64,000 nucleotides of DNA, taken from contig CAMXCT020003441.1 in NCBI GenBank assembly GCA_947184155.2, positions 1-64,000 on the forward strand. The letters run 5' to 3'. The stretch's first letter is position 1; each line of letters begins with the position of its first letter. This DNA is from Cladocopium goreaui (Eukaryota; Sar; Dinophyceae; Suessiales; Symbiodiniaceae). A program made the translations under genes and the position numbers. Below, piece after piece: positions 1 through 64,000 of this stretch. A model generated the notes under the pieces. That model saw nothing but the letters and a program-made list of their open reading frames with translations. It ran no database searches and was not told the origin of the DNA.

Positions 1-367
1 TTTGTCCATAACTCAGAAGTTTGCGAACTAAACTTCCTTTGTTGAACTATTTAGTGTGTTCATATATATGTATTATATGTAGCAAAATACACGCACGTGT
101 GTCTGTCTACGTATGTAGGTCAATCAGTGGTTCTGGGAAACGCCCACCCTTCCACCCATGGCCACATGGCCAGATCTGATAACTCTTGTTTTTCTCCGGC
201 GCTCCATGTGTCAGATCTCAATCTAACACAGCCAGCGTATTTTCCAGAAGTTCCAAAGTGCTGTTTATGCCAGCCACCACACTGGAGGGTTCCTGGTGCC
301 AGGGTTCCAGCTCTAGCATTTGGAGGGTTGCTATTTGTATGGCATCTTTTAAACACAGTTTCAAATC

Positions 368-722
368 TCAAACATTTTCAGCACAGACCAGATCCTCTCG
401 AACCACACTTCGGGAAAAAGAAGTATCCCAAAGTTTTTTGTAGGCAATGGGTTTCTTCGTGAATGCTGCGTCTTGCTTGTGGTATGCTGCCGCCCAAATA
501 TCAATGACACACTGACAGAAAGCAGGGGTGTAGATTCCAGATTCTTTGAGGTGGGAACCTCCCGTCACAAATAACCGACGTTTGCTCTTGGACCGATGTT
601 TGAAGTAGTAGGTCTTCTGGTTCTTCTCAAGGATTTTTTTTCGGAATTTCATCGCCGTTCTCAGATACCTGGGGCGCACACAAATCACCCTAACTTTACC
701 TGTGTAAAAATGGGGAAAGTAA

Positions 723-764
<42 letters not shown>

Positions 765-3700
765 CTTTATTTCTTATTTACATATATATATATATATATT
801 TATATTTATACATATGTATACATACATATATACGTCTATATACCTAGATATATAATCTATATATATATATATAAGATTCTGGATGACGCTCCCAAGAAAA
901 CTCAATCGTTTGCCCAAATGCTGGTTTTTTTTCAAGATCATCCGACGTACTCCTGGAATACCAAGTAAAATGTTTGTTTGGATCTTGTCCCACTTTTCCT
1001 GGAGTTTTTTCGACCAGGTCCGCTCTAACGGTTTCATCACATCCTCGATGATGTTTACCATAAACACGGACGGTTTTGGTAAAGGGTGTCCAAAACATTT
1101 CATCCAACTGTGGATTCTGACAGCATCGATTGCCAGAAGAAATCGTGCCAGCTCAGGGAAAATCCAAAGCACGCTGCTTGCAGGCTGCTCCATCCTGACT
1201 GTGGCTCAAAGGATTGTGCTTGGAAAAGACTGCAAAGGATCACCTTTTTTGGAATATATATAGGGAATAGCCAGCCCCCAAAAAAACATCAAAGTGCTGT
1301 CAAAGCACACGATAAAGATAGAGCGGGAATGCGCTATTGCCAGCAAAACCACCAGATTCACAATCAGCTGGTTGGCATCTCTCACTTTTGCTCGCATTTG
1401 ATTTCCGTACGGGAATGACAGGCACCTCATATGAAATGAGCTGGCAATGAAGACGAACAGTCCACAGGGTGACCCAGACATAAGCACTCCACGTTCCACC
1501 TTGGGGCGGGCAGCGACAGTTGTGAAAAAATGTTTTTAACAGGAACATTTCTTAGCCAATTAACACACCACCACGGGGATTAAACAACTGCCAAGTTGAT
1601 CGGCCAGGCACCAGAGAGAGAACCAAAAGGAGCGCCTGAAAGAATCCTTCTTTAGTAAGCAGATTGTTGTTGGTGGGATCTCTCAGAATATCGTAGCCAG
1701 CAGATGTCAATCCGTTCTTCTCACATTGGGCTTCAAAATTTCCAGACCCCGCAAAGAGATCTAGTGATTGCAGGTCCCGCGGCCCTTTGAAATCCTGGAC
1801 CCTTGTATGGATCTCATCTAAATTTTTAGAAGCATCGAAAGTAGAATCTTCAGGAAAAACTATTCGAACATTGTGATCGAATGCCATGGCATGGATGCTT
1901 TCGCTACCCTAGGCAGGCTTGGGGCAGAGCTTCGATATGAGATGTTATGGGACGGCAGCCAGCCAATTGGAACCAACAAATTTCGAATGAGTAGGGATTC
2001 CCACGCAAAGTTTCGATTCTCAGCACGATAAATGTAGTCAGCGACTTTTTTGAAACATCTTGGCGGTAGCCAGATCGCGGTGCTTCTTGTGCAAAGCCTG
2101 GCATTTCCAGTGAATCACATTTGCCCAAATCCTCCTGTGGCATGCCCTTGCAATCTTGGCTATTAATCCATTGAAGGATTCATCCCTGTACGTGCTGTAT
2201 TTGCGTGGGTTTCCTTTGAAAAGCGCACGCTGAATAAGGTGAATCATAAAGTGACACTTTGGGGTAATGGGTCCATCAGCTTTGCTGTAGAACCGCAAAA
2301 ACCTAAGGTATGTCCCCAATGCTTCCTGCATTTGTTTTCTTGAAAACGTTCTAGATTCAGCACTAAACACTGTATCCAGTTTGTTTGCTGCTTTTGCAGC
2401 CTCAAAAAGATATTTCCCCTTCCTTGCCATGTTTTCTGGCATCCGGGATGTGAAAGTATCCATGTGCGTCTCAAGCAGGTGGCAAACAAACTTTGCGAGA
2501 CCATGCGATTCAGCAGCTTTCGCATGCAGGCTCGGATTGTCGTAGGTGCCAAGCATAGTCAAAGTCAGGTTCCAGACCTTCAAGGGTTAAAGACAAATAA
2601 TTAGTATTAAGAATTAAGAATGCAGTCATTCCCATAAGATCATTTTGGTGGGTTTAAGCTCCAAGGAAAATATTTACATGAGGATCCTGACTAGTATTCT
2701 TTCTCAAACATTTGTGGGGCAATGAGAAAGGTTGAACCTACTTTCCAACCAAAGGGCTTCCGAAGATTTCCCAACCCAATCTGGATCCTTCCGCTTCTCT
2801 TTGTAGAATTGGAACAGTTCTGCTTTGATAGCGAGAAGTGACAGGTGGCGTTTGTCTTTAGCATCCAGACCATCAGTTTGCGGTGCCCACAAATTGGAGT
2901 CAAGACAATAATTCAGAGCTAAGCTGACAAGTAACTGTAGAGGGCCTAGATGCCAGCCGTGGAGAATGTCGAGGCTCCATGTCTGCAACCCAACTCCAGC
3001 TAGTTTGAGCAAAGGGCAATCGTGTAGTAGCCTTCCATCTACATGCCCCGCCCACCAGTGGCATTGAAATGGCACATCTGTGAATTCGAATGCAGCTACA
3101 TCAGGCAGAGTAGGTGTAGGCATCAGCCGACTGAATTTTTTCAGCCCAAATTCCGGCAAGTCTTTCACAAGGGTTCGGCCCCGGTACTTTTTCTTGTACT
3201 GCAATTTCTGATAGATCTTGGTTCGCATCTCAATTGTGCTGACGTCCAATACCTCAGCGAGATTTAATTCCATTTGTTTGGCAAACTTTGTGGATAGCAA
3301 AACAACCCATTTGTAACCAAACATTTTTGAAAACATTTCGTTGGGATCCAAGGGGCATTAACGCTTTGATCAAGATCCTGCAGATAGTCACTGGTTGTAT
3401 ACTGCTCGAAAGGCATCGAATCCACAGTTGTATGGTTCAAATTCAATTCCTGTAGCTGGTTCTGATCAATGCGACAAAGTGGACATGGATGGGTGTTGTG
3501 GCTCCAGTACCGAAGCCCAAATACTTGTAAAAATGCTGGCCAATCACCCTGGATGTCCAGGACCGCGTATCGAACCAATGGAGCAGTCTCCAAAGCCTGG
3601 AGGTCAGACACGCAGGCTCCAGCAAGGGGTGCAGGCTGCACCACCCACGGCAACCACATTGGCACATCTCATCGCTGCCTAAGATAGTTGGTGTAAACAC

Positions 3701-4470
3701 AACAAATTATTCAGAAATTAAGTGAGTGGAGTGGCTGTGTTTTTGCTGTCCTCAAAATCTCCTGAAAAAAGACTTCAGACTTAAGGACTGAGTTTTGGAC
3801 GAAGTAGGAAGGAGAGGAATTTCTGGTTGCTCAAGATGTCTGTGACATAGAAAGCTGTAAAAGAATCGTTCTTGGTGTAGGCAACCCCATCCCAGTATAG
3901 AGCTAGCGGTCGAACTTTGGTCTTGAAACCTTCAGCTTTTGCTCTAAGAACGACAGGGTGCTCGTTGTAGCAATCCAAGCCCCCAATCACTTTTTCAAAA
4001 TCTTTCCGTGGGTGGCAGTAAACCATGTCATCCGTGATATGATCTCTGAAAGCTTGGGACGGCAAGTAAATGGGAATTTTCTCACAAGTTCGAGTGGCAT
4101 TCCGCTTGATGTAGGCAGGGCAGTCAATGTAAGCCAGGTCAATGTCATCGTAAATTTTTCCTGCATGCTTCTGAACATGTCGATGCCCATTCTTTGAGGC
4201 CGAAGATGGGTTCAGCGCAAGATCACTGACTCCCAGGCCGCCAGCTTGGGTGATGTAATGGGATAACAGAGCTACGTCAGAACCAGGCACCCCTTCTGTG
4301 CAGAATTTGTCTAGAAGAAACTGTCTCAGTTCCAATCCAGCTTTGCGTCGGAGTTCATGTTGTGGGTCATCAGCTAACGATTGCGCATGAGCAAGTTGGG
4401 CATCTAGTCGTGCTTTCTTATACATGGGGGGCCACCAAAACTTGAACAAAAATTTGATTTCAGTCCCCAT
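368..4470 (-). CDS. Transposase-like gene running into a cytosine-methyltransferase-like domain (multi-exon, probably decayed)
   Basis: Exon-like blocks on the minus strand: 4470-3781, 3665-3370, 3351-2700, 2583-2041, 1887-1552, about 1500-1210, 1193-890 and 688-368. The first half has a transposase-like pattern: LALYWDGV, then VLDIQGDW followed by a CPLC pair, then LDILHGWHLG, and a late PKCHFMIHL motif. Spaced acidic residues, the CxxC and the PKxH..HL end are shared with the transposase at 23400-25248. The second half reads LQSLDLFAGSG, then a PPCG-like turn near 1495, IEQPASSV near 1190 and GGSHLKESGIYTP near 560, which is a methyltransferase-like order (loop, PPC, EQP). The blocks around 2050 are joined only by a one-base frame change in a run of six A, so the copy is probably inactive. 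I cannot tell whether the two halves are one protein or two. The transposase assignment is inference from motif layout; the methyltransferase-like call is firmer. Confidence 0.6.
720..890. repeat. AT-rich dinucleotide microsatellite
   Basis: Long runs of (AT)n with TACATA variants, lying between the last two exon blocks of the methyltransferase-like gene on the minus strand. It fits an intron microsatellite. Similar (AT)n tracts recur at 5940-5970, 10497-10545, 12950-13035, 16600-16640, 17070-17115 and 27930-27945. Confidence 0.85.
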
Positions 4471-4853
4471 GCATGGGCGGTTTCAAGTGGACACGTGAGG
4501 CCAACCCCAACCATATACAAGTACAGCCATACATTGAACAAAACCTGTCAGCTTTCAAAATCAACATCCCTGCAGACCACGCCCTTGAAGATTTTGACAT
4601 CAGTTTCAAAGGTGCACAACCGTTTGCCCAGAGCCCCCCTCTGCGCGTAACCCTACACGAGCAGCTAGGTGTTCGTCACCTAGCCCAAAGATCCTAGATA
4701 GAATCAAACTTGGCGCACAGCTTTTGAAAGAACATCTATGCCAGTAACTTTCCAACCTAGAATCTTTATTAATCATGCGTTTGGGTTGAGATGGCGCTAG
4801 CGCACAAGCTTTGACATTTGAAACCCCTTGTGAAAAGAGTAAGGACTATAGAC

Positions 4854-6874
4854 TCAGGCAATGCGAAGCTTCTTGCTCTTAGGTCCTTCCGGTTCGACCA
4901 TCGCCTGTGCCATCTTGTGGACTCGTGTTGCCAGACCATGCATCCTGAGAAGGGGCAACGAAGTAGCAAAAAACATAAGACCCAGATAATTTTTTGGGGG
5001 AAAAGAAGCATGGGAAAAATTGCACTTGTGAAGATGAGATTCCCTGCCGCGATTGTCTGACAGCGGTCCACAAAGAGGTTCATGAAGGAGAGGTAATCAT
5101 CCTTGTAGGTCTTCTTCAAGCTGCGGATGCCAGTCTTGCCCAGGATGCTAAGCTTCACACTGTCAACGAACTCTGTGATGTCTTGACCTTGTTCCGGAGT
5201 CATCGCGTCTCGAAAGCTAGTCACCATCTCTTTGTACTCTTCGATGAAGCTCTTTGCCCACCGATACTCTGAAGGCAAATCATCTCCTTGGCCAGCGACC
5301 TTCTCCATGATTTGGGTTGCCATTTGGTGATTCGATAGAATCTCCTTCACTGCCTTTTCTGCCGCCTGCTCTGCCGAAGCCTCTTTCTTGGTCCTACCCC
5401 CCCCTGCTGCTTTGGGCTTGGGAGTGGCTTTGCCCTTAGCCTTGGCCTTTGCTTTGGCCTTGGCCTTGGGCGCGGGTGCTTCGCCATCCTTGTTGGGAGA
5501 ACCTGCTTCTGGTGAAGAGGGATCAGTAGCTGCACTGTCAGACGTCCCAGACGACGTCTCACCATCATTGAGGCCAGGGATGCACACATTCATTTCAGCC
5601 CATCCTTGGAGACCTTGTGGACTAGCAGCAACTTCTTGGACGTTGCAACTTTCAAAGGGAACCCCATAAAAGAAGGCGTATTTCCTCACTGCCTTGCACT
5701 TGAAGCTCTCTGTCTCAAAGGTTCCCGAGGAGTCAACCAACTCCGCAACATCCTTCCAAGACTCCTCCTCACACTTGGACACCAGCTTCTCGACCAAAAG
5801 GTAGTTGTCAGCCTCTGTCCAGGTGTTGTAGAAGACGAAAGCCTCCTGCCAACATGCGGTTGCAGTAGGTTAGGAACATAACCCTATGTCTCTTTGAACT
5901 GGGTGTGGACGTTTTTTTTGCACATATATTACACACATAATATATATATATATATGCATATATATATACATTGATAAATAGATAGATGGATGGATGGACG
6001 ACTGGATGGATGGATGGATGGATGGATGGATGGATGGATGGATGGACAAATAATAGATATGTAGCTATGTAGTTGCATATGTTACAGATAAATATGCATT
6101 TGTATTGTGTGTGTCAAACTTCAACAAATAATGCAGAAGATGAGCAAAAATGACAACCCCCAGTCCTCCCACTTTCTGCAGTTCTTGATGTAGTTCGAAG
6201 CCTGGCGCTGTGCTTCCGGTTGATCGACACCACCGAAATGCTGCTGTAGTTGAAGCTCACTTTTCCACACCCCAATCTCCTCTTGTTTCACCTTCGTGCT
6301 GATGGTCTTGATCCTCTTTTTGAGCACTGTGTCGAAAGACCTGTCCATGGCCCATGACTGCCTGAACTTTTTTTTCAGATCGTCAAAGAGCCACTTGTAG
6401 CATTCTTGGGCCCCAGGATCTTTTTTCAGTTGGCGATACATGGCATTCCCCATAGGTCCACGTGCCTTGCAATCAAGGCCGTAACATGCCCAACCTTCTA
6501 ATCCTTCAGGACTCTCAAACAGCATCTCTTGAGTAACATCACCCACAGACACGTTGTGGAACTTGGCGTACTGAACCTTGGCCCTTTGCACACTAGGTTT
6601 CCTATCGTCACTAGGTCCAGTCACATTGGGTCCCGTCGGCGGAACTGGTTCTCGGGCAGGTGGATCACTTGGAGCGGTCTCCTCAACCTTACGGGAAAAT
6701 ATAATGAGAGAAAAACAAAAACAAAAAATTTCCAAAAAAAAGGTTTGTTACGACACCTTAATCATTAAACAAGTTGATTTTTGAGCAGCACTTTGAAAAC
6801 TCTCCCATGCAGGCCTGCTGAATGTCTTCCTCATCAGGATTGGGCACGGGGGCTGCAAGAGCTGCATCGGCCAT
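4854..6874 (-). CDS. Three- or four-exon gene with duplicated EGL.GW domain, Lys/Ala-rich linker (function unknown)
   Basis: The proposed start is ATG at 6874 (MADAALAAPVPNPDEEDIQQ). Exon 2 is about 6690-6150, exon 3 about 5850-5050 after a GGCAG acceptor, and the last exon about 4945-4854 ending EPEGPKSKKLRIA and TGA. Exons 2 and 3 each contain a related block: VQYAKFHNVSV...SPEGLEGWA and VRKYAFFYGVPF...SPQGLQGWA, which suggests an internal domain duplication. Exon 3 continues with a low-complexity KAKAKAKAKAKGK stretch (near 5440) and then a helical region. The basic C-terminus and the position directly upstream of a transposase-like gene on the same strand parallel the Lys-rich gene upstream of the transposase in the 15-34 kb element. 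It may therefore be an accessory protein of the same transposon. No catalytic motif was recognised. Confidence 0.6.
5952..6048. repeat. GATG tetranucleotide microsatellite with flanking AT repeat
   Basis: About 5980-6046 is a run of GGAT/ATGG units with a few GATA variants, next to TATATA. It lies in the intron between the two EGL.GW-containing exons of the gene at 4854-6874. Confidence 0.85.
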
Positions 6875-6939
6875 GGTGCTAGGGCGAGCGTAGGCAATCG
6901 TAACCCCAAAAAGCTTTGATCTGAGAGCGTTGGTTGGCA

Positions 6940-7235
6940 AGGTGTACCCCTCATCGAACCCTCATCGGACCCTCATTGGACCCGAGTTCAGGGAACAGGG
7001 GGGGGCTCATCGCCCACTTCAATTCATTCCAAGCTTTCGGAAAACTATTTTTTTGGTAGGCTCATCACATGCTCATCGGTTATATGGCCGGACCCCCTCA
7101 TCGCCATCCGTGCTAAAAAAATTTGGGGGCTCATCGGTCCATCCAATTCTTTCCAAGTAAGCCAGTTTGGGGTAAATCAGGGGGGCTCATCGGATGCTCA
7201 TCGCTATGGGCTCATCGACCCCTCATCGCTATGTT
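6940..7235 (+). repeat. Dispersed GCTCATCG / CCCTCATCG short-repeat cluster
   Basis: CCCTCATCG, GCTCATCG and close variants occur more than ten times in under 300 bp, at irregular spacing, on the plus strand just upstream of the proposed start of the minus-strand gene at 6874. No reading frame is conserved across the units. The role is unknown; it could be degenerate satellite or a set of binding sites. Confidence 0.65.
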
Positions 7236-7239
7236 TTTT

Positions 7240-8030
7240 GATGGTTTTAATCAAAACTGTCAAAAATATCATAGTTGGATATTTCACTGCCCCGGCTACG
7301 GCACCGTAGATCCATATCCGAAGGGGATCCAATTTTGTCCCAGATAAGGGATCCAATTTTGTCCCAGGTAACAAGGTAATCAAATAGGCCCTCATAAGTT
7401 TGCATACGGGTGCCAAACCCATAATAACCAACATAGATCTACCTAAAAGTCAAGCAGCATTTTTCCAAAGAAATTGGATGTCCTTGACATCACATCACCC
7501 ACATGGGCCCCCGACTCCCCTCCACGATATGGAATATGGCTATTTGCCATCGGCTAGCCTTCAAACTTGGACCCCACCAAGCCCCCCAAGTACTATGTTT
7601 TCTTAAGTATCAAAATTCATGCTTTTCTAACTTGCTGGGGTTCAAGTTTGAAGCCAGCCCAGTTGCTGTACCTACCCGTTCCTGCAAGGATGTGGGCCCA
7701 AAGAAAGAAGATAAGAGCGTGAGGGGAAGAGGCAGGGAGGACAAGAAAGAAGTGGCAGTACAGAATCATGAAGTATAGGAATTACAGAATCTTTTTTGAA
7801 GCCTGACCGCTTTGGGCCTTGCTTAACTTCAAACGGTGGCTTTGGCATGTTTCACAACCTTCGTAACGCACTCTTCAAAGTCCAGTGAAATTTGGTGAAA
7901 GCGTTAGGGCCTCATCAAGAAGCCTCAACTAAAACAATTTCGGTTGAGTTTGTTTTTTGCTTGTGCGTTGTTAATTTTTTGGGGGTTGGTTGAGAAGAAT
8001 CAATTTAGGGAAAACATCCCAAAATAGTGA
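7240..8030. other. Non-coding stretch between two minus-strand genes
   Basis: I see no convincing exon here. One short duplicated phrase, GGGATCCAATTTTGTCCCAG, occurs twice near 7324-7365. Plus-strand open frames here show no recognisable motif. Confidence 0.5.
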
Positions 8031-8035
8031 ACCCC

Positions 8036-8135
8036 AAAATGGAGCCGTAACGCTCCCAAAATGGAAGCGGTAACGCTCCCAAAATGGAAGCAATAACGCT
8101 CCCAAAATGGAAGCCGTAACGCTCCCGAAATGGAT
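8036..8135. repeat. 22-bp tandem repeat, about five copies
   Basis: The unit is close to AAAATGGAAGCCGTAACGCTCCC, with units in direct tandem and small substitutions (GGAGCC, GGAAGCGG, GGAAGCAA). The stretch to 9000 that follows shows no exon I trust. Confidence 0.85.
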
Positions 8136-9129
8136 GCCCAAAAGGTAGTTCATGAAATGACTTTTTGCAATTTGGGTTCCCACAGCTTAGCTAGTCCAGT
8201 GGTCCCCAAAACCCGCACTTCTTGACAGGCTTGTGGCCCACAAGGTATCGTGCCAAGAGTTTGATTCTCAGATCAGAACAAGTCTGGAGAAGGACATGGT
8301 GATTTTTGAGAGATGTATACATATAGAAAATAGAAGTTACAAAGAAAGAGGGGGTCAATGTAGAGGAGGGGAGGAAACAGGGGCCACCACCTTGCAGGAA
8401 CGATTGAAGGTAGATCTCTTTCCGAAGCAGTTGTGACGGTCTTTGATTTTTTTTTCCGTAGCATGTGATTCCAAATGTTTCCACGTATGCGATCTCGAAA
8501 AATTCCATCGCCAAGCATAGCACCCCTTTGACAATGCAAGAGACAATCAACATTGTGTTGTGAAAAATCGGAATAGAGGATTTGGGACGCAAAATCTTAT
8601 GGTGGTAGCTCGGCTATGCTCAAACAAAATCTGACCCAATCCCGGAGTCTCTCAATCCGTAGAGCCACGACCGCGCTCATCTCCAGGTCGCTTGCCCTTG
8701 ACATCTTCCGTCGCCACGTCGCCGCCTGAATTGCAGAGGCCAGCCACAGCAAGTGGGAGCTTGGGGCATGCATCCATATATAGGAAACCTAACTGGTTTC
8801 TGGCTTGTTCTAGAGGAGGTTCTAGGACATGGCCAAAAACACCTTTTCTCAAAGCATACCTGTCAAGATGAAATTGCTTTGGTAGGTGGATACGCAGGCA
8901 CTACTTGGAACATTTATAGCGTGTTTGCCCCGGAAGGGGGTCAAGGAATTAACCCAGGAGAGGATCACAAAAACAAAGCACTTCCCAACCCCTTGAAGTG
9001 TTAAAAACCTGTTGTGGGCTTAGTTGCATATGATGATTTGAAATCTGTGGGTCAAGACGTGGGCCCAGAATGGGATGATATCAGTTTCAAACCCATAAAT
9101 CAAAACAAACCGTTGAAATAGATTCCTCA

Positions 9130-12100
9130 CTATTTCTGGACTTGACACCAACATGACAAGCTAAGGAAGACCCCACCTATATCATCTTTAAATTGTATAG
9201 GGGGGATGCCGGACATGGCCCGCAAGACCCGTAGGACCCAGCCTGACCCAGAATCCTTTGCCATCTCCAAGCGCTTTTCGTATGCAGTGTGCATAGTGGT
9301 TTTCTCTTCCCAAGTTTCATACAAATAGTTCAAGAATTTGCCTGATGTATGTAGGTCCACCAATTTGTTGCGTATGCCCATAAGATCGTTGATGTCGTTG
9401 TCACCATCAAGGACTAGACTCATGATGACTTTGAGGATCGCCATCGCATCCACACCACAAATTTCTGGTGGCTTGACCACCACTTGAAGCTTTTGGGAAA
9501 ATTTGGTACCCCCTTTTGGCTTGAACTGCAAGGACGCGATGGAATTTCTACCTTTTTGGGATTTGAGGGATGCTTTCAATGCGCCTAGCTTCTCATCTTC
9601 AACATATGCATCAGCCCATAAGTCCTCCAAATCCGGATGCTTGGAAAGCCAATCAGTGTCCTGCGCAGCCTCGCCATCAGGAGAAGCCCCAACGCGCGGT
9701 GCAGAGGCACCGGTGCTGCGCTTCTTGCCGGTTCTTTCCCCCAAATCAGCCTGAGCGAAGACCCGACATTAGACCATCAATTTGATAAGAAAAAACTGTT
9801 TTTTTTAATCAGCACATTGCTTAAAAACTAACTCACCAACACAGGGGTTCAAACTGAAAACCAATGACTCCTTTAGAGGGTCAATGTTGCACACATCTCA
9901 ATCCCATATGTACAAGCTAAGATGTGACGGTAATAGGAAAAGATCATTGTTAGATTGTACAAATGCATGGTGAGGAACCATGGTGATGTGAGCCACTTCA
10001 TGGGACGTTCCATCCCTGAACTTGCAGACTATGGGAGCATCAGGGTCTGCATTCGGGTCATAGGTGGGTGAAAGGCCAAGTTCAATAGGGCCTCTCTGAT
10101 TAGCTGATAGAATCTCCTTTCGCCATGGTCGGAAGAGAGTTTCGTCCCATCCCATCTCAAACTCCTTCGGTTTGCTACCTGTGCTGGGAGCTGTGGGCAG
10201 GATCTGCGGTTGAACTTGACGTTCGTCACCAGCCGGGCTCCCTGAGCAGAAGTGGGCAAGGCATTTATCAGCTACGAAAACATCTTCAAATAAGATCCTG
10301 ATGGCAAAAACAATTTAAACATATCCAACCATGCTTTGGTATGTGGCAGGAGGTGTTGGGGCAGCGGTAGAGCTCTGTTTTTTTTTTAAAGGGATTGGTC
10401 TCACTGACATCGAGCCAAGATTGATACGTAAAAGTTCATGGCAATGACCCAGCGTGCGTGTGAAAACTTTCTTCACAAGATATAAATAAATAATAATATA
10501 TATATATATATAAATGTAGAGAGAGATATATATATATATATATACACATGATCTTATATGTATATCTCTATACACGCTTTCTCGTTGGATATTTAAATAA
10601 GAAGGAGACACCAGCCAGTTTGACGAGCCACATGGAGGTCCTGGAGTGCTTTCCTCGGCCATCATGTGCTCGAAGAAGGACTCCGGCGGGTGTGGTCCAT
10701 AATCGGCTATGTGGTCGTCGAAGAAGGAATCCATCACCGGGGGTGGTCCCAAGACATCCTGGGCCGCCGCCATACATGGGTTCGTTTTTTAGGTAAAGAA
10801 AAAAACGAACATGAGACCAAGTATACTACATATGTCTGAATAAATGTTCAGATGTCAAAGGGCAAAAAATACTCTGCACATACAACAGTAAAATGTTATA
10901 TGTATATAAATTATATAGATATATAGATGTGTATAAATTCGCAGAATAAAACCAGATAGTCAGCTGTTTCAGATTTCGATTTGGCAAACCCTGCACGAAA
11001 TTCCTTCCCAACCCACAATCCCACAAGACCCAAATTGGGGCATGGTGGGGAAGGATGAAAATGATGGACGCTTGCGATTCTTTCCACACATGCCTGCATG
11101 GGTGGGGAACCACATAAAAACAAATCCTTATGTACTATTTGTAGTAGTGTCCAATGTCTGAATTTTACAAAGAATCCTAGTGAAACAGCCCCCAATGCGA
11201 GTAAGATTCATTCATCAAGTCCTGTAAGCTTCTACGTCTAGGTTCAGCGCATGCTTGGCTTGAAGGTGATGTGCGGGCTGCTTGCGGCTTTGTCTTTGCT
11301 GCTGTCTTTTTTTTGGATGGTGGGGGATCCTTCTTTTGTTTTTTGGACGGCGTGGGTTCCAAATTGTCGGATGACTTGGATCTCTTCACTTGGACTAGTT
11401 GTGATCTTTTTGACTTCTTCGGGGCAGGGGGTGCTTCAGGGGGGGCAGTTCGATCTGTTTGCTTGTCTGGAGCTGCGGTCAGTGCTCGCTTGTTTGCTTC
11501 ATTTTTGTCTTGTTTCCCTTCACTGGCTGACGAAGATTCTCGCTCTTCCGGTGCCTTCTTGTCTGCCGACTTGCGTCGTAACCTGGTCTGCGGCGGGTGT
11601 GAAGTCTCTTGCTGCGGTGCTGCATTGTGTGCTGCCGACTTTGCTGCCTGCTGCTTTTCATCAGACTTGCTCTGGTGGCTACGTTTGCTTTTGGCTGCCA
11701 TGCTCGTTTCAGGCGCTCCATGGTCTGTAACTTCAGTTGGGGGATCCGATTCCTTCTCCTCTTCCTCACCTTCACCTTCACCTTCCTGCCCGTCTCTTCT
11801 GGGGTCGCCTTCTTCGCTAGAATCACTAGAATCATTGCTGGAGCTGCTGGAACTAGATTTGGATTCTTTCCCGCCACCACCATCCCCAGGAGGCTGTGCC
11901 GGCGCGGACTTCCGACGTTTGCTTGGATCCCCAGTCCGCATGTCCTGGCAGCGGGCAACTAATGCGGATGAATGTGAATTTGATATTGAAAATATGGGGG
12001 ACACCGGGACACCATGATGATTTGAATTCAAATTTGGTAATTACTGGGTATTGTGGAATTTTGAATATTTGGAATCAACACCGGTTATTCAAACAAATGG

Positions 12101-12909
12101 AATTTAAAACACAATCTTGTATACCCCAGTTCCTCTGGAACCCATTTTCGACAGTTCAGAGCTTCTTGGGCCATATGCCGAAACATTGCTGAAAGCTTCA
12201 ATGCCCGACTCGCTGCCCAACTGGCAGCTTCGGGAACCAAGGCTTTCTCCTGCAGATATGTAATCAACAAAATCAAATATGGGAAACCTGCTCAAATATG
12301 ACCCTGATAAACATAAACACGATCTTTTACCTGCGGGTTGAAAAGGCATCTCCCATTCAAGTATGGCGCTACAAAAAAGGTGCCAAATACCACTTACAGT
12401 AACCCTATATAATCAATTTCAGTCTGTTCTCAAAACCGGATATCTTGGGACAGGGCTCGAATCCGAAGCAATTATGAGGAACCAAGCATTGGAAAAAATG
12501 TTTATTTAAGAACAGATAAGCTCCTTGTTCAGCATCTGCAAGGCACTATCGATGGTACTCAGTGAAAAGTTCCATGTTTTGGAGACGCTCTGAATCCTTC
12601 GTAGGTGCTCAAGATAGCCTTGGAGTTTGGCCACATCTTTGGCCTTTACATTTCGATCCTCCGTGTAATTGACGAAGTTCTGGGTAGTCCTTACATGCGT
12701 AGACCCTTGTATGCAGAACACGGCCCCCAGTTGATTTTATTATGTGGGTTCCTGGAAAAATGAAACAAAACTAAAAGCCACCATGATCCACATCATTCCC
12801 ATTTTGTTTTCAAAACAAGCTTCACCCAGGGCCTCAATGCTACTACAAGACCATCCAGATCATCACTGCTGGGACGCCGGGAGACAGCAGCCGGTCTTTT
12901 CATCTTCAT
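9130..12909 (-). CDS. Multi-exon gene of unknown function with Ser/Lys/Glu-rich middle region
   Basis: The proposed start is ATG at 12909 (MKMKRPAAVSRRPSSDD). Exon blocks on the minus strand: 12909-12815, 12721-12506, about 12255-12090 (after a CTGCAG acceptor; EKALVPEAASWAASRALKLS), about 12000-11177, 10773-10600 (MAAAQDVLGPPPVMDSFF), about 10260-9900 (MGWDETLFRPWRKE) and 9754-9130. The 12000-11177 block is highly charged and Ser-rich with several basic clusters, like a nuclear disordered region. The last block (LSKHPDLEDLWADAYVEDE, then LVLDGDNDINDLMGIRNKL) is the most globular part. Splice joins were not resolved base by base and the blocks could be two genes. The strand and order match the transposon-like genes downstream, so it may be their first gene. 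No enzyme motif was recognised. Confidence 0.5.
10486..10560. repeat. AT/TA microsatellite
   Basis: (TA)n and (GA)(TA)n runs lie in a presumed intron of the gene at 9130-12909. Confidence 0.8.
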
Positions 12910-13982
12910 GGCACCAACGGGAAACCCAACTCAAAAAATGAAATCTATATGCATATATATATATATATATGTTCATTTGTTTGTTCATGTTTTGCGTATG
13001 TATATATACATCTGTAAATATATATATATATATGTGTGTGTGTGCGTGTTTATGTGTGACTACTGTTCATAGCATTACATACCTATGTGTATAATTCGTG
13101 GTCTTTGGCATTGGATCTGCAAACCATCCAACTAGTTTGTTGGCTAATCCCTGGCCCCTTGTCACAACAACTTGTTGGTGTTTTCAGACCTTGGCAAACC
13201 TCTTGACAATGCACCAGCAATCGAGGTGCCTGCTGAGTTGCGCTGGTCTGCGGCGAGATGCTTGAAACTGGATCGATGGCCCAAACAGTTGACAGGTTTG
13301 GAAACTTACAAAGTTTGGAAATTGATTTCTTGATTTCCCCGAAAATACCTAGGGTCACATTTCCAAACCAACTTAACTAAGATAACTGTCAAATTGACAT
13401 CTTGGAGCCTTACAAAAATCGGTCAAGTCGGATTGTTTAGCAATTGTGGCCATCGAGTGATTTGCAAAACCCACCAATTGGCGATGCTGCTCTGAAGCTG
13501 CGAAAAAAAACGGAGGGATCCTTCGCACTCAAACCCTACAAATCCAGAAGGGCCAACACAAACAATGATGTATTACCTTGTCAAGGTTGTGCTTTGCTTC
13601 CCCAAATTTAGTTTCCCCAAAAAGATCTTGGATTTGCAGAAAATGGATATGGCCACATGTCCCAAACCTGAAAACATGAAACACCCACAAATGACGGGAT
13701 CCAATCACAAACAGCAAACATAAATGTGTATAGTTGGGCTATATTTACATTGGCATATGTTTCTTTTTATTACCTACAGTTGGGGGTGTACAATTGTATG
13801 AAATATTGATGTATAAATATATTTATATATATATACATATTGTTATGACACATATATGCTACTTAGCGGCACCCACACTCACATGCGAGAACAGGCTACC
13901 ACTAAAATGTGGATGTGGATACTTTCTTTTTCCGTTAAACCCAAACGTTAAAGTTCGTGTATCGCGCGTCCACAAGTAGCAC

Positions 13983-14300
13983 GCGCATGGCTCAAGCAAA
14001 AGGCGCTACGCAAAAAAAAACTCCGGCACATGGCTTAAGCAAAAAGGATTACGCACTTTTCCCCTGCATGGCTCGCGCAAGAAGCGCTACCCGGCACCCA
14101 CATTTCCTGGCACATGGCTCATGCAAAAAGTGCTGTGCAACATGCCCGGCGCATGGCTCAAGCAAAGAACGCAACAGATAATAAGTGGCTCATGCAAAAC
14201 GCTACACAACATTCCTGGCCAAGTCCTGGCCAGTGGCTCAAGCACAAAGAAGCGCTACCGCTATGATAAGCATGTCACACACATGGCTCAAGCAAAAGGA
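13983..14300 (+). repeat. Degenerate CATGGCTCAAGCAAAA repeat cluster
   Basis: Seven to eight irregular copies of (GC)ATGGCTCAAGCAAAA, often followed by (G)GCGCTAC, spaced about 30-70 bp. The TGGCTCAAG core equals the last nine bases of the dinoflagellate spliced leader, but the rest of the leader is absent and the units are tandem, so this is not an SL RNA gene. No coding function was identified. Confidence 0.6.
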
Positions 14301-14707
14301 GCCAAAACCAGAGATGTCCAGGAGTTTCAGGTCATAACAGCGCACAATGCATTGCCCAGCCAAGAAATGAAGCAATAGATGTGTATCTTCTGCAAGCTAC
14401 TTGCCAACCCAGCAACAAAAGTGCTGTTTTTTCACTTCAAAAGATGCTGAAGAAATAGATCGCCGAGATCCATTTTTTGGATCTCACACAGACGGGATCT
14501 AAAAAATAGATCGCATCGAGGGTCTGGGTTGTGGTGTGATTGACATGCAAGAGTTGAAACAAAACGATTCGCTCAACTAGAAGACAATTGGAGGTATCAA
14601 TTCTTCCTGTTGTGATTAAAGATTGAGTCCAATCAATTGCGTCTGGCGTGATTGACTTGCAAGATTTGAAACAAATGATACGCCCAACTAGACAACTTCT
14701 TCTGTTG

Positions 14708-15018
14708 TGATTAATGTTTAGATAGACAGATAGAAAGATAGATAGGCAGGCAGACAGATAAATAGATAGATACATAGACAGAAAGATAGACAGACAGAAA
14801 GACAGATACACAGACAGATAGATAGACCGATAGGTAGACAAAAGCTAGGTAGATAGATCGATAGACAGGTAGCCAGATAGACAGACATATAGATAGTCAG
14901 ATAGACAGACAGATAGTCACATAGATAGAAAGAAAGATCGGTGAATAGTAGAATCGTCGGATAGATAATCAGATAGATAGTCAGAAAGATGGATAGATAG
15001 ACAGATAGAAAGATAGGC

Positions 15019-15057
<39 letters not shown>

Positions 15058-15357
15058 CAGATAGACAGATAGACAGATAGAAAGATAGATCGATAGATAG
15101 ATCGCTAGATAGATCGATCGATAGATCGATAGATAGATCGATCGATAGAGCGATCGATAGATAGATAGATAGATCGATCGATAGATAGATAGATAAGGAA
15201 GGTAGATAGATAGATAAGGAAGGTAGATAGATAAATAGCTATAACTAGCTTTAAATAGAAAGATAGATAGAGACAGATAAACAGCCAGACGGATACATAG
15301 ATAGACAGACAGATAGAGAGATAAACAGCTAGATAGACAGATAGGTGGACAGATAGA
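14708..15357. repeat. GATA/GACA tetranucleotide satellite
   Basis: About 650 bp of GATA units with GACA, GATC and GAAA variants, ending abruptly at the left edge of the E module (15358). The satellite truncates E relative to its other copies. Confidence 0.95.
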
Positions 15358-15677
15358 TTGTGCGACCGGTGCGGCTCCACTTCGTTTGGCGCTCGAGTGG
15401 TCCCCATTGTCAGCGCTGCGCGGAAGTGATCTTTGAAAGATTGAGCGCGCTGTGCCATTGTGTTTGGTGCTCCAGGCTTGCAGTTTGCATTGGAATAGCT
15501 GCTTTCATGTTGTGATTGCAGTCTTGGTTGACGCAGTTGTAGTGGGATTTGCAGGGCAGTGATTGGCGATCGCAGTGGAATTGCCTCGCGAAGGTGATGC
15601 TTTAGGGTTAGGAATCGCATGAAACCCTATATGCTTTTCCGTACAAAGCGTGTCTCGGGGACGATGTGGGGAACCTT
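15358..15677 (+). repeat. Module E, copy 1 (boundary repeat of the tandem transposon array)
   Basis: A core of roughly 270 bp, beginning TTGTGCGACCGGTGCGGC and ending near 15631 (GCATGAAACCCTAT), recurs inverted at 25540-25843 and direct at 33998-34275. A further roughly 47 bp (ATGCTTTTCCGTACAAAGCG through GGGGAACCTT) is shared only with copy 2. It lies directly against the terminal repeat of arm A. It has no open frame of note. It could be host flank duplicated with the element, or a terminal module of the element. Confidence 0.85.
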
Positions 15678-16519
15678 CTTTGGAGGAACTTTGAACTTAT
15701 GGTACTTAGCAAGAGCTTATGAAGAACTTATCAAGATGCTATGTTAAGTCCATCGTAAGTTCATCGTAAGTTCTTCATAACTTTTAGTATGTGTTTTTTT
15801 TTCTGTTTTTGCTTTTTCAGTTTTATTTAGGAATTTGAGTGGTTTTTAGAAGGACTTGTGTATATGATTGCAACATGTGCTGCACAATTGTGGATCCACG
15901 GTTTGCCTATTTTTCATCAGGGCAAAGCGGTAGAAGCGCAAATGTTTTGCAGGACCGGATAGTGCGGCAATCATCTTAAGAGCCACACTCCGGATCTATC
16001 CCGTCGAATTAAGCGAAAAGGCTCTTGGCCTTTCAGCATGTGCAGCGGCATTAGAGCCAATTTTCCACCTTCTCTTTTCCACTTGGGAAAACGATGGTTA
16101 TATGCGTTATATGCACTGTGCCAATGGAGTGGTTGCACCAGTAAAAACTTGTCGTTAACTTTTTTCGGAAGCCACACATCCATGCACTTCAGCACAGGAA
16201 GTTTTGGAGACGCGTAGGAAGGTGCCTCGCGCAAATTCGACACATCCGACTTCCAACCCACTAGCAAACAATGCCGACTTGGGCAGGCCAACCCTTTGGG
16301 CTGTTTCTGGCTGTTCACGTAGAACACCGAGCACTTGGCCCGTCCATCTTTCCTTCGGTTCAGGATTGGAAAGTTCCATTTCGGTCAAATGCAGCAGCAC
16401 GCTCTTAGCGTAACCTTCCAATTTCGAAATCATGGGGCCAACATACCGTTTGAAGAGACGATGCTTTCGCTCACCTACGTAGCAATCGATATGTCGCTGC
16501 CACCTTTGCATTTGCGCGG

Positions 16520-18911
16520 AAGGAATTGTATTTGATTCAGGGCTGTTTGAATTTGATTTGGGGTTTGAATTCTAGTTTGCAGTCATGGTTTTAGATACTG
16601 TAAAATTTATTTTATATATTTATAATTATATATATATATATCCAAGTTTTCCGTCGTACTAAATGCTAGGGAGATATATTTGTATCCTGATCCGTTCTGG
16701 TTTCCCGGAACAAGACTTCTGGAGTCCGATTTGTTTTCAAAATCGCCCGCTGCATAATATTTACTATAACGGCCCCATAGATTCCAGTTATATATCCATC
16801 TAGATTCTAGACTATCCCCGAACGTTTTCAATTTCATATTCATCATTATTTTCCCATGTCAGACTTTATTTCCTCGTTCGTTCATCAGATTTTATTATAT
16901 GGGTTCCACCGTTAAGGATTCCACCCCCCTCGTTTTGGATTTGGTTCTCTCCTTACGTTTTAAACCCCCAACACTTGCAAATGCATTCCCCATTTAAATT
17001 TCCAAATATTGCTTTTCAAATGTTTGCCTCATTTTTTGTTTGAAAGAATCCCAGTATCATGCGGCGATTATATATATATATATGTGTGTGTGTACCATAT
17101 ATATATATATGTTTATTCCAGGTCCATTATTTTGAGTAGATGTTATGTCATCAAAGCTTCCTATTTCAAGTTGTTAAATGATGTATTTGAATATAGTATG
17201 AATATTTGGTTTTAATGCAACTAAATATTGATGAATCCAAGCTTTGGACGCCACGACGGCGCAAAGTACAATATGTTGATCTATATGCCACGACGGCGCA
17301 AAGTACAGTACGCCGCTGAATGATCATAAGTGTTCACTAAGTTTTTATCATAAATTTCTAGTTTGAGATCCTGTTCACGCGATAAAATGTAACTCAAGAG
17401 AGTTGTGGTAAACATCCGATATTGATGATATGTTCAATGCTGAGGGCTGAATGGGATTGTCCAGTGCACAAAACGCGCCCCCCGAGTTAGGACGAAAAAA
17501 AAACTCAGCCTAAATCCTGGGGTTGAGGCGGGGTTCGGCCTATCTTGGGGGGTACAAAACGCGCGGCTGACTTAGGACGAAATGTACCTCACACCCTAAA
17601 AAAAACAAGTTTCAGCCGATCTCAGGGGGTACAAAACGCGCAGCTGAGTTAGGACGAAAAAAATTTTATCGATCCTAAATCCAGGGGTTGAGATGGGTTT
17701 CAGCCGATCTTGGGGGGTACAAAACGCGCAGCTGAGTTAGGACGAAGTGTACCTCAGACCCTGGATATAGGACGAAAAAAAAATTATTGATCCGATCTCG
17801 GGGGTACAAAACGCGCAGCTGAGTTAGGACGAAAACCTATAATTTCCTTAATTTCCATGATTCTGTTCAGTGGATTCGGGGTCGTTGAACTTGAATTTAG
17901 GACGAATAAAATTTTATTCATCCTATCTCCGGACCCATTATCTACCGCAGGACGCACTTTGGTATTTTTTGGGGGTTGCTTTAAAGCTTTGGGGCATTAA
18001 TCCATAGGTTTTTGATGGTTTCTGTTCAATTAATTCGGGATCGTTCAACCCGGATTTAAGACGAAAAAACATCAGCCTATCTGAGGACCCATTACCAACC
18101 GCAGGACGCACTTTGTTCTTATTTTTGCTGCCGGCTTGCAGCCCCACAATACAGGCGGCACAGGCCCACCCACAAAATATGCAAACTAATGATATCAACT
18201 TTAATATGTTTTAATTTAGGGTTAACCCGTTGTAGAAGGTTAGAAAATTTCATATTTATATTTCTGCGCGTTCAGCACAATGCAAAATGTTTGGGGAAAA
18301 TCATCTATTCAACCCGTGGGAGATCCTCAGATTTAATCAACGCCACCTATCCTTTTTTTTGTATCGTAAATGGATCCTGATGGTTGCCATTGGATGGATT
18401 CCCTGCTGGTTGGATCCAAATAGATAAGCGGTTAAGATTTCATTAGTTATTGATATCGTGCCTCTTAATCTCATGTTGTGTTTGGCACTAAGTTTCATGA
18501 TTCCTTCCAATTCCTTTGGTTTGGTGTTGGAAAGAATGTTGCACACCTTGAATTAAAATACCATATCCCAGTATCAATGTACGTGCAAAACCCAAGAAAA
18601 ATCAAACAAAGCAAGACCTTGTGTATACGTGCATCTTCGGAGTCGTCGCATTTATACACCTGCATGCTATGAAATGAGCGTAACGATATGCTATCAATAT
18701 ATATATATATATGATATGATTCCCTTGGTCCTGGAATTAGATGCCAAAAAGTAACTTATCTGCGACTTAATTAAGATAAAATGAAGTAGTTAAATTCAAA
18801 CACATTCAAATAATATTCAAATATAATGGCTCCTTGCCAAACAATCTGCATACATATGGATCCACCTAAAGAAATCAAATTCCAGAGACCCACTTTCAAT
18901 CGCAAAACCTT
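16520..18911. mobile_element. 2392-bp non-coding insertion in the transposase gene, with 4-bp flanking repeats
   Basis: The right-hand arm is uninterrupted here, so this segment is an insertion in the left arm. GCGG lies on both sides (16516-16519 and 18912-18915), consistent with a 4-bp target duplication, and the segment starts AAGG and ends CCTT, a very short inverted terminus. It contains AT tracts, a tandem array at 17465-17835 and no convincing gene. A non-autonomous DNA element is a reasonable reading, though the terminal match is short. Confidence 0.6.
17465..18110 (+). repeat. ACAAAACGCGCAGCTGAGTT tandem array inside the insertion
   Basis: Five copies of a unit built around ACAAAACGCGCAGCTGAGTT followed by AGGACGAAA, roughly 70-120 bp apart, occupy 17465-17835. 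Degenerate AGGACGAA and GCAGGACGCACTTTG pieces continue to about 18115. A shorter pair, GCCACGACGGCGCAAAGTAC, occurs at about 17250 and 17287. Confidence 0.8.
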
Positions 18912-20653
18912 GCGGTCAGATGCAAAGCATAGTGGGCTTTGGGTCTGGTGTGCGAAGCGCCGTGCGCTTCTTGGAAGCGCATCATGTGCTGTCGCTGCAG
19001 AGGCATCAGTGCAGAACTATTGGCGACGTCAATTTTGCATCGTTGCAAACAACGAACGACGTCATACAATGCGGCAAGAGATGCGCAGGCAGTGACCATT
19101 GGCTCTACCTCTGCAAGGACTTCGATGCAAAAGGCCCAAAGAAGTGGCAGCATCGTGCTACACGCATTGGCGTCACCTCTGTATAATCTTGCTCATATCT
19201 GAAAAGTTTCTCATTGACCGCTAAAGTCGGTGGCTGATGGCCATGCGCAGCTGACCAAACGATATTGGTCCATTGCTGAAGCAACGACACTGAGTACCCG
19301 CAATCGACAAACCGCGTGTACCAGCAGCCGATCTCCTGAGCCACCATACCTCCACTTTGAGATTGATGCATTGCGTCCAGATACAAACTGTCCATTTTAA
19401 TCCAACCAGACAAGCAGTCAGATGAGAATATGGATTTGCTGAGAGAATCGGCGTTCCATCCCAACAGAGTTTCCACTTGGGAGAGCTCCTTTTTCGTTCG
19501 ACACGTGGCCACACGTCGTTGCACAGCTGCCAAGCCATCATCCGTCTGTTGAACAAATTTCGACGGAGAACTTTCAGAAATATCGTATCCCAGCGGAAAA
19601 GTTCGGCCTAGCGACAAAACGTTGATGCAATGACAACAACATTTAACGCCAGCTGAACCTTTGGCACCTGTTACGCCACGGAGACCTTCATGGTCGTTCA
19701 AAAGCAGGACACGTTCAATGAAGAAAAGATGCGCACTCTCACCAAAACATACGGTGACTCCATGCTCTGTTTCCTCCCGCGAACTTTCCAGCACATGTCG
19801 CATGACCTCCGCGTAGGAAGTCTCATGCGTGGTCACATCGTCAGCTCGGACGGCTGAGACTGGTAACCAGAGGCTATCGACAAAAAGAACTGGTAGCTCC
19901 AAGAAAGAAGCATACACCAGATTTGTTTTGCGAGGGTGTCTAGCATGCAGGACATTGCCAGGATTCGCTTCATCACTGAAGATGATGAGCGTGAGCTGAC
20001 CCTGTGCTCTTTGCAGAGCTGCTTGCAGCAAGGCAGCAAAAAACAGAGACCGCTGCACCTTTTCCGCCACCAGCATCGAAAGGGAATTTAAATACACGGT
20101 CAGGCCCTTAGGCCCTGGAAGTGTTACACTTTGCAGCATCATATGCGTAACCGGAAACTTGACGGCCGGTGCGTGGCACGTAGCCACACCCTTGTCATCA
20201 TCCCGCAGCCTGCTGATGACTTCTCGGCGCTTAGCCCGGGAATCTCTCGCAGACATGCGAATTGCTCGGCCGGTGTTGCATCCACAAGAAGCTTACGCTT
20301 CATTGCCTTTCTTAATTAAGGGAACGCAGACAAGCCAAACGGCTGCGGGAACATTGTTTTCCTATATATAGATAGCAAAGGATCATGCAGAGGGGTTTCA
20401 GAAAGCTTGGTGAGAGCGAGGCGGTGAAACAAGCAGCAGCCTATAAACGTTTCCTTCCAGGCACACGCCTCATGCAGTTAAAGACCGTCTTTTTTTTCGA
20501 CACAGAATCGGCGATCACGCGACAAGGTCATCGCGCGGCAAGCGCATACACTATAGTTACACCCCAGTAGAGTGGATGCCACCTGCTATTGGATTGGCCC
20601 GTGGCCACAAGAGCCCATGGCACACAGGATGACGGCTTGGGCGTTCCAAAGCC

Positions 20654-21154
20654 TCACGGCTCGCTTTTGGTACGGCGGCGCTTGGCCGGTTGCTCCCCTG
20701 CTGTGGCGGCCGCTTTGGCCTTGGCCTTCGGCTTCGGAAAGCTCTCCCGTAGAGACTTTTGGGCCTCGGTGATTTGTTTCAGAAGAACCTTCACATCTGC
20801 CGCGTCACACGGCAAGGTCGTCAGCGCCTCCTGGGCATCTTCCCCTTTCTCTTTGTTCTGATCCTGCAAGCGTACAGCGTCCTTGGCTGCTCGGATCCAC
20901 GTTTTCGCCTTCCCGGGGCTTTCCTGACACAGTGTGAGGGCTTCTTGTTCTGCTTCTGGCACCGTTTCTCCCTTGGCAATCACCTTGGTGAGGGAGGTTT
21001 TCGCTTGGGTCAGCGGTCCGAGGCACTTGGCCGCCCAGGTTGCGATCTTCACATTCTCCGTGATGACTTTCTTTGCCTCTTGGGCCTTCTTGCGCTCAGC
21101 TTTCTTTCCATCCGCCTCATCCTTGCCACTTGGGCCAGCCAGCGGAATATCCAT
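20654..21154 (-). CDS. Lys-rich helical accessory protein, left copy (166 aa)
   Basis: Intact ORF starting MDIPLAGPSGKDEADGKKAE, with long Lys/Glu/Ala helices (TWAAKCLGPLTQAKTSLTKV, then NKEKGEDAQEALTTLP) and a basic end (PAKRRRTKSEP) that looks like a nuclear-localisation signal. It is nearly identical to 22550-23050. It lies just upstream of the transposase on the same strand. In the other copy the frame immediately upstream (RNNATKKKGTKGND) is open, so the true start may lie further 5', fused to or recoded from the Cys-cluster protein. No enzymatic motif seen; a DNA-binding or transposase-partner role is a guess. Confidence 0.7.
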   Translation of the reverse strand: MDIPLAGPSGKDEADGKKAERKKAQEAKKVITENVKIATWAAKCLGPLTQAKTSLTKVIAKGETVPEAEQEALTLCQESPGKAKTWIRAAKDAVRLQDQNKEKGEDAQEALTTLPCDAADVKVLLKQITEAQKSLRESFPKPKAKAKAAATAGEQPAKRRRTKSEP

Positions 21155-21186
21155 GTCGTTCCCTTTAGTTCCCTTCTTCGCCGTTC

Positions 21187-21600
21187 CAGTCTACGTGGCA
21201 TGGAGTTCGCGAATCGCTAGAAAACGCGTGCATCCACGCGATGCCGCAGGATCGGCGACTATTGTCGTGACTGGTGGCGTTGCTTCTCTACGGAGAATGG
21301 CATGCAACGCCGTTGGATCTGCCGCCGCATCCGAAGCTACCTGGCTTCTGCCTCGTTCCAGCGCAATTGGTCCAGCAGCCAAGTGCAGACCACTGGATCT
21401 ATCTTCTGCGCTGGGAATGCTTTGGTGACAGGCACGCGTCTGCGCGCAAAGTTGTGCACCTTGGCGTGGCATCTCTCTACGCGGGAGAATCGACACAGGG
21501 AATTCCTGTTGTGTCGCAGGGCCGCGTGGCTCGTGCGAAAGTTGCAGCAGCGTTGGCGGCAAGAGCGTCAGACCTCGCAAGTCGAGGCGATGAAACCTGT
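21187..21600 (+). pseudogene. 3' fragment of the B/C-spanning gene, 5' end removed
   Basis: The frame QSTWHGVRESLENACIHAM starts directly at the module edge without its N-terminal 30 codons, and meets TGA after CGACTATTGTCG. Copy 2 has two more bases there and reads on as RLYCRDWWRC. After that site the frame STENGMQRRWICRRIRSYLA is open as far as the RENRHREFL region. This fragment is a by-product of the inversion break at 21180. Confidence 0.65.
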
Positions 21601-21649
21601 CCTATGAGGACGATTCTTTTTGTGAGTGGCTCCTGCTGTGTCGTTGCTT

Positions 21650-21890
21650 TTCTGGATGACTGCGGACTGACTGCGGCGTGACTGCGGATGACTGCGGAAA
21701 AATTGCCATGGATTCGGTGTGACTGCGGCCGTTGACTGCGGACTGAAACATAGCTGTGTCTAATGGCAACGTTGACAGCGGTTGACTGCGAGTTCATAAA
21801 CTAGCATATATCTATAGGCAGCAGTCTTGACTGCGGTTGACTGCGGATAGATTCGACCTCAGACGGCATGACTGCGGGCTTTCACGTCAA
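21650..21890 (+). promoter_or_regulatory. GACTGCGG iteron-like array, copy 1
   Basis: Nine exact GACTGCGG octamers plus near matches (GACAGCGG, GACTGCGA), most preceded by T, in about 230 bp between the end of the B/C-spanning gene and the start of the Cys-cluster gene. The array is conserved at 29750-29975. The position in an intergenic gap of an otherwise gene-dense element suggests a binding array (promoter, enhancer or transposase site) rather than coding sequence. Confidence 0.6.
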
Positions 21891-22014
21891 CTCTTAGTGT
21901 CTTAGTTTTCCACGTTGATTCCGTCTCTGTCTTCCCTCAGATTTGGCTCGTGTTTTAGCGGCGTGTTCGGTGTGTGTGTGTGTGCGCGACGTGCAGTTTC
22001 ACCTGTAGTTGAGC

Positions 22015-22539
22015 ATGGCTGAAACGACGGCTCAAGAAGCAAACGCTAAGTGCGTTATGTGTGGCCTTTGCTATGGTAACGCCCAAGGGCGACAACATGG
22101 CCGCTCATTCAAATGTTGGAACTGCCTCAACGTGGAGCAGACTCTGCGTCGACACCTCGGTACCACCGCTGACTTGGCGGAGTTCTCCCAAGAGGAGACA
22201 GAGAATTTTTTTCAGGCTGCCAAGAGCGCCAAGGCCACGGATGGCAAGGTCACGTGGCAAACTATCCGCGCAACTCTCTTGAGGCGCATGACCGAGTCGA
22301 AGATATCCAAGTTCGAGACCACTGTCCAAGTAGAAGAACTGCCGATGAGCGTCCTTCTGACCCGTGGCTGGCACGAGGAAGTTGTGCGGAGGTTCCCTTC
22401 CGTACACTCGGAGGCGCATGGCTGCGAGCTGTACTCTGCAGTGCCGGTTCGCACGTGCACATGGGGCGAAGCGTATCAGAGCTGTGAGCAGATTATTTTA
22501 GAACGTGAGAAACAATGCCACCAAGAAGAAGGGAACTAA
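22015..22539 (+). CDS. Cys-cluster protein of dinoflagellate type (174 aa), intact copy
   Basis: ATG at 22015 (MAETTAQEANAKCVMCGLC). The N-terminus holds CVMCGLC and FKCWNC, a likely zinc-binding module, followed by VEQTLRRHLG, an FFQAAKSAK helix, KVTWQTIRATLL and TESKISKFETTVQVEELP. I recognise this as a repetitive dinoflagellate gene type of unknown function. The ORF crosses the native C/A junction and stops at TAA 22537 (EKQCHQEEGN). The adjacent +1 frame continues through KKKGTKGND into the Lys-rich helical protein, so a longer fusion via a frame change is possible. The second copy (30102-30548) has lost 26 bp and is broken. Confidence 0.75.
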   Translation: MAETTAQEANAKCVMCGLCYGNAQGRQHGRSFKCWNCLNVEQTLRRHLGTTADLAEFSQEETENFFQAAKSAKATDGKVTWQTIRATLLRRMTESKISKFETTVQVEELPMSVLLTRGWHEEVVRRFPSVHSEAHGCELYSAVPVRTCTWGEAYQSCEQIILEREKQCHQEEGN

Positions 22540-22549
22540 AGGGAACGAC

Positions 22550-23050
22550 ATGGATATTCCGCTGGCTGGCCCAAGTAGCAAGGATGAGGCGGATGGAAAG
22601 AAAGCTGAGCGCAAGAAGGTCCAAGAGGCAAAGAAAGTCATCACGGAGAATGTGAAGATCGCAACCTGGGCGGCCAAGTGCCTCGGACCGCTGACCCAAG
22701 CGAAAACCTCCCTCACCAAGGTGATTGCCAAGGGAGAAACGGTGCCAGAAGCAGAACAAGAAGCCCTCACACTGTGTCAGGAAAGCCTCGGGAAGGCGAA
22801 AACGTGGATCCGAGCAGCCAAGGACGCTGTACGCTTGCAGGATCAGAACAAAGAGAAAGGGGAAGATGCCCAGGAGGCGCTGACGACCTTGCCGTGTGAC
22901 GCGGCAGATGTGAAGGTTCTTCTGAAACAAATCACCGAGGCCCAAAAGTCTCTACGGGAGAGCTTTCCGAAGCCGAAGGCCAAGGCCAAAGCGGCCGCCA
23001 CAGCAGGGGAGCAACCGGCCAAGCGCCGCCGTACCAAAAGCGAGCCGTGA
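22550..23050 (+). CDS. Lys-rich helical accessory protein, right copy (166 aa)
   Basis: MDIPLAGPSSKDEADGKKAE to PAKRRRTKSEP; differs from 20654-21154 by a few residues (S/G, V/A, L/P). It starts 11 bases after the stop of the Cys-cluster gene and about 350 bases before the transposase, on the same strand. The product is predicted to be helical and very basic at its end. The stretch 23051-23400 that follows holds no gene. Confidence 0.7.
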   Translation: MDIPLAGPSSKDEADGKKAERKKVQEAKKVITENVKIATWAAKCLGPLTQAKTSLTKVIAKGETVPEAEQEALTLCQESLGKAKTWIRAAKDAVRLQDQNKEKGEDAQEALTTLPCDAADVKVLLKQITEAQKSLRESFPKPKAKAKAAATAGEQPAKRRRTKSEP

Positions 23051-23399
23051 GGCTTTGGAACGCCCAAGCCGTCATCCTGTGTGCCATGGGCTCTTGTGGC
23101 CACGGGCCAATCCAATAGCAGGTGGCATCCACTCTACTGGGGTGTAACTATAGTGTATGCGCTTGCCGCGCGATGACCTTGTCGCGTGATCGCCGATTCT
23201 GTGTCGAAAAAAAGACGGTCTTTAACTGCATGAGGCGTGTGCCTGGAAGGAAACGTTTATAGGCTGCTGCTTGTTTCACCGCCTCGCTCTCACCAAGCTT
23301 TCTGAAACCCCTCTGCATGATCCTTTGCTATCTATATATAGGAAAACAATGTTCCCGCAGCCGTTTGGCTTGTCTGCGTTCCCTTAATTAAGAAAGGCA

Positions 23400-25248
23400 A
23401 TGAAGCGTAAGCTTCTTGTGGATGCAACACCGGCCGAGCAATTCGCATGTCTGCGAGAGATTCCCGGGCTAAGCGCCGAGAAGTCGTCAGCAGGCTGCGG
23501 GATGATGACAAGGGTGTGGCTACGTGCCATGCACCGGCCGTCAAGTTTCCGGTTGCGCATATGATGGAGCAAAGTGTAACACTTCCAGGGCCTAAGGGCC
23601 TGACGGTGTATTTTAATTCCCTTTCGATGCTGGTGGCGGAAAAGGTGCAGCGGTCTCTGTTATTTGCTGCCTTGCTGCAAGCAGCTCTGCAAAGAGCACA
23701 GAGTCAGCTCACGCTCATCATCTTCAGTGATGAAGCGAATCCTGGCAATGTCCTGCATGCTAGACACCCTCGCAAAACAAATCTGGTGTATGCTTCTTTC
23801 TTGGAGCTACCAGTTCTTTTTGTCGATAGCCTCTGGTTACCAGTCTCAGCCGTCCGAGCTGACGATGTGACCACGCATGAGACTTCCTACGCGGAGGTCA
23901 TGCGACATGTGCTGGAAAGTTCGCGGGAGGAAACAGAGCATGGAGTCACCGTATGTTTTGGTGAGAGTGCGCATCTTTTCTTCATTGAACGTGTCCTGCT
24001 TTTGAACGACCATGAAGGTCTCCGTGGCGTAACAGGTGCCAAAGGTTCAGCTGGCGTTAAATGTTGTTGTCATTGCATCAACGTTTTGTCGCTAGGCCGA
24101 ACTTTTCCGCTGGGATACGTTGATATTTCTGAAAGTTCTCCGTCGAAATTTGTTCAACAGACGGATGATGGCTTGGCAGCTGTGCAACGACGTTTGGCCA
24201 CGTGTCGAACGAAAGGAGCTCTCCCAAGTGGAAACTCTGTTGGGATGGAACGCCGATCTTCTCAGCAAATCCATATTCTCATCTGACTGCTTGTCTGGTT
24301 GGATTAAAATGGACAGTTTGTATCTGGACGCAATGCATCAATCTCAAAGTGGAGGTATGGTGGCTCAGGAGATCGGCTGCTGGTACACGCGGTTTGTCGA
24401 TTGCGGGTACTCAGTGTCGTTGCTTCAGCAATGGACCAATATCGTTTGGTCAGCTGCGCATGGCCATCAGCCACCGACTTTAGCGGTCAATGAGAAACTT
24501 TTCAGATACGAGCAAGATTATACAGAGGTGACGCCAATGCGTGTAGCATGATGCTGCCACTTCTTTGGGCCTTTTGCATCGAAGTCCTTGCAGAGGTAGA
24601 GCCAATGGTCACTGCCTGCGCATCTCTTGCCGCATTGTATGACGTCGTTCGTTGTTTGCAACGATGCAAAATTGACGTCGCCAATAGTTTTGCATCTGAC
24701 CGCGCGAATGCAAAGGTGGCAGCGACATATCGATTGCCACGTATAGGTGAACGAAAGCATCGTCTCTTCAAACGGTATGTTGGCCCCAAGATTTCGAAAT
24801 TGGAAGGTTACGCTAAGAGCGTGCTGCTGCATTTGACCGACATGGAACTTTCCAATCCTGAACCAAAGGAAAGATGGACGGGCCAAGTGCTCGGTGTTCT
24901 ACGTGAACAGCCAGAAACAGCCCAAAGGGTTGGCCTGCCCAAGTCGGCATTGTTTGCTAGTGGGTTGGAAGTCGGATGTGTCGAATTTGCGCGAGGCACC
25001 TTCCTACGCGTCTCCAAAACTTCCTGTGCTGAAGTGCATGGATGCGTGGCTTCCGAAAAGTTAACGACAAGTTTTTACTGGTGCAACCACTCCATTGGCA
25101 CAGTGCATATAACGCATATAACCATCGTTTTCCCAAGTGGAAAAGAGAAGGTGGAAAATTGGCTCTAATGCCGCTGCACATGCTGAAAGGCCAAGAGCCT
25201 TTTCGCTTAATTCGACGGGTAAGATCCGGAGTGTGGCTCTTAAGATGA
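23400..25248 (+). pseudogene. DDE-like transposase gene, right copy, several lesions
   Basis: Uninterrupted by the 2.4-kb insertion but damaged otherwise. A 2-bp loss in an A run near 24213 shifts the frame (CRTKGALPSG instead of CRTKKELSQ). CGA became TGA at about 24549. About 85 bp upstream of TTGCATCTGACCGC (near 24692), encoding the HMMRFQEAH...PKAHYALHL region, are missing. The candidate acidic positions and KCCCHC are present, and a GYVDISES variant has three extra bases relative to the left copy. The C-terminal frame ends SGVWLLR at 25248. The shared frame change after PMRVA is present here too. Together with the left copy it defines the gene; neither copy alone is intact. Confidence 0.7.
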
Positions 25249-25539
25249 TTGCCGCACTATCCGGTCCTGCAAAACATTTGCGCTTCTACCGCTTTGCTCT
25301 GATGAAAAATAGGCAAACCGTGGATCCACAATTGTGCAGCACATGTTGCAATCATATACACAAGTCCTTCTAAAAACCACTCAAATTCCTAAATAAAACT
25401 GAAAAAGCAAAAACAGAAAAAAAAACATACTAAAAGTTATGAAGAACTTACGATGAACTTACGATGGACTTAACATAGCATCTTGATAAGTTCTTCATAA
25501 GCTCTTGCTAAGTACCATAAGTTCAAAGTTCCTCCAAAG

Positions 25540-25843
25540 AAGGTTCCCCGCATCGTCCCCGAGACACGCTTTGTACGGAAAAACATATAGGGTTTCATGC
25601 GATTCCTAACCCTAAAGCATCACCTTCGCGAGGCAATTCCACTGCGATCGCCAATCACTGCCCTGCAAATCAAGACTGCAATCACAACATGAAAGCAGCT
25701 ATTCCAATGCAAACTGCAAGCCTGGAGCACCAAACACAATGGCACAGCGCGCTCAATCTTTCAAAGATCACTTCCGCGCAGCGCTGACAATGGGGACCAC
25801 TCGAGCGCCAAACGAAGTGGAGCCGCACCCGTCGCACAAACAA
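25540..25843 (-). repeat. Module E, copy 2 (between the two transposon copies)
   Basis: Reverse complement of copy 1, including the roughly 47-bp extension next to arm A. It has lost about 20 bp (GTTGACGCAGTTGTAGTGG) found in copies 1 and 3. Both sides abut transposon terminal repeats: arm A ends at 25539 and arm B begins at 25844. Confidence 0.85.
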
Positions 25844-26040
25844 CTTTGGAGGAGCCTTGAACTTAGACAACTTACAAGTTCATCCTAACATATGTTATAG
25901 CCTTCGTAACCTAGGTTATAACATCCATAAGTTCATCGTAACTTCTTGAAAAATGGTTACTTATAACATAGTTACGGAACTTAGATGCAGAAGGGTTAAA
26001 GGTTACAAAGAACTTACGAAGAACTTAGGGAAGTTACGTT
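25844..26040. promoter_or_regulatory. Subterminal AACTTA/TAAGTTC cluster, left transposon end
   Basis: Repeated AACTTA, TAAGTTC, GTTACGA and TATAAC words in both orientations within 200 bp of the terminus. Equivalent clusters lie at 15690-15790, 25430-25535 and 33795-33990. Subterminal repeats of this kind bind the transposase in CACTA and hAT-type elements; here that role is inferred only from position. Confidence 0.55.
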
Positions 26041-26073
26041 TTTTTGTGCAAAAAGTAAAAGAAGATTTGAAGA

Positions 26074-27198
26074 ATGGGAAAAAACAAGAGAAAAACACAT
26101 GTTTTGTGAAGATTTTGGTTCAAGAAGAAATGGTAGCCTTGGAGAAGCAGTTAGAGGCATCCCAACGCTTTTTGGGCGGGGTTCGTTCGTTGGCGTCCTA
26201 CGAGGACATCCAGCAAAAGCAACAAAGGAGGCTTCTGATTGCCTTGGGGAAATCTAAGGATCTGAGTACGTCTCAGGCTGCTTCTTTTGTAGAAGCGATT
26301 GGTTCCAGGCTGTGGTCAGAAGCAGCGGTGGAAGAACTGCAGCGACAGGTTGCTGCAAAGACGTCGCAAGTCGAGGTCGAGAGTGAGCGCAGACGAATGC
26401 AAGACTTTAGTCAGACTATTCACTTCCTCACACAGAATCTGGCGACCATGATATTGGAAGGAAAAGCCCCCGCCGACACTGTCTTGCGAGCCTTGTGTTT
26501 GCACGCTGGCCGGATGTCACTATGTGTGCCATCGGAACAAACTATTGCAACCTTTGTGACACTGGCGAATTGGCAGCTATTTTGTCATGGAATGACGGAA
26601 AAAGGAGAAATATATGTTGTTGCAGCGGCAGAAGCAATTTGTGCGAAAATGTTTGGCTGCTTTGGACGATGTGACCAATCCACTGTCTGCATTGCCACTG
26701 GATTTTGGACAGCTACCTGCGCATCTTCGTCAACCTGCCTTTAGAGAGAGTTTGCCAGTGAATATGGCAGAGAGCGGTGTGGCCATGATGCAGGCAGCAA
26801 GGACGATGCCTATGCGGGGGACTAACCGCGCATTGGGTTCAGCGCTGTCTACGGGACAGCCAAAGGAAGATCCCACGGCTGAGTGGACTACGCGTGCAAT
26901 CACAGCGGCAGTGCAGGGAGTTGTGGCTGCGAGCCATTCATTGTTGGGGGGTGCTGGAGTGGCAGCTACGGCTGCGAATGCGACGCACGTGGTTCCAAGT
27001 ATGCTTGTGGAGGCACGCCCTCCAGAAATGTTGGCTTTGACCAATGCGCCGCACGCAGAGATGGAAGCGAAGGAGTCGACGCCGCATGGGAATACGTCTA
27101 CGGGACGTATGGCAGTGGCTCAGAGTGCTCCACCGCAAGACGGTGTGGACGTGGAGCATAATCTAGGAGACGTTGAAGCGCAATTGGCTGCTTTATAA
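26074..27198 (+). pseudogene. Coiled-coil protein with overlapping second frame, left copy
   Basis: The right copy shows the intended start MGKKQEKNTCFVKI; here one A is missing after the ATG, so the first frame is open only from upstream (25953). Residues such as EEMVALEKQLEASQRFLGG and VEELQRQVAAKTSQVEVE predict coiled coils. After KGEIYVVAAAEAICAK the frame changes. The downstream part has its own ATG at 26614 (MLLQRQKQFVRKCLAAL) and runs through Ala/Thr-rich sequence to DVEAQLAAL and TAA at 27198. The same frame change occurs in the other copy, so it may be recoding, a small intron or an overlapping gene. Function unknown; the place as first gene and the coiled coils are reminiscent of a structural protein. 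Confidence 0.6.
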
Positions 27199-27203
27199 GG
27201 GAT

Positions 27204-27575
27204 GTGGCACCAAAGGCGAAGGCGAAGAGCAAAGCTAAGAGCTTCTGTAAGAGGCCGGCAACAAAAGCGAGTCTGAAGCGTCCTGCAGCTGCAGTGGCAC
27301 CTATGGGGTGTTCGGCACCCAAGGGTTCCGCAGCTGGTGAGCGTAAAAAGCACGGCAAGACATCTACGGGATGTCGTATCAGCGCCAAAGGACGGCAAAG
27401 CCTATAAGGGCAAGACTGAGGCTACGGCCACATCTTCGCGTGAGGCCAGGCGTCGAGCCATTTTGGCAGTGGTGCCAAGAAGGTGCAGCTGCAGTTTAAG
27501 AACGGCTGCTCCAAGTGCAGGTACACAAACTGTATCGTTTCCTGCTGGCGATCACGCGGCTTCGTCGCACCGTAG
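27204..27575 (+). pseudogene. Lys-rich protein with dinoflagellate Cys motif, left copy (frame broken)
   Basis: The frame APKAKAKSKAKSFCKRPATK starts at a GTG five bases after the upstream stop; no ATG was found at that position in either copy. It breaks near 27390 (GCRISAKGRQSL stop) through small indels, and the 3' part survives in other frames. The right copy (32638-32267) is open throughout and shows the diagnostic C-terminal motif. See that entry. Confidence 0.6.
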
Positions 27576-27990
27576 GTTATCCATTGTACAGAAAACGACC
27601 CAGGGATTATCATCTTGAGTTAAAAAATATGCTGCTTGTACGTGTTGGGTTTTTGGCAGTTTCAAGAACATGTTGCGGGTATATGGATTTCATGTGGAAG
27701 ATATAATGTGCAATAAAGTTCATACATGACCAATCTGTGCGGCACAGATTCGAGGAGAAAATGCATGGCAGCATGACTTCGGTTAAAAAGGGATTGGTGG
27801 CTCGAGCTTCTAGGGCATCTCCCCTTTTTTTCCCCCTTGGGTTGCAGCCGTGGTTGGGGAGGTCTGGTTCTATGTGCACGGGGCGCAAAATATTCGTATG
27901 TGTAAGTTGCTTCACTCGTGCCACTGGTATATATATATATATATGTTGTTTTTTTGGAAGTTGTTTCCCTCTGTCACCCTGAAGGACGGC

Positions 27991-28973
27991 ATGGCGGGCG
28001 AGAAGGAGAAGGACGCGGAGTCGTATATTCCTATGTGACAGAGGATGAGGAGATGAATGAGCCCGCTGCTGAACCGGCACCGCCACGCACGGAGGCCACA
28101 GCGCTACGGACGGACTCTACAGCGCCACGTGCGCGATCAGGTCCTCCAGGGTGCGCGGCCAAGTCTGCAGCGACACCTGGTAGGCGTGCAGGTCGGAGCC
28201 AGGACTCGAGTAGCGATAGAGAACGTGGTCGCCGGAGGCCTCCTTCGCTGGCAAGTCCGGTTCGCGTGGACAGGTCACCGAGACGTAGCGTTGCACCTGC
28301 AAGACCCACGAGGTCTGTGCCGCCGGCTCGGTTGGATGAGCCCCTGCCAGACACGGCGAGCAGGCGGCCACCAGCTGGAGAAAGTGGGGGTGTTCGTGGC
28401 AAAGGAAAGGGCTCCAGCGGCTATGGCAGGCGCTATCAATCGTGCCCGCATTGCTGGCATGACGTCGCCGTGACCCCACGCGGGTCTGGGTTGTCGCAGC
28501 ACATGTGGACAGTGCATTGCATGGCAACTCTATTCAATATTCCCAAGGGGACATATGCACAATGGCGCGCCCAGGAAATCAAAGACCGTCGCGAAACGGA
28601 GTGGGAGGCTCCTGAAGCAGTGTTTCCGGCTCGGAGTGCAGCCCATCGTGACAGGTTGGAAGATTTGCAGAGAGAAGAGGAACTGATGCAGGACGAGGGC
28701 GAGGACGACGTTCGCAAGTCGGACGACACGAAGAACAAGAAGAAGAAGAAGAAGAAGAAGAAGAAGAAGAAGAAGAAGAAGAAGAAGAAGAAGAAGAAGC
28801 GTCGTCGACGTCATCACGGGTCGGATCCTTCACCGCATCGTTCCCGCAAGCGGGATCGTCGCCCTCCTAGCAGCGACCGCTCAGATGGGGGGGGCCACAA
28901 GGCCAAGCGCCGTGGTGAAGAAAGCAAGGATATGGTGTGGGTGCAGGTGCCACGTGCATCGCTGGCCAAGTAG
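27991..28973 (+). pseudogene. RS-rich C2H2-type protein, left copy (2-bp insertion near start)
   Basis: ATG at 27991 gives MAGEKEKDAESY, then an extra AT (TCGTATATTCC) shifts the frame before the long open part YVTEDEEMNEPAAEPAPP. It continues with Arg/Ser/Pro-rich sequence, a single finger CPHCWHDV...GLSQHMWTVHC (C-x2-C-x15-H-x4-H), IPKGTYAQWRAQEIKDRR, an acidic stretch, a poly-Lys run encoded by (AAG)n, an Arg/Ser tail and the stop after VPRASLAK. A nuclear nucleic-acid-binding protein is likely from composition. The other copy has its own, differently placed AT insertion at the same region. Confidence 0.65.
28730..28800 (+). repeat. (AAG)n microsatellite coding poly-Lys
   Basis: About 22 AAG triplets inside the RS-rich gene; the inverted copy at 31050-31101 is shorter. 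The length difference stays in multiples of three, so both keep frame here. Confidence 0.9.
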
Positions 28974-29181
28974 GTCTCTGTAGCTGCGGAAGGATGACCT
29001 CGAGCACTCTGGGAAAAAAGGAAGTACGTCTGGATGGCATGGGCTGTGGGCTGAGTGTGGTATAAAGAGTTTTCGTATATAGGGCCGAGGTTTTGCTCCG
29101 CTCTTTTTTTCCGCAGCTGCTTTACATGTTTGTCTCCGCAGCTGTTTAGTTCGGTTCGTTCCCGCCGGCGTTTCTCCGCTG

Positions 29182-29690
29182 ATGTCTGTTGACGTTTCCT
29201 TCTCTCTGCGGCCAAGTGCCTTGGAAGAGGTCATCCACGCGATGACGGCGACAATGCCAGCACATCCGCTGGAGCCGTTCCAGTCTACGTGGCATGGAGT
29301 TCGCGAATCGCTAGAAAACGCGTGCATCCACGCGATGCCACAGGATCGGCGACTATATTGTCGCGACTGGTGGCGTTGCTTCGGTATACCGAGAATGGCA
29401 TGCAACGCCGTTGGATCTGCCGCCGCATCCGAAGCTACCTGGCTTCTGCCTCGTTCCAGCGCAATTGGTCCAGCAGCCAAGTGCAGACCACTGGATCTAT
29501 CTTCTGCGCTGGGAATGCTTTGGTGACAGGCACGCGTCTGCGCGCAAAGTTCTGTGCCTTGGCGTGGCATCTCTCTACGCGGGAGAATCGACACAGGGAA
29601 TTCCTCGGTGTCGCAGGGCCGCGTGGCTCGTGCGAAAGTTGCAGCAGCGTTGGCGGCAAGAGCGTCAGACCTCGCAAGTCGAGGCGATGA
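29182..29690 (+). pseudogene. B/C-spanning protein gene (frameshifted), native junction
   Basis: ATG at 29182 (MSVDVSFSLRPSALEEVIHA). The frame crosses from arm B into C without interruption (AHPLEPFQSTWHGVRESLEN) and reads RLYCRDWWRCF. The segment GGTATACCG at about 29382 then differs from copy 1 (TCTACGG) and moves the frame, so the intended tail (NGMQRRWICRRIRSYLA ... RPRKSRR, stop 29690) lies one frame away. Trp/Arg-rich; no family recognised. Continuity across the B/C edge is the best evidence that B-C is the native order. Another 5' fragment remains at 30587-30679 in inverted arm B. Confidence 0.6.
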
Positions 29691-29749
29691 AACCTGTCCT
29701 ATGAGGACGATTCTTTTCGTGAGTGGCTCCTGCTGTGTCGTTGCTTTTC

Positions 29750-29975
29750 TGGATGACTGCGGACTGACTGCGGCGTGACTGCGGATGACTGCGGAAAAAT
29801 TGCCATGGATTCGGTGTGACTGCGGCCGTTGACTGCGGACTGAAACATAGCTGTGTCTAATGGCAACGTTGACAGCGGTTGACTGCGAGTTCATAAACTA
29901 GCATAATCATAGGCAGCAGTCTTGACTGCGGTTGACTGCGGATAGATTCGACCTCAGACGGCATGACTGCGGGCT
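29750..29975 (+). promoter_or_regulatory. GACTGCGG iteron-like array, copy 2
   Basis: Same octamer array as at 21650-21890, with nearly identical spacing, between the end of the B/C-spanning gene and the Cys-cluster gene. Confidence 0.6.
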
Positions 29976-30101
29976 TTCACGTCAACTCTTAGTTTTCCAC
30001 GTTGATTCCGTCTCTGTCTTCCCTCAGATTTGGCTCGTGTTTTAGCGGCGTGTTCGGTGTGTGTGTGTGTGCGCGACGTGCAGTTTCACCTGTAGTTGAG
30101 C

Positions 30102-30548
30102 ATGGCTGAAACGACGGCTCAAGAAGCAAACGCTAAGTGCGTTATGTGTGGCCTTTGCTATGGTAACGCCCAAGGGCGACAACATGGCCGCTCATTCAAA
30201 TGTTGGAACTGCCTCAACGTCGAGCAGACTCTGCGTCGACACCTCGGTACCACCGCTGACTTGGCGGAGTTCTCCCAAGAGGAGACAGAGAATTTTTTTC
30301 AGGCTGCCAAGAGCGCCAAGGCCACGGATGGCAAGGTCACGTGGCAAACTATCCGCGCAACTCTCTTGAAAGTTCGAGACCACTGTCCAAGTAGAAGAAC
30401 TGCCGATGAGCGTCCTTCTGACCCGTGGCTGGCACGAGGAAGTTGTGCGGAGGCTCCCTTCCGTACACTCGGAGGCGCATGGCTGCGAGCTGTACTCTGC
30501 AGTGCCGGTTCGCACGTGCACATGGGGCGAAGCGTATCAGAGCTGTGA
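30102..30548 (+). pseudogene. Cys-cluster protein gene, copy 2, frameshifted by a 26-bp deletion
   Basis: Identical start to 22015 (MAETTAQEANAKCVMCGLC) and the same Cys pairs. After TIRATLL the bases GGCGCATGACCG through GATATCC of copy 1 are missing and the frame runs into KVRDHCPSRRTADERP and a stop. Its natural 3' end is also lost because C is followed by inverted arm B here. Confidence 0.75.
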
Positions 30549-30935
30549 GCAGATTATTTTAGAACGTGAGAAACAATGCCACCAAGCGGATGTGCTGGCA
30601 TTGTCGCCGTCATCGCGTGGATGACCTCTTCCAAGGCACTTGGCCGCAGAGAGAAGGAAACGTCAACAGACATCAGCGGAGAAACGCCGGTGGGAACGAA
30701 CCGAACTAAACAGCTGCGGAGACAAACATGTAAAACAGCTGCGGAAAAAAGAGCGGAGCAAAACCTCGGCCCTATATACGAAAACCCTTTATACCACACT
30801 CAGCCCACAGCCCATGCCATCCAGACGTACTTCCTTTTTTCCCAGAGTGCTCGAGGTCATCCTTCCGCAGGTACAGAGACCTACTTGGCCAGCGATGCAC
30901 GTGGCACCTGCACCCACACCATATCCTTGCTTTCT

Positions 30936-31849
30936 TCACCACTTGGCCTTGTGGCCCCCCCCATCTGAGCGGTCGCTGCTAGGAGGGCGACGATCCCGCT
31001 TGCGGGAACGATGCGGGGAAGGATCCGACCCGTGATGACGTCGACGGCGCTTCTTCTTCTTCTTCTTCTTCTTCTTCTTCTTCTTCTTCTTCTTCTTCTT
31101 GTTCTTCGTGTCGTCCGACTTGCGAACGTCGTCCTCGCCCTCGTCCTGCATCAGTTCCTCTTCTCTCTGCAAATCTTCCAACCTGTCACGATGGGCTGCA
31201 CTCCGAGCCGGACACACTGCTTCAGGAGCCTCCCACTCCGTTTCGCGACGGTCTTTGATTTCCTGGGCGCGCCATTGTGCATATGTCCCCTTGGGAATAT
31301 TGAATAGAGTTGCCATGCAATGCACTGTCCACATGTGCTGCGACAACCCAGACCCGCGTGGGGTCACGGCGACGTCATGCCAGCAATGCGGGCACGATTG
31401 ATAGCGCCTGCCATAGCCGCTGGAGCCCTTTCCTTTGCCACGAACACCCCCACTTTCTCCAGCTGGTGGCCGCCTGCTCGCCGTGTCTGGCAGGGGCTCA
31501 TCCAACCGAGCCGGCGGCACAGACCTCGTGGGTCTTGCAGGTGCAACGCTACGTCTCGGCGACCTGTCCACGCGAACCGGACTTGCCGGCGAAGGAGGCC
31601 TCCGGCGACCACGTTCTCTATCGCTACTCGAGTCCTGGCTCCGACCTGCACGCCTACCAGGTGTCGCTGCAGACTTGGCCGCGCACCCTGGAGGACCTGG
31701 TCGCGCACGTGGCGCTGTAGAGTCCGTCCGTAGCGCTGTGGCCTCCGCGCGTGGCGGTGCCGGTTCAGCAGCGGGCTCATTCATCTCCTCCTCATCCTCT
31801 GTCACATATAGGAATACGACTCCGCGTCCTTCTCCTTCTCGCCCGCCAT
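30936..31849 (-). pseudogene. RS-rich C2H2-type protein, right copy
   Basis: ATG at 31849 (MAGEKEKDAESYSY), then an extra AT in CCTATATGTGACAG shifts the frame before the long open part (VTEDEEEMNEPAAEPAPP). The finger CPHCWHDV...HMWTVHC, acidic stretch, shorter poly-Lys run and Arg/Ser tail follow. A 5-bp loss near 30960 creates an early stop (GGGHKAKW), removing the last 20 or so residues found in the left copy. Both lesions differ from those of the left copy. Confidence 0.65.
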
Positions 31850-32266
31850 GCCGTCCTTCAGGGTGACAGAGGGAAACAACTTCCAAAAAAACAACATATA
31901 TATATATATATACCAGTGGCACGAGTGAAGCAACTTACACATACGAATATTTTGCGCCCCATGCACATAGAACCAGACCTCCCCAACCACGGCTGCAACC
32001 CAAGGGGAAAAAAAGGGGAGATGCCCTAGAAGCTCGAGCCACCAATCCCTTTTTAACCGAAGTCATGCTGCCATGCATTTTCTCCTCGAATCTGTGCCGC
32101 ACAGATTGGTCATGTATGAACTTTATTGCACATTGTATCTTCCACATGAAATCCATATACCCGCAACATGTTCTTGAACCTGCCAAAAAACCAACACGTA
32201 CAAGCAGCATATTTTTTTAACTCAAGATGATATAATCCCTGGGTCGTTTTCTGTACAATGGATAAC

Positions 32267-32638
32267 CTACGTTGCGACGAAGCCGCGTGATCGCCAGCAG
32301 GAAACGGTACAGTTTGTGTACCTGCACTTGGAGCAGCCGTTCTTAAACTGCAGCTGCACCTTCTTGGGCACCACTGCCAAAATGGCTCGACGCCTGGCCT
32401 CACGCGAAGATGTGGCCGTAGCCTCAGTCTTGCCCTTAGGCTTTGCCGTTCCTTTTGCGCCGATACGACATCCCGTAGATGTCTTGCCGTGCTTTTTACG
32501 CTCACCAGCTGCGGAACCCTTGGGTGCCGAACACCCCATAGGTGCCACTGCAGCTGCAGGACGCTTCAGACTCGCTTTTGTTGCCGGCCTCTTACAGAAG
32601 CTCTTAGCTTTGCTCTTCGCCTTCGCCTTTGGTGCCAC
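32267..32638 (-). CDS. Lys-rich protein with dinoflagellate Cys motif, right copy (open, 123 aa)
   Basis: The frame APKAKAKSKAKSFCKRPATK is very basic, then PKKVQLQFKN followed by GCSKCRYTNCTVSCWRSRGF near the C-terminus. The C-x2-C-x4-C-x3-C pattern is, to my knowledge, a common short domain in dinoflagellate proteins, often at C-termini; its role is unknown and zinc binding is plausible. The initiator is unclear: the first codon here is GTG in both copies and no upstream in-frame ATG is present, so splicing or recoding from the preceding frame is possible. Confidence 0.65.
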   Translation of the reverse strand: MAPKAKAKSKAKSFCKRPATKASLKRPAAAVAPMGCSAPKGSAAGERKKHGKTSTGCRIGAKGTAKPKGKTEATATSSREARRRAILAVVPKKVQLQFKNGCSKCRYTNCTVSCWRSRGFVAT

Positions 32639-32643
32639 ATCCC

Positions 32644-33769
32644 TTATAAAGCAGCCAATTGCGCTTCAACGTCTCCTAGATTATGCTCCACGTCCACACC
32701 GTCTTGCGGTGGAGCACTCTGAGCCACTGCCATACGTCCCGTAGACGTATTCCCATGCGGCGTCGACTCCTTCGCTTCCATCTCTGCGTGCGGCGCATTG
32801 GTCAAAGCCAACATTTCTGGAGGGCGTGCCTCCACAAGCATACTTGGAACCACGTGCGTCGCATTCGCAGCCGTAGCTGCCACTCCAGCACCCCCCAACA
32901 ATGAATGGCTCGCAGCCACAACTCCCTGCACTGCCGCTGTGATTGCACGCGTAGTCCACTCAGCCGTGGGATCTTCCTTTGGCTGTCCCGTAGACAGCGC
33001 TGAACCCAATGCGCGGTTAGTCCCCCGCATAGGCATCGTCCTTGCTGCCTGCATCATGGCCACACCGCTCTCTGCCATATTCACTGGCAAACTCTCTCCA
33101 AAGGCAGCTTGACGAAGATGCGCAGGTAGCTGTCCAAAATCCAGTGGCGATGCAGACAGTGGATTGGTCACATCGTTCAAAGCAGCCAAACATTTTCGCA
33201 CAAATTGCTTCTGCCGCTGCAACAACATATATTTCTCCTTTTTCCGTCATTCCATGACAAAATAGCTGCCAATTCGCCAGTGTCACAAAGGTTGCAATAG
33301 TTTGTTCCGATGGCACACGTAGTGACATCCGGCCAGCGTGCAAACACAAGGCTCGCAAGACAGTGTCGGCGGGGGCTTTTCCTTCCAATATCATGGTCGC
33401 CAGATCCTGTGTGAGGAAGTGAATAATCTGACTAAAGTCTTGCATTCGTCCGCGCCCACTGTCGACCTCGACTTGCGACGTCTTTGCAGCAACCTGTCGC
33501 TGCAGTTCTTCCACCGCTGCTTCTGACCACAGCCTGGAACCAATCGCTTCTACAAAAGAAGCAGCCTGAGACGTACTCAGATCCTTAGATTTCCCCAAGG
33601 CAATCAGAAGCCCCCTTAGTTGCTTTTGCTGGATGTCCTCGTAGGACGCCAACGAACGAACCCCGCCCAAAAAGCGTTGGGATGCCTCTAACTGCTTCTC
33701 CAAGGCTACCACTTCTTCTTGAACCAAAATCTTCACAAAACATGTGTTTTTCTCTTGTTTTTTTCCCAT
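32644..33769 (-). pseudogene. Coiled-coil protein with overlapping second frame, right copy
   Basis: ATG at 33769 (MGKKQEKNTCFVKILVQEE), with the seven-A run intact, reads through VEELQRQVAAKTSQVEVD to GEIYVVAAAEAICAK. Coding then moves to the second frame, ATG at 33228 (MLLQRQKQFVRKCLAALND), ending DVEAQLAAL at 32644. This copy has the intact beginning; the frame change is shared with 26074-27198. The second frame is Ala/Thr/Met-rich (VQGVVAASHSLLGGAGVAAT). Confidence 0.65.
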
Positions 33770-33997
33770 TCTTCAAATCTTCTTTAAAAGAAAAAACGTA
33801 ACTTCCCTAAGTTCTTCGTAAGTTCTTTGTAACTTTTACTTTTAACCCTTCTGCATCTAAGTTCCGTAACTATGTTATAAGTAACCATTTTTCAAGAAGT
33901 TACGATGAACTTATGGATGTTATAACCTAGGTTACGAAGGCTATAACATATGTTAGGATGAACTTGTAAGTTGTCTAAGTTCAAGGCTCCTCCAAAG

Positions 33998-34275
33998 TTG
34001 TTTGTGCGACGGGTGCGGCTCCACTTCGTTTGGCGCTCGAGTGGTCCCCATTGTCAGCGCTGCGCGGAGGTGATCTTTGAAAGATTGAATGCGCTATGCC
34101 ATTGTGTTTGGTGCTCCAGGCTTGCGGTTTGCATGGGAATAGCTGCTTTCATGTTGTGATTGCAGTCTTGGTTGACGCAGTTGTAGTGGGATTTGCAAGG
34201 CAGCGATTGGAGATTGCAGTGGAATTGCTTCGTGAAGGTGATGCTTTAAGGTTAAGAATCGCATGAAACCCTATT
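33998..34275 (+). repeat. Module E, copy 3 (right boundary of the array)
   Basis: Same orientation as copy 1, with about a dozen substitutions. It starts directly after the terminal repeat (TTGTTTGTGCGACGGGTG) and loses similarity after GCATGAAACCCTAT, lacking the 47-bp extension of copies 1 and 2. This is what is expected for the outer right flank of the tandem array. Confidence 0.85.
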
Positions 34276-34536
34276 TTCTTCAACCCTAACTTTAAAGCTG
34301 CCACTATATGCGGTGTTTTCTTGCTTTCTCCTTATGAAAATTTTACATGTCAAAATGCAAAAACACTGTAATTTACAGGGTTTTGAACATACCGAACTGC
34401 ACAAAAAGGGACAAACAACATCCAAAATCACCAAAAAGTGACACGGAGGTACTCACCCCATTTACACTTTTTTGCGTTGCGGAGAATGAGCAAGTTGAAA
34501 AAAAGGGGACCCCCCGCAGAGCTGAAATAAACGATC

Positions 34537-34600
34537 TTCTCCGTCAGATTGCACACTAAGCACACGCCTTCACTGCCGAAGCGGTGCGGGCGGACTTTTG
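34537..34600 (+). ncRNA. Hairpin element, copy 1 (possible structured RNA or repeat)
   Basis: TCCGTC at 34540 can pair with GGCGGA at 34589, enclosing CACTGC-CGAA-GCGGTG (34571-34586). The copy at 42521-42575 has the same 55-nt span and paired positions, with C/T changes that convert C-G to U-G pairs. T-rich sequence follows both. It could be a small RNA gene, part of a SINE-like repeat, or a palindromic repeat; no known RNA family was recognised. Confidence 0.4.
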
Positions 34601-36180
34601 TGGCAAGAACAGGAATTGGGCGAGAAGATGTTTCAGCTAAGAGGCCTCCGCATGCATACAGTCACGCCCAGTAGCCCAGCGGTAAATGCTAACATACCTG
34701 GACAGCCGCACCCGTTGCACTAACCTAAATTGAAACCAAGATGGGCCACATCAAGCAATCCACAAATTCCCTCTTGTAGGACGGCTGTCGTACCTCCACA
34801 GGGACACATGAACATAGACATGCAAGAGCTGAGGGTGGCGCCACACACGCTATATTTGTTTGCGTAGTGCTGCGTGGTTCCTGGTGACCCTGGTGTGGGA
34901 GGGCCGATGGCTGGGGTGTTTTTCTTGTGGCAGTGTGATGTCTTGGGCCTGCATGACAGGGGGTGGAGAGGATGGAAGGGGCGACGCACCTCTCGCAGTG
35001 TACCTTTAGTGTACCTTTAGTGTGCCAGTAAAACTTTCCCAAATTATTACCTAAAGGTCCCTTCTGAAGGGACAATAGGAACCAGGGATCAGGGATGGCT
35101 CGACATGCGCGGGGCACGCCGCACGATCCGTACACGCCAATGCAATGCACTCATTCATCGACACAGGCTCTGACATGCAGTTGGCGCGTAAAGTTATGAA
35201 AGCCCAACCGTGAAACCAATCAGGCCAAATGCGCTCCACACAGTGTATGCTTTAGACTGAATGGTGAAAGCTGTTTTCACTATATTTAGTTCTGAACTGT
35301 TTTGCATATAGTTCTGATGACATGGGCATGGTCAAACAGGAAGCCTCGTTAAAGAGGCCCATGCACACACTAACTAAGCTTTCACTCAAATGCCAAGACG
35401 TCTTAAGAAATTAATTCACACAATCCCTTCCCTCCGCGTCTTGACCCAACAAAACTTTGTTCCTGGATGGGCAGGAACAGGATCTCCGAGCGAGCCTGTC
35501 AAATGGACTTGCGTTGCTGTTGGGTTGAGAATTCAGGTGTCGCAAGTCAAATTAAGTCATCCCAATTGACTGTTGGATTGGCTGTTGGCAAGCGCAGGCA
35601 GGTTCGCTTTGGGGTCGTAAACTGCAGGCTTCACAATGAACTTCTTACCTTGGCTTGCAATCAACCGCATCCTGTAGAATTACGAACGCTCTGGAAATTC
35701 TTTCCTGATTCAGCAAGCAGGCAACGGTATGAATACATGAAGATGTCTTCTGTTTGGACACTGGCGGCTTCAAGCACACTTTTCATTACGAAGAAAGGAC
35801 CTTTTTGGGTTTTGAAAAAAGGCAACTTTTAAACCACTGCTGGGTGTTCTTCGTTGCTGGGTGACCGTCTGGCTTAGTCTCCCGGTCTTTGAAGAATTGC
35901 ACAGCGTCCGCCAGGCAGGTCATCTGCGCCGTTTCTGGGCAGGGCAAGCTCGCCTTCGCCAGCACCTGGAAATCAGAACGCAACGGTCACCATGCAGGAA
36001 GGTTGCAAATCCAACCGAGAATCACATTGAAAGTGACTACAAACTTCAACCAAATACTGTCTGGAAAGGCCCACCATGACTACTAAACATTTGCTAGCTG
36101 CTAGGTAACCAGGTATGGCACACAAAAACCACATCGACTGCAACGCTGCAAGCGTCAGTCGCATCCCTGCCGCCGTTAGC
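34600..36180. other. Non-coding or unresolved stretch
   Basis: Open frames exist on both strands (for example minus 35983-35786, with LAKASLPCPETAQMTCLADA) but none shows a family motif or a consistent splice pattern. The gene content here is unresolved. Confidence 0.4.
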
Positions 36181-36185
36181 GACGT

Positions 36186-37040
36186 ATGACTAGACGACGG
36201 ATGGCCCGAGAGCGAAGAGGATCATATATACTCAGATGTTCGATAGAGTTACAATTTTTGCTGAGAAAGATGAGAAGATGTAAGATGAGAAGATGTAAAA
36301 GGAAAAGATGTAAGATAGGAACAGGAGAAGAAGTAAGAAGAGCAAATGTAAGAGTAGAAGATATAAGAGGAGAAGATGTAAGAGGGGAAAATGAGAAGAT
36401 GTTAGAAGAGAAGATGTAAGAGGAGAAGATGTACCACGTGCACAGGCACACAGACACGTGCGAGCGCTGTTGCACCGGACCACTCTTTTGACACGCAGGA
36501 GCTCTCGCACATAGAAGTGCATCAGCGAACAAGCGGCGATTAACCGTGACACACTTTTACACGCAGACACTCAGACATGGAAGCGCCTTTTCACACAAAC
36601 GCTTGTAGATACGAATGCTTTTGCACACAGTCACTTTTACACACAAACACCTTTACACACAGACGCTTTCACACACAGACAGTTTTACACACAAACACTT
36701 TTACATACAGACGCTTTTACCTACACACGCTTTTACACACTAACACTTTCACACACAGACACTTTTACACACAGAGACTTTTACACACGAACGCTTTTAC
36801 ACACAAATACTTTTACACACGGACGCTTTTACACACAGATGCTTTTACACACAAATGCTTTTACACACGATCACATTTACACACACACACACTTTTGCAC
36901 ACAACAACTTTTTACACACGGACCCTTTTGCGCACAGACCCTTTTACGCACAGACCCTTTTACACACAGACGCGTTTACACACAGACGCTTTTGCACAGA
37001 AAGACTTTTACATACAGACGCTTTTTGCAAACGCGGCTAA
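36186..37040 (+). repeat. Compound satellite, first copy: ARERRG end motif, AAGATG array, CTTTTACACACAGACG array
   Basis: Starts with GACTAGACGACGGATGGCCC then GAGAGCG (frame TRRRMARERRG). 36265-36432 is a degenerate array of GAAGATGTAA units. After about 130 bp of unique sequence, 36590-37030 is a 16-bp array around CTTTTACACACAGACG. Because 16 is not a multiple of three, the array is open in all frames and yields FTHRRFYTQTLLHTDA-type repeats; these are not evidence of a gene. Confidence 0.85.
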
Positions 37041-38285
37041 ACAGGCCATAGTCGCCTCCAGTCAGGACACGGCCCTGTAAACAGGCCAAAAACATGCCAG
37101 GCATGCCACCTTCAGCCGGGAAACAAGTTTCACGTAAACAAGTCCAAACATGACACCTGCAGCCAGGAATGTGCGAAGACTCGTAAACATGCCAAACGAG
37201 CGTGCTGTAAACAGGCCGAGCCATGTCCCTGCAGCGAAGAATATGGAAACACAATTGGCCCAACCATGAGACCTGCAGTCCGGAGTGTGCAAACAGTGGA
37301 GAGGGTCATGTGTGAGGCGAACTATTTAGGAATGCAGACTATGTAGTCAAAGAGATGTCTACACACAAACACTCTTACACGCAAACACTTTGAATGCCAA
37401 TGGTGCAGTAGCATTGCGCTTGTTTAGGCATGTGATTCAGCAACGGTATGTACCACATTCTTCGGAAGCTTGCTGTGACCTTTCTCAGTTCACCAAACGT
37501 AATGTAGTACCTTGGTTCCCTGGGTCCTCCATAAGGTAGGTTTGGGTTATTGAAGCCAGAAATAAAATGAAATATACTATTATATTTTTTGTTATGTGCT
37601 ACGGTGTTGCCCGTTGAAATCTTTGGATTTCATTTTTCCTGATTTTCTTTTTATTTTTTAAAGGTTGCTCGCAGGTGATGTGTGGTTGAATGCCATGAGT
37701 TCAGATATTTTTTCAAAAGAGGTCTGATTATTTAAAAAAACTACCTAGGACGTTTGATTTTTTAGCATATCTTCTTAAGTTGTCAAAAGACGACGGGTGA
37801 AAACGAGTGCTGGATAGAGACAAATAAATACAAACTAGATTTAATTCATTAATAGTTAAAATTATTATATTAGTTGAAATCTTTTTGATATAGTTTTATT
37901 CAAATACTTTCCTCCTGGCAAGGGCAAAGCACAGAACATGTGTCACAATTTCTGTGTTAGCTGTCAGAAGGACACACAAGTTCCATGTGTCAGAACTCCG
38001 GTCCTTGTTTCAAAACATTGCCATGCAACCTCAGGTCAAGCAGGTGGAGCTGCAAGTGTGTCATTTTGAATTTGCACTTTTTTGGACATGTCAATGTGCC
38101 AAAATGTTGTTCAACTGTACTTGCCAAGAACACATGTTTTTCTCAGAAACCCCAATCAGATGAAACACATGTTTGTCATGTGTTGAAAATCTAATTTGCA
38201 GCAGTTGCCAGTGGGGACTAGACAGTCCTCCATGCACAACGCAACGCACTGCATGCATGCAGCTGGCGCAAACTGTGAGACAAAT
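37040..38285. other. Non-coding stretch
   Basis: 37040-37300 has a loose repeat of GTAAACA(A/G)GCC and CCTGCAGCC words. 37400-38280 is AT-rich with no convincing exon. Confidence 0.45.
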
Positions 38286-38288
38286 TAT

Positions 38289-39679
38289 TCACATATGACG
38301 CAACCGTTGAAACTCCGTTGCAAAAATATGGGCGACACTTGACCCAAATTGTGGAGTGTAGGTACCTGACTCCTCTAGCAGGTCCTTCCTCCCTGTGAAA
38401 CTTTTGCCATCTTCACTTCGTGTGACCAGCTGCTCACCAGACAATTGTTCCCTGGGAGGGCAATCCCTGGCAAGTTGAAAGAAACATGCCCTGTTTGTCC
38501 ATATCTGTAATGGCTTGCATGTGGGGCCAGCAAATGCCCCAAGGTAAGTCTTCACACAATGAGCCTTCACAAATGACAACACTGACCTCATAGTAAGACA
38601 CTTGTGTAAACACGAGTTGTCCGGCTGCTCCAAGCAGACCATGATGCCAATGGCACATGACACAAGGAACATGATGGCTGCTACCTGCATGTGGCTATTG
38701 CCAGTCCTGACAAATGCTCTCGCTGTGTTTCCCCACCACTGATTCCAGTCATACCTTTGACTTTGCGCCAGACATAATATGACAAATGAAGAACAAGGTG
38801 GTCCAAGCCAACAAAGACAATGTTCACATATGCTCATGAGCATATCCATCCAGAGACGAAGCCCACATGTGTCGAGACAACTGTGCATACGTGAATGGAT
38901 GATGTCAAACCCTGCTCCATCAAAGCCTGCTTTGATCATCTCCTTGGAAAAAAGTTGGCTGCGCCACACCAGTACTCAACAAAGTGGTGGAGATGATGTG
39001 AACACTGGAGCCTGTTGGCAAAAGCACGCTGGCACAGGAGTGACAGCTTCGTCGCAAGGTCTGTAACTGGTCGGAGACATGGGTACAGTGAGTCCAGCAG
39101 AGGTGGCCACATCTTGCTCGCATTCCCGCCAGACACATGAAGATCATGTGCCAAGAACTGTGCAAAAGTGTCCACCAGGAAGGACGACATTTGTGAGCAC
39201 CTGCGGCCAGGGGGATTTATAAACTCAAAGTACTAAATGCTGAGTGAACAAAAATGTTTAGTTTCTTTCCCTATGATTAAAGAACATGCTTAATTACTAA
39301 CCCCTGGCCTTGTGAAGGAAGAGTAGGGCCAGGCATCTTCATAGCCAAACGCAGTAGCTTTAGAAAACTTGTCCACAATTGGGTCATTTGCAAAATCAGT
39401 GCCAGCTTCAGCTGCTGCATTGACACTTGTTGCCTCATGGTTTGCGGTTACACTTGTTGCGTCAGCAGTGACAGTTGATGCCTCATTGCCATCAACATGG
39501 ACATGTGTCTCCGTAGCAGCAACCTTCTTGTTTTGCTTCGACTTCTTTCTTTCACGCTTGGTCTTTTGCTGTGGAGGTGTAAAACCAAAACCAGAGACAA
39601 ATGGAAGGAAGGTAGCTGGCCACATCACATTTCGCGGCACAGTCCGCTGCCAGCGCCTTTCGGCAACAGACTTCCCCAT
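38289..39679 (-). CDS. Methyltransferase-like protein gene (three exons)
   Basis: Proposed start ATG at 39679 (MGKSVAERRWQRTVPRNV). Exon blocks: 39679-39300 (basic, then Thr/Ala-rich), about 39190-38940 (ending FVEYWCGAANF) and 38938-38289. The last block has FDGAGFDI after the first loop, WLGPPCSSFVILC near 38810, VCLEQPDNSCLHK near 38630, and a tail LLEESGTYTPQFGSSVAHIF resembling KESGIYTPAF of the gene at 368-4470. The order loop-PPC-EQP is that of a class I methyltransferase similar to cytosine C5 enzymes, with a candidate catalytic Cys in PPC. The usual ENV is replaced by EQP, and the nature of the substrate is inference. It belongs to the same family as the 0-2 kb domain. The exon joins are approximate. 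Confidence 0.6.
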
Positions 39680-40009
39680 GGTGCAAGAAGCGGAATGATT
39701 TTTCAACAATCAGAATCATAGGTACCTCCGCCCTTGTTTGTGACATTTGTCAATTTGTGTTTGTCAAAGAAACTTTATTCTACTTGATTTGAACTTAGAA
39801 CTTATGCTATGATTTAGTTACTTTGCCTTGATCAGCAGCTCAAGAATTTTCACAAGGAGATGACATAAAATAGCTACAGGCATGAAACTGAGTCAAACCA
39901 AATCCAACACAAGACATTTGACTTAAAGTCTTCTGCAATCAGACAGGCTTCGGACATTTTGAGCGCGTGGACACTTGTACGAGACAGAGAAACATGTGTG
40001 ACTAGTGTC

Positions 40010-40580
40010 CTACTTGGTGGGAGGAGGCATGCTGTCAATGACTCCTTTCAGCAGCTCAAGCATGCTGTTTGACACATGACCAGGTTGCTGTGCAAGATTC
40101 GGGTCAAGTTCAAAACCAGGCTGATTTTTCGCCAACTCCCAGCGCTCCCAAGCTTCTTGATGCAAGTCCCTTAGTGCCTGTTGCCAGGGCATCGATTGAA
40201 ACGCTCTGGAGCGAGATCCACCTCTCCATAAGCAGCCCACACATTGTCTTGACACTTGACCCTGAATTTAGCTGTGAGGCGGTGAGCCTTTTGATCCAAG
40301 CCAAATGTCATTGTTGGGGGCGCCAATCTCTGAAGGATTGCAGGTGTGAAGTGCTCTCTTGGAGACACATGTGCCACATGACGCCTCCTCCCTGCTGGTT
40401 CAGCCACTGCTGCAAGTTCTGCTGCAGGTTCTGCTGCAGGCTCTGCTGCAGGCTCTGCTGCAAACTCTGCAGCAGGCCCTGCTGGCTAAACTCTTGTGCT
40501 TCATCCTTGTCTAATCCTTCCAGCAGTGATGCAGCTAAGTCGACATTTGTGACTGCATCCTTCTTCTTTGTTTTTTTCAT
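40010..40580 (-). pseudogene. Gln-rich gene fragment with two frameshifts
   Basis: ATG at 40580 (MKKTKKKDAVTNVDLAASLL) then a CTGCAG-type repeat coding LLQSLQQSLQQSLQQNLQQN (about 40395-40490). The frame shifts near 40390 into RRRHVAHVSPREHFTPAILQ...FGLDQKAHRLTAKF, and again near 40200 into QALRDLHQEAWERWELAKNQ, ending GVIDSMPPPTK at 40010. Three collinear frames support one broken gene, or unresolved introns. It lies directly upstream of the methyltransferase-like gene on the same strand, and its start abuts the 16-bp satellite. Confidence 0.55.
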
Positions 40581-40583
40581 TGC

Positions 40584-41640
40584 ACACACACACACAGACG
40601 CTTTTGCACACAGACGCTTTTACACACACAGACGCTTTTACACAGAAACGCTTTCACACACAGACGCTTTTACACACAGACGCTTTTACAAACAGATGCT
40701 TTTTACACACAGACGCTTTTGCACACAGACGCTTTTACACACAGACGCTTTTACACACAGACGCTTTTACACACAGACACATTTACACACAGATGCTTTT
40801 GCGAAAGTGTTGCTCTGGACACCCTGAAATCGCCAAAAAACTTAGTTTTTGACACTCGAGCCTCATTTCGTGCGAAGCCAGCCAGAGAGAGACAGAGACA
40901 GACAGAGAGAGAGAGAGAGAGGAGAGAGAAGGAGAAGAAGAGAGAGAGAGAGAGTGAAGAAGAGACGATGTGAAGATGTGCATGTGTGAAGGTGTGAATG
41001 TGTGAATGTGAAGATGTGAAGATGTGAAGATGAGAAGATGTGAAGATGTGAGGATATGAAGATGTGAAGATGTGAAGATATGAAGATGTGAAGATGTGAA
41101 GATGCGAAGATGAGAAGATGTGAGGATATGAAGATGAGAAGATGTGAGAGAAGATGTGAAGATGTGAAGATGTGAAGATGTGAGAGAAGATGTGAGAGAA
41201 GATGTGAAGATGTAAGGATGTGAAGATGTGAAGATGTGAAGATGAAAAGATGTGAAGATGTGATAAGATGTGAGGCTGTGAAGATGAGAAGATGTGAGGA
41301 TATGAAGATGTGAAGATGTGAAGATGTAAGGATGTGAAGATGTGAAGATGAGAAGATGTGAAGATATGAAGATGTGAAGATGTGAAGATGTAAGGATGTG
41401 AAGATGTGAAGATGAGAAGATGTGAAGATATGAAGATGTGAAGATGTGAAGATGTAAGGATGTGAAGATGTGAAGATGAGAAGATGTGAAGATATGAAGA
41501 TGTGAAGATGTGAAGATGTAAGGATGTGAAGATGTGAAGATGAGAAGATGTGAAGATATGAAGATGTGAAGATGTGAAGCAGACCCCCACTTTTAGAAGA
41601 ACTCTACGCGCAAACGCTCTCGGGAAAAACATATGAAAAC
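40584..41640 (+). repeat. Compound satellite, second copy: 16-bp array, single 72-bp unit, GA tract, GAAGATGTG array, terminal motif
   Basis: 40590-40800 is the CTTTTACACACAGACG array. 40840-40890 contains one degenerate copy of the 72-bp unit of the third copy. 40890-40970 is a (GA)n tract. 40975-41580 is a GAAGATGTG array with GATATG and GATGAG variants. It ends CAGACCCCCACTTTTAGAAG and ACGCTCTCGGGAAAAAC. The order is the mirror image of 49935-52290. Confidence 0.9.
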
Positions 41641-41649
41641 CTTGGGCTT

Positions 41650-42300
41650 CTCTTGGGTTACTTTTGGTCACATTGGGCCACGCCCTGACCATGTGCGACA
41701 TTGTCCGACTCCTGAGGCCCCGTCCTGGTTGAATATGTATTTGTTGTCAAGCTTATCGCAGGTGGTACCGTCCAAAGCAAAGACTCGGACATTGGCTGGA
41801 AGGCCTACAACGCGCACTCAAAATCAGCTACGCTTGCGCTACACTTGGTTAAAAACAGTGGATCATGTTCAAGTGTAGCCGTAGCCCTCCCTTTGAGAGC
41901 CGTTGCAAAACCCCAAAATGCAAATTTAGACTGTGCAAAATTATCAAGACCCAAAAAATCGAACAAGCAACAAAAAACCTTGGAAAAAGAAGGATTCCAT
42001 GGAAATTCTGTCTGCCGTCGAGGTGCTCTTCCAGAGGTGGGAGTAGGCAGAACTTTCCACCGGTGCAGTGCAGGGTATGATGAGGTCGATTTGTTGCTCT
42101 GCGACAATGGCCTGAATGGTCTCCAGCCACTCCTCCAGGATGCCCAAGTGAAATCAGCTAATTTGAGTGTGGGACCACCAAAAAAAAACATAAAGAAATG
42201 CATCATTTTGATTCATTTTGGTGGGCGGGGTGGGGGCCCTTAACACCAGGTCTCGGACTTGGACGACCCAACCCTTGCGAATTCCAAAGCCGGGTTGGAA
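41650..42300. other. Unresolved stretch, no clear gene
   Basis: Frames on both strands overlap at 41800-42240 (for example plus 41845-42243) without recognisable motifs. No exon can be supported. Confidence 0.35.
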
Positions 42301-42365
42301 CTCGTACCGTTGGGTTGCAACCGTCGTTGGGTTGCAACCGTCCTTGGGTTGCACCGTTGGCCTTG
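42298..42365 (+). repeat. CCGTYSTTGGGTTGCAA short tandem repeat
   Basis: Four degenerate copies of a roughly 17-20 bp unit (ACCGTTGGGTTGCAA and CCGTCSTTGGGTTGCAA). Confidence 0.75.
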
Positions 42366-42483
42366 GAAGGGTGTAGTGCTTGGAAACATATCTGCAGAAG
42401 CGCGTATGGCAATACCTGTCCGGGCTGCATTCTGTTCTGCACCCGAAGTCGAAAAATGCCCCCCCAAGCACAGCTGAAAAGAT

Positions 42484-42508
42484 AGCTAGCATTAGCTAGC
42501 TATCTTTA
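42484..42508. repeat. Perfect palindrome around GCTAGC
   Basis: AGATAGCTAGC, then ATTA-like spacer and GCTAGCTATCT, form an 11-bp inverted repeat about 10 bp upstream of the hairpin element. It could form a cruciform or terminator-like hairpin; its role is unknown. Confidence 0.55.
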
Positions 42509-42514
42509 TAATAT

Positions 42515-42585
42515 ACTTTCTCCGCCAGATTGCTCACTAAACAAATGGCTTCACCGCCGAGGCGGTGTGGGCGGATTTTATTCTT
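42515..42585 (+). ncRNA. Hairpin element, copy 2
   Basis: TCCGCC (42521) pairs with GGCGGA (42570) around CACCGC-CGAG-GCGGTG (42552-42567). It shares AGATTGC(A/T)CACTAA and the flanks TTCTCCG and GGGCGGA with copy 1 at 34537-34600. Confidence 0.4.
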
Positions 42586-42599
42586 GACAGATGCTTTGC

Positions 42600-45500
42600 A
42601 AATATCGCAGCTACATCATGAAAGGGTATTGTTAGGTATGGGGTGGCAGATTGTCATTTCAGTGGTGCGGGGGTGCCATTTACATGAATATTCTTTTGTT
42701 GCCATGCGCTTTGTCAGCATGACCAAGCATGAGATCTCGTTGCTATGGACTGGAGGCTTAACGATCCCCCTGCGGAAGAGCGCTGAACGTTTGTTGCTTC
42801 CATGCGCTGCAGCCCCAAAGGCTTCCACTGCTACCCCGGTGACCCAGTGTAAACTGCCTGTACGGCAAGACCTCTGCAGTGAAAACTGTGTGCCCTGCGC
42901 GGCCCACCGCTCGAGCCACCGCCGAAGCCTTTGATATTTTGCCACCAGTCACAAGGATCCGCAATTTCTTGGAAGCCTGCTTCGTCTGGAAACTGTCCTG
43001 GAATGTGGCCAATGGGGGGAACCAAGCAATACATATAACATATAATGCATACATCAGTACATATCAATGCCAAACATGGGTGCCACGGGGAACTTAAATC
43101 GAACTTGTACCATGGCTGGAAGCGTCACACCATCCTGGAAGATCTGATCCCGGAGCCAGGCCACGGCTGCCATTAGCCCCAAAAGCGGCGCAAAGGCGCA
43201 AAGTGTGCCTCGATGGCAATGCGACCAATGCGACATGGTGAATCTTGGTGACGGAGCCCTGATCACCATTAAAGTCGCTACATTCACTCTAAATCAGTCT
43301 TGCTCATTCAACCCATGTTCAAACATGCGAAGTGTAGCTGTGCAAACCTTCCATCATCTACGAAATGCATTTGTGGGTCGAGCGAGCGCCCGCTTTACTC
43401 ACAACTGTGCACTGCCTTCACATCGATTTCCATGATCTCACAACACAAGGGCGGATCTCACTACGACACCATGGCACACCGCATTCCAGTCGTGTCAAAG
43501 TGCAAAGATTCGCATCTTGAATGTTAGGTTTTGGTTGCGCTTTACACATCAGAGATCGTCAGAATTTGCTTTGAGAAAACTCATGATTTGGGAACTTAAA
43601 AGTTCACAGGGCTCCTGCATATAATAAACCACCAAAACACACTGATGCAGGCGCTAGCAAACAAGACCGTATCGACATCTTCACTGCCAATATCAAAACC
43701 ATGCCCATGATCAACACAGGCGCGGAATGGCCGTAAAAAAACTTTCCGCAAAAGCTGTCTGTGCCAAGGCGCAAATGGCTAAGGCAGACTTGCCTCGATA
43801 CCATGCCCACTCGCTTCCGCTCGGTTCAGGCGAAGTGACGCTTGCCTTCGTCTTGGCGCTTTTGCGGTGCCTGGGCGGCAGAAGGGTGGCGCTGCCTTTG
43901 GGGACCTCCACATCCATTGGGATCCTCAACTTAGTTTGGATTTTGGAAAGGTAAACAGAATTTTCGGCAAACCTGAAGCCATCTTGATAGTTGATTTACG
44001 GTTCGGCTTAAGATGTATCCGACATGTCTGTCCAGCCGCCTGAAGCTGCTTTCCTCTGAGCTGCACGCTTCCGCTTCCGTGGATGCCTGTGTGGGAGAAC
44101 AGATCGAGCAAGAACTGCGCTACAGGACATGTGTTAACTGTCCTGACTGGCATCCAAGGGCAGGTTAAGGGTAAGCCGCCTGAATGGCCTGGAGCCTAGA
44201 AAGAGCTTGCCAAGAAGGAAACATGAACAGAAATGAAGCATCAAGAAGAACGAATGGCTAGAATTAGAACTAACTACGCAGTCCGAGCATCCCTAATGCA
44301 CTTGATTGTGGGCAAAAGCTGCCTTCCAGGAAAGATGCGCCCCCTTATCCACCGACCAGTCCAAGCTGGCTAAAATGTCTGATTTGTAAATCACCCATCA
44401 TGTTAGTCAACCACCCTGTCATATGGTCATCAGCGCGCAGCCAAGCCCCATCCCTTGCGGCCAAATGACCTCGACACTCAACCGGTCAGGTGGCATGGAA
44501 CTCACGGGTCGGGTGCAGATCAGCCAGAGAACTTTAAAAAAATCAATGGGCCTTCAGAATGACATCTGAACTGAACCATTGACGGCTACGGTCTCAGCTG
44601 GTTGGAAGACATCAGCACGGTGGGGCCTCAACTGTGGCTGTTGATGCTGAAGGGTCTGTGACTCATGAGGTGAACCCGGACATGGCCAGCAGTCTGTGAT
44701 TACTGAACAGGCACAAGTGATTCCTGCCTCCAACCCCTAATCAAGTCATGGGGTGCCTGCTCAGGCCCATCCCTTACTGCCGGGCTGGCGCTGCTGTTTT
44801 CCTACCCACATGCCTGGGCTGCGCGCTCCAAGAAAGAGTGGAAGAGTTCGGGGTGCTTCCTGAAACGAAGAATCGAAAACCACCGACTTGTTTGACTAAA
44901 CTAGACGAGAGAAACCATTTAAAACATGCGTCCGCAATGAATGGATTTCCCTAACTCTGCTGACGCCAATCTAAGTTGTAGCTCCAATTCTCTGCATGTT
45001 CTTTTGTAGGGGTAACTGACGCTGAGGGTATGCACTTGTAGGCTGCAACATCAACAAAGAGCAGGAGGAGGTTTCATTTTAGGGCAAAATGTCATGCGGG
45101 AAAAAATAAGGTCCTGGCAGCTGATACAATCGGGAAAAACTATGTGCAGCGAATATGTGAAGTTAGCGACGCTGAACTACAACACACGCATGCGCTTGTG
45201 GAAACTCAAAACTCCATATGCTAGCTCGCTGCATTTTGGCAGTGCAAATTTGGCCGTTCTTATCAATCCATTGACTGAAAACACATTTATGTTATGTGTG
45301 AAGACTTTGTCGGACGTTTGAGCCGACTATCTCGACCTGTGAACCGGCAATCTCGACGTGTGAACGCAAGACAACATGGAAAGAACATATTCTATACAAA
45401 TATGCAGGTTGAACGTTTACGCACGGAAAATTGATGAGAAAAACGTTTTTGGGATGTTCAATGTTTCAGGTAAAGTCATAACGCCAGAAAAATTGCCGGG

Positions 45501-45800
45501 TTTCAAATCATCGCGCCCCGAGTGATCCGCCATGAACGTGATCGTGCTCAGCGGCGCAAAGGAGCAGAAAAAGGCTGCCTCCAAAACCGGGCAGTTCAGT
45601 CGTCGACAGGGCTGAAGTTGGGAAAGTGCGGAAAAAATGGTTGGCAAACGCAATCCGCATTTTTCAGTAAGTTCCGCCCTCTTGATGGGCTTTTGAGTTG
45701 ACTATTTTCCGATTTAAACCCAAACAGCGACAATCTGAATCTTAAACGCCAATACATAAGCTTCTAAATCTTCTGGCAACCAGGGGATCAAGTATTGTAT
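42600..45800. other. Long stretch without supported genes
   Basis: Scattered short open frames on both strands, no recognisable motif, no tandem array and no tRNA-like fold noticed. Minus frames at 42900-43070 and plus frames at 43727-43954 are the longest but lack context. Confidence 0.4.
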
Positions 45801-45839
45801 TTTACTAGAGCGGCACGGAATCCAAGACAAATGCGGTCG

Positions 45840-45990
45840 CCGTCCAGCAGTGACCTTTGTTAGCCATAAGCTGCGCAGAGTCAATAACGGATGCCGTGGA
45901 CATGAGTTGTGGTGGCTGAATCCCAACTATGACACTTTGCGCGTGGTGATTCTGCACCCGCCCTCTCAGGCGAGACATGCACAGGGTTGG
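45840..45990 (+). repeat. Dispersed coding-like repeat (HKLRRV...LWWLNPNYDTL), copy 1
   Basis: Reads TFVSHKLRRVNNGCRGHELW then WLNPNYDTLRVVILH on the plus strand. A related segment at 59795-59900 shares AAGCTGCGCAGAGTCA and GTGGCTGAATCCCAACTATG. The preserved Trp/Asn/Pro pattern suggests a degraded protein domain spread with transposons. Confidence 0.55.
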
Positions 45991-46399
45991 GCCTGCTTTC
46001 TGCAAGGCCATGGGCACAGGCTACGCTTTGTGGCCCATGTCAGCACTGCCATGCAAATCTCAGCGTCTGGTACCACAGCGTGTACCAGGACCATTCCACA
46101 GCATCTCGGCAACCCCATGAACGTTGTGGCTGGGATTGCGCTGCTTTGCGTTCTGCACTCTGGCACTTGGTAGGCATTGATCCAGGGCCTTCTGCAGGAA
46201 CAGTTTCATGTAGTCCTTGGCTTGACCGCGCCAGCCCAGGTAATGATATAGCGGTTGATGCGGTTCTTCTGAAATCAAGGTACTCAGTGATCGCGGCCCA
46301 TCTGCGGCCAAGCAGGTGTAAATGTGGGCACGCCGCTGAGGGTAGCAGTGAGGGTTTGTAGCATCTAAACAAGCCCATGAAGCCCATGTTCAAATTCAG

Positions 46400-46900
46400 A
46401 GTTTGAAGATACCCCCAAAGCAACTCGAGCCCTGGCCCTCGGCGGCAATCCAAGTGGGCCTGTCCACGCACGTCATGCTGCTCCATGTCACAGGAAGTCA
46501 AAACCACCGAAGCGAAACCAAGATCTCTTGCCCTCTTTCCTTTCTTCTCATGGATCAATTGGGCTTCAAGACTCATCTGTCTCTCTGCCAATCGCTCCAA
46601 GCGCCTCACGGACCTTCTCCCTCTCCTCAGGTGTGAGTGACCTCGTCAAGTTGAAGAAGATATTCTCGCCGTAGTTCTCAGGCTGAGGAAGTTCGGTATT
46701 CCCGCGCGCATCGCGCGCGAATTGGCCTTCCGCAGCATCAAGCAGAGCGGGCATTTTCCCATGAAAACTTCCTTCAGGACGACTTTCCTGGGCGCTCCGC
46801 CACCAAAAGCCTTTGCTTTCTTCCTCGACGAAGGCGATCCACGTAAACGTCTCTCTGCTGTGTCCTGGTTGTATTGCCGCTGCTTCTCCAATCTTTGCAG
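46400..46900 (-). CDS. Possible exon ending LTPEEREKVREALGAIGRETDES
   Basis: The minus frame reads AEGQFARDARGNTELPQPEN, then NLTRSLTPEEREKVREAL and stops after GRETDES at 46566; a second frame continues below it (RRLERLAERQMSLEAQLIHE). Acidic/helical composition makes coding likely, but start, splice sites and family are unknown. Confidence 0.35.
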
Positions 46901-46904
46901 GCTC

Positions 46905-47055
46905 AAGCATGCAGCATTCCATGGTGCAGCAGAATCTGGTGGCAGCGCCACTGCTTCTCCAACGTGGTTTGCAGGCTCAAGCATGCAGCATTCCAAGGTG
47001 CAGCGGAATCTGGTGGCAGTGCCACTGCTTCTCGAACGTTGTTGGCAGTCTTGCT
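46905..47055 (+). repeat. Two-and-a-half-copy tandem repeat of about 70 bp
   Basis: The unit GCAGGCTCAAGCATGCAGCA...CCACTGCTTCTCCAACGT occurs at about 46905 and 46975, with a partial third 5' of it (CCGCTGCTTCTCCAATCTTT). Copies differ at a few bases. Confidence 0.8.
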
Positions 47056-47274
47056 TGTGCTGCACTGACACCTGTCATGTCCTGACACCATTGGTGGTAT
47101 AAGGCCAAATTCGTTTATAAGTCCTTGGGGCGTATAAATCGTTTATAAGTCCATTTTAACCTCTCCTGGCAATCCTGGCTGTTTTGGTCTGCTTGCACTC
47201 CTCGCAAAGCTTGAAGGCATCTCCAGCACCTGGGGGCTGTTCTTCAGACTTCTCCTGCGTATTGTACCCCCTCG

Positions 47275-47880
47275 CAGGGCTTAAACACCATGGCAGTGAA
47301 GGACGGATCGGGCCAGCGGCCGGCAGCCCATAGTGCCAAACGTTGCTTTCTGAACTGCCTAGCAACTACCTCCAAACCTTGCCTTTGCCTGCACTGCCAA
47401 CGGCCAACTTGCCTGCGTCCTCTTGCAGCTGGCTTTCGTGCTGCACGGCTCCGGTCAAGGGACCCTGTCGCAGGGCTTAAACACCATGGCAATGAAGGAC
47501 GGCGCGGGCCCGCGGCCGGCAGCCCAGACTGCCAAACGTTGCTTTCTGAATGGCTAGAAACTAGCTTGCTTTTACCTGTCCTCCTGCACTGCCAACTGCC
47601 AACTTGCCTGCGTCCTCTTGCAGCTGGTGCAGCTAGCTTTCGTGCTGCACGGCTCTGGTCAAGGGACCCCTTCGCAGGGCTTAAACACCATGTGGCAGTG
47701 AAGGACGGATCGGGCCCGCGGCCGGCAGCCCATAGTGTCAAACGTTGCTTTCTGAACTTGAACTTGCCTAGCAACTAGCTCCAAACTTTGCCTTTGCCCG
47801 TCCTTCTGCTCTGCCAACTGCCACCCGCCTGCGCTGCCAACTGCCAACTTGCCTGCGCCCTCTTGCAGCTGGTGCAGCTG
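47275..47880. repeat. Triplicated 196-204-bp unit including an exon-end-like segment
   Basis: CAGGGCTTAAACACCATG begins units at 47275, 47471 and 47675. Each contains GCCGGCAGCCCA, CCAAACGTTGCTTTCTGAAC and a TCCTCTTGCAGCTG segment. The last of these matches the end of the helical exon at about 47880 (KQLHQLQ), so the array seems to have grown from an exon/intron edge. Confidence 0.75.
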
Positions 47881-48225
47881 CTTGAGAGCCTTCCAATCAC
47901 CAGCAGTGAGGTAATTGGTCAAGTTGTCACAGGACTGCTGCTGTTGGGACAACTTCACAGCAGACTGGTGTGAGCCTTGCATGGCCAGCTGGTCACATTG
48001 GGCAAGCAAATCATCTCTGCACCCTTGAGGCAAGCCAGACTCTTCCAAGTGCTGGGACAGCTGCAAGACTTCAGAAGTAGTAAGGTTGGAAGCCTTCATC
48101 TTCTGCTCCAGCTGCTTCATCAAGGAAGTGGCCATGTTACTACAATGCTCCCCTCTTCTTCCAAGAAGTTGCACCATTGAGGTGACCTCAGACTTCAAGT
48201 CTTCAAGCTGCCATTGGCCAGGCAT
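47865..48225 (-). CDS. Helical, Gln-rich exon (hypothetical)
   Basis: Possible start at 48225 (MPGQWQLEDLKSEVTSMVQL), then MKQLEQKMKASNLTTSEVLQ, ESGLPQGCRDDLLAQCDQLA and WKALKQLHQLQ. The frame is open upstream to 48369 as well. It is predicted helical, no family recognised. The downstream boundary lies in the triplicated unit. It may be the first exon of a gene of the kind found at 52-58 kb. Confidence 0.5.
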
Positions 48226-48369
48226 TGCTGACAGGAGTGAAGCACAAGTAGGCGGGCACAGAAGCTGGTGAGAGTGGCAGCTGCAACAATAAGATGATTT
48301 CTCTTTGGTCATCAGTATGGGCACACACAAAAGACAATGCCACAGACAGCCTGTGGTGTGCTCAGGCAA

Positions 48370-49930
48370 TCAGGACTGGAAGCTTCTGTTAGCTAAAGAA
48401 ATGGGCCTTTCATGGCGATGTAAATGAGCCTCATTTGGCTAGAATAAAAAGCAGCAACAAACATTTTTCAGTGGCAATGTTCATGGCACAAGTTTAAGGT
48501 ACAGGCATGACACTATGTACACATCAAGCACCCAAAATTTCTGCATTAAAGGCTGAACTTGAAATGTATGTGCAGCCACCAATGGGTGAACCATATTAAA
48601 TTAATGGGCAAACCAGGTTTGTACCAAGACATCTGACAATGTCATTAAAAAGGCAAAAACATTGGTCTCTGAGTTTCCCTGGTAATCTCAACTTCCTTTG
48701 ATGGACTATTAAACTTTAGCCATTTAGTGTGCCTTATGGCTGTTCTGGCCTGAGATGACCAACAAAAAGGTTTAGAGTTATTTGAGCCTGTGATGGCTAA
48801 TCTGGTCTGAGGCATTTACAGCAGCACAAATGACTTATTGAGCCTGAGATGGCTATCCAAGCTTTAAACAGCTACCAGAGCCTTGAATAGCTGATGTAAA
48901 TGTGTTTTTTGTTTTTGTTGCCCTGCAGCCAGTTGGGTGGCTTGTCTATACACTCAGAATGGCTTGAACACTATGCAAGCTATTGGGCCAATACGTTCCC
49001 ACAGCAGCTGCTCCAGCTTTCTCTTTCTCAACCTTGGCTAATGGAGAGACAGCAGAGTAAACTAGAAGTCTAGCAGCTCCCAACTAAAGACAATCCACAA
49101 GCCAAACTTTTTTTGGCCAAGGGGCCAGAATTGCCAGCCACATCTGTATGTGGCAACACGGTACCGCACTCCTCCTCTCTCAACCCACTCAGACTTCAGG
49201 ACACGAAAGTCGTGCTCAAGGAAGTCCATCCTGAGATGCTATGACAGAAAATTATCAGCAGGGCAACTTGAACCACCCCCAACAGAATGCAATCAAGAAG
49301 CCAAGTCTTCCAGCCAGAATCCCACAGCACACAGGTCCATCCATTCTCAGTGTGCACATCAATGATGTAATCATTTGCAGCAGAACTCCACATGGCTTCC
49401 AGGCAATGAAGCGCTCAGCAACTTGATCTCAACAACAGCTGCCAGAACATACAATATTTTCCCAGTTGGAATACATCAAAAATCTTTAGATATAATATAT
49501 GTGTAGTTTGCATTTTACTTAAAGACTAGTGAGCCTCTAGAATATACACTTAATTATTATTTAAATTAGATATAATTGTTAAACATAATTTTAGAATCAA
49601 TAAAGTAAAATTAAGAATTGAAATTAATAATTGAGATTAACTTTTTTCATTCATAAATTTTCCATAAAAAAAAATAATTTAAACAAACATGAACAATTAT
49701 TGAAAATAATCAAAATAATTCATAAATTGTTCTTAACTTTCAATCTTTTTGAAAGTTTTTGTTCAAAAATATGTATTGCAACATCTAAAGATTAAAATTT
49801 TCAATCTAGCCCCTAGATTGAAATTACTCAAAACTAGATTTTCAATCTGGCCACTAGATTGAAATTACTCACAGCTAGGTTTTCAATCTAGCCACTAGAT
49901 TGAAATTTCTGAAGACTATAATTTTCAATT
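48370..49930. other. Non-coding, AT-rich, with a few GAGCC...GGCTA units
   Basis: 48740-48900 has irregular units such as GAGCCTGTGATGGCTA and GAGCCTGAGATGGCTA. 49440-49930 is very AT-rich with four GCCACTAGATTGAAATT-like repeats at 49800-49920. No gene is supported. Confidence 0.55.
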
Positions 49931-49934
49931 TAGT

Positions 49935-52450
49935 CACCGGATCGATTTTTCCCGAGAGCGTCTGAGCGCAGGGTTCTTCCAATAGTGGGGGTCTGTCTCT
50001 CATCTTCTCATCTTCACATCTTCTCATCTTCACATCCTAACATCTTCACATCTTCTCATCTTCACATCTTCTCATCTTCACATCTTCTCATCTTCACATT
50101 TTCTCATCATCTTCACACATTCACATCCTCACATCCTCACATCTTCACATCTTCTCATCTTCACATCTTCTCATCATCTTCACACATTCACATCTTCACA
50201 TCTGCTCATCTTCACATCTTCTCATCCTCACATCTTCGCATCTTCACATCCTCACATCTTCACATCTTCTCATCTTCACATCTTCTCATCATCTTCACAC
50301 ATTCACATCTTCACATCTGCTCATCTTCACATCTTCTCATCCTCACATCTTCGCATCTTCACATCCTCACATCTTCACATCTTCTCCTCTTGCCTTCTTG
50401 CCCTCTTGCCCTCTTGCCCTCACATCTTCACATCTTCTCCTCTTGCCCTCTTGCCCTCTTGCCCTCTCCTTCTTTTCTATTTCTCTTCTGAAGGCGGGGG
50501 CAGGGGCAGTGCCAACGAGACGGCACGAAACGCAACCCTTTCGCACGAAATGAGGTTCGATCGCCAAAAACTGCGGTAAAATTGCGATTTCACCTTGTCC
50601 CGCGCAACCCTTTCGCACGAAATGAAGTTTGATCGCCAAAAACTGCGGTAAAATTGCGATTTCAACTTGTCCCACGCAACCCTTTCGCACGAAATTAGGT
50701 TCGATCATCAAAAACTGAAGAAAAATTGCGATTTCAACTTGTCCGGCGCAACCCTTTCGCACGAAATGAGGTTCGATCAACAAAAACTGAAGTAAAATTG
50801 CGATTTCAACTTGTCCGGCGCAACCCTCTCGCACGAAATGAGGTTCGATCGCCAAAAACTGCGGTAAAATTGTGATTTCAACTTGTCCAGCGCAACCCTT
50901 TCGCACGAAACGAAGTTCGATCGCCAAAAACTGCGGTAAAATTGCGATTTCACTGGTCCCGCGCAACCCTTTCGCACGAAATGAGGTTCGATCGTCAAAA
51001 ACTGAGGTAAAATTGCGATTTCAAGTTGTCCCGCGCAACCCTTTCGCACGAAATGAGGTTCGATCGTCAAAAACTCTGGTAAAATTGCGATTTCAAGTTG
51101 CTCCGTGCAACCCTTTCGCACGAAACGAGGTTCGGTCGCCAAAAACTGAAGTGAAATTGTAATGTCTCTTGTCCAATCGCCACCCTTTCGCATGAGATGA
51201 GGTTCAATCGCCCAAAACTGAAGCAAATTGCGATTTCCTGTGTGTAAAAGCGTCTGTGTGTAAACACGTCTGTGTGTAAAAGCGTCTGTGTGTAAAAGCG
51301 TCTGTGTGTAAAAGCGTCTGTGTTTAAAAGTGTTAGTGTGTAAAAGCGTCTGTGTGTAAAAGCTTTTGTGTGCAAAAGTGTCTGTGTGTCAAAGTGTTTG
51401 TGTGTAAAAGCGTCTGTGTGTAAAAGCGTCTGTGTGTAAAAGCGTCTGTGTGTAAAAGCGTCTGTGTGTAAAAGCGTCTGTGTTTAAAAGTGTTAGTGTG
51501 TAAAAGTGTCTGTGTGTAAAAGCTTTTGTGTGCAAAAGTGTCTGTGTGTAAAAGTGTTTGTGTGTAAAGGCGTTTGTGTGTGAAAGCGTCTGTGTGTGTG
51601 CGCAAGCGTCTGTGTGCAAAAGCGTCTGTGTGTAAAAGCTTCTTTGTGTAAAAAGTGTCTGTGTGTAAAAGCTTCTTTGTGTAAAAGGGTCTGTGTGTAA
51701 AAGCTTCTGTGTGTAAAAGCTTCTGTGCGTAAAAGCGTCTGCGTGTAAAAGCTTCTGTGTGTAAAAGCATCTGTGTGTAAAAGTGTCTGCGTGTAAAAGT
51801 GTCTGTGTGTAAAAGTGTTTGTGTGTAAAAGCGCTTGTGTGTAAAACCGTCTGTGTGTAAAAGCGTCTGTGTGTAAAAGTGTTTCTGTGTAAAAGTGTTT
51901 GTGTGTAAAACTGTCTGTGTGTAAGAGCGTCTGTGTGTAAAAGCGTCTGCGTGTAAAAGCTTCTGTGTGTAAAAGCGTCTGTGTGTAAAAGCGTCTATGT
52001 GTAAAAGCTTCTGTGTGTAAAAGCGTCTGTGTCTAAAAGCGTCTGCGTAAAAAGCAACAGTGTGTAAAACTGTCTGTATGTAAAAGCGCCTGTGTGTAAA
52101 AGTGTCTGTGTGTAAAAGTGCCTTGTGTGTAAAAGCGTCTGTGTGTAAAAGTGCCTTGTGTGTAAAAGCGTCTGTGTGTAAAAGTGTCTGTGTGTAAAAG
52201 CTTCTGTGTGTAAAGGCTTCTCTGTGTAAAAGCTTGCTCTGTGTAAAAGCTTGCTCTGTGTAAAAGCTTCTGTGTGTAAAAGTGTTTGCAATGCAAACTA
52301 TTGTCTTGTACTTGTGCTATATTGTCTTGATACTCCTCTTCTCGACTGCCTATAACACATCTTTAATATATTGTTTTGTAATATGGTGTCTCCATACTAA
52401 CAAGAGAAGACCCTGCTCCTCTACGCTCTCGGGCCATCCGTCGTCTAGTT
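49935..52450 (-). repeat. Compound satellite, third copy, inverted relative to 40584-41640
   Basis: Begins with the reverse complement of the terminal motif of copy two (TTTTCCCGAGAGCGTC, GTGGGGGTCTG). 50000-50395 is a CATCTTCACAT/CATCTTCTCAT array, 50395-50475 a CTCTTGCC array, 50534-51235 the 72-bp array, 51238-52285 the GTAAAAGCGTCTGTGT array. At 52424-52445 it ends CGCTCTCGGGCCATCCGTCG, the reverse complement of the start of the first copy (36189). Confidence 0.9.
50534..51235 (+). repeat. 72-bp tandem repeat, about ten copies
   Basis: Units start AACCCTTTCGCACGAAATGA and include GATCGCCAAAAACTG and AAATTGCGATTTCA. Starts at 50534, 50606 and 50678 fix the period at 72 bp. The minus strand is open for 24-residue repeats (KSQFYRSFWRSNLISCERVA), which follows from the period being divisible by three. 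Confidence 0.9.
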
Positions 52451-52554
52451 TTAGATTTAATCAATATTACTAAATAATTATTTAATGATTTGTTTTGATT
52501 TATAGCGTTTAAACTTTTGAAAAATATACATTGTAAACATTCAAAGGCAGGCAT

Positions 52555-52775
52555 ATGTGAGCCTTCTAAGGCTAGTAGCTGGGAGCCTTCTATAGCTGAT
52601 TTAATGTGAGCCTTTTTAAGGCTACTAGTGTGAGCCTTCAAGGGCTAATAGTATGTGAGCCTTCAAAAGCTACTAATATATGAGCCTTCAAGGGCTAATC
52701 TATGTGAGCCTACAAGGGCTAGGACTTGTGAGCATGTTGAAGCTAAAACCTTTGAGCCTTCAAGGGCTGAGAGTC
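52555..52775 (+). repeat. GAGCCTTCAAGGGCTA inverted-repeat units, nine copies
   Basis: Nine units of GAGCC-(4 to 6 bases)-(A/G)GCTA spaced 20-30 bp. Each is a small potential hairpin (AGCC/GGCT). The same unit type occurs at 48740-48900, 54320-54610, 55280-55490 and 58310-58390. Confidence 0.75.
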
Positions 52776-52801
52776 ATTTCTTTCCCACCTCTTCACTGTC
52801 A

Positions 52802-54295
52802 TCAGGATTGCTTGGGCCAAGCCAAGTATCCTAAGAGGTGAAACGCTGTCAAGCCCACCAATTGGTGGAGGCTCAAAAGTTGGAACAGCTGGTCTTGGAT
52901 GGGGTAGAACTGCTGCAATCTCACCATCTCTTGCTCACACCGGCGTAACTCCCCTGAAGCATAGAGAGCAACCAGGGTAACCAAGTTGTTTTGGAACCCA
53001 GTCTTGCGCTTCTCAGCCTCACATGCTGGAATCAGAGGGAAAAAAACGCTTAAAAAACACCACCAAAAAATCAATGAAGTGAGTTCAAGGTGCATAGCGA
53101 TAGGTGTGCCACTGTCCACGCACATCTTGCCACTGGAAGCCATCCTGATTGTGCACAATTCCGGTTTGTGCAGTCAGGTTTGCGGGTACTCCTTGCCCAG
53201 CAGATCCTTGAGGGACTCCATGTCCAGCATGTCCAGCTGGAGCAGGTGGTGCAGGTACTCCATGCCATGGAGCCTCCAACTACATTGTTTAAAAGAAAAA
53301 GCCACTATCCCCAAAGACTAGTCAAAGTTGAATTAAAAAGCCAAGAAGCTGGTGCATGTGCAGGTCCAACATCTGCAGGAGCTGGTGCAGCACTGGCAGC
53401 CACTGCAGCAGCCAGAGAACCACCATGTTTAGGACGCCCATCTCCACCCTTCTTATGCTCAGCCTCAGAAAGTCCAAGGGAACACATGATTCAAGTTTCC
53501 TTGTTGTATCAACACCCCCAAAAAAGAAAAACAAGCACAGCCAAGGAACAAGAGCAGCAAAGATTCTGCTGGCAATCTGGTCACTGCTCAGTGGCACATC
53601 CTCTTCCTCCTCCACCTTGGGCTTCACCGCTCCATGCCTCAAGAAGAGCTGCTTCGTTTCAGTCTCCACCTTCTGCCTCTTGGGGGGAGAGCCTTCAGGC
53701 TCAGGAGGTCTCATAGCACCCTTAAGTCTAGCAGAAGGTTGCGGTAGTTTGGCTTTAGGCTTGGACTCCAGCACCTTAAAGTCAGCCTTCTCCAAGTGGA
53801 CCTCCTCATACTGCTGTCCACCCACTGTCGTCACAGGCCCAGTGGGCACACCTTCAACCACAGGTACCACTGGAGCAGCCAAAGTTGGCACATCATCTGA
53901 TGGTTCCTGAGGATGGCTCACCATGGAAGAATGTATTAAAAACAAATCCCACATATTTTTAGGGTCAGTTAAAAAAATGATGAAGTTGAGTCCAGGTGCA
54001 TTTGCAGCACTCTGATCCTGCCACAGGGTAGTGATCAACCCCATCTCTCTCATGGTTTTAAAAAACACTTTGGCCAAACTGGGTCCTCCTGCTTCTTCTG
54101 GTACCACTCATTCTCAGCCTCTTGAGCCTCATGAGCTTCTGTCAACTCATTGGCCCAAAAAGCATAGTCAAACTCATCCTCTGTGGTGCCCATTGTCACA
54201 CCAGTAGTGCCTTTACTCAGCACTTTGAGCTTGAACCAAGCCCAGCCATGGGCCCATATGAATGGGCTGATCCCCGGGAGGGCAAGTTTTAAAAA
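52802..54295 (-). CDS. Pro/Lys-rich multi-exon gene, function unknown
   Basis: Exon blocks on the minus strand: about 54290-54060 (WAHGWAWFKLKVLSKGTTGV ... EDEFDYAFWANELTEAHEAQ), 53930-53560 (EPSDDVPTLAAPVVPVVEGV ... RPPEPEGSPPKRQKVETETK ... VEEEEDVPLSSDQIASR), about 53460-53330 (LAAAVAASAAPAPADVGPAH), 53280-53085 (WHGVPAPPAPAGHAGHGVPQ ... DGFQWQDVRGQWHTYRYA) and 53030-52802 (EAEKRKTGFQNNLVTLVALY ... QQFYPIQDQLFQLLSLHQLV). Disordered acidic/basic segments and a WQD..GQWHTY segment, but no known domain. The exons are separated by short introns with CAG acceptors. Splice joins are approximate and the 5' end is not defined. Confidence 0.5.
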
Positions 54296-54314
54296 AACAC
54301 TGGAAAACTTTAAA

Positions 54315-54612
54315 AAAACTGAGCCTGCTATGGGCTAATCAATACAATGAGCTTTCAAACAGCTATTATTTAAGAGTGAGCCTGCCAAGGGCTAGTACAT
54401 GCTATGAGCCTGATCAAAGCTAATTGGTCCATGAGCCTTGCAAGGGCAAATCCAAGAGCCTGCTAAGGGCTAAGTATTATATGAGCCTTCCAAAGGCTAG
54501 CCATGCAATGAGCTTGCTCAGGGCTACTTATTATGAGCCTCTAAATGGCTAATTGAAATGAGCCTGCAACAGGGCTAGAGCAACTAAGCTTTCAGAGAGC
54601 TAGTAAATTTCA
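54315..54612 (+). repeat. GAGCCTGCTAAGGGCTA inverted-repeat units, about twelve copies
   Basis: About twelve GAGCC...GGCTA units in under 300 bp between two minus-strand genes or exons. The ends of each unit stay complementary although the loop varies. Confidence 0.75.
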
Positions 54613-54698
54613 GCCTATGTTAAGGCTTCTGAAGCTCAAGCATTGAGCAAAGAGCAACAAGATACGTTTTTCCTCTCTGCATCAGGACAAGGAAGTGC

Positions 54699-55235
54699 TC
54701 ACTTGTTGTGAGGTTCATCTTCATCTTTCTTGTCACCTTTCTTTCTGTAACTTCTCTTGTTGCCATCTTTGAAGCAGGTGTCCACATCTGTGGACAAGAA
54801 ATCAAAAGTGACAGCCAGCATCCAGCAGAACAGAAACATCTTTGTCCTTCCAAGTGCCGGGCTTGAGGACCTCAATGCCATTGCCATCTAAGTTCAAGGT
54901 CAAAAAGTCAGGGCCACTGGAAAGCTTGAGCTTCTTTTTGGGAGGCTTCTCAACCTTGAGCAAGTCCTTCTCCTTCTCTTCCTCCTCCTTTGCCTCAGAC
55001 AAGGCTTTGTGCAAAGCCTCTTCTTGCTTCTTCCTCAAAGAATCAAAAGCATCTCCCTGGCAAAGGCTAGGGTTCTTGCAGGTCTTCAAAGCTTCCAGGT
55101 TGTCTGCTGCCACCAATCTGCACACCAGGGAATGGCTGCCCTGTATCTTCAGAAGCTTCCTTCCACCAGGACCAACAGACACAAGGTTGCCTGGCACCAC
55201 AGCCTTATTAACACCTTTGTAGGGGAGGCCACTTT
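54699..55235 (-). CDS. Lys/Glu-rich protein gene (hypothetical), one frame change
   Basis: Reads VGPGGRKLLKIQGSHSLVCR, LVAADNLEALKTCKNPSLCQ, a charged EEEEKEKDLLKVEKPPKKKL stretch, then FLTLNLDGNGIEVLKPGTWK. Near 54845 the frame changes to AVTFDFLSTDVDTCFKDGNK and ends DEDEPHNK at 54699. This is a short intron, a sequencing error or a lesion. Similar in style to the neighbouring 54.3-52.8 and 58-55.5 kb genes and on the same strand. No known family. Confidence 0.5.
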
Positions 55236-55542
55236 CTCTGAGATGTCCACCACGGCTGGCTAAGCTAGCAATCTGCTACACTTGAGGAATAATGCCTGCC
55301 AAACAAGAGGCATGAAACCTCTGAAGCATTTCTTTTGGCAACACCTTTGGCTTGAGCTTTGTATAGCTTTGAAGGCAGAAGCTTTTCACTGCTTTTCAAA
55401 TAAGAGCTTTCTATAGCTTGTGATTAAAAAAGCCTTTGATGACTAACAATGCAAGAGCTTTCTGTACAGTCTTAGGTGCTGAAGCTTCCTACAGCTTGTT
55501 TTAGGCAGCAAACACTTTCTTGGGAAGACAGCTTTCAATGCC

Positions 55543-57949
55543 TCAGTCTCTGGATTTCTTCTTCTTCTTCTTCTTCTTGCTTTCCTCTTGAAACTCAACC
55601 AGCAATGGGGATCCAATCTGCAGGGCCACCTTGCTCTTCAGGCAAGGAATGGTCAGCTCATGGTGCTTCACAGTCGCTCTGGTCAAGGTGGCTTTCTCAC
55701 AGGTAGCATCATCTTTGCCCTTGTCATCTTTGGCCTCTTTGCACCAATAGAATGGACACCAGTGGCCACTCTTCTTCTCAAAGTTGCACTTGGTATGTGT
55801 CACCTCCAAAACTTCTTCAAATTTCCAGCCAGTCATCTGAAGCACAACAGAACTCTTGTTGATCTTGTCCTTTTTCTGTAAAATCACTTGGCCAAGTGGA
55901 AGCAACACCAAATCGTTTTTGTTGAACTTGGAGTTGGCAAAGAGCTGGGAAGTAGTGGACACCACAACATTGAAGTCACCCAGCCTGACTCTGCAAGAAG
56001 TGTCAGAAATTATCAGTCTCCCCACACAAAAAGGGCTCACCACAGCAGGTAGAATTTTACCAATATCATTCCAAGCTACTCATGGTACTTCTGGTAGAGC
56101 CAATGTTGGGCTTTGGCCCTTCCAAACTCAGCCATCAAGCAAGCACTGGGCTGCAAGGCAGTCAGGGTGGCAGCTGGCTGCAAACTGAGAACTGACTTTT
56201 CCCTAGCCCTCAAGCCTTCCAAGTCCTTGCGTTCCACTTCTAATCTTTCAAGGGCACCAAAAAATGGCTTGTGTAGAAGCACAGCTGTGGTGGCACTAAT
56301 GCTTTCGAATTTGTATACCTTCAGAGGATCTGTGGCAAAGGTGTAGTGTTTTCCCACTTCCAAATTCTTGAAATGCGCCAATGCAATTAGGGCAGGGTCT
56401 GAATTAGCCTGCAGGGCCAAATGATGACAGGGTTGCTATATACACCAGTAAAAAAAATGATCAAAAACCCTGCCTCCAAAGCAGTTGGCTGCACTGCTTT
56501 GTCTACACTGGCACTGCTGGATGGCAACTGCTCTGCCAAGTCCATGGAGCCATGGGCCTTCATGTTCATCAGCTCTTGAGTGAAGAGCTCTGTGATGTCT
56601 TCAAACTGCTTGTAATTCTTTCCTTCAGGCCCTTTAGAACCTTTGCCAACCAGGAACAAAGCCAACCTGGTCAAGTAGCGGCCCATGGGCTGAGCTTGCT
56701 GGTCCAAGGTAAGTGAACTTTGACCACACAAAGGCCAAGCTTCATTCAGAAGCTTCTCAGCAGCTGCCAATTGCACAGCCATTCCTTTCTGCTTCAGCTT
56801 GGAAAAATCTGCAGAGGTCAGCAGCCTGGAGATGCCATCTCTAATGTATTGCTTGGGAGCACACATGTGGCAGGCTGCCATTGCCAACCGAATCCAAGGG
56901 TAGGTGGTAGTTGGGCACTTGAGGTCAGTGTAGGCCAGCAATTCAGTAAATTCCTGGCCCCAAACTGTAGAACTACCATATTGTTTGCCTCTATGGGCAA
57001 ATGGCTTTGGTAAAGCAACAAGTTCAAGGAACAAACCAACTAATTGGGTAAGGAGCCTCTGATGGCTGCTTTGGAGGAGCTTGCTATGGCTGGCTAACAG
57101 TCTAGCTGCAGCTGAGAGGCCAATGGGCTGGAGTAGCTTCAGCAAAGGAAACGCATCACCACCAGTGAACTGCTTCACAAAGGCAGTGATGGCAGCAATG
57201 TAGTTGGCACAGGCTGGTCTAGAAGCCATAGCTGCTTCCTGGGCCTTCTTGAGGTTCTTGGAGGTGGTGGCCTGCAACTCATAGATGCTTGCAATGTTGC
57301 AAGCAGTTTCCAACTCATTGGCTGCTGTTTTAACAGCATGGTCAGAGTTCAGTGCTTGGGCCAGGAATTGTGGAAGTTCAGGGCAAGCGGACTCAACCTG
57401 GCTGTCAATCACCTGCCATTCCCATCCTGTAATGACCATCTCCTTCAAGCCATCCTTCTTCTGGCACATTGAGTCCAGTGACAGGTAGCCACCAGTGCTG
57501 ATCTCAGGCTCTGTAGTCTTGCAGCCAGCCTGCACTGCCCTCAGGAAAGTCACCAAGTGGCTGCTGGGCACTGAGGCAAACCTTTCACAACCAAGTGGCT
57601 CACACAGCTGGTTCTGGGACAGCTGGGCCAAAGACCTGTTGGTCTCTATCACTTGGTCTTTGTCTGCCATAGCAGATGGCAATTCAAAACAAATTGATTC
57701 TCCAATTTTGGCCATGGAGAAACCAATCTGAGCCATCACTGCACCTTTGCTGTGCACATCAGACACAGACACTAGTTGCCCACCTCTGTTCTTCACATGC
57801 ACCAGAATCATCTTTGGCTCAATGCATTGTCTGTAGCATAGGCCATTCTGCTTCAGGATCTCCAGAATGCGGTTGCATCTGCTGGTAATGGGTAGACTGC
57901 TGTCTTGCTGAACCCTTACCACTTCACCCTTCCATGCAGCACCAGCCAT
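55543..57949 (-). CDS. Large hypothetical protein of a repetitive dinoflagellate family (three exons)
   Basis: Start at ATG 57949 (MAGAAWKGEVVRVQQDSSLP; an upstream in-frame ATG at 57979 also exists). Exon 1 runs to about 56464; a GT-AG intron of about 56 bp ends at CCCTGCAG (56409); exon 2 runs to about 56083; a second GT-AG intron ends at TTCTTGCAG, restoring YQKVRLGDFN; exon 3 ends in a poly-Lys tail and stop at 55543. Recognisable segments: VHVKNRGGQLVSVSDVHSKG, FLRAVQAGCKTTEPEI, ALNSDHAVKTAANELETACN, ITAFVKQFTGGDAFPLLKLL. I recall closely similar proteins in many copies in Symbiodiniaceae genomes, function unknown. The clean splice sites and long open exon 1 suggest it is intact and could be expressed. 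Confidence 0.7.
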
Positions 57950-57999
57950 GGCTTTCGAGCCAGTGTCACAGAAAGTCACTGTCTGTTTTCTTGTGTTGG

Positions 58000-59165
58000 C
58001 ACGAGGTGCTTCTTTGCATATTGTGCTGTCTTGTGTATTTCTGTTGTCTTGTCTACATCTTGTCCTGTTTACTTGTGTCCATGTTACTTCTTTATTTGTT
58101 TCCTTGTGCCCTTTGAGGCCAGGAGCTAAGTCTTTAATGTTATTTCATGTAATTTAACCAAATGTTCAACCCATGTGCAGCAGTTCCTTAGGAACACATT
58201 TTCTTGAGAGAAACAGCAGCAAGTTTTCCTGCCTTGGTTCCCTTGAAAACCAAGAGCAAAGTTGTGGCACAATGTCCACAGAAAAAGAGCTTAACAACAG
58301 CTGAAACTTTAGGAGAGCCTGCTTGGGCTAAAGATTCTGAGCTTGCTAGAGCTTTTTTTGGGTCATTGAGCTTATATATGGCTAACATTTTTTCCATGTT
58401 TTTTTTTCCCTGCTTTCTCTTGTGTTCTCACGAGGTTCACTGAAAGAATGTGAATCTTCTGGCTTTCTTCAAGACTTCGTGCATTTTTTTAATGGACATG
58501 TTTTTTATTTGTGTTTTGTTGGCCAAAAACATGAAAATCTATTCAAAATGTTAATTTCCTAACTTAGCTAACCACTTAGCTAAATACTTAGCTAACTATG
58601 CTAACTTTGAGGCTAAGTATTTAACTTCCCTCAACATAATTAGCATTTCTGATGGCTAACCACTTAACATAATTATGTTGTTTAGAAACTTTAGCCAATT
58701 TTTAGCTAGACACTGGTTAACTTCCTGACACAAATAGAAGCCTTACAAGTGGTTAGCATATGCTTAAGATGTTCTTAAAAGATATTTAGGTAGCTACTAG
58801 AATGCTATTCCTAAAAACTTTAAGTCACTAGCAAACCCCAGATCATCCAAGCAGCCTTTCCTTGGCTCGCTTTGCGACATCGGACGCTCTATCTGCATGC
58901 TATATGATTGCTATCACGACGTTCGACGACTGCATCTATAGTGCCTGAATGCTTTGCCTCCGGCAGTGGTGTCTGGACAAGTGCAGTTGGCGCAACCCCA
59001 CCGGCTTCGCTGATACGTTCCAGCAACTCATCCACACGACTCTACGAACGATAATTCTCAATCTGCAATGCTTCATTTTGACTAGCAGCATGTCCCAGTT
59101 CGACCAATTCCAGCTCATGATCCTTTATTGATTTTGATGACAAGTTCATGATAATCATCTCTAAC
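58000..59165. other. Non-coding stretch upstream of the large hypothetical gene
   Basis: T-rich sequence with repeated CTTGTGT/CTTGTC words at 57990-58110, GAGCC..GGCTA-like units at 58310-58390, and TTAGCTAA-type words at 58560-58700. No exon is supported. Confidence 0.5.
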
Positions 59166-59170
59166 TCGAA

Positions 59171-59500
59171 CTAATCTTTCTTTTCCTTCTGAACCATTTC
59201 TTGGTAATTGGATTGAGCTGTTTTGATACTGCGTTCGGCATGTGCAAGAGTGTTCTCAATCTCCTTTTCAACTAGCTCATGGCGTTGCTGTTCCAACAGT
59301 TGCTCATGGCGCTGATTTGCATCATCTCTCCAGGCTTGGTTCAGCAGAACCAGCTGTGCGTTGGCTTCATCAAGTTCACCTTGAACCTGAGCCAGGGAAT
59401 GGCTGAGAAGTGGCACTTGCGTCCTCTCGATTTGGATCTGGGCCTGCGCCTGCTGGCGTTGGGCATCGGCACTGAACCGAACGTTGCTGCTCAAGTTCAA
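59171..59500 (-). CDS. Coiled-coil ORF (109 aa), hypothetical
   Basis: FSADAQRQQAQAQIQIERTQ, then LAQVQGELDEANAQLVLLNQ, NQRHEQLLEQQRHELVEKEI and SNYQEMVQKEKKD form heptad-like Glu/Gln/Leu patterns typical of a coiled coil. It lies about 450 bp downstream of the copia remains on the same strand. It may be part of a neighbouring gene or of a retroelement. No family assigned. Confidence 0.45.
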   Translation of the reverse strand: MNLSSNVRFSADAQRQQAQAQIQIERTQVPLLSHSLAQVQGELDEANAQLVLLNQAWRDDANQRHEQLLEQQRHELVEKEIENTLAHAERSIKTAQSNYQEMVQKEKKD

Positions 59501-59794
59501 CCTTGTACCTACCCCTCATAGCTGTCATCATTTCTTCCATGATCTGCCTATGCCTAGTTTCTGCTCACGGCATCAACATTACCAGTTTGGATTTGAGCAT
59601 CGTCGTTTTGAATGACTTGGAAATAGGCAATGACTGGTGCATCATTCATATGTTCATCATCGACTTCTTCAATGGTGGGGCCGGTGCCACCATCCTAGCA
59701 GGCGGAAAGAGCGGATGCGGCTGATAACCTGTATTATACAGGAACCGCACAGTGTCACTATCCAAGACAAACACAGTAACCGGCAAGCAGTAAT

Positions 59795-59905
59795 CTTTTT
59801 GGGCCATAAGCTGCGCAGAGTCAGTATAACCGATACAAGGGACATGAACTATGGTGGCTGAATCCCAACTATGGCACTTTACGCGTAGTGATTTTACAGG
59901 CTTGT
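59795..59905 (+). repeat. Dispersed coding-like repeat (HKLRRV), copy 2
   Basis: Related to 45840-45990: AAGCTGCGCAGAGTCA and GTGGCTGAATCCCAACTATG are kept, while an insertion of a few bases breaks the frame after GHKLRRVSITDTRDMNYGG. Confidence 0.55.
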
Positions 59906-59944
59906 GAACGCAAGGGCCTCTTTACCCACTTGTGCAACAAATGC

Positions 59945-60400
59945 CTACAGATTCGAAATGCGAAATGCCCTGAATTGGACAAGCTCCCCCTTTGTCGGTC
60001 GACAAATCGAGGGTCCTTCAAAAGTTGCTACATCTGCAGCTATGCTACCAAAATGGTCCAGGTAAAATCTGGAATCTATAGGCCCAAGGCATTTGTCATC
60101 TTTGATGGTTTTTTGCTTGTAATACTCAGCTCTCATCTTTTCAGATCCCCAATGTTTCCCTCGGTTGGCCCCTTGAAATTCGTTCCAACTATTACAAGGC
60201 AAAACCACCAGTTGATTTTCTACCCTACGGGTTACATTTGATCCATCTTCACCTGACATCACACCTACGCTACTCGATGCATCTGCTGAGCCCGATGGTG
60301 TCGCGCTCGTCACTGAGATAGTCGCTGCAATGCCCGACTGTGAAGACGTCCTCAATGTTGCATTCACCACAGCATCGCTAGCAGAGCCCGATTGTGTCAC
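59945..60400 (-). CDS. ORF downstream of the copia polyprotein (151 aa)
   Basis: The N-terminal half is Ser/Thr/Ala-rich and includes part of a 42-bp repeat (SGSASDAVVNATLRTSSQSG). The C-terminal half reads QLVVLPCNSWNEFQGANRGK then EKMRAEYYKQKT and LYPID-like sequence to RAFRISNL. It may be the degraded 3' part of the same retroelement or a separate gene. No family recognised. Confidence 0.45.
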   Translation of the reverse strand: MTQSGSASDAVVNATLRTSSQSGIAATISVTSATPSGSADASSSVGVMSGEDGSNVTRRVENQLVVLPCNSWNEFQGANRGKHWGSEKMRAEYYKQKTIKDDKCLGPIDSRFYLDHFGSIAADVATFEGPSICRPTKGELVQFRAFRISNL

Positions 60401-60546
60401 CCTCTGTTGTAATGTAGATTCTGCAGAGCCCGATCGCGAGGATCTTTGCTGTGATGTGGAACCTGCAGAGCCCGATTGTGTTGCGCTCTGCCATGTTGTA
60501 GATCCTGCAGAGCCGATGGTGTCGCCGCCCTCTGCCGTGTTGTAGG
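60381..60546. repeat. 42-bp tandem repeat, four copies
   Basis: GCAGAGCCCGAT starts units at 60381, 60423, 60465 and 60507 (GCAGAGCCGATG in the last), an exact 42-bp period (14 codons). A diverged unit (CTGAGCCCGATGG) sits near 60286. Confidence 0.9.
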
Positions 60547-60638
60547 TCTGCCATCACCAGTGAAGTCTCCGAAAACTCGTCTTCGCAAATCCTGAGCAGA
60601 GACATCACCAGTTTCAAATCCATCTATCGCTTCCCGCA

Positions 60639-61734
60639 CTATCGAAGTTGACGCTCTCCCCCCACGTTGCAGTCATACTGGCTGCCCGATGCCCTCCACA
60701 ATCTTTTCACACAGCATTGAATTCCTTTGGTCACCAGCTGCATGGCATAGATTGCACCCAAGATCATCAGGATTATGCCCGCCGTCCACACCAGTGTGAA
60801 ATCCACGTCCTCCGTTGCAGTAGCATTGGACATCGCCTTAGCATGGCCCACCAACACGCTACCCACTGTCAAGATCTTGATGGCAGCACCTGAGGTCATA
60901 GTTGTGGATGAATTCCCAACCTTTTCCTTTTCCACTGCCTTCTTTCGAAGTCCCAAGTCTTCACGGAACCTCTCAAAACTCTGGCCAAGAAGTTGTTTCG
61001 TCAAACCGTTGGCCACCAACTCTGAGCCCTTCAAATGGGTCAATCTTCAAGCTCCCCCGGGAACCTCACAAGCTTCATCCATCGCTTCTTTGCGGATTGA
61101 TGCTCTGATGCGCAAATGCCTCGTTCTCCAGGAAGAGCAAGTGTTGCCATGTGCTAAACCAATTGCCGCCAGATTGTCACCGTAGATGACTCGAGTGAAG
61201 GGATTGTTGTTTAAAGGCTCCCCCCACATCGCACACAGCAAAGCTTCAGTCGCCCGTCCGATCAGCAAGCTCTCGCAATAAGCCACCAGTTCCGACTCGG
61301 CAGTACTGTGTGTAGCAAAGGCTTGTTGTGAACTTTGCCATGCTATGGGACTTCCAACTTTGCCATGCTATGGGACTTCCACCCACAAACACTGCCACTC
61401 CCTGGATGCTGCGGTAGGACGTTCCCGCCGCATAGGAGATGTCGGAAAAAATCTCAATGCTGCGATTGCTCCTTTGAATCTTCAACTGTCCTCTTTCTCC
61501 CCAACCATCTTTGGGAATGTCCCGGGTGTAGTGAAGATCTCCCGGGTTGGACTTGAGGTATCGCAACAATGCCTGGCCTACATCCAAAGCTTTTTGTGGA
61601 TTTCTCGTCATCAACCGACTCATAGTGGAAACTCCATATGATAAGTCAGGGCGTGACTTCGTTGATAACCACAGCAAACCACCTGCCAAGGCTTGAGCTT
61701 CTCTCAAAACTCCCGCATCCACTGAATCTACTGA
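60639..61734 (-). pseudogene. Copia RT C-terminus, RNase H and C-terminal membrane extension
   Basis: ALAGGLLWLSTKSRPDLSYG and LLRYLKSNPGDLHYTRDI are the usual copia RT/RNase H junction; IEIFSDISYAAGTSYRSIQG the RNase H start; VAYCESLLIGRATEALLCA, VIYGDNLAAIGLAHG and WRTRHLRIRASIRKE the RNase H core and end. A 20-bp-scale tandem duplication (CATGCTATGGGACTTCCAAC at about 61340) shifts the frame between these parts. The extension after LGLRKKAVEKEKVGN contains FTLVWTAGIILMILGAIYAM, a likely membrane helix. Confidence 0.8.
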
Positions 61735-62319
61735 TTACACCGCCTCAAAATCGGCCTCACTCAGCTTGAACATGGGGAATTCTGATCCACTCCCAACGTT
61801 CCACCTGTCCAGGAGCTCCTTTTCATACCGTCCACGAGCTTGTGCCCGCACACAATGTTGGCAGTCACGCCTAGCTGGCATGTGATCATTCAGGTAGTGC
61901 GATCTCCAGGCCTCCAATGTTGTTGCTTTCAATGGCCTTAGTTGTAGATTCTGATGTTGATCCTCAAGTTGCTCGGAATCAGGTTCTTGTCGCAAGTGCA
62001 TAGGCAAAAGACCAACTTGTTGTTGATGTTGCTTTCGAAGTCGATGCTGGATCGCTACCACAATGGCCGCTTTCAAGCCTGGAGACCATTCAGCCCATGA
62101 CTTCGAATCTGCACATCGTTGGCTCATAGTCATAGTTCTTCGCTCATCATCACTGCCAGCTTCAAAATTGGCATCACACCTGAGACCGTCCAGTTGAGTA
62201 AGCCACTGCCATCGTTGTTGGCTTTCTCCTTTTGTGGCCCGTTTGACCTTGATCCATGTGCATGAGCTTGACACCAAACCGTTGCTGGAGCTGCTGCCAT
62301 TCCAGTGTCCTCCAAACAC
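61735..62319 (-). pseudogene. Copia integrase zinc-binding region fused in frame to RT C-terminus
   Basis: WRSHYLNDHMPARRDCQHCV is the H-H-C-C zinc region of a copia integrase, followed by RAQARGRYEKE. The next residues, LLDRWNVGSGSEFPMFKLSE, match the end of a copia RT rather than an integrase core. The D-D-E core and most of the RT, including the YVDD-type box, are therefore missing. The frame continues to a single TAA at 61735 and then on into RNase H (SVDSVDAGVLREAQ) in the same frame. Confidence 0.75.
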
Positions 62320-62768
62320 TCATGAACTTCTTCTCAGCCACCTCCTGAGGATGTCGATATCTAGCTGGATCTTCAGGCTGCTCAAGGGTCAAGCCTGTTT
62401 GCAACGCTTCTGAACTTCTGACATCCTCACAGATGGCATAGACAAACAGCATGCGCAGAAACAGCAGGGCGTCCTTCGTCACCAAAGCTTGTTCCTCCGC
62501 CGTGATTCCAGGAGCCCCGTAAGGGTCAGTTTCAGTTTTGACAACACCAGGCCCACCATCGTTTTGAAACCTGAGAGCACTGACACTTCTGCAAGGAGGA
62601 CCCCCCAGAACTTCTCGCACCTTGCCCGTTGAGGCCAACATCAATAGGTACTTGTAGATTTTGTCGTCCAGCACATCAGCTTTGCAATTGGCAAGAACGT
62701 CCACGCAAAGAACTTCGGTGTCTCGAGTGCCCAGCTCCTTCTCCCAGAATTTGACATTGGGACCTGAG
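62174..62768 (-). pseudogene. Methyltransferase-like domain of the copia polyprotein
   Basis: Reads LHFYSGPNVKFWEKELGT, VLCVDVLANCKADVLDD, LASTGKVREVLGGPPCRSVS, then TLEQPEDPARYRHPQEVAEK and WRTLEWQQLQQRFGVKLM. The order glycine loop, GGPPC, EQP is methyltransferase-like and parallels the domains at 368-1887 and 38289-38970. Copia elements with this extra domain upstream of integrase are, to my knowledge, characteristic of dinoflagellates. Frame is lost near 62230. Confidence 0.75.
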
Positions 62769-62782
62769 TAGAAATGCAAGAT

Positions 62783-63573
62783 TTTTTTTTCTACAAGATT
62801 AGCCTCTACGTCGGTACAAACGCGCGCCTGAGGTTCCACACGGAAATTTCAACTTCCGGCTAACAGCTTTGGTGCACCCAGCAGCTAATCGCCCACCACA
62901 TTGGGAGCACTTAAGGGTTGATTGTGTACCATACATGGTATGAGTAAAATGAACTTTGTGAAGCAAAGGGTGACCACACCCCACTTGAGCACCAGCACCC
63001 GAACAGGGCAAGGCAGCCATGACTTCCAAGTCAGGCAAAGTCCGATAGGTTTTAAGGATACTACAGCAAGCGTTGCAACGCATACCCTCAGGGCACCGTC
63101 TCCAAACATGACCACCAAAACCTTTAGCTTCAGCTTGATTAAACAACTCATGCTTAGTACGTGGGGGGCCATCAGGAACCCTTTTAGGCACAACCGCTTC
63201 AGCAGCAAGCCAATACTTAATGCGAGGGATCATCCACATGGTCAACTTTTTAACCCTGGCAAGAATCCAATTATTCAGACCTTCCACCTCAAAGGGCGCA
63301 ACAGCAGCAGCATTAATGCTAGCTAGTTCGTCAGCACATTGATTGGCATGCCATGACCAGCTTTCTCTACCAAGAGAAACATGCTCTTCATGCGTGATAT
63401 GGGACTTAACTTTAGTGAGGCTCACCTGCTTGTCCAGCAGCGTGACAAGTTGGCCCCGTAGGTCCCCATGTGGGTTACGGATCTTCTTTGGACAACGACG
63501 CAACTTGTTGTACACATTGATGACAAAAGAAGCATCCACAGCAACCCTCGGTTCACAACCTTCTGGGATTGAT
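62783..63573 (-). mobile_element. 5'-truncated LINE (non-LTR) insertion with 14-bp target duplication
   Basis: TAGAAATGCAAGAT occurs at 62769-62782 and again at 63574-63587, flanking the segment. On the minus strand the segment ends with a short A run (T at 62782-62790), i.e. a poly(A) tail. These are the hallmarks of target-primed reverse transcription. Removing it restores the copia reading from KNIILHF to FYSGPNVKFW. Confidence 0.9.
62799..63539 (-). pseudogene. C-terminal RNase H and Cys region of a LINE-type reverse transcriptase protein
   Basis: Open frame MDASFVINVYNKLRR, then LTKVKSHITHEEHVSLGRES and WHANQCADELASINAAAV, an RNase H C-terminal pattern (VKSH ... N..AD.LA). It continues with helical sequence, CNACCSILKTY, and near the end KCSQCGGRLAAGC...CGTSGARLYRRRG, a Cys-rich tail. 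The endonuclease and RT parts are absent because the insertion is 5' truncated. Confidence 0.75.
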
Positions 63574-64000
63574 TAGAAATGCAAGATGATGTTCTTTGCC
63601 CTGCGAAGTCGCTTGCGCTTTGCACGGTTCCACGGAAGACCCCGTGGTTCACAGCTAACCTCAGCCATGTTTGGGACCAGTCGCATTGCAATGTCCTGAG
63701 GCAGTGAAGGCCACAAGTCCATCATTTTGACATTCAACGCCATCTCTACATCCAATTGGTTGGTGAGCAGCCTTGGATCTTGGCGGATCATGTTCAGCAC
63801 CACCCACCGCTGCACCATTCTCATGTGAAAGGCTTCCAGCTTCGACATCAAAACTTCACCATCCCTTTTGCAAACCATTGGACAACCCTGATGCACATGG
63901 ACTTCAACGTGTTCACCTGCTGGATCTTGAAGAGCACAGGAATTTTGGCCTGACCATTCAAACTTGAAGCCCAAGTCTGTGAGGCCTCCAAGTGGCAAGA
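63574..64000 (-). pseudogene. Upstream copia polyprotein segment (partial, runs off the window)
   Basis: Reads GGLTDLGFKFEWSGQNSCAL, VHVHQGCPMVCKRDGEVLMS, then DLWPSLPQDIAMRLVP and a basic WNRAKRKRLRRAKNIILHF that continues after the LINE insertion. This block normally precedes the methyltransferase-like domain in dinoflagellate copia polyproteins. The 5' part, including any gag and protease, lies beyond 64000. Confidence 0.7.

Follow-up and report, generated by a model that had tools for sequence, protein, structure and literature searches.

Two adjoining palindromes in a dinoflagellate transposon pair, read as the outcome of a single inversion

How do two long palindromes come to lie side by side around loops of the same sequence and in the same direction? 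The question is raised by an 18.9-kb structure in the dinoflagellate Cladocopium goreaui, presumably a coral symbiont, which we analysed within a window of 64,000 nucleotides (the whole stretch of DNA under study). An earlier note on this DNA had proposed that inverting positions 21180-30586 would turn both palindromes into two head-to-tail copies of one transposable element. Our data make it quite probable that a transposon insertion, an unequal exchange and then one end-joining inversion together explain the structure.

Module order and map of the structure

Self-BLAST of the window resolves modules that read E, A inverted, C, A, E inverted, B, C, B inverted, E; this is the order given in the earlier note, whose coordinates agree to within a few bases with self-BLAST and global alignments. 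In the same self-BLAST, module A (19006-21179) pairs with an inverted copy at 24699-22525 (98.9% identity), E (15358-16519) with an inverted copy at 25839-24700 (96.6%) and B plus the tail of E (25587-29270) with an inverted copy at 34274-30585 (96.9%), while the C pair (21180-22525 and 29274-30586; 96.1%) is direct, as had been claimed. The E tail recurs once more, in direct orientation, at 34002-34274 (94.5%). Matches this long and this identical lie far beyond chance.

Two features of the structure had been read differently. The palindromes, described as nested, in fact adjoin and overlap by about 0.25 kb (25587-25839). E is not a module of the element but combines the 3' end of a transposon with part of a 319-bp satellite, and of its three supposed copies those at 15358 and 24700 are full and the third comprises 273 of about 1,160 bp. 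Between the first E and the first A (16520-19005) lie 2,486 bp absent from the earlier note, made up of a 2,392-bp insertion and 94 bp of element sequence.

Read from left to right, the structure opens, beside the 3' end of transposon copy 1, with a satellite unit of the ~319-bp family (15358-15677, minus strand), followed by that 3' end itself (15678-16519, minus strand), recognised by its terminal inverted repeat tip at 15678 and by 82% identity to relatives on C118 and C3157. The secondary insertion (16520-18911), its ends placed by eye, follows, and then module A of copy 1 with the 94 bp (18912-21179, minus strand) as far as the first inversion join, J1 (21179/21180). Here the inverted segment starts, with module C (21180-22525) and module A (22526-24699) of copy 2, the 3' end of this copy (24700-25539) with its tip CCTCCAAAG at 25531-25539, and a satellite spacer that separates the two copies (25540-25843). 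Module B of copy 1 (25844-29273), which starts with the terminal inverted repeat CTTTGGAGG and holds further ORFs, and module C of copy 1 (29274-30586) complete the segment, all of it on the plus strand. Past the second join, J2 (30586/30587), module B of copy 2 (30587-33997, minus strand) ends at the transposon's 5' tip (33989-33997), beyond which copy 2 is flanked by a satellite unit (33998-34274, minus strand; about 5.5% different from the other two units).

The transposon, its relatives and its satellite site

The relatives on C118 and C3157, 7,791 bp each, carry B-C-A-E on one strand; their outer flanks differ and TA stands at both sides of each. Inverted-repeat tips CTTTGGAGG are found at both ends of these relatives and of both window copies, with 2-bp target duplications of TA (C118), TA (C3157) and AA (window pair). 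Across the 1.17-Gb C. goreaui assembly and among the matches listed, sequence reads through the C/A junction (22525/22526) in all seven other contigs that match both C and A, and through the B/C junction (29273/29274) in six of those seven. The remaining one, C6108, lacks B/C read-through and crosses C/A weakly (63% over 120 columns). Both junctions are thus native, as the earlier note had held, and the element stands uninverted in its relatives.

No A-C-A or B-C-B arrangement occurs among the matched loci, the opposite of a family in which palindromes are usual and contiguous B-C-A is missing. Nor were inverted joins seen among fetched loci, barring a weak 72% alignment on C302 that runs 17 bases past J1; this absence rests on the genome searches with A and C, which give minimum counts, and on probing of the fetched loci other than nine from C3441, the structure's own contig.

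The satellite units around the window pair align to arrays of 319-bp period, on C935 and on C2737; in the C2737 alignment the empty site matches without a gap at the join when one copy of AA is taken out. The 273-bp repeat was not found around C118 and C3157 in the roughly 1.5 kb beyond their tips. A tandem LTR retrotransposon with a shared LTR was considered and rejected, since the 273-bp direct repeats are satellite outside the tips; reverse transcriptase or integrase Pfam domains were likewise missing from the 10 scanned ORFs of the region.

Module A of copy 1 contains a transposase-like ORF (19105-20256), and an alignment of its family retains D, CxxC, D, H-x3-H and E residues. Pfam scans of 10 region ORFs and five relatives at E values up to 1 returned only rows above E 0.02, below the curated cut-offs, and a scan of eight ORFs from other parts of the window was empty at E 0.001. 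Sequence searches of the PDB, run with alignments from which fragments and some frame-broken members had been dropped, gave one row at E 0.12 for A2 (12 of 19 proteins) and none up to E 1 for A3 (24 of 46 protein ids). A scan of viral contigs with P0001 produced two pattern matches, neither of which was confirmed. No description of the element was recognised in the portions of the literature that our search reached, and the transposon family in this alga looks undescribed. Whether it typifies a new dinoflagellate DNA transposon superfamily – 7.8 kb long, with CTTTGGAGG tips, TA/AA duplications, a 640-residue transposase-like protein without significant matches in Pfam or among PDB sequences, and a large extra gene region – is a tentative thought that we would sooner doubt than defend.

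A probable single inversion and its alternatives

The history we infer for the locus begins with a 7.8-kb DNA transposon (B-C-A-E', tips CTTTGGAGG, 2-bp target duplication), which would have inserted into the 319-bp-period satellite. Unequal exchange between flanking satellite units may then have doubled the transposon together with one unit, leaving two head-to-tail copies. Both copies share one insertion site, which suggests that the pair probably arose from a single insertion with its satellite flank, duplicated by such an exchange, and not from two insertions; the head-to-tail arrangement proposed earlier stands. Substitutions between the copies (A 0.83%, C 1.15%, B 1.21%, E 1.14% in global alignments; together 87 of 8,019 sites) are evenly spread over the four modules (heterogeneity p 0.60), the pattern expected of a single duplication, and the outer satellite units are more divergent (15 of 273 sites, p 1e-6). 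That the pair consists of exactly two copies, as had been stated, needs qualifying: the 2.4-kb insert and a deletion of roughly 90 bp set them apart, and the breaks lack 3 bp. The insert in copy 1 has ends AAGG...CCTT and, judged by eye, an apparent 4-bp duplication CCGC; the 94 bp next to it are native, matching the equivalent place in C118 and C3157, where the insert itself finds no match, and have been lost from copy 2.

In a later step, one copy would have broken at its B/C point and the other at its C/A point, and the 9.4-kb middle segment between these double-strand breaks would have been rejoined in reverse. Among 45 single inversions tried between module boundaries, with the C copies treated alike, only that of 21180-30586 yields the tandem order, which agrees with the earlier claim and with the native order in relatives. 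Another single inversion fits too if C1 and C2 are both reversed, so the direction that they share has only partial diagnostic value. By eye, J1 is blunt, J2 shows a 2-bp microhomology (AG) and three bases (GGA) are missing at the B/C break, a pattern that end joining may have left and that one two-break inversion would fit at both joins. The two palindromes and their co-directional C loops would then be a geometric consequence of the inversion, a reading well supported for the structure as assembled. A protein-database search with an ORF across J1 (20934-21425) gave 414 candidates, none at E 0.01, a null result that carries no information, as the frame is antisense and perhaps was never annotated.

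Among other explanations, an assembly or library artefact is the most serious, though we give it a low probability: the true state might be a plain tandem pair or some other arrangement whose repeat copies a hybrid assembler misoriented. The structure spans 18.9 kb, its copies are 1% different and it sits on a short contig of 64,640 bp; the assembly is reported to have been made with MaSuRCA from Illumina data and PacBio reads of 10-20 kb fragments (PMC9412976). Against this, the arms differ by substitutions (56 transitions, 31 transversions, summed over global alignments), which one molecule read twice hardly explains. A head-to-tail pair would presumably offer no long inverted repeats to mislead the assembler, and two wrong joins would have had to hit an identical pair of element coordinates.

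The same coincidence weighs against replication-based template switching, which would have written the inverted segment in one complex event while the second copy was made. Microhomologies of 0 and 2 bp are compatible with it as well, yet switches need not share both coordinates and here J1 and J2 do so within 4 bp; we regard it as improbable. Less probable still is an inversion directed by an enzyme, either a recombinase with sites at the breaks or the element's own transposase cutting at cryptic positions. In its favour, the breaks interrupt the two copies of the element, and both coincide with an edge of one 1.3-kb module. However, within 60 bp of the two points no inverted match exceeds 7 bp, a length reached by a fraction of 0.476 of 500 random pairs, the exact tip motif is at neither point, and no other inverted copy appeared among fetched loci; recombinase action or NAHR at the breaks was rejected for want of inverted homology above this random level. 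Two unrelated palindromes can be dismissed, even if each alone shows arms and a loop, by the identical loop C and identical ends in both – a coincidence of J1 and J2 expected at about 1.3e-6 for independent events in a simple uniform model – and by the lack of palindromic copies among fetched loci.

Comparison with known systems

With one inversion as the preferred reading, a confusing pair of long palindromes resolves into three simple steps (satellite insertion, unequal exchange, inversion), each of which leaves a checkable trace. The locus also cautions that terminal direct repeats flanking a transposon can be satellite rather than LTRs, and its element gives a starting point for tracing a family of dinoflagellate transposons. 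That element resembles cut-and-paste DDE DNA transposons in its terminal inverted repeats, 2-bp target duplication and independent insertions, and apparently in the conserved D, CxxC, D, H-x3-H and E residues of its ORF family; it differs in the lack of a significant Pfam or PDB match and in the large extra gene region B. As for the rearrangement, inversion by ectopic recombination generally requires inverted copies. Galileo-type inversions in Drosophila (PMC2775673) are likewise reported to have transposon copies at both breakpoints, whereas here the ancestral copies were probably direct and the breaks are non-homologous. The closer likeness is to a two-break NHEJ inversion, an ordinary type of rearrangement, in the reciprocal joins, microhomology of 0-2 bp, 3-bp loss and break homology not above chance. 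What sets our case apart is its place inside a tandem pair, where such an inversion would produce two long palindromes with one common loop.

Module order and a probable single inversion

Self-BLAST of the window, which covers bases 1-64,000 of contig C3441 (64,640 bp; the assembly totals 1,165,616,438 bases in 6,202 contigs), recovered all modules of the repeated transposon at 15358..34275 (A, B, C and E, as copies 1 and 2) in the orientations reported by the earlier note, and the two giant palindromes, described there as nested, instead overlap by about 0.25 kb. Both had been ascribed to one inversion of 21180-30586 within a head-to-tail pair; among the single inversions we tried between module boundaries, just one reproduces the observed order. 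That the palindromes formed separately would require four break points to agree pairwise, for which a uniform model gives about 1.3e-6. The single-inversion reading requires the C copies to share one orientation; the opposite shared orientation would fit another single inversion. Read by eye in the assembled sequence, the join at 21179/21180 (J1, A inverted against C) is blunt, the one at 30586/30587 (J2, C against B inverted) carries 2 bp of microhomology (AG) and GGA is lost at the B/C break. Inverted similarity at the break points is at random level (7 bp, a length that 0.476 of 500 random pairs reach).

At least seven contigs besides C3441 match both A and C (C118, C3157, C302, C2047, C982, C424, C6108); mapping was done module by module in five of these, and C982 and C424 were judged on match coordinates. 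Our findings that the C/A junction (22525/22526 in the window) is crossed in 7/7 and B/C (29273/29274) in 6/7 bear out the proposal that B-C-A is the native order. With 200-bp probes that hold the junction at their centre and were compared with fetched loci outside C3441, J2 was crossed in none of these loci, and matches to the J1 probe break at the join in all matched loci except C302, where a weak 72% alignment continues 17 bases beyond J1 and the other half of the probe is still at its native place. In C6108, C/A was crossed weakly (63% over 120 columns) and B/C was not crossed by its probe. C alone was matched in C138, and A alone in four more contigs (C877, C1744, C6067, C3237). Loci on C982 (L018), C2047 (L017) and C424 (L019) give identical scores to A (76%) and to part of C (74%); they may represent a duplicated region or copies of a related element that arose recently.

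The transposon and its two copies

At two other loci, on C118 and C3157, B, C, A and E are consecutive on a single strand. The two loci share about 94-96% identity; against the window, identity is 74-83% across the main module alignments and falls to 69% for one part of B. Because these elements (7,791 bp each) are bounded by CTTTGGAGG tips, differ in their outer flanks and have TA at either side, we class the element as a DNA transposon with terminal inverted repeats. Copy 2 in the window (length 7,771 bp) has its tips at 33989-33997 and 25531-25539; those of copy 1, which is 10,245 bp long with its insert, are found at 25844 and 15678. Module E of the earlier note therefore combines the transposon's last 0.84 kb with sequence that is outside the transposon.

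In global alignments, the copies differ by 18/2,170 substitutions in A, 15/1,309 in C, 41/3,402 in B and 13/1,138 in E, summing to 56 transitions and 31 transversions, with no heterogeneity detectable across the four (chi-square p 0.60). A lysine-coding GAA run in the B ORF changes length between copy 1 (28730-28799, about 23 repeats) and copy 2 (31050-31107, 19).

Copy 1 holds a secondary insert of 2,392 bp (16520-18911) with ends AAGG...CCTT, read by eye, and CCGC as apparent duplication; it contains 165-bp tandem repeats, and its inverted ends are imperfect (AAGGaaTTG / AAGGttTTG). The adjoining 94 bp (18912-19005), at the end of a gap previously left unmentioned, are native element sequence. 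In the region where copy 1 holds the insert, about 90 bp (length by eye) are gone from copy 2.

Satellite context and origin of the pair

The non-transposon part of E has at least 77 genome matches, three of them within the window (40/117 candidates scored), and these include 319-bp-period arrays on C935 and C2737. An empty-site construct, in which the copy 2 5' flank was joined to the copy 1 3' flank with one AA taken out, matches both arrays with 79% identity across 597-598 columns, gap-free at the join in the alignment displayed (C2737), and so the transposon entered the satellite a single time, with a 2-bp AA duplication. Since both copies have the identical site at both ends, the tandem pair looks like a duplication of this one insertion. 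By eye, where the satellite units differ, the middle one nearly always agrees with that of the 3' flank, and the 5' unit differs by about 5.5% from each of the other two; unequal exchange between the two flanking satellite units would be the simplest source of the pair. A degenerate TAGA microsatellite of 640 bp (14719-15358) adjoins the outer end of copy 1's 3' satellite unit.

Minisatellite arrays at 36551-37025, 40590-40800 and 40927-41579 recur inverted at 51238-52288 and 49998-50444, in an order roughly mirrored around 44-46 kb. This region has 379 inverted pairs of at least 80 nt; among 25 listed, the longest arms are 351 nt at 81%.

Coding potential and the transposase-like protein

The longest among the ORFs listed for the window (56387-57979, minus strand, 530 aa) has no match to Pfam at E 0.001. 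The transposase-like protein encoded within module A (19105-20256 in copy 1) belongs to a family of 42 members at E 0.001 (8,000 candidates scored), which has no significant match in Pfam or, by sequence, PDB. Some members carry EukProt identifiers, such as Skav208641, whose prefix we take to denote a Symbiodiniaceae genome. Across 24 aligned members, picked from 46 protein ids, D206, H207, E208, C225, C228, D313, H316, H461, H465 and E483 are invariant, a pattern resembling that of DDE transposases with a zinc-binding insert.
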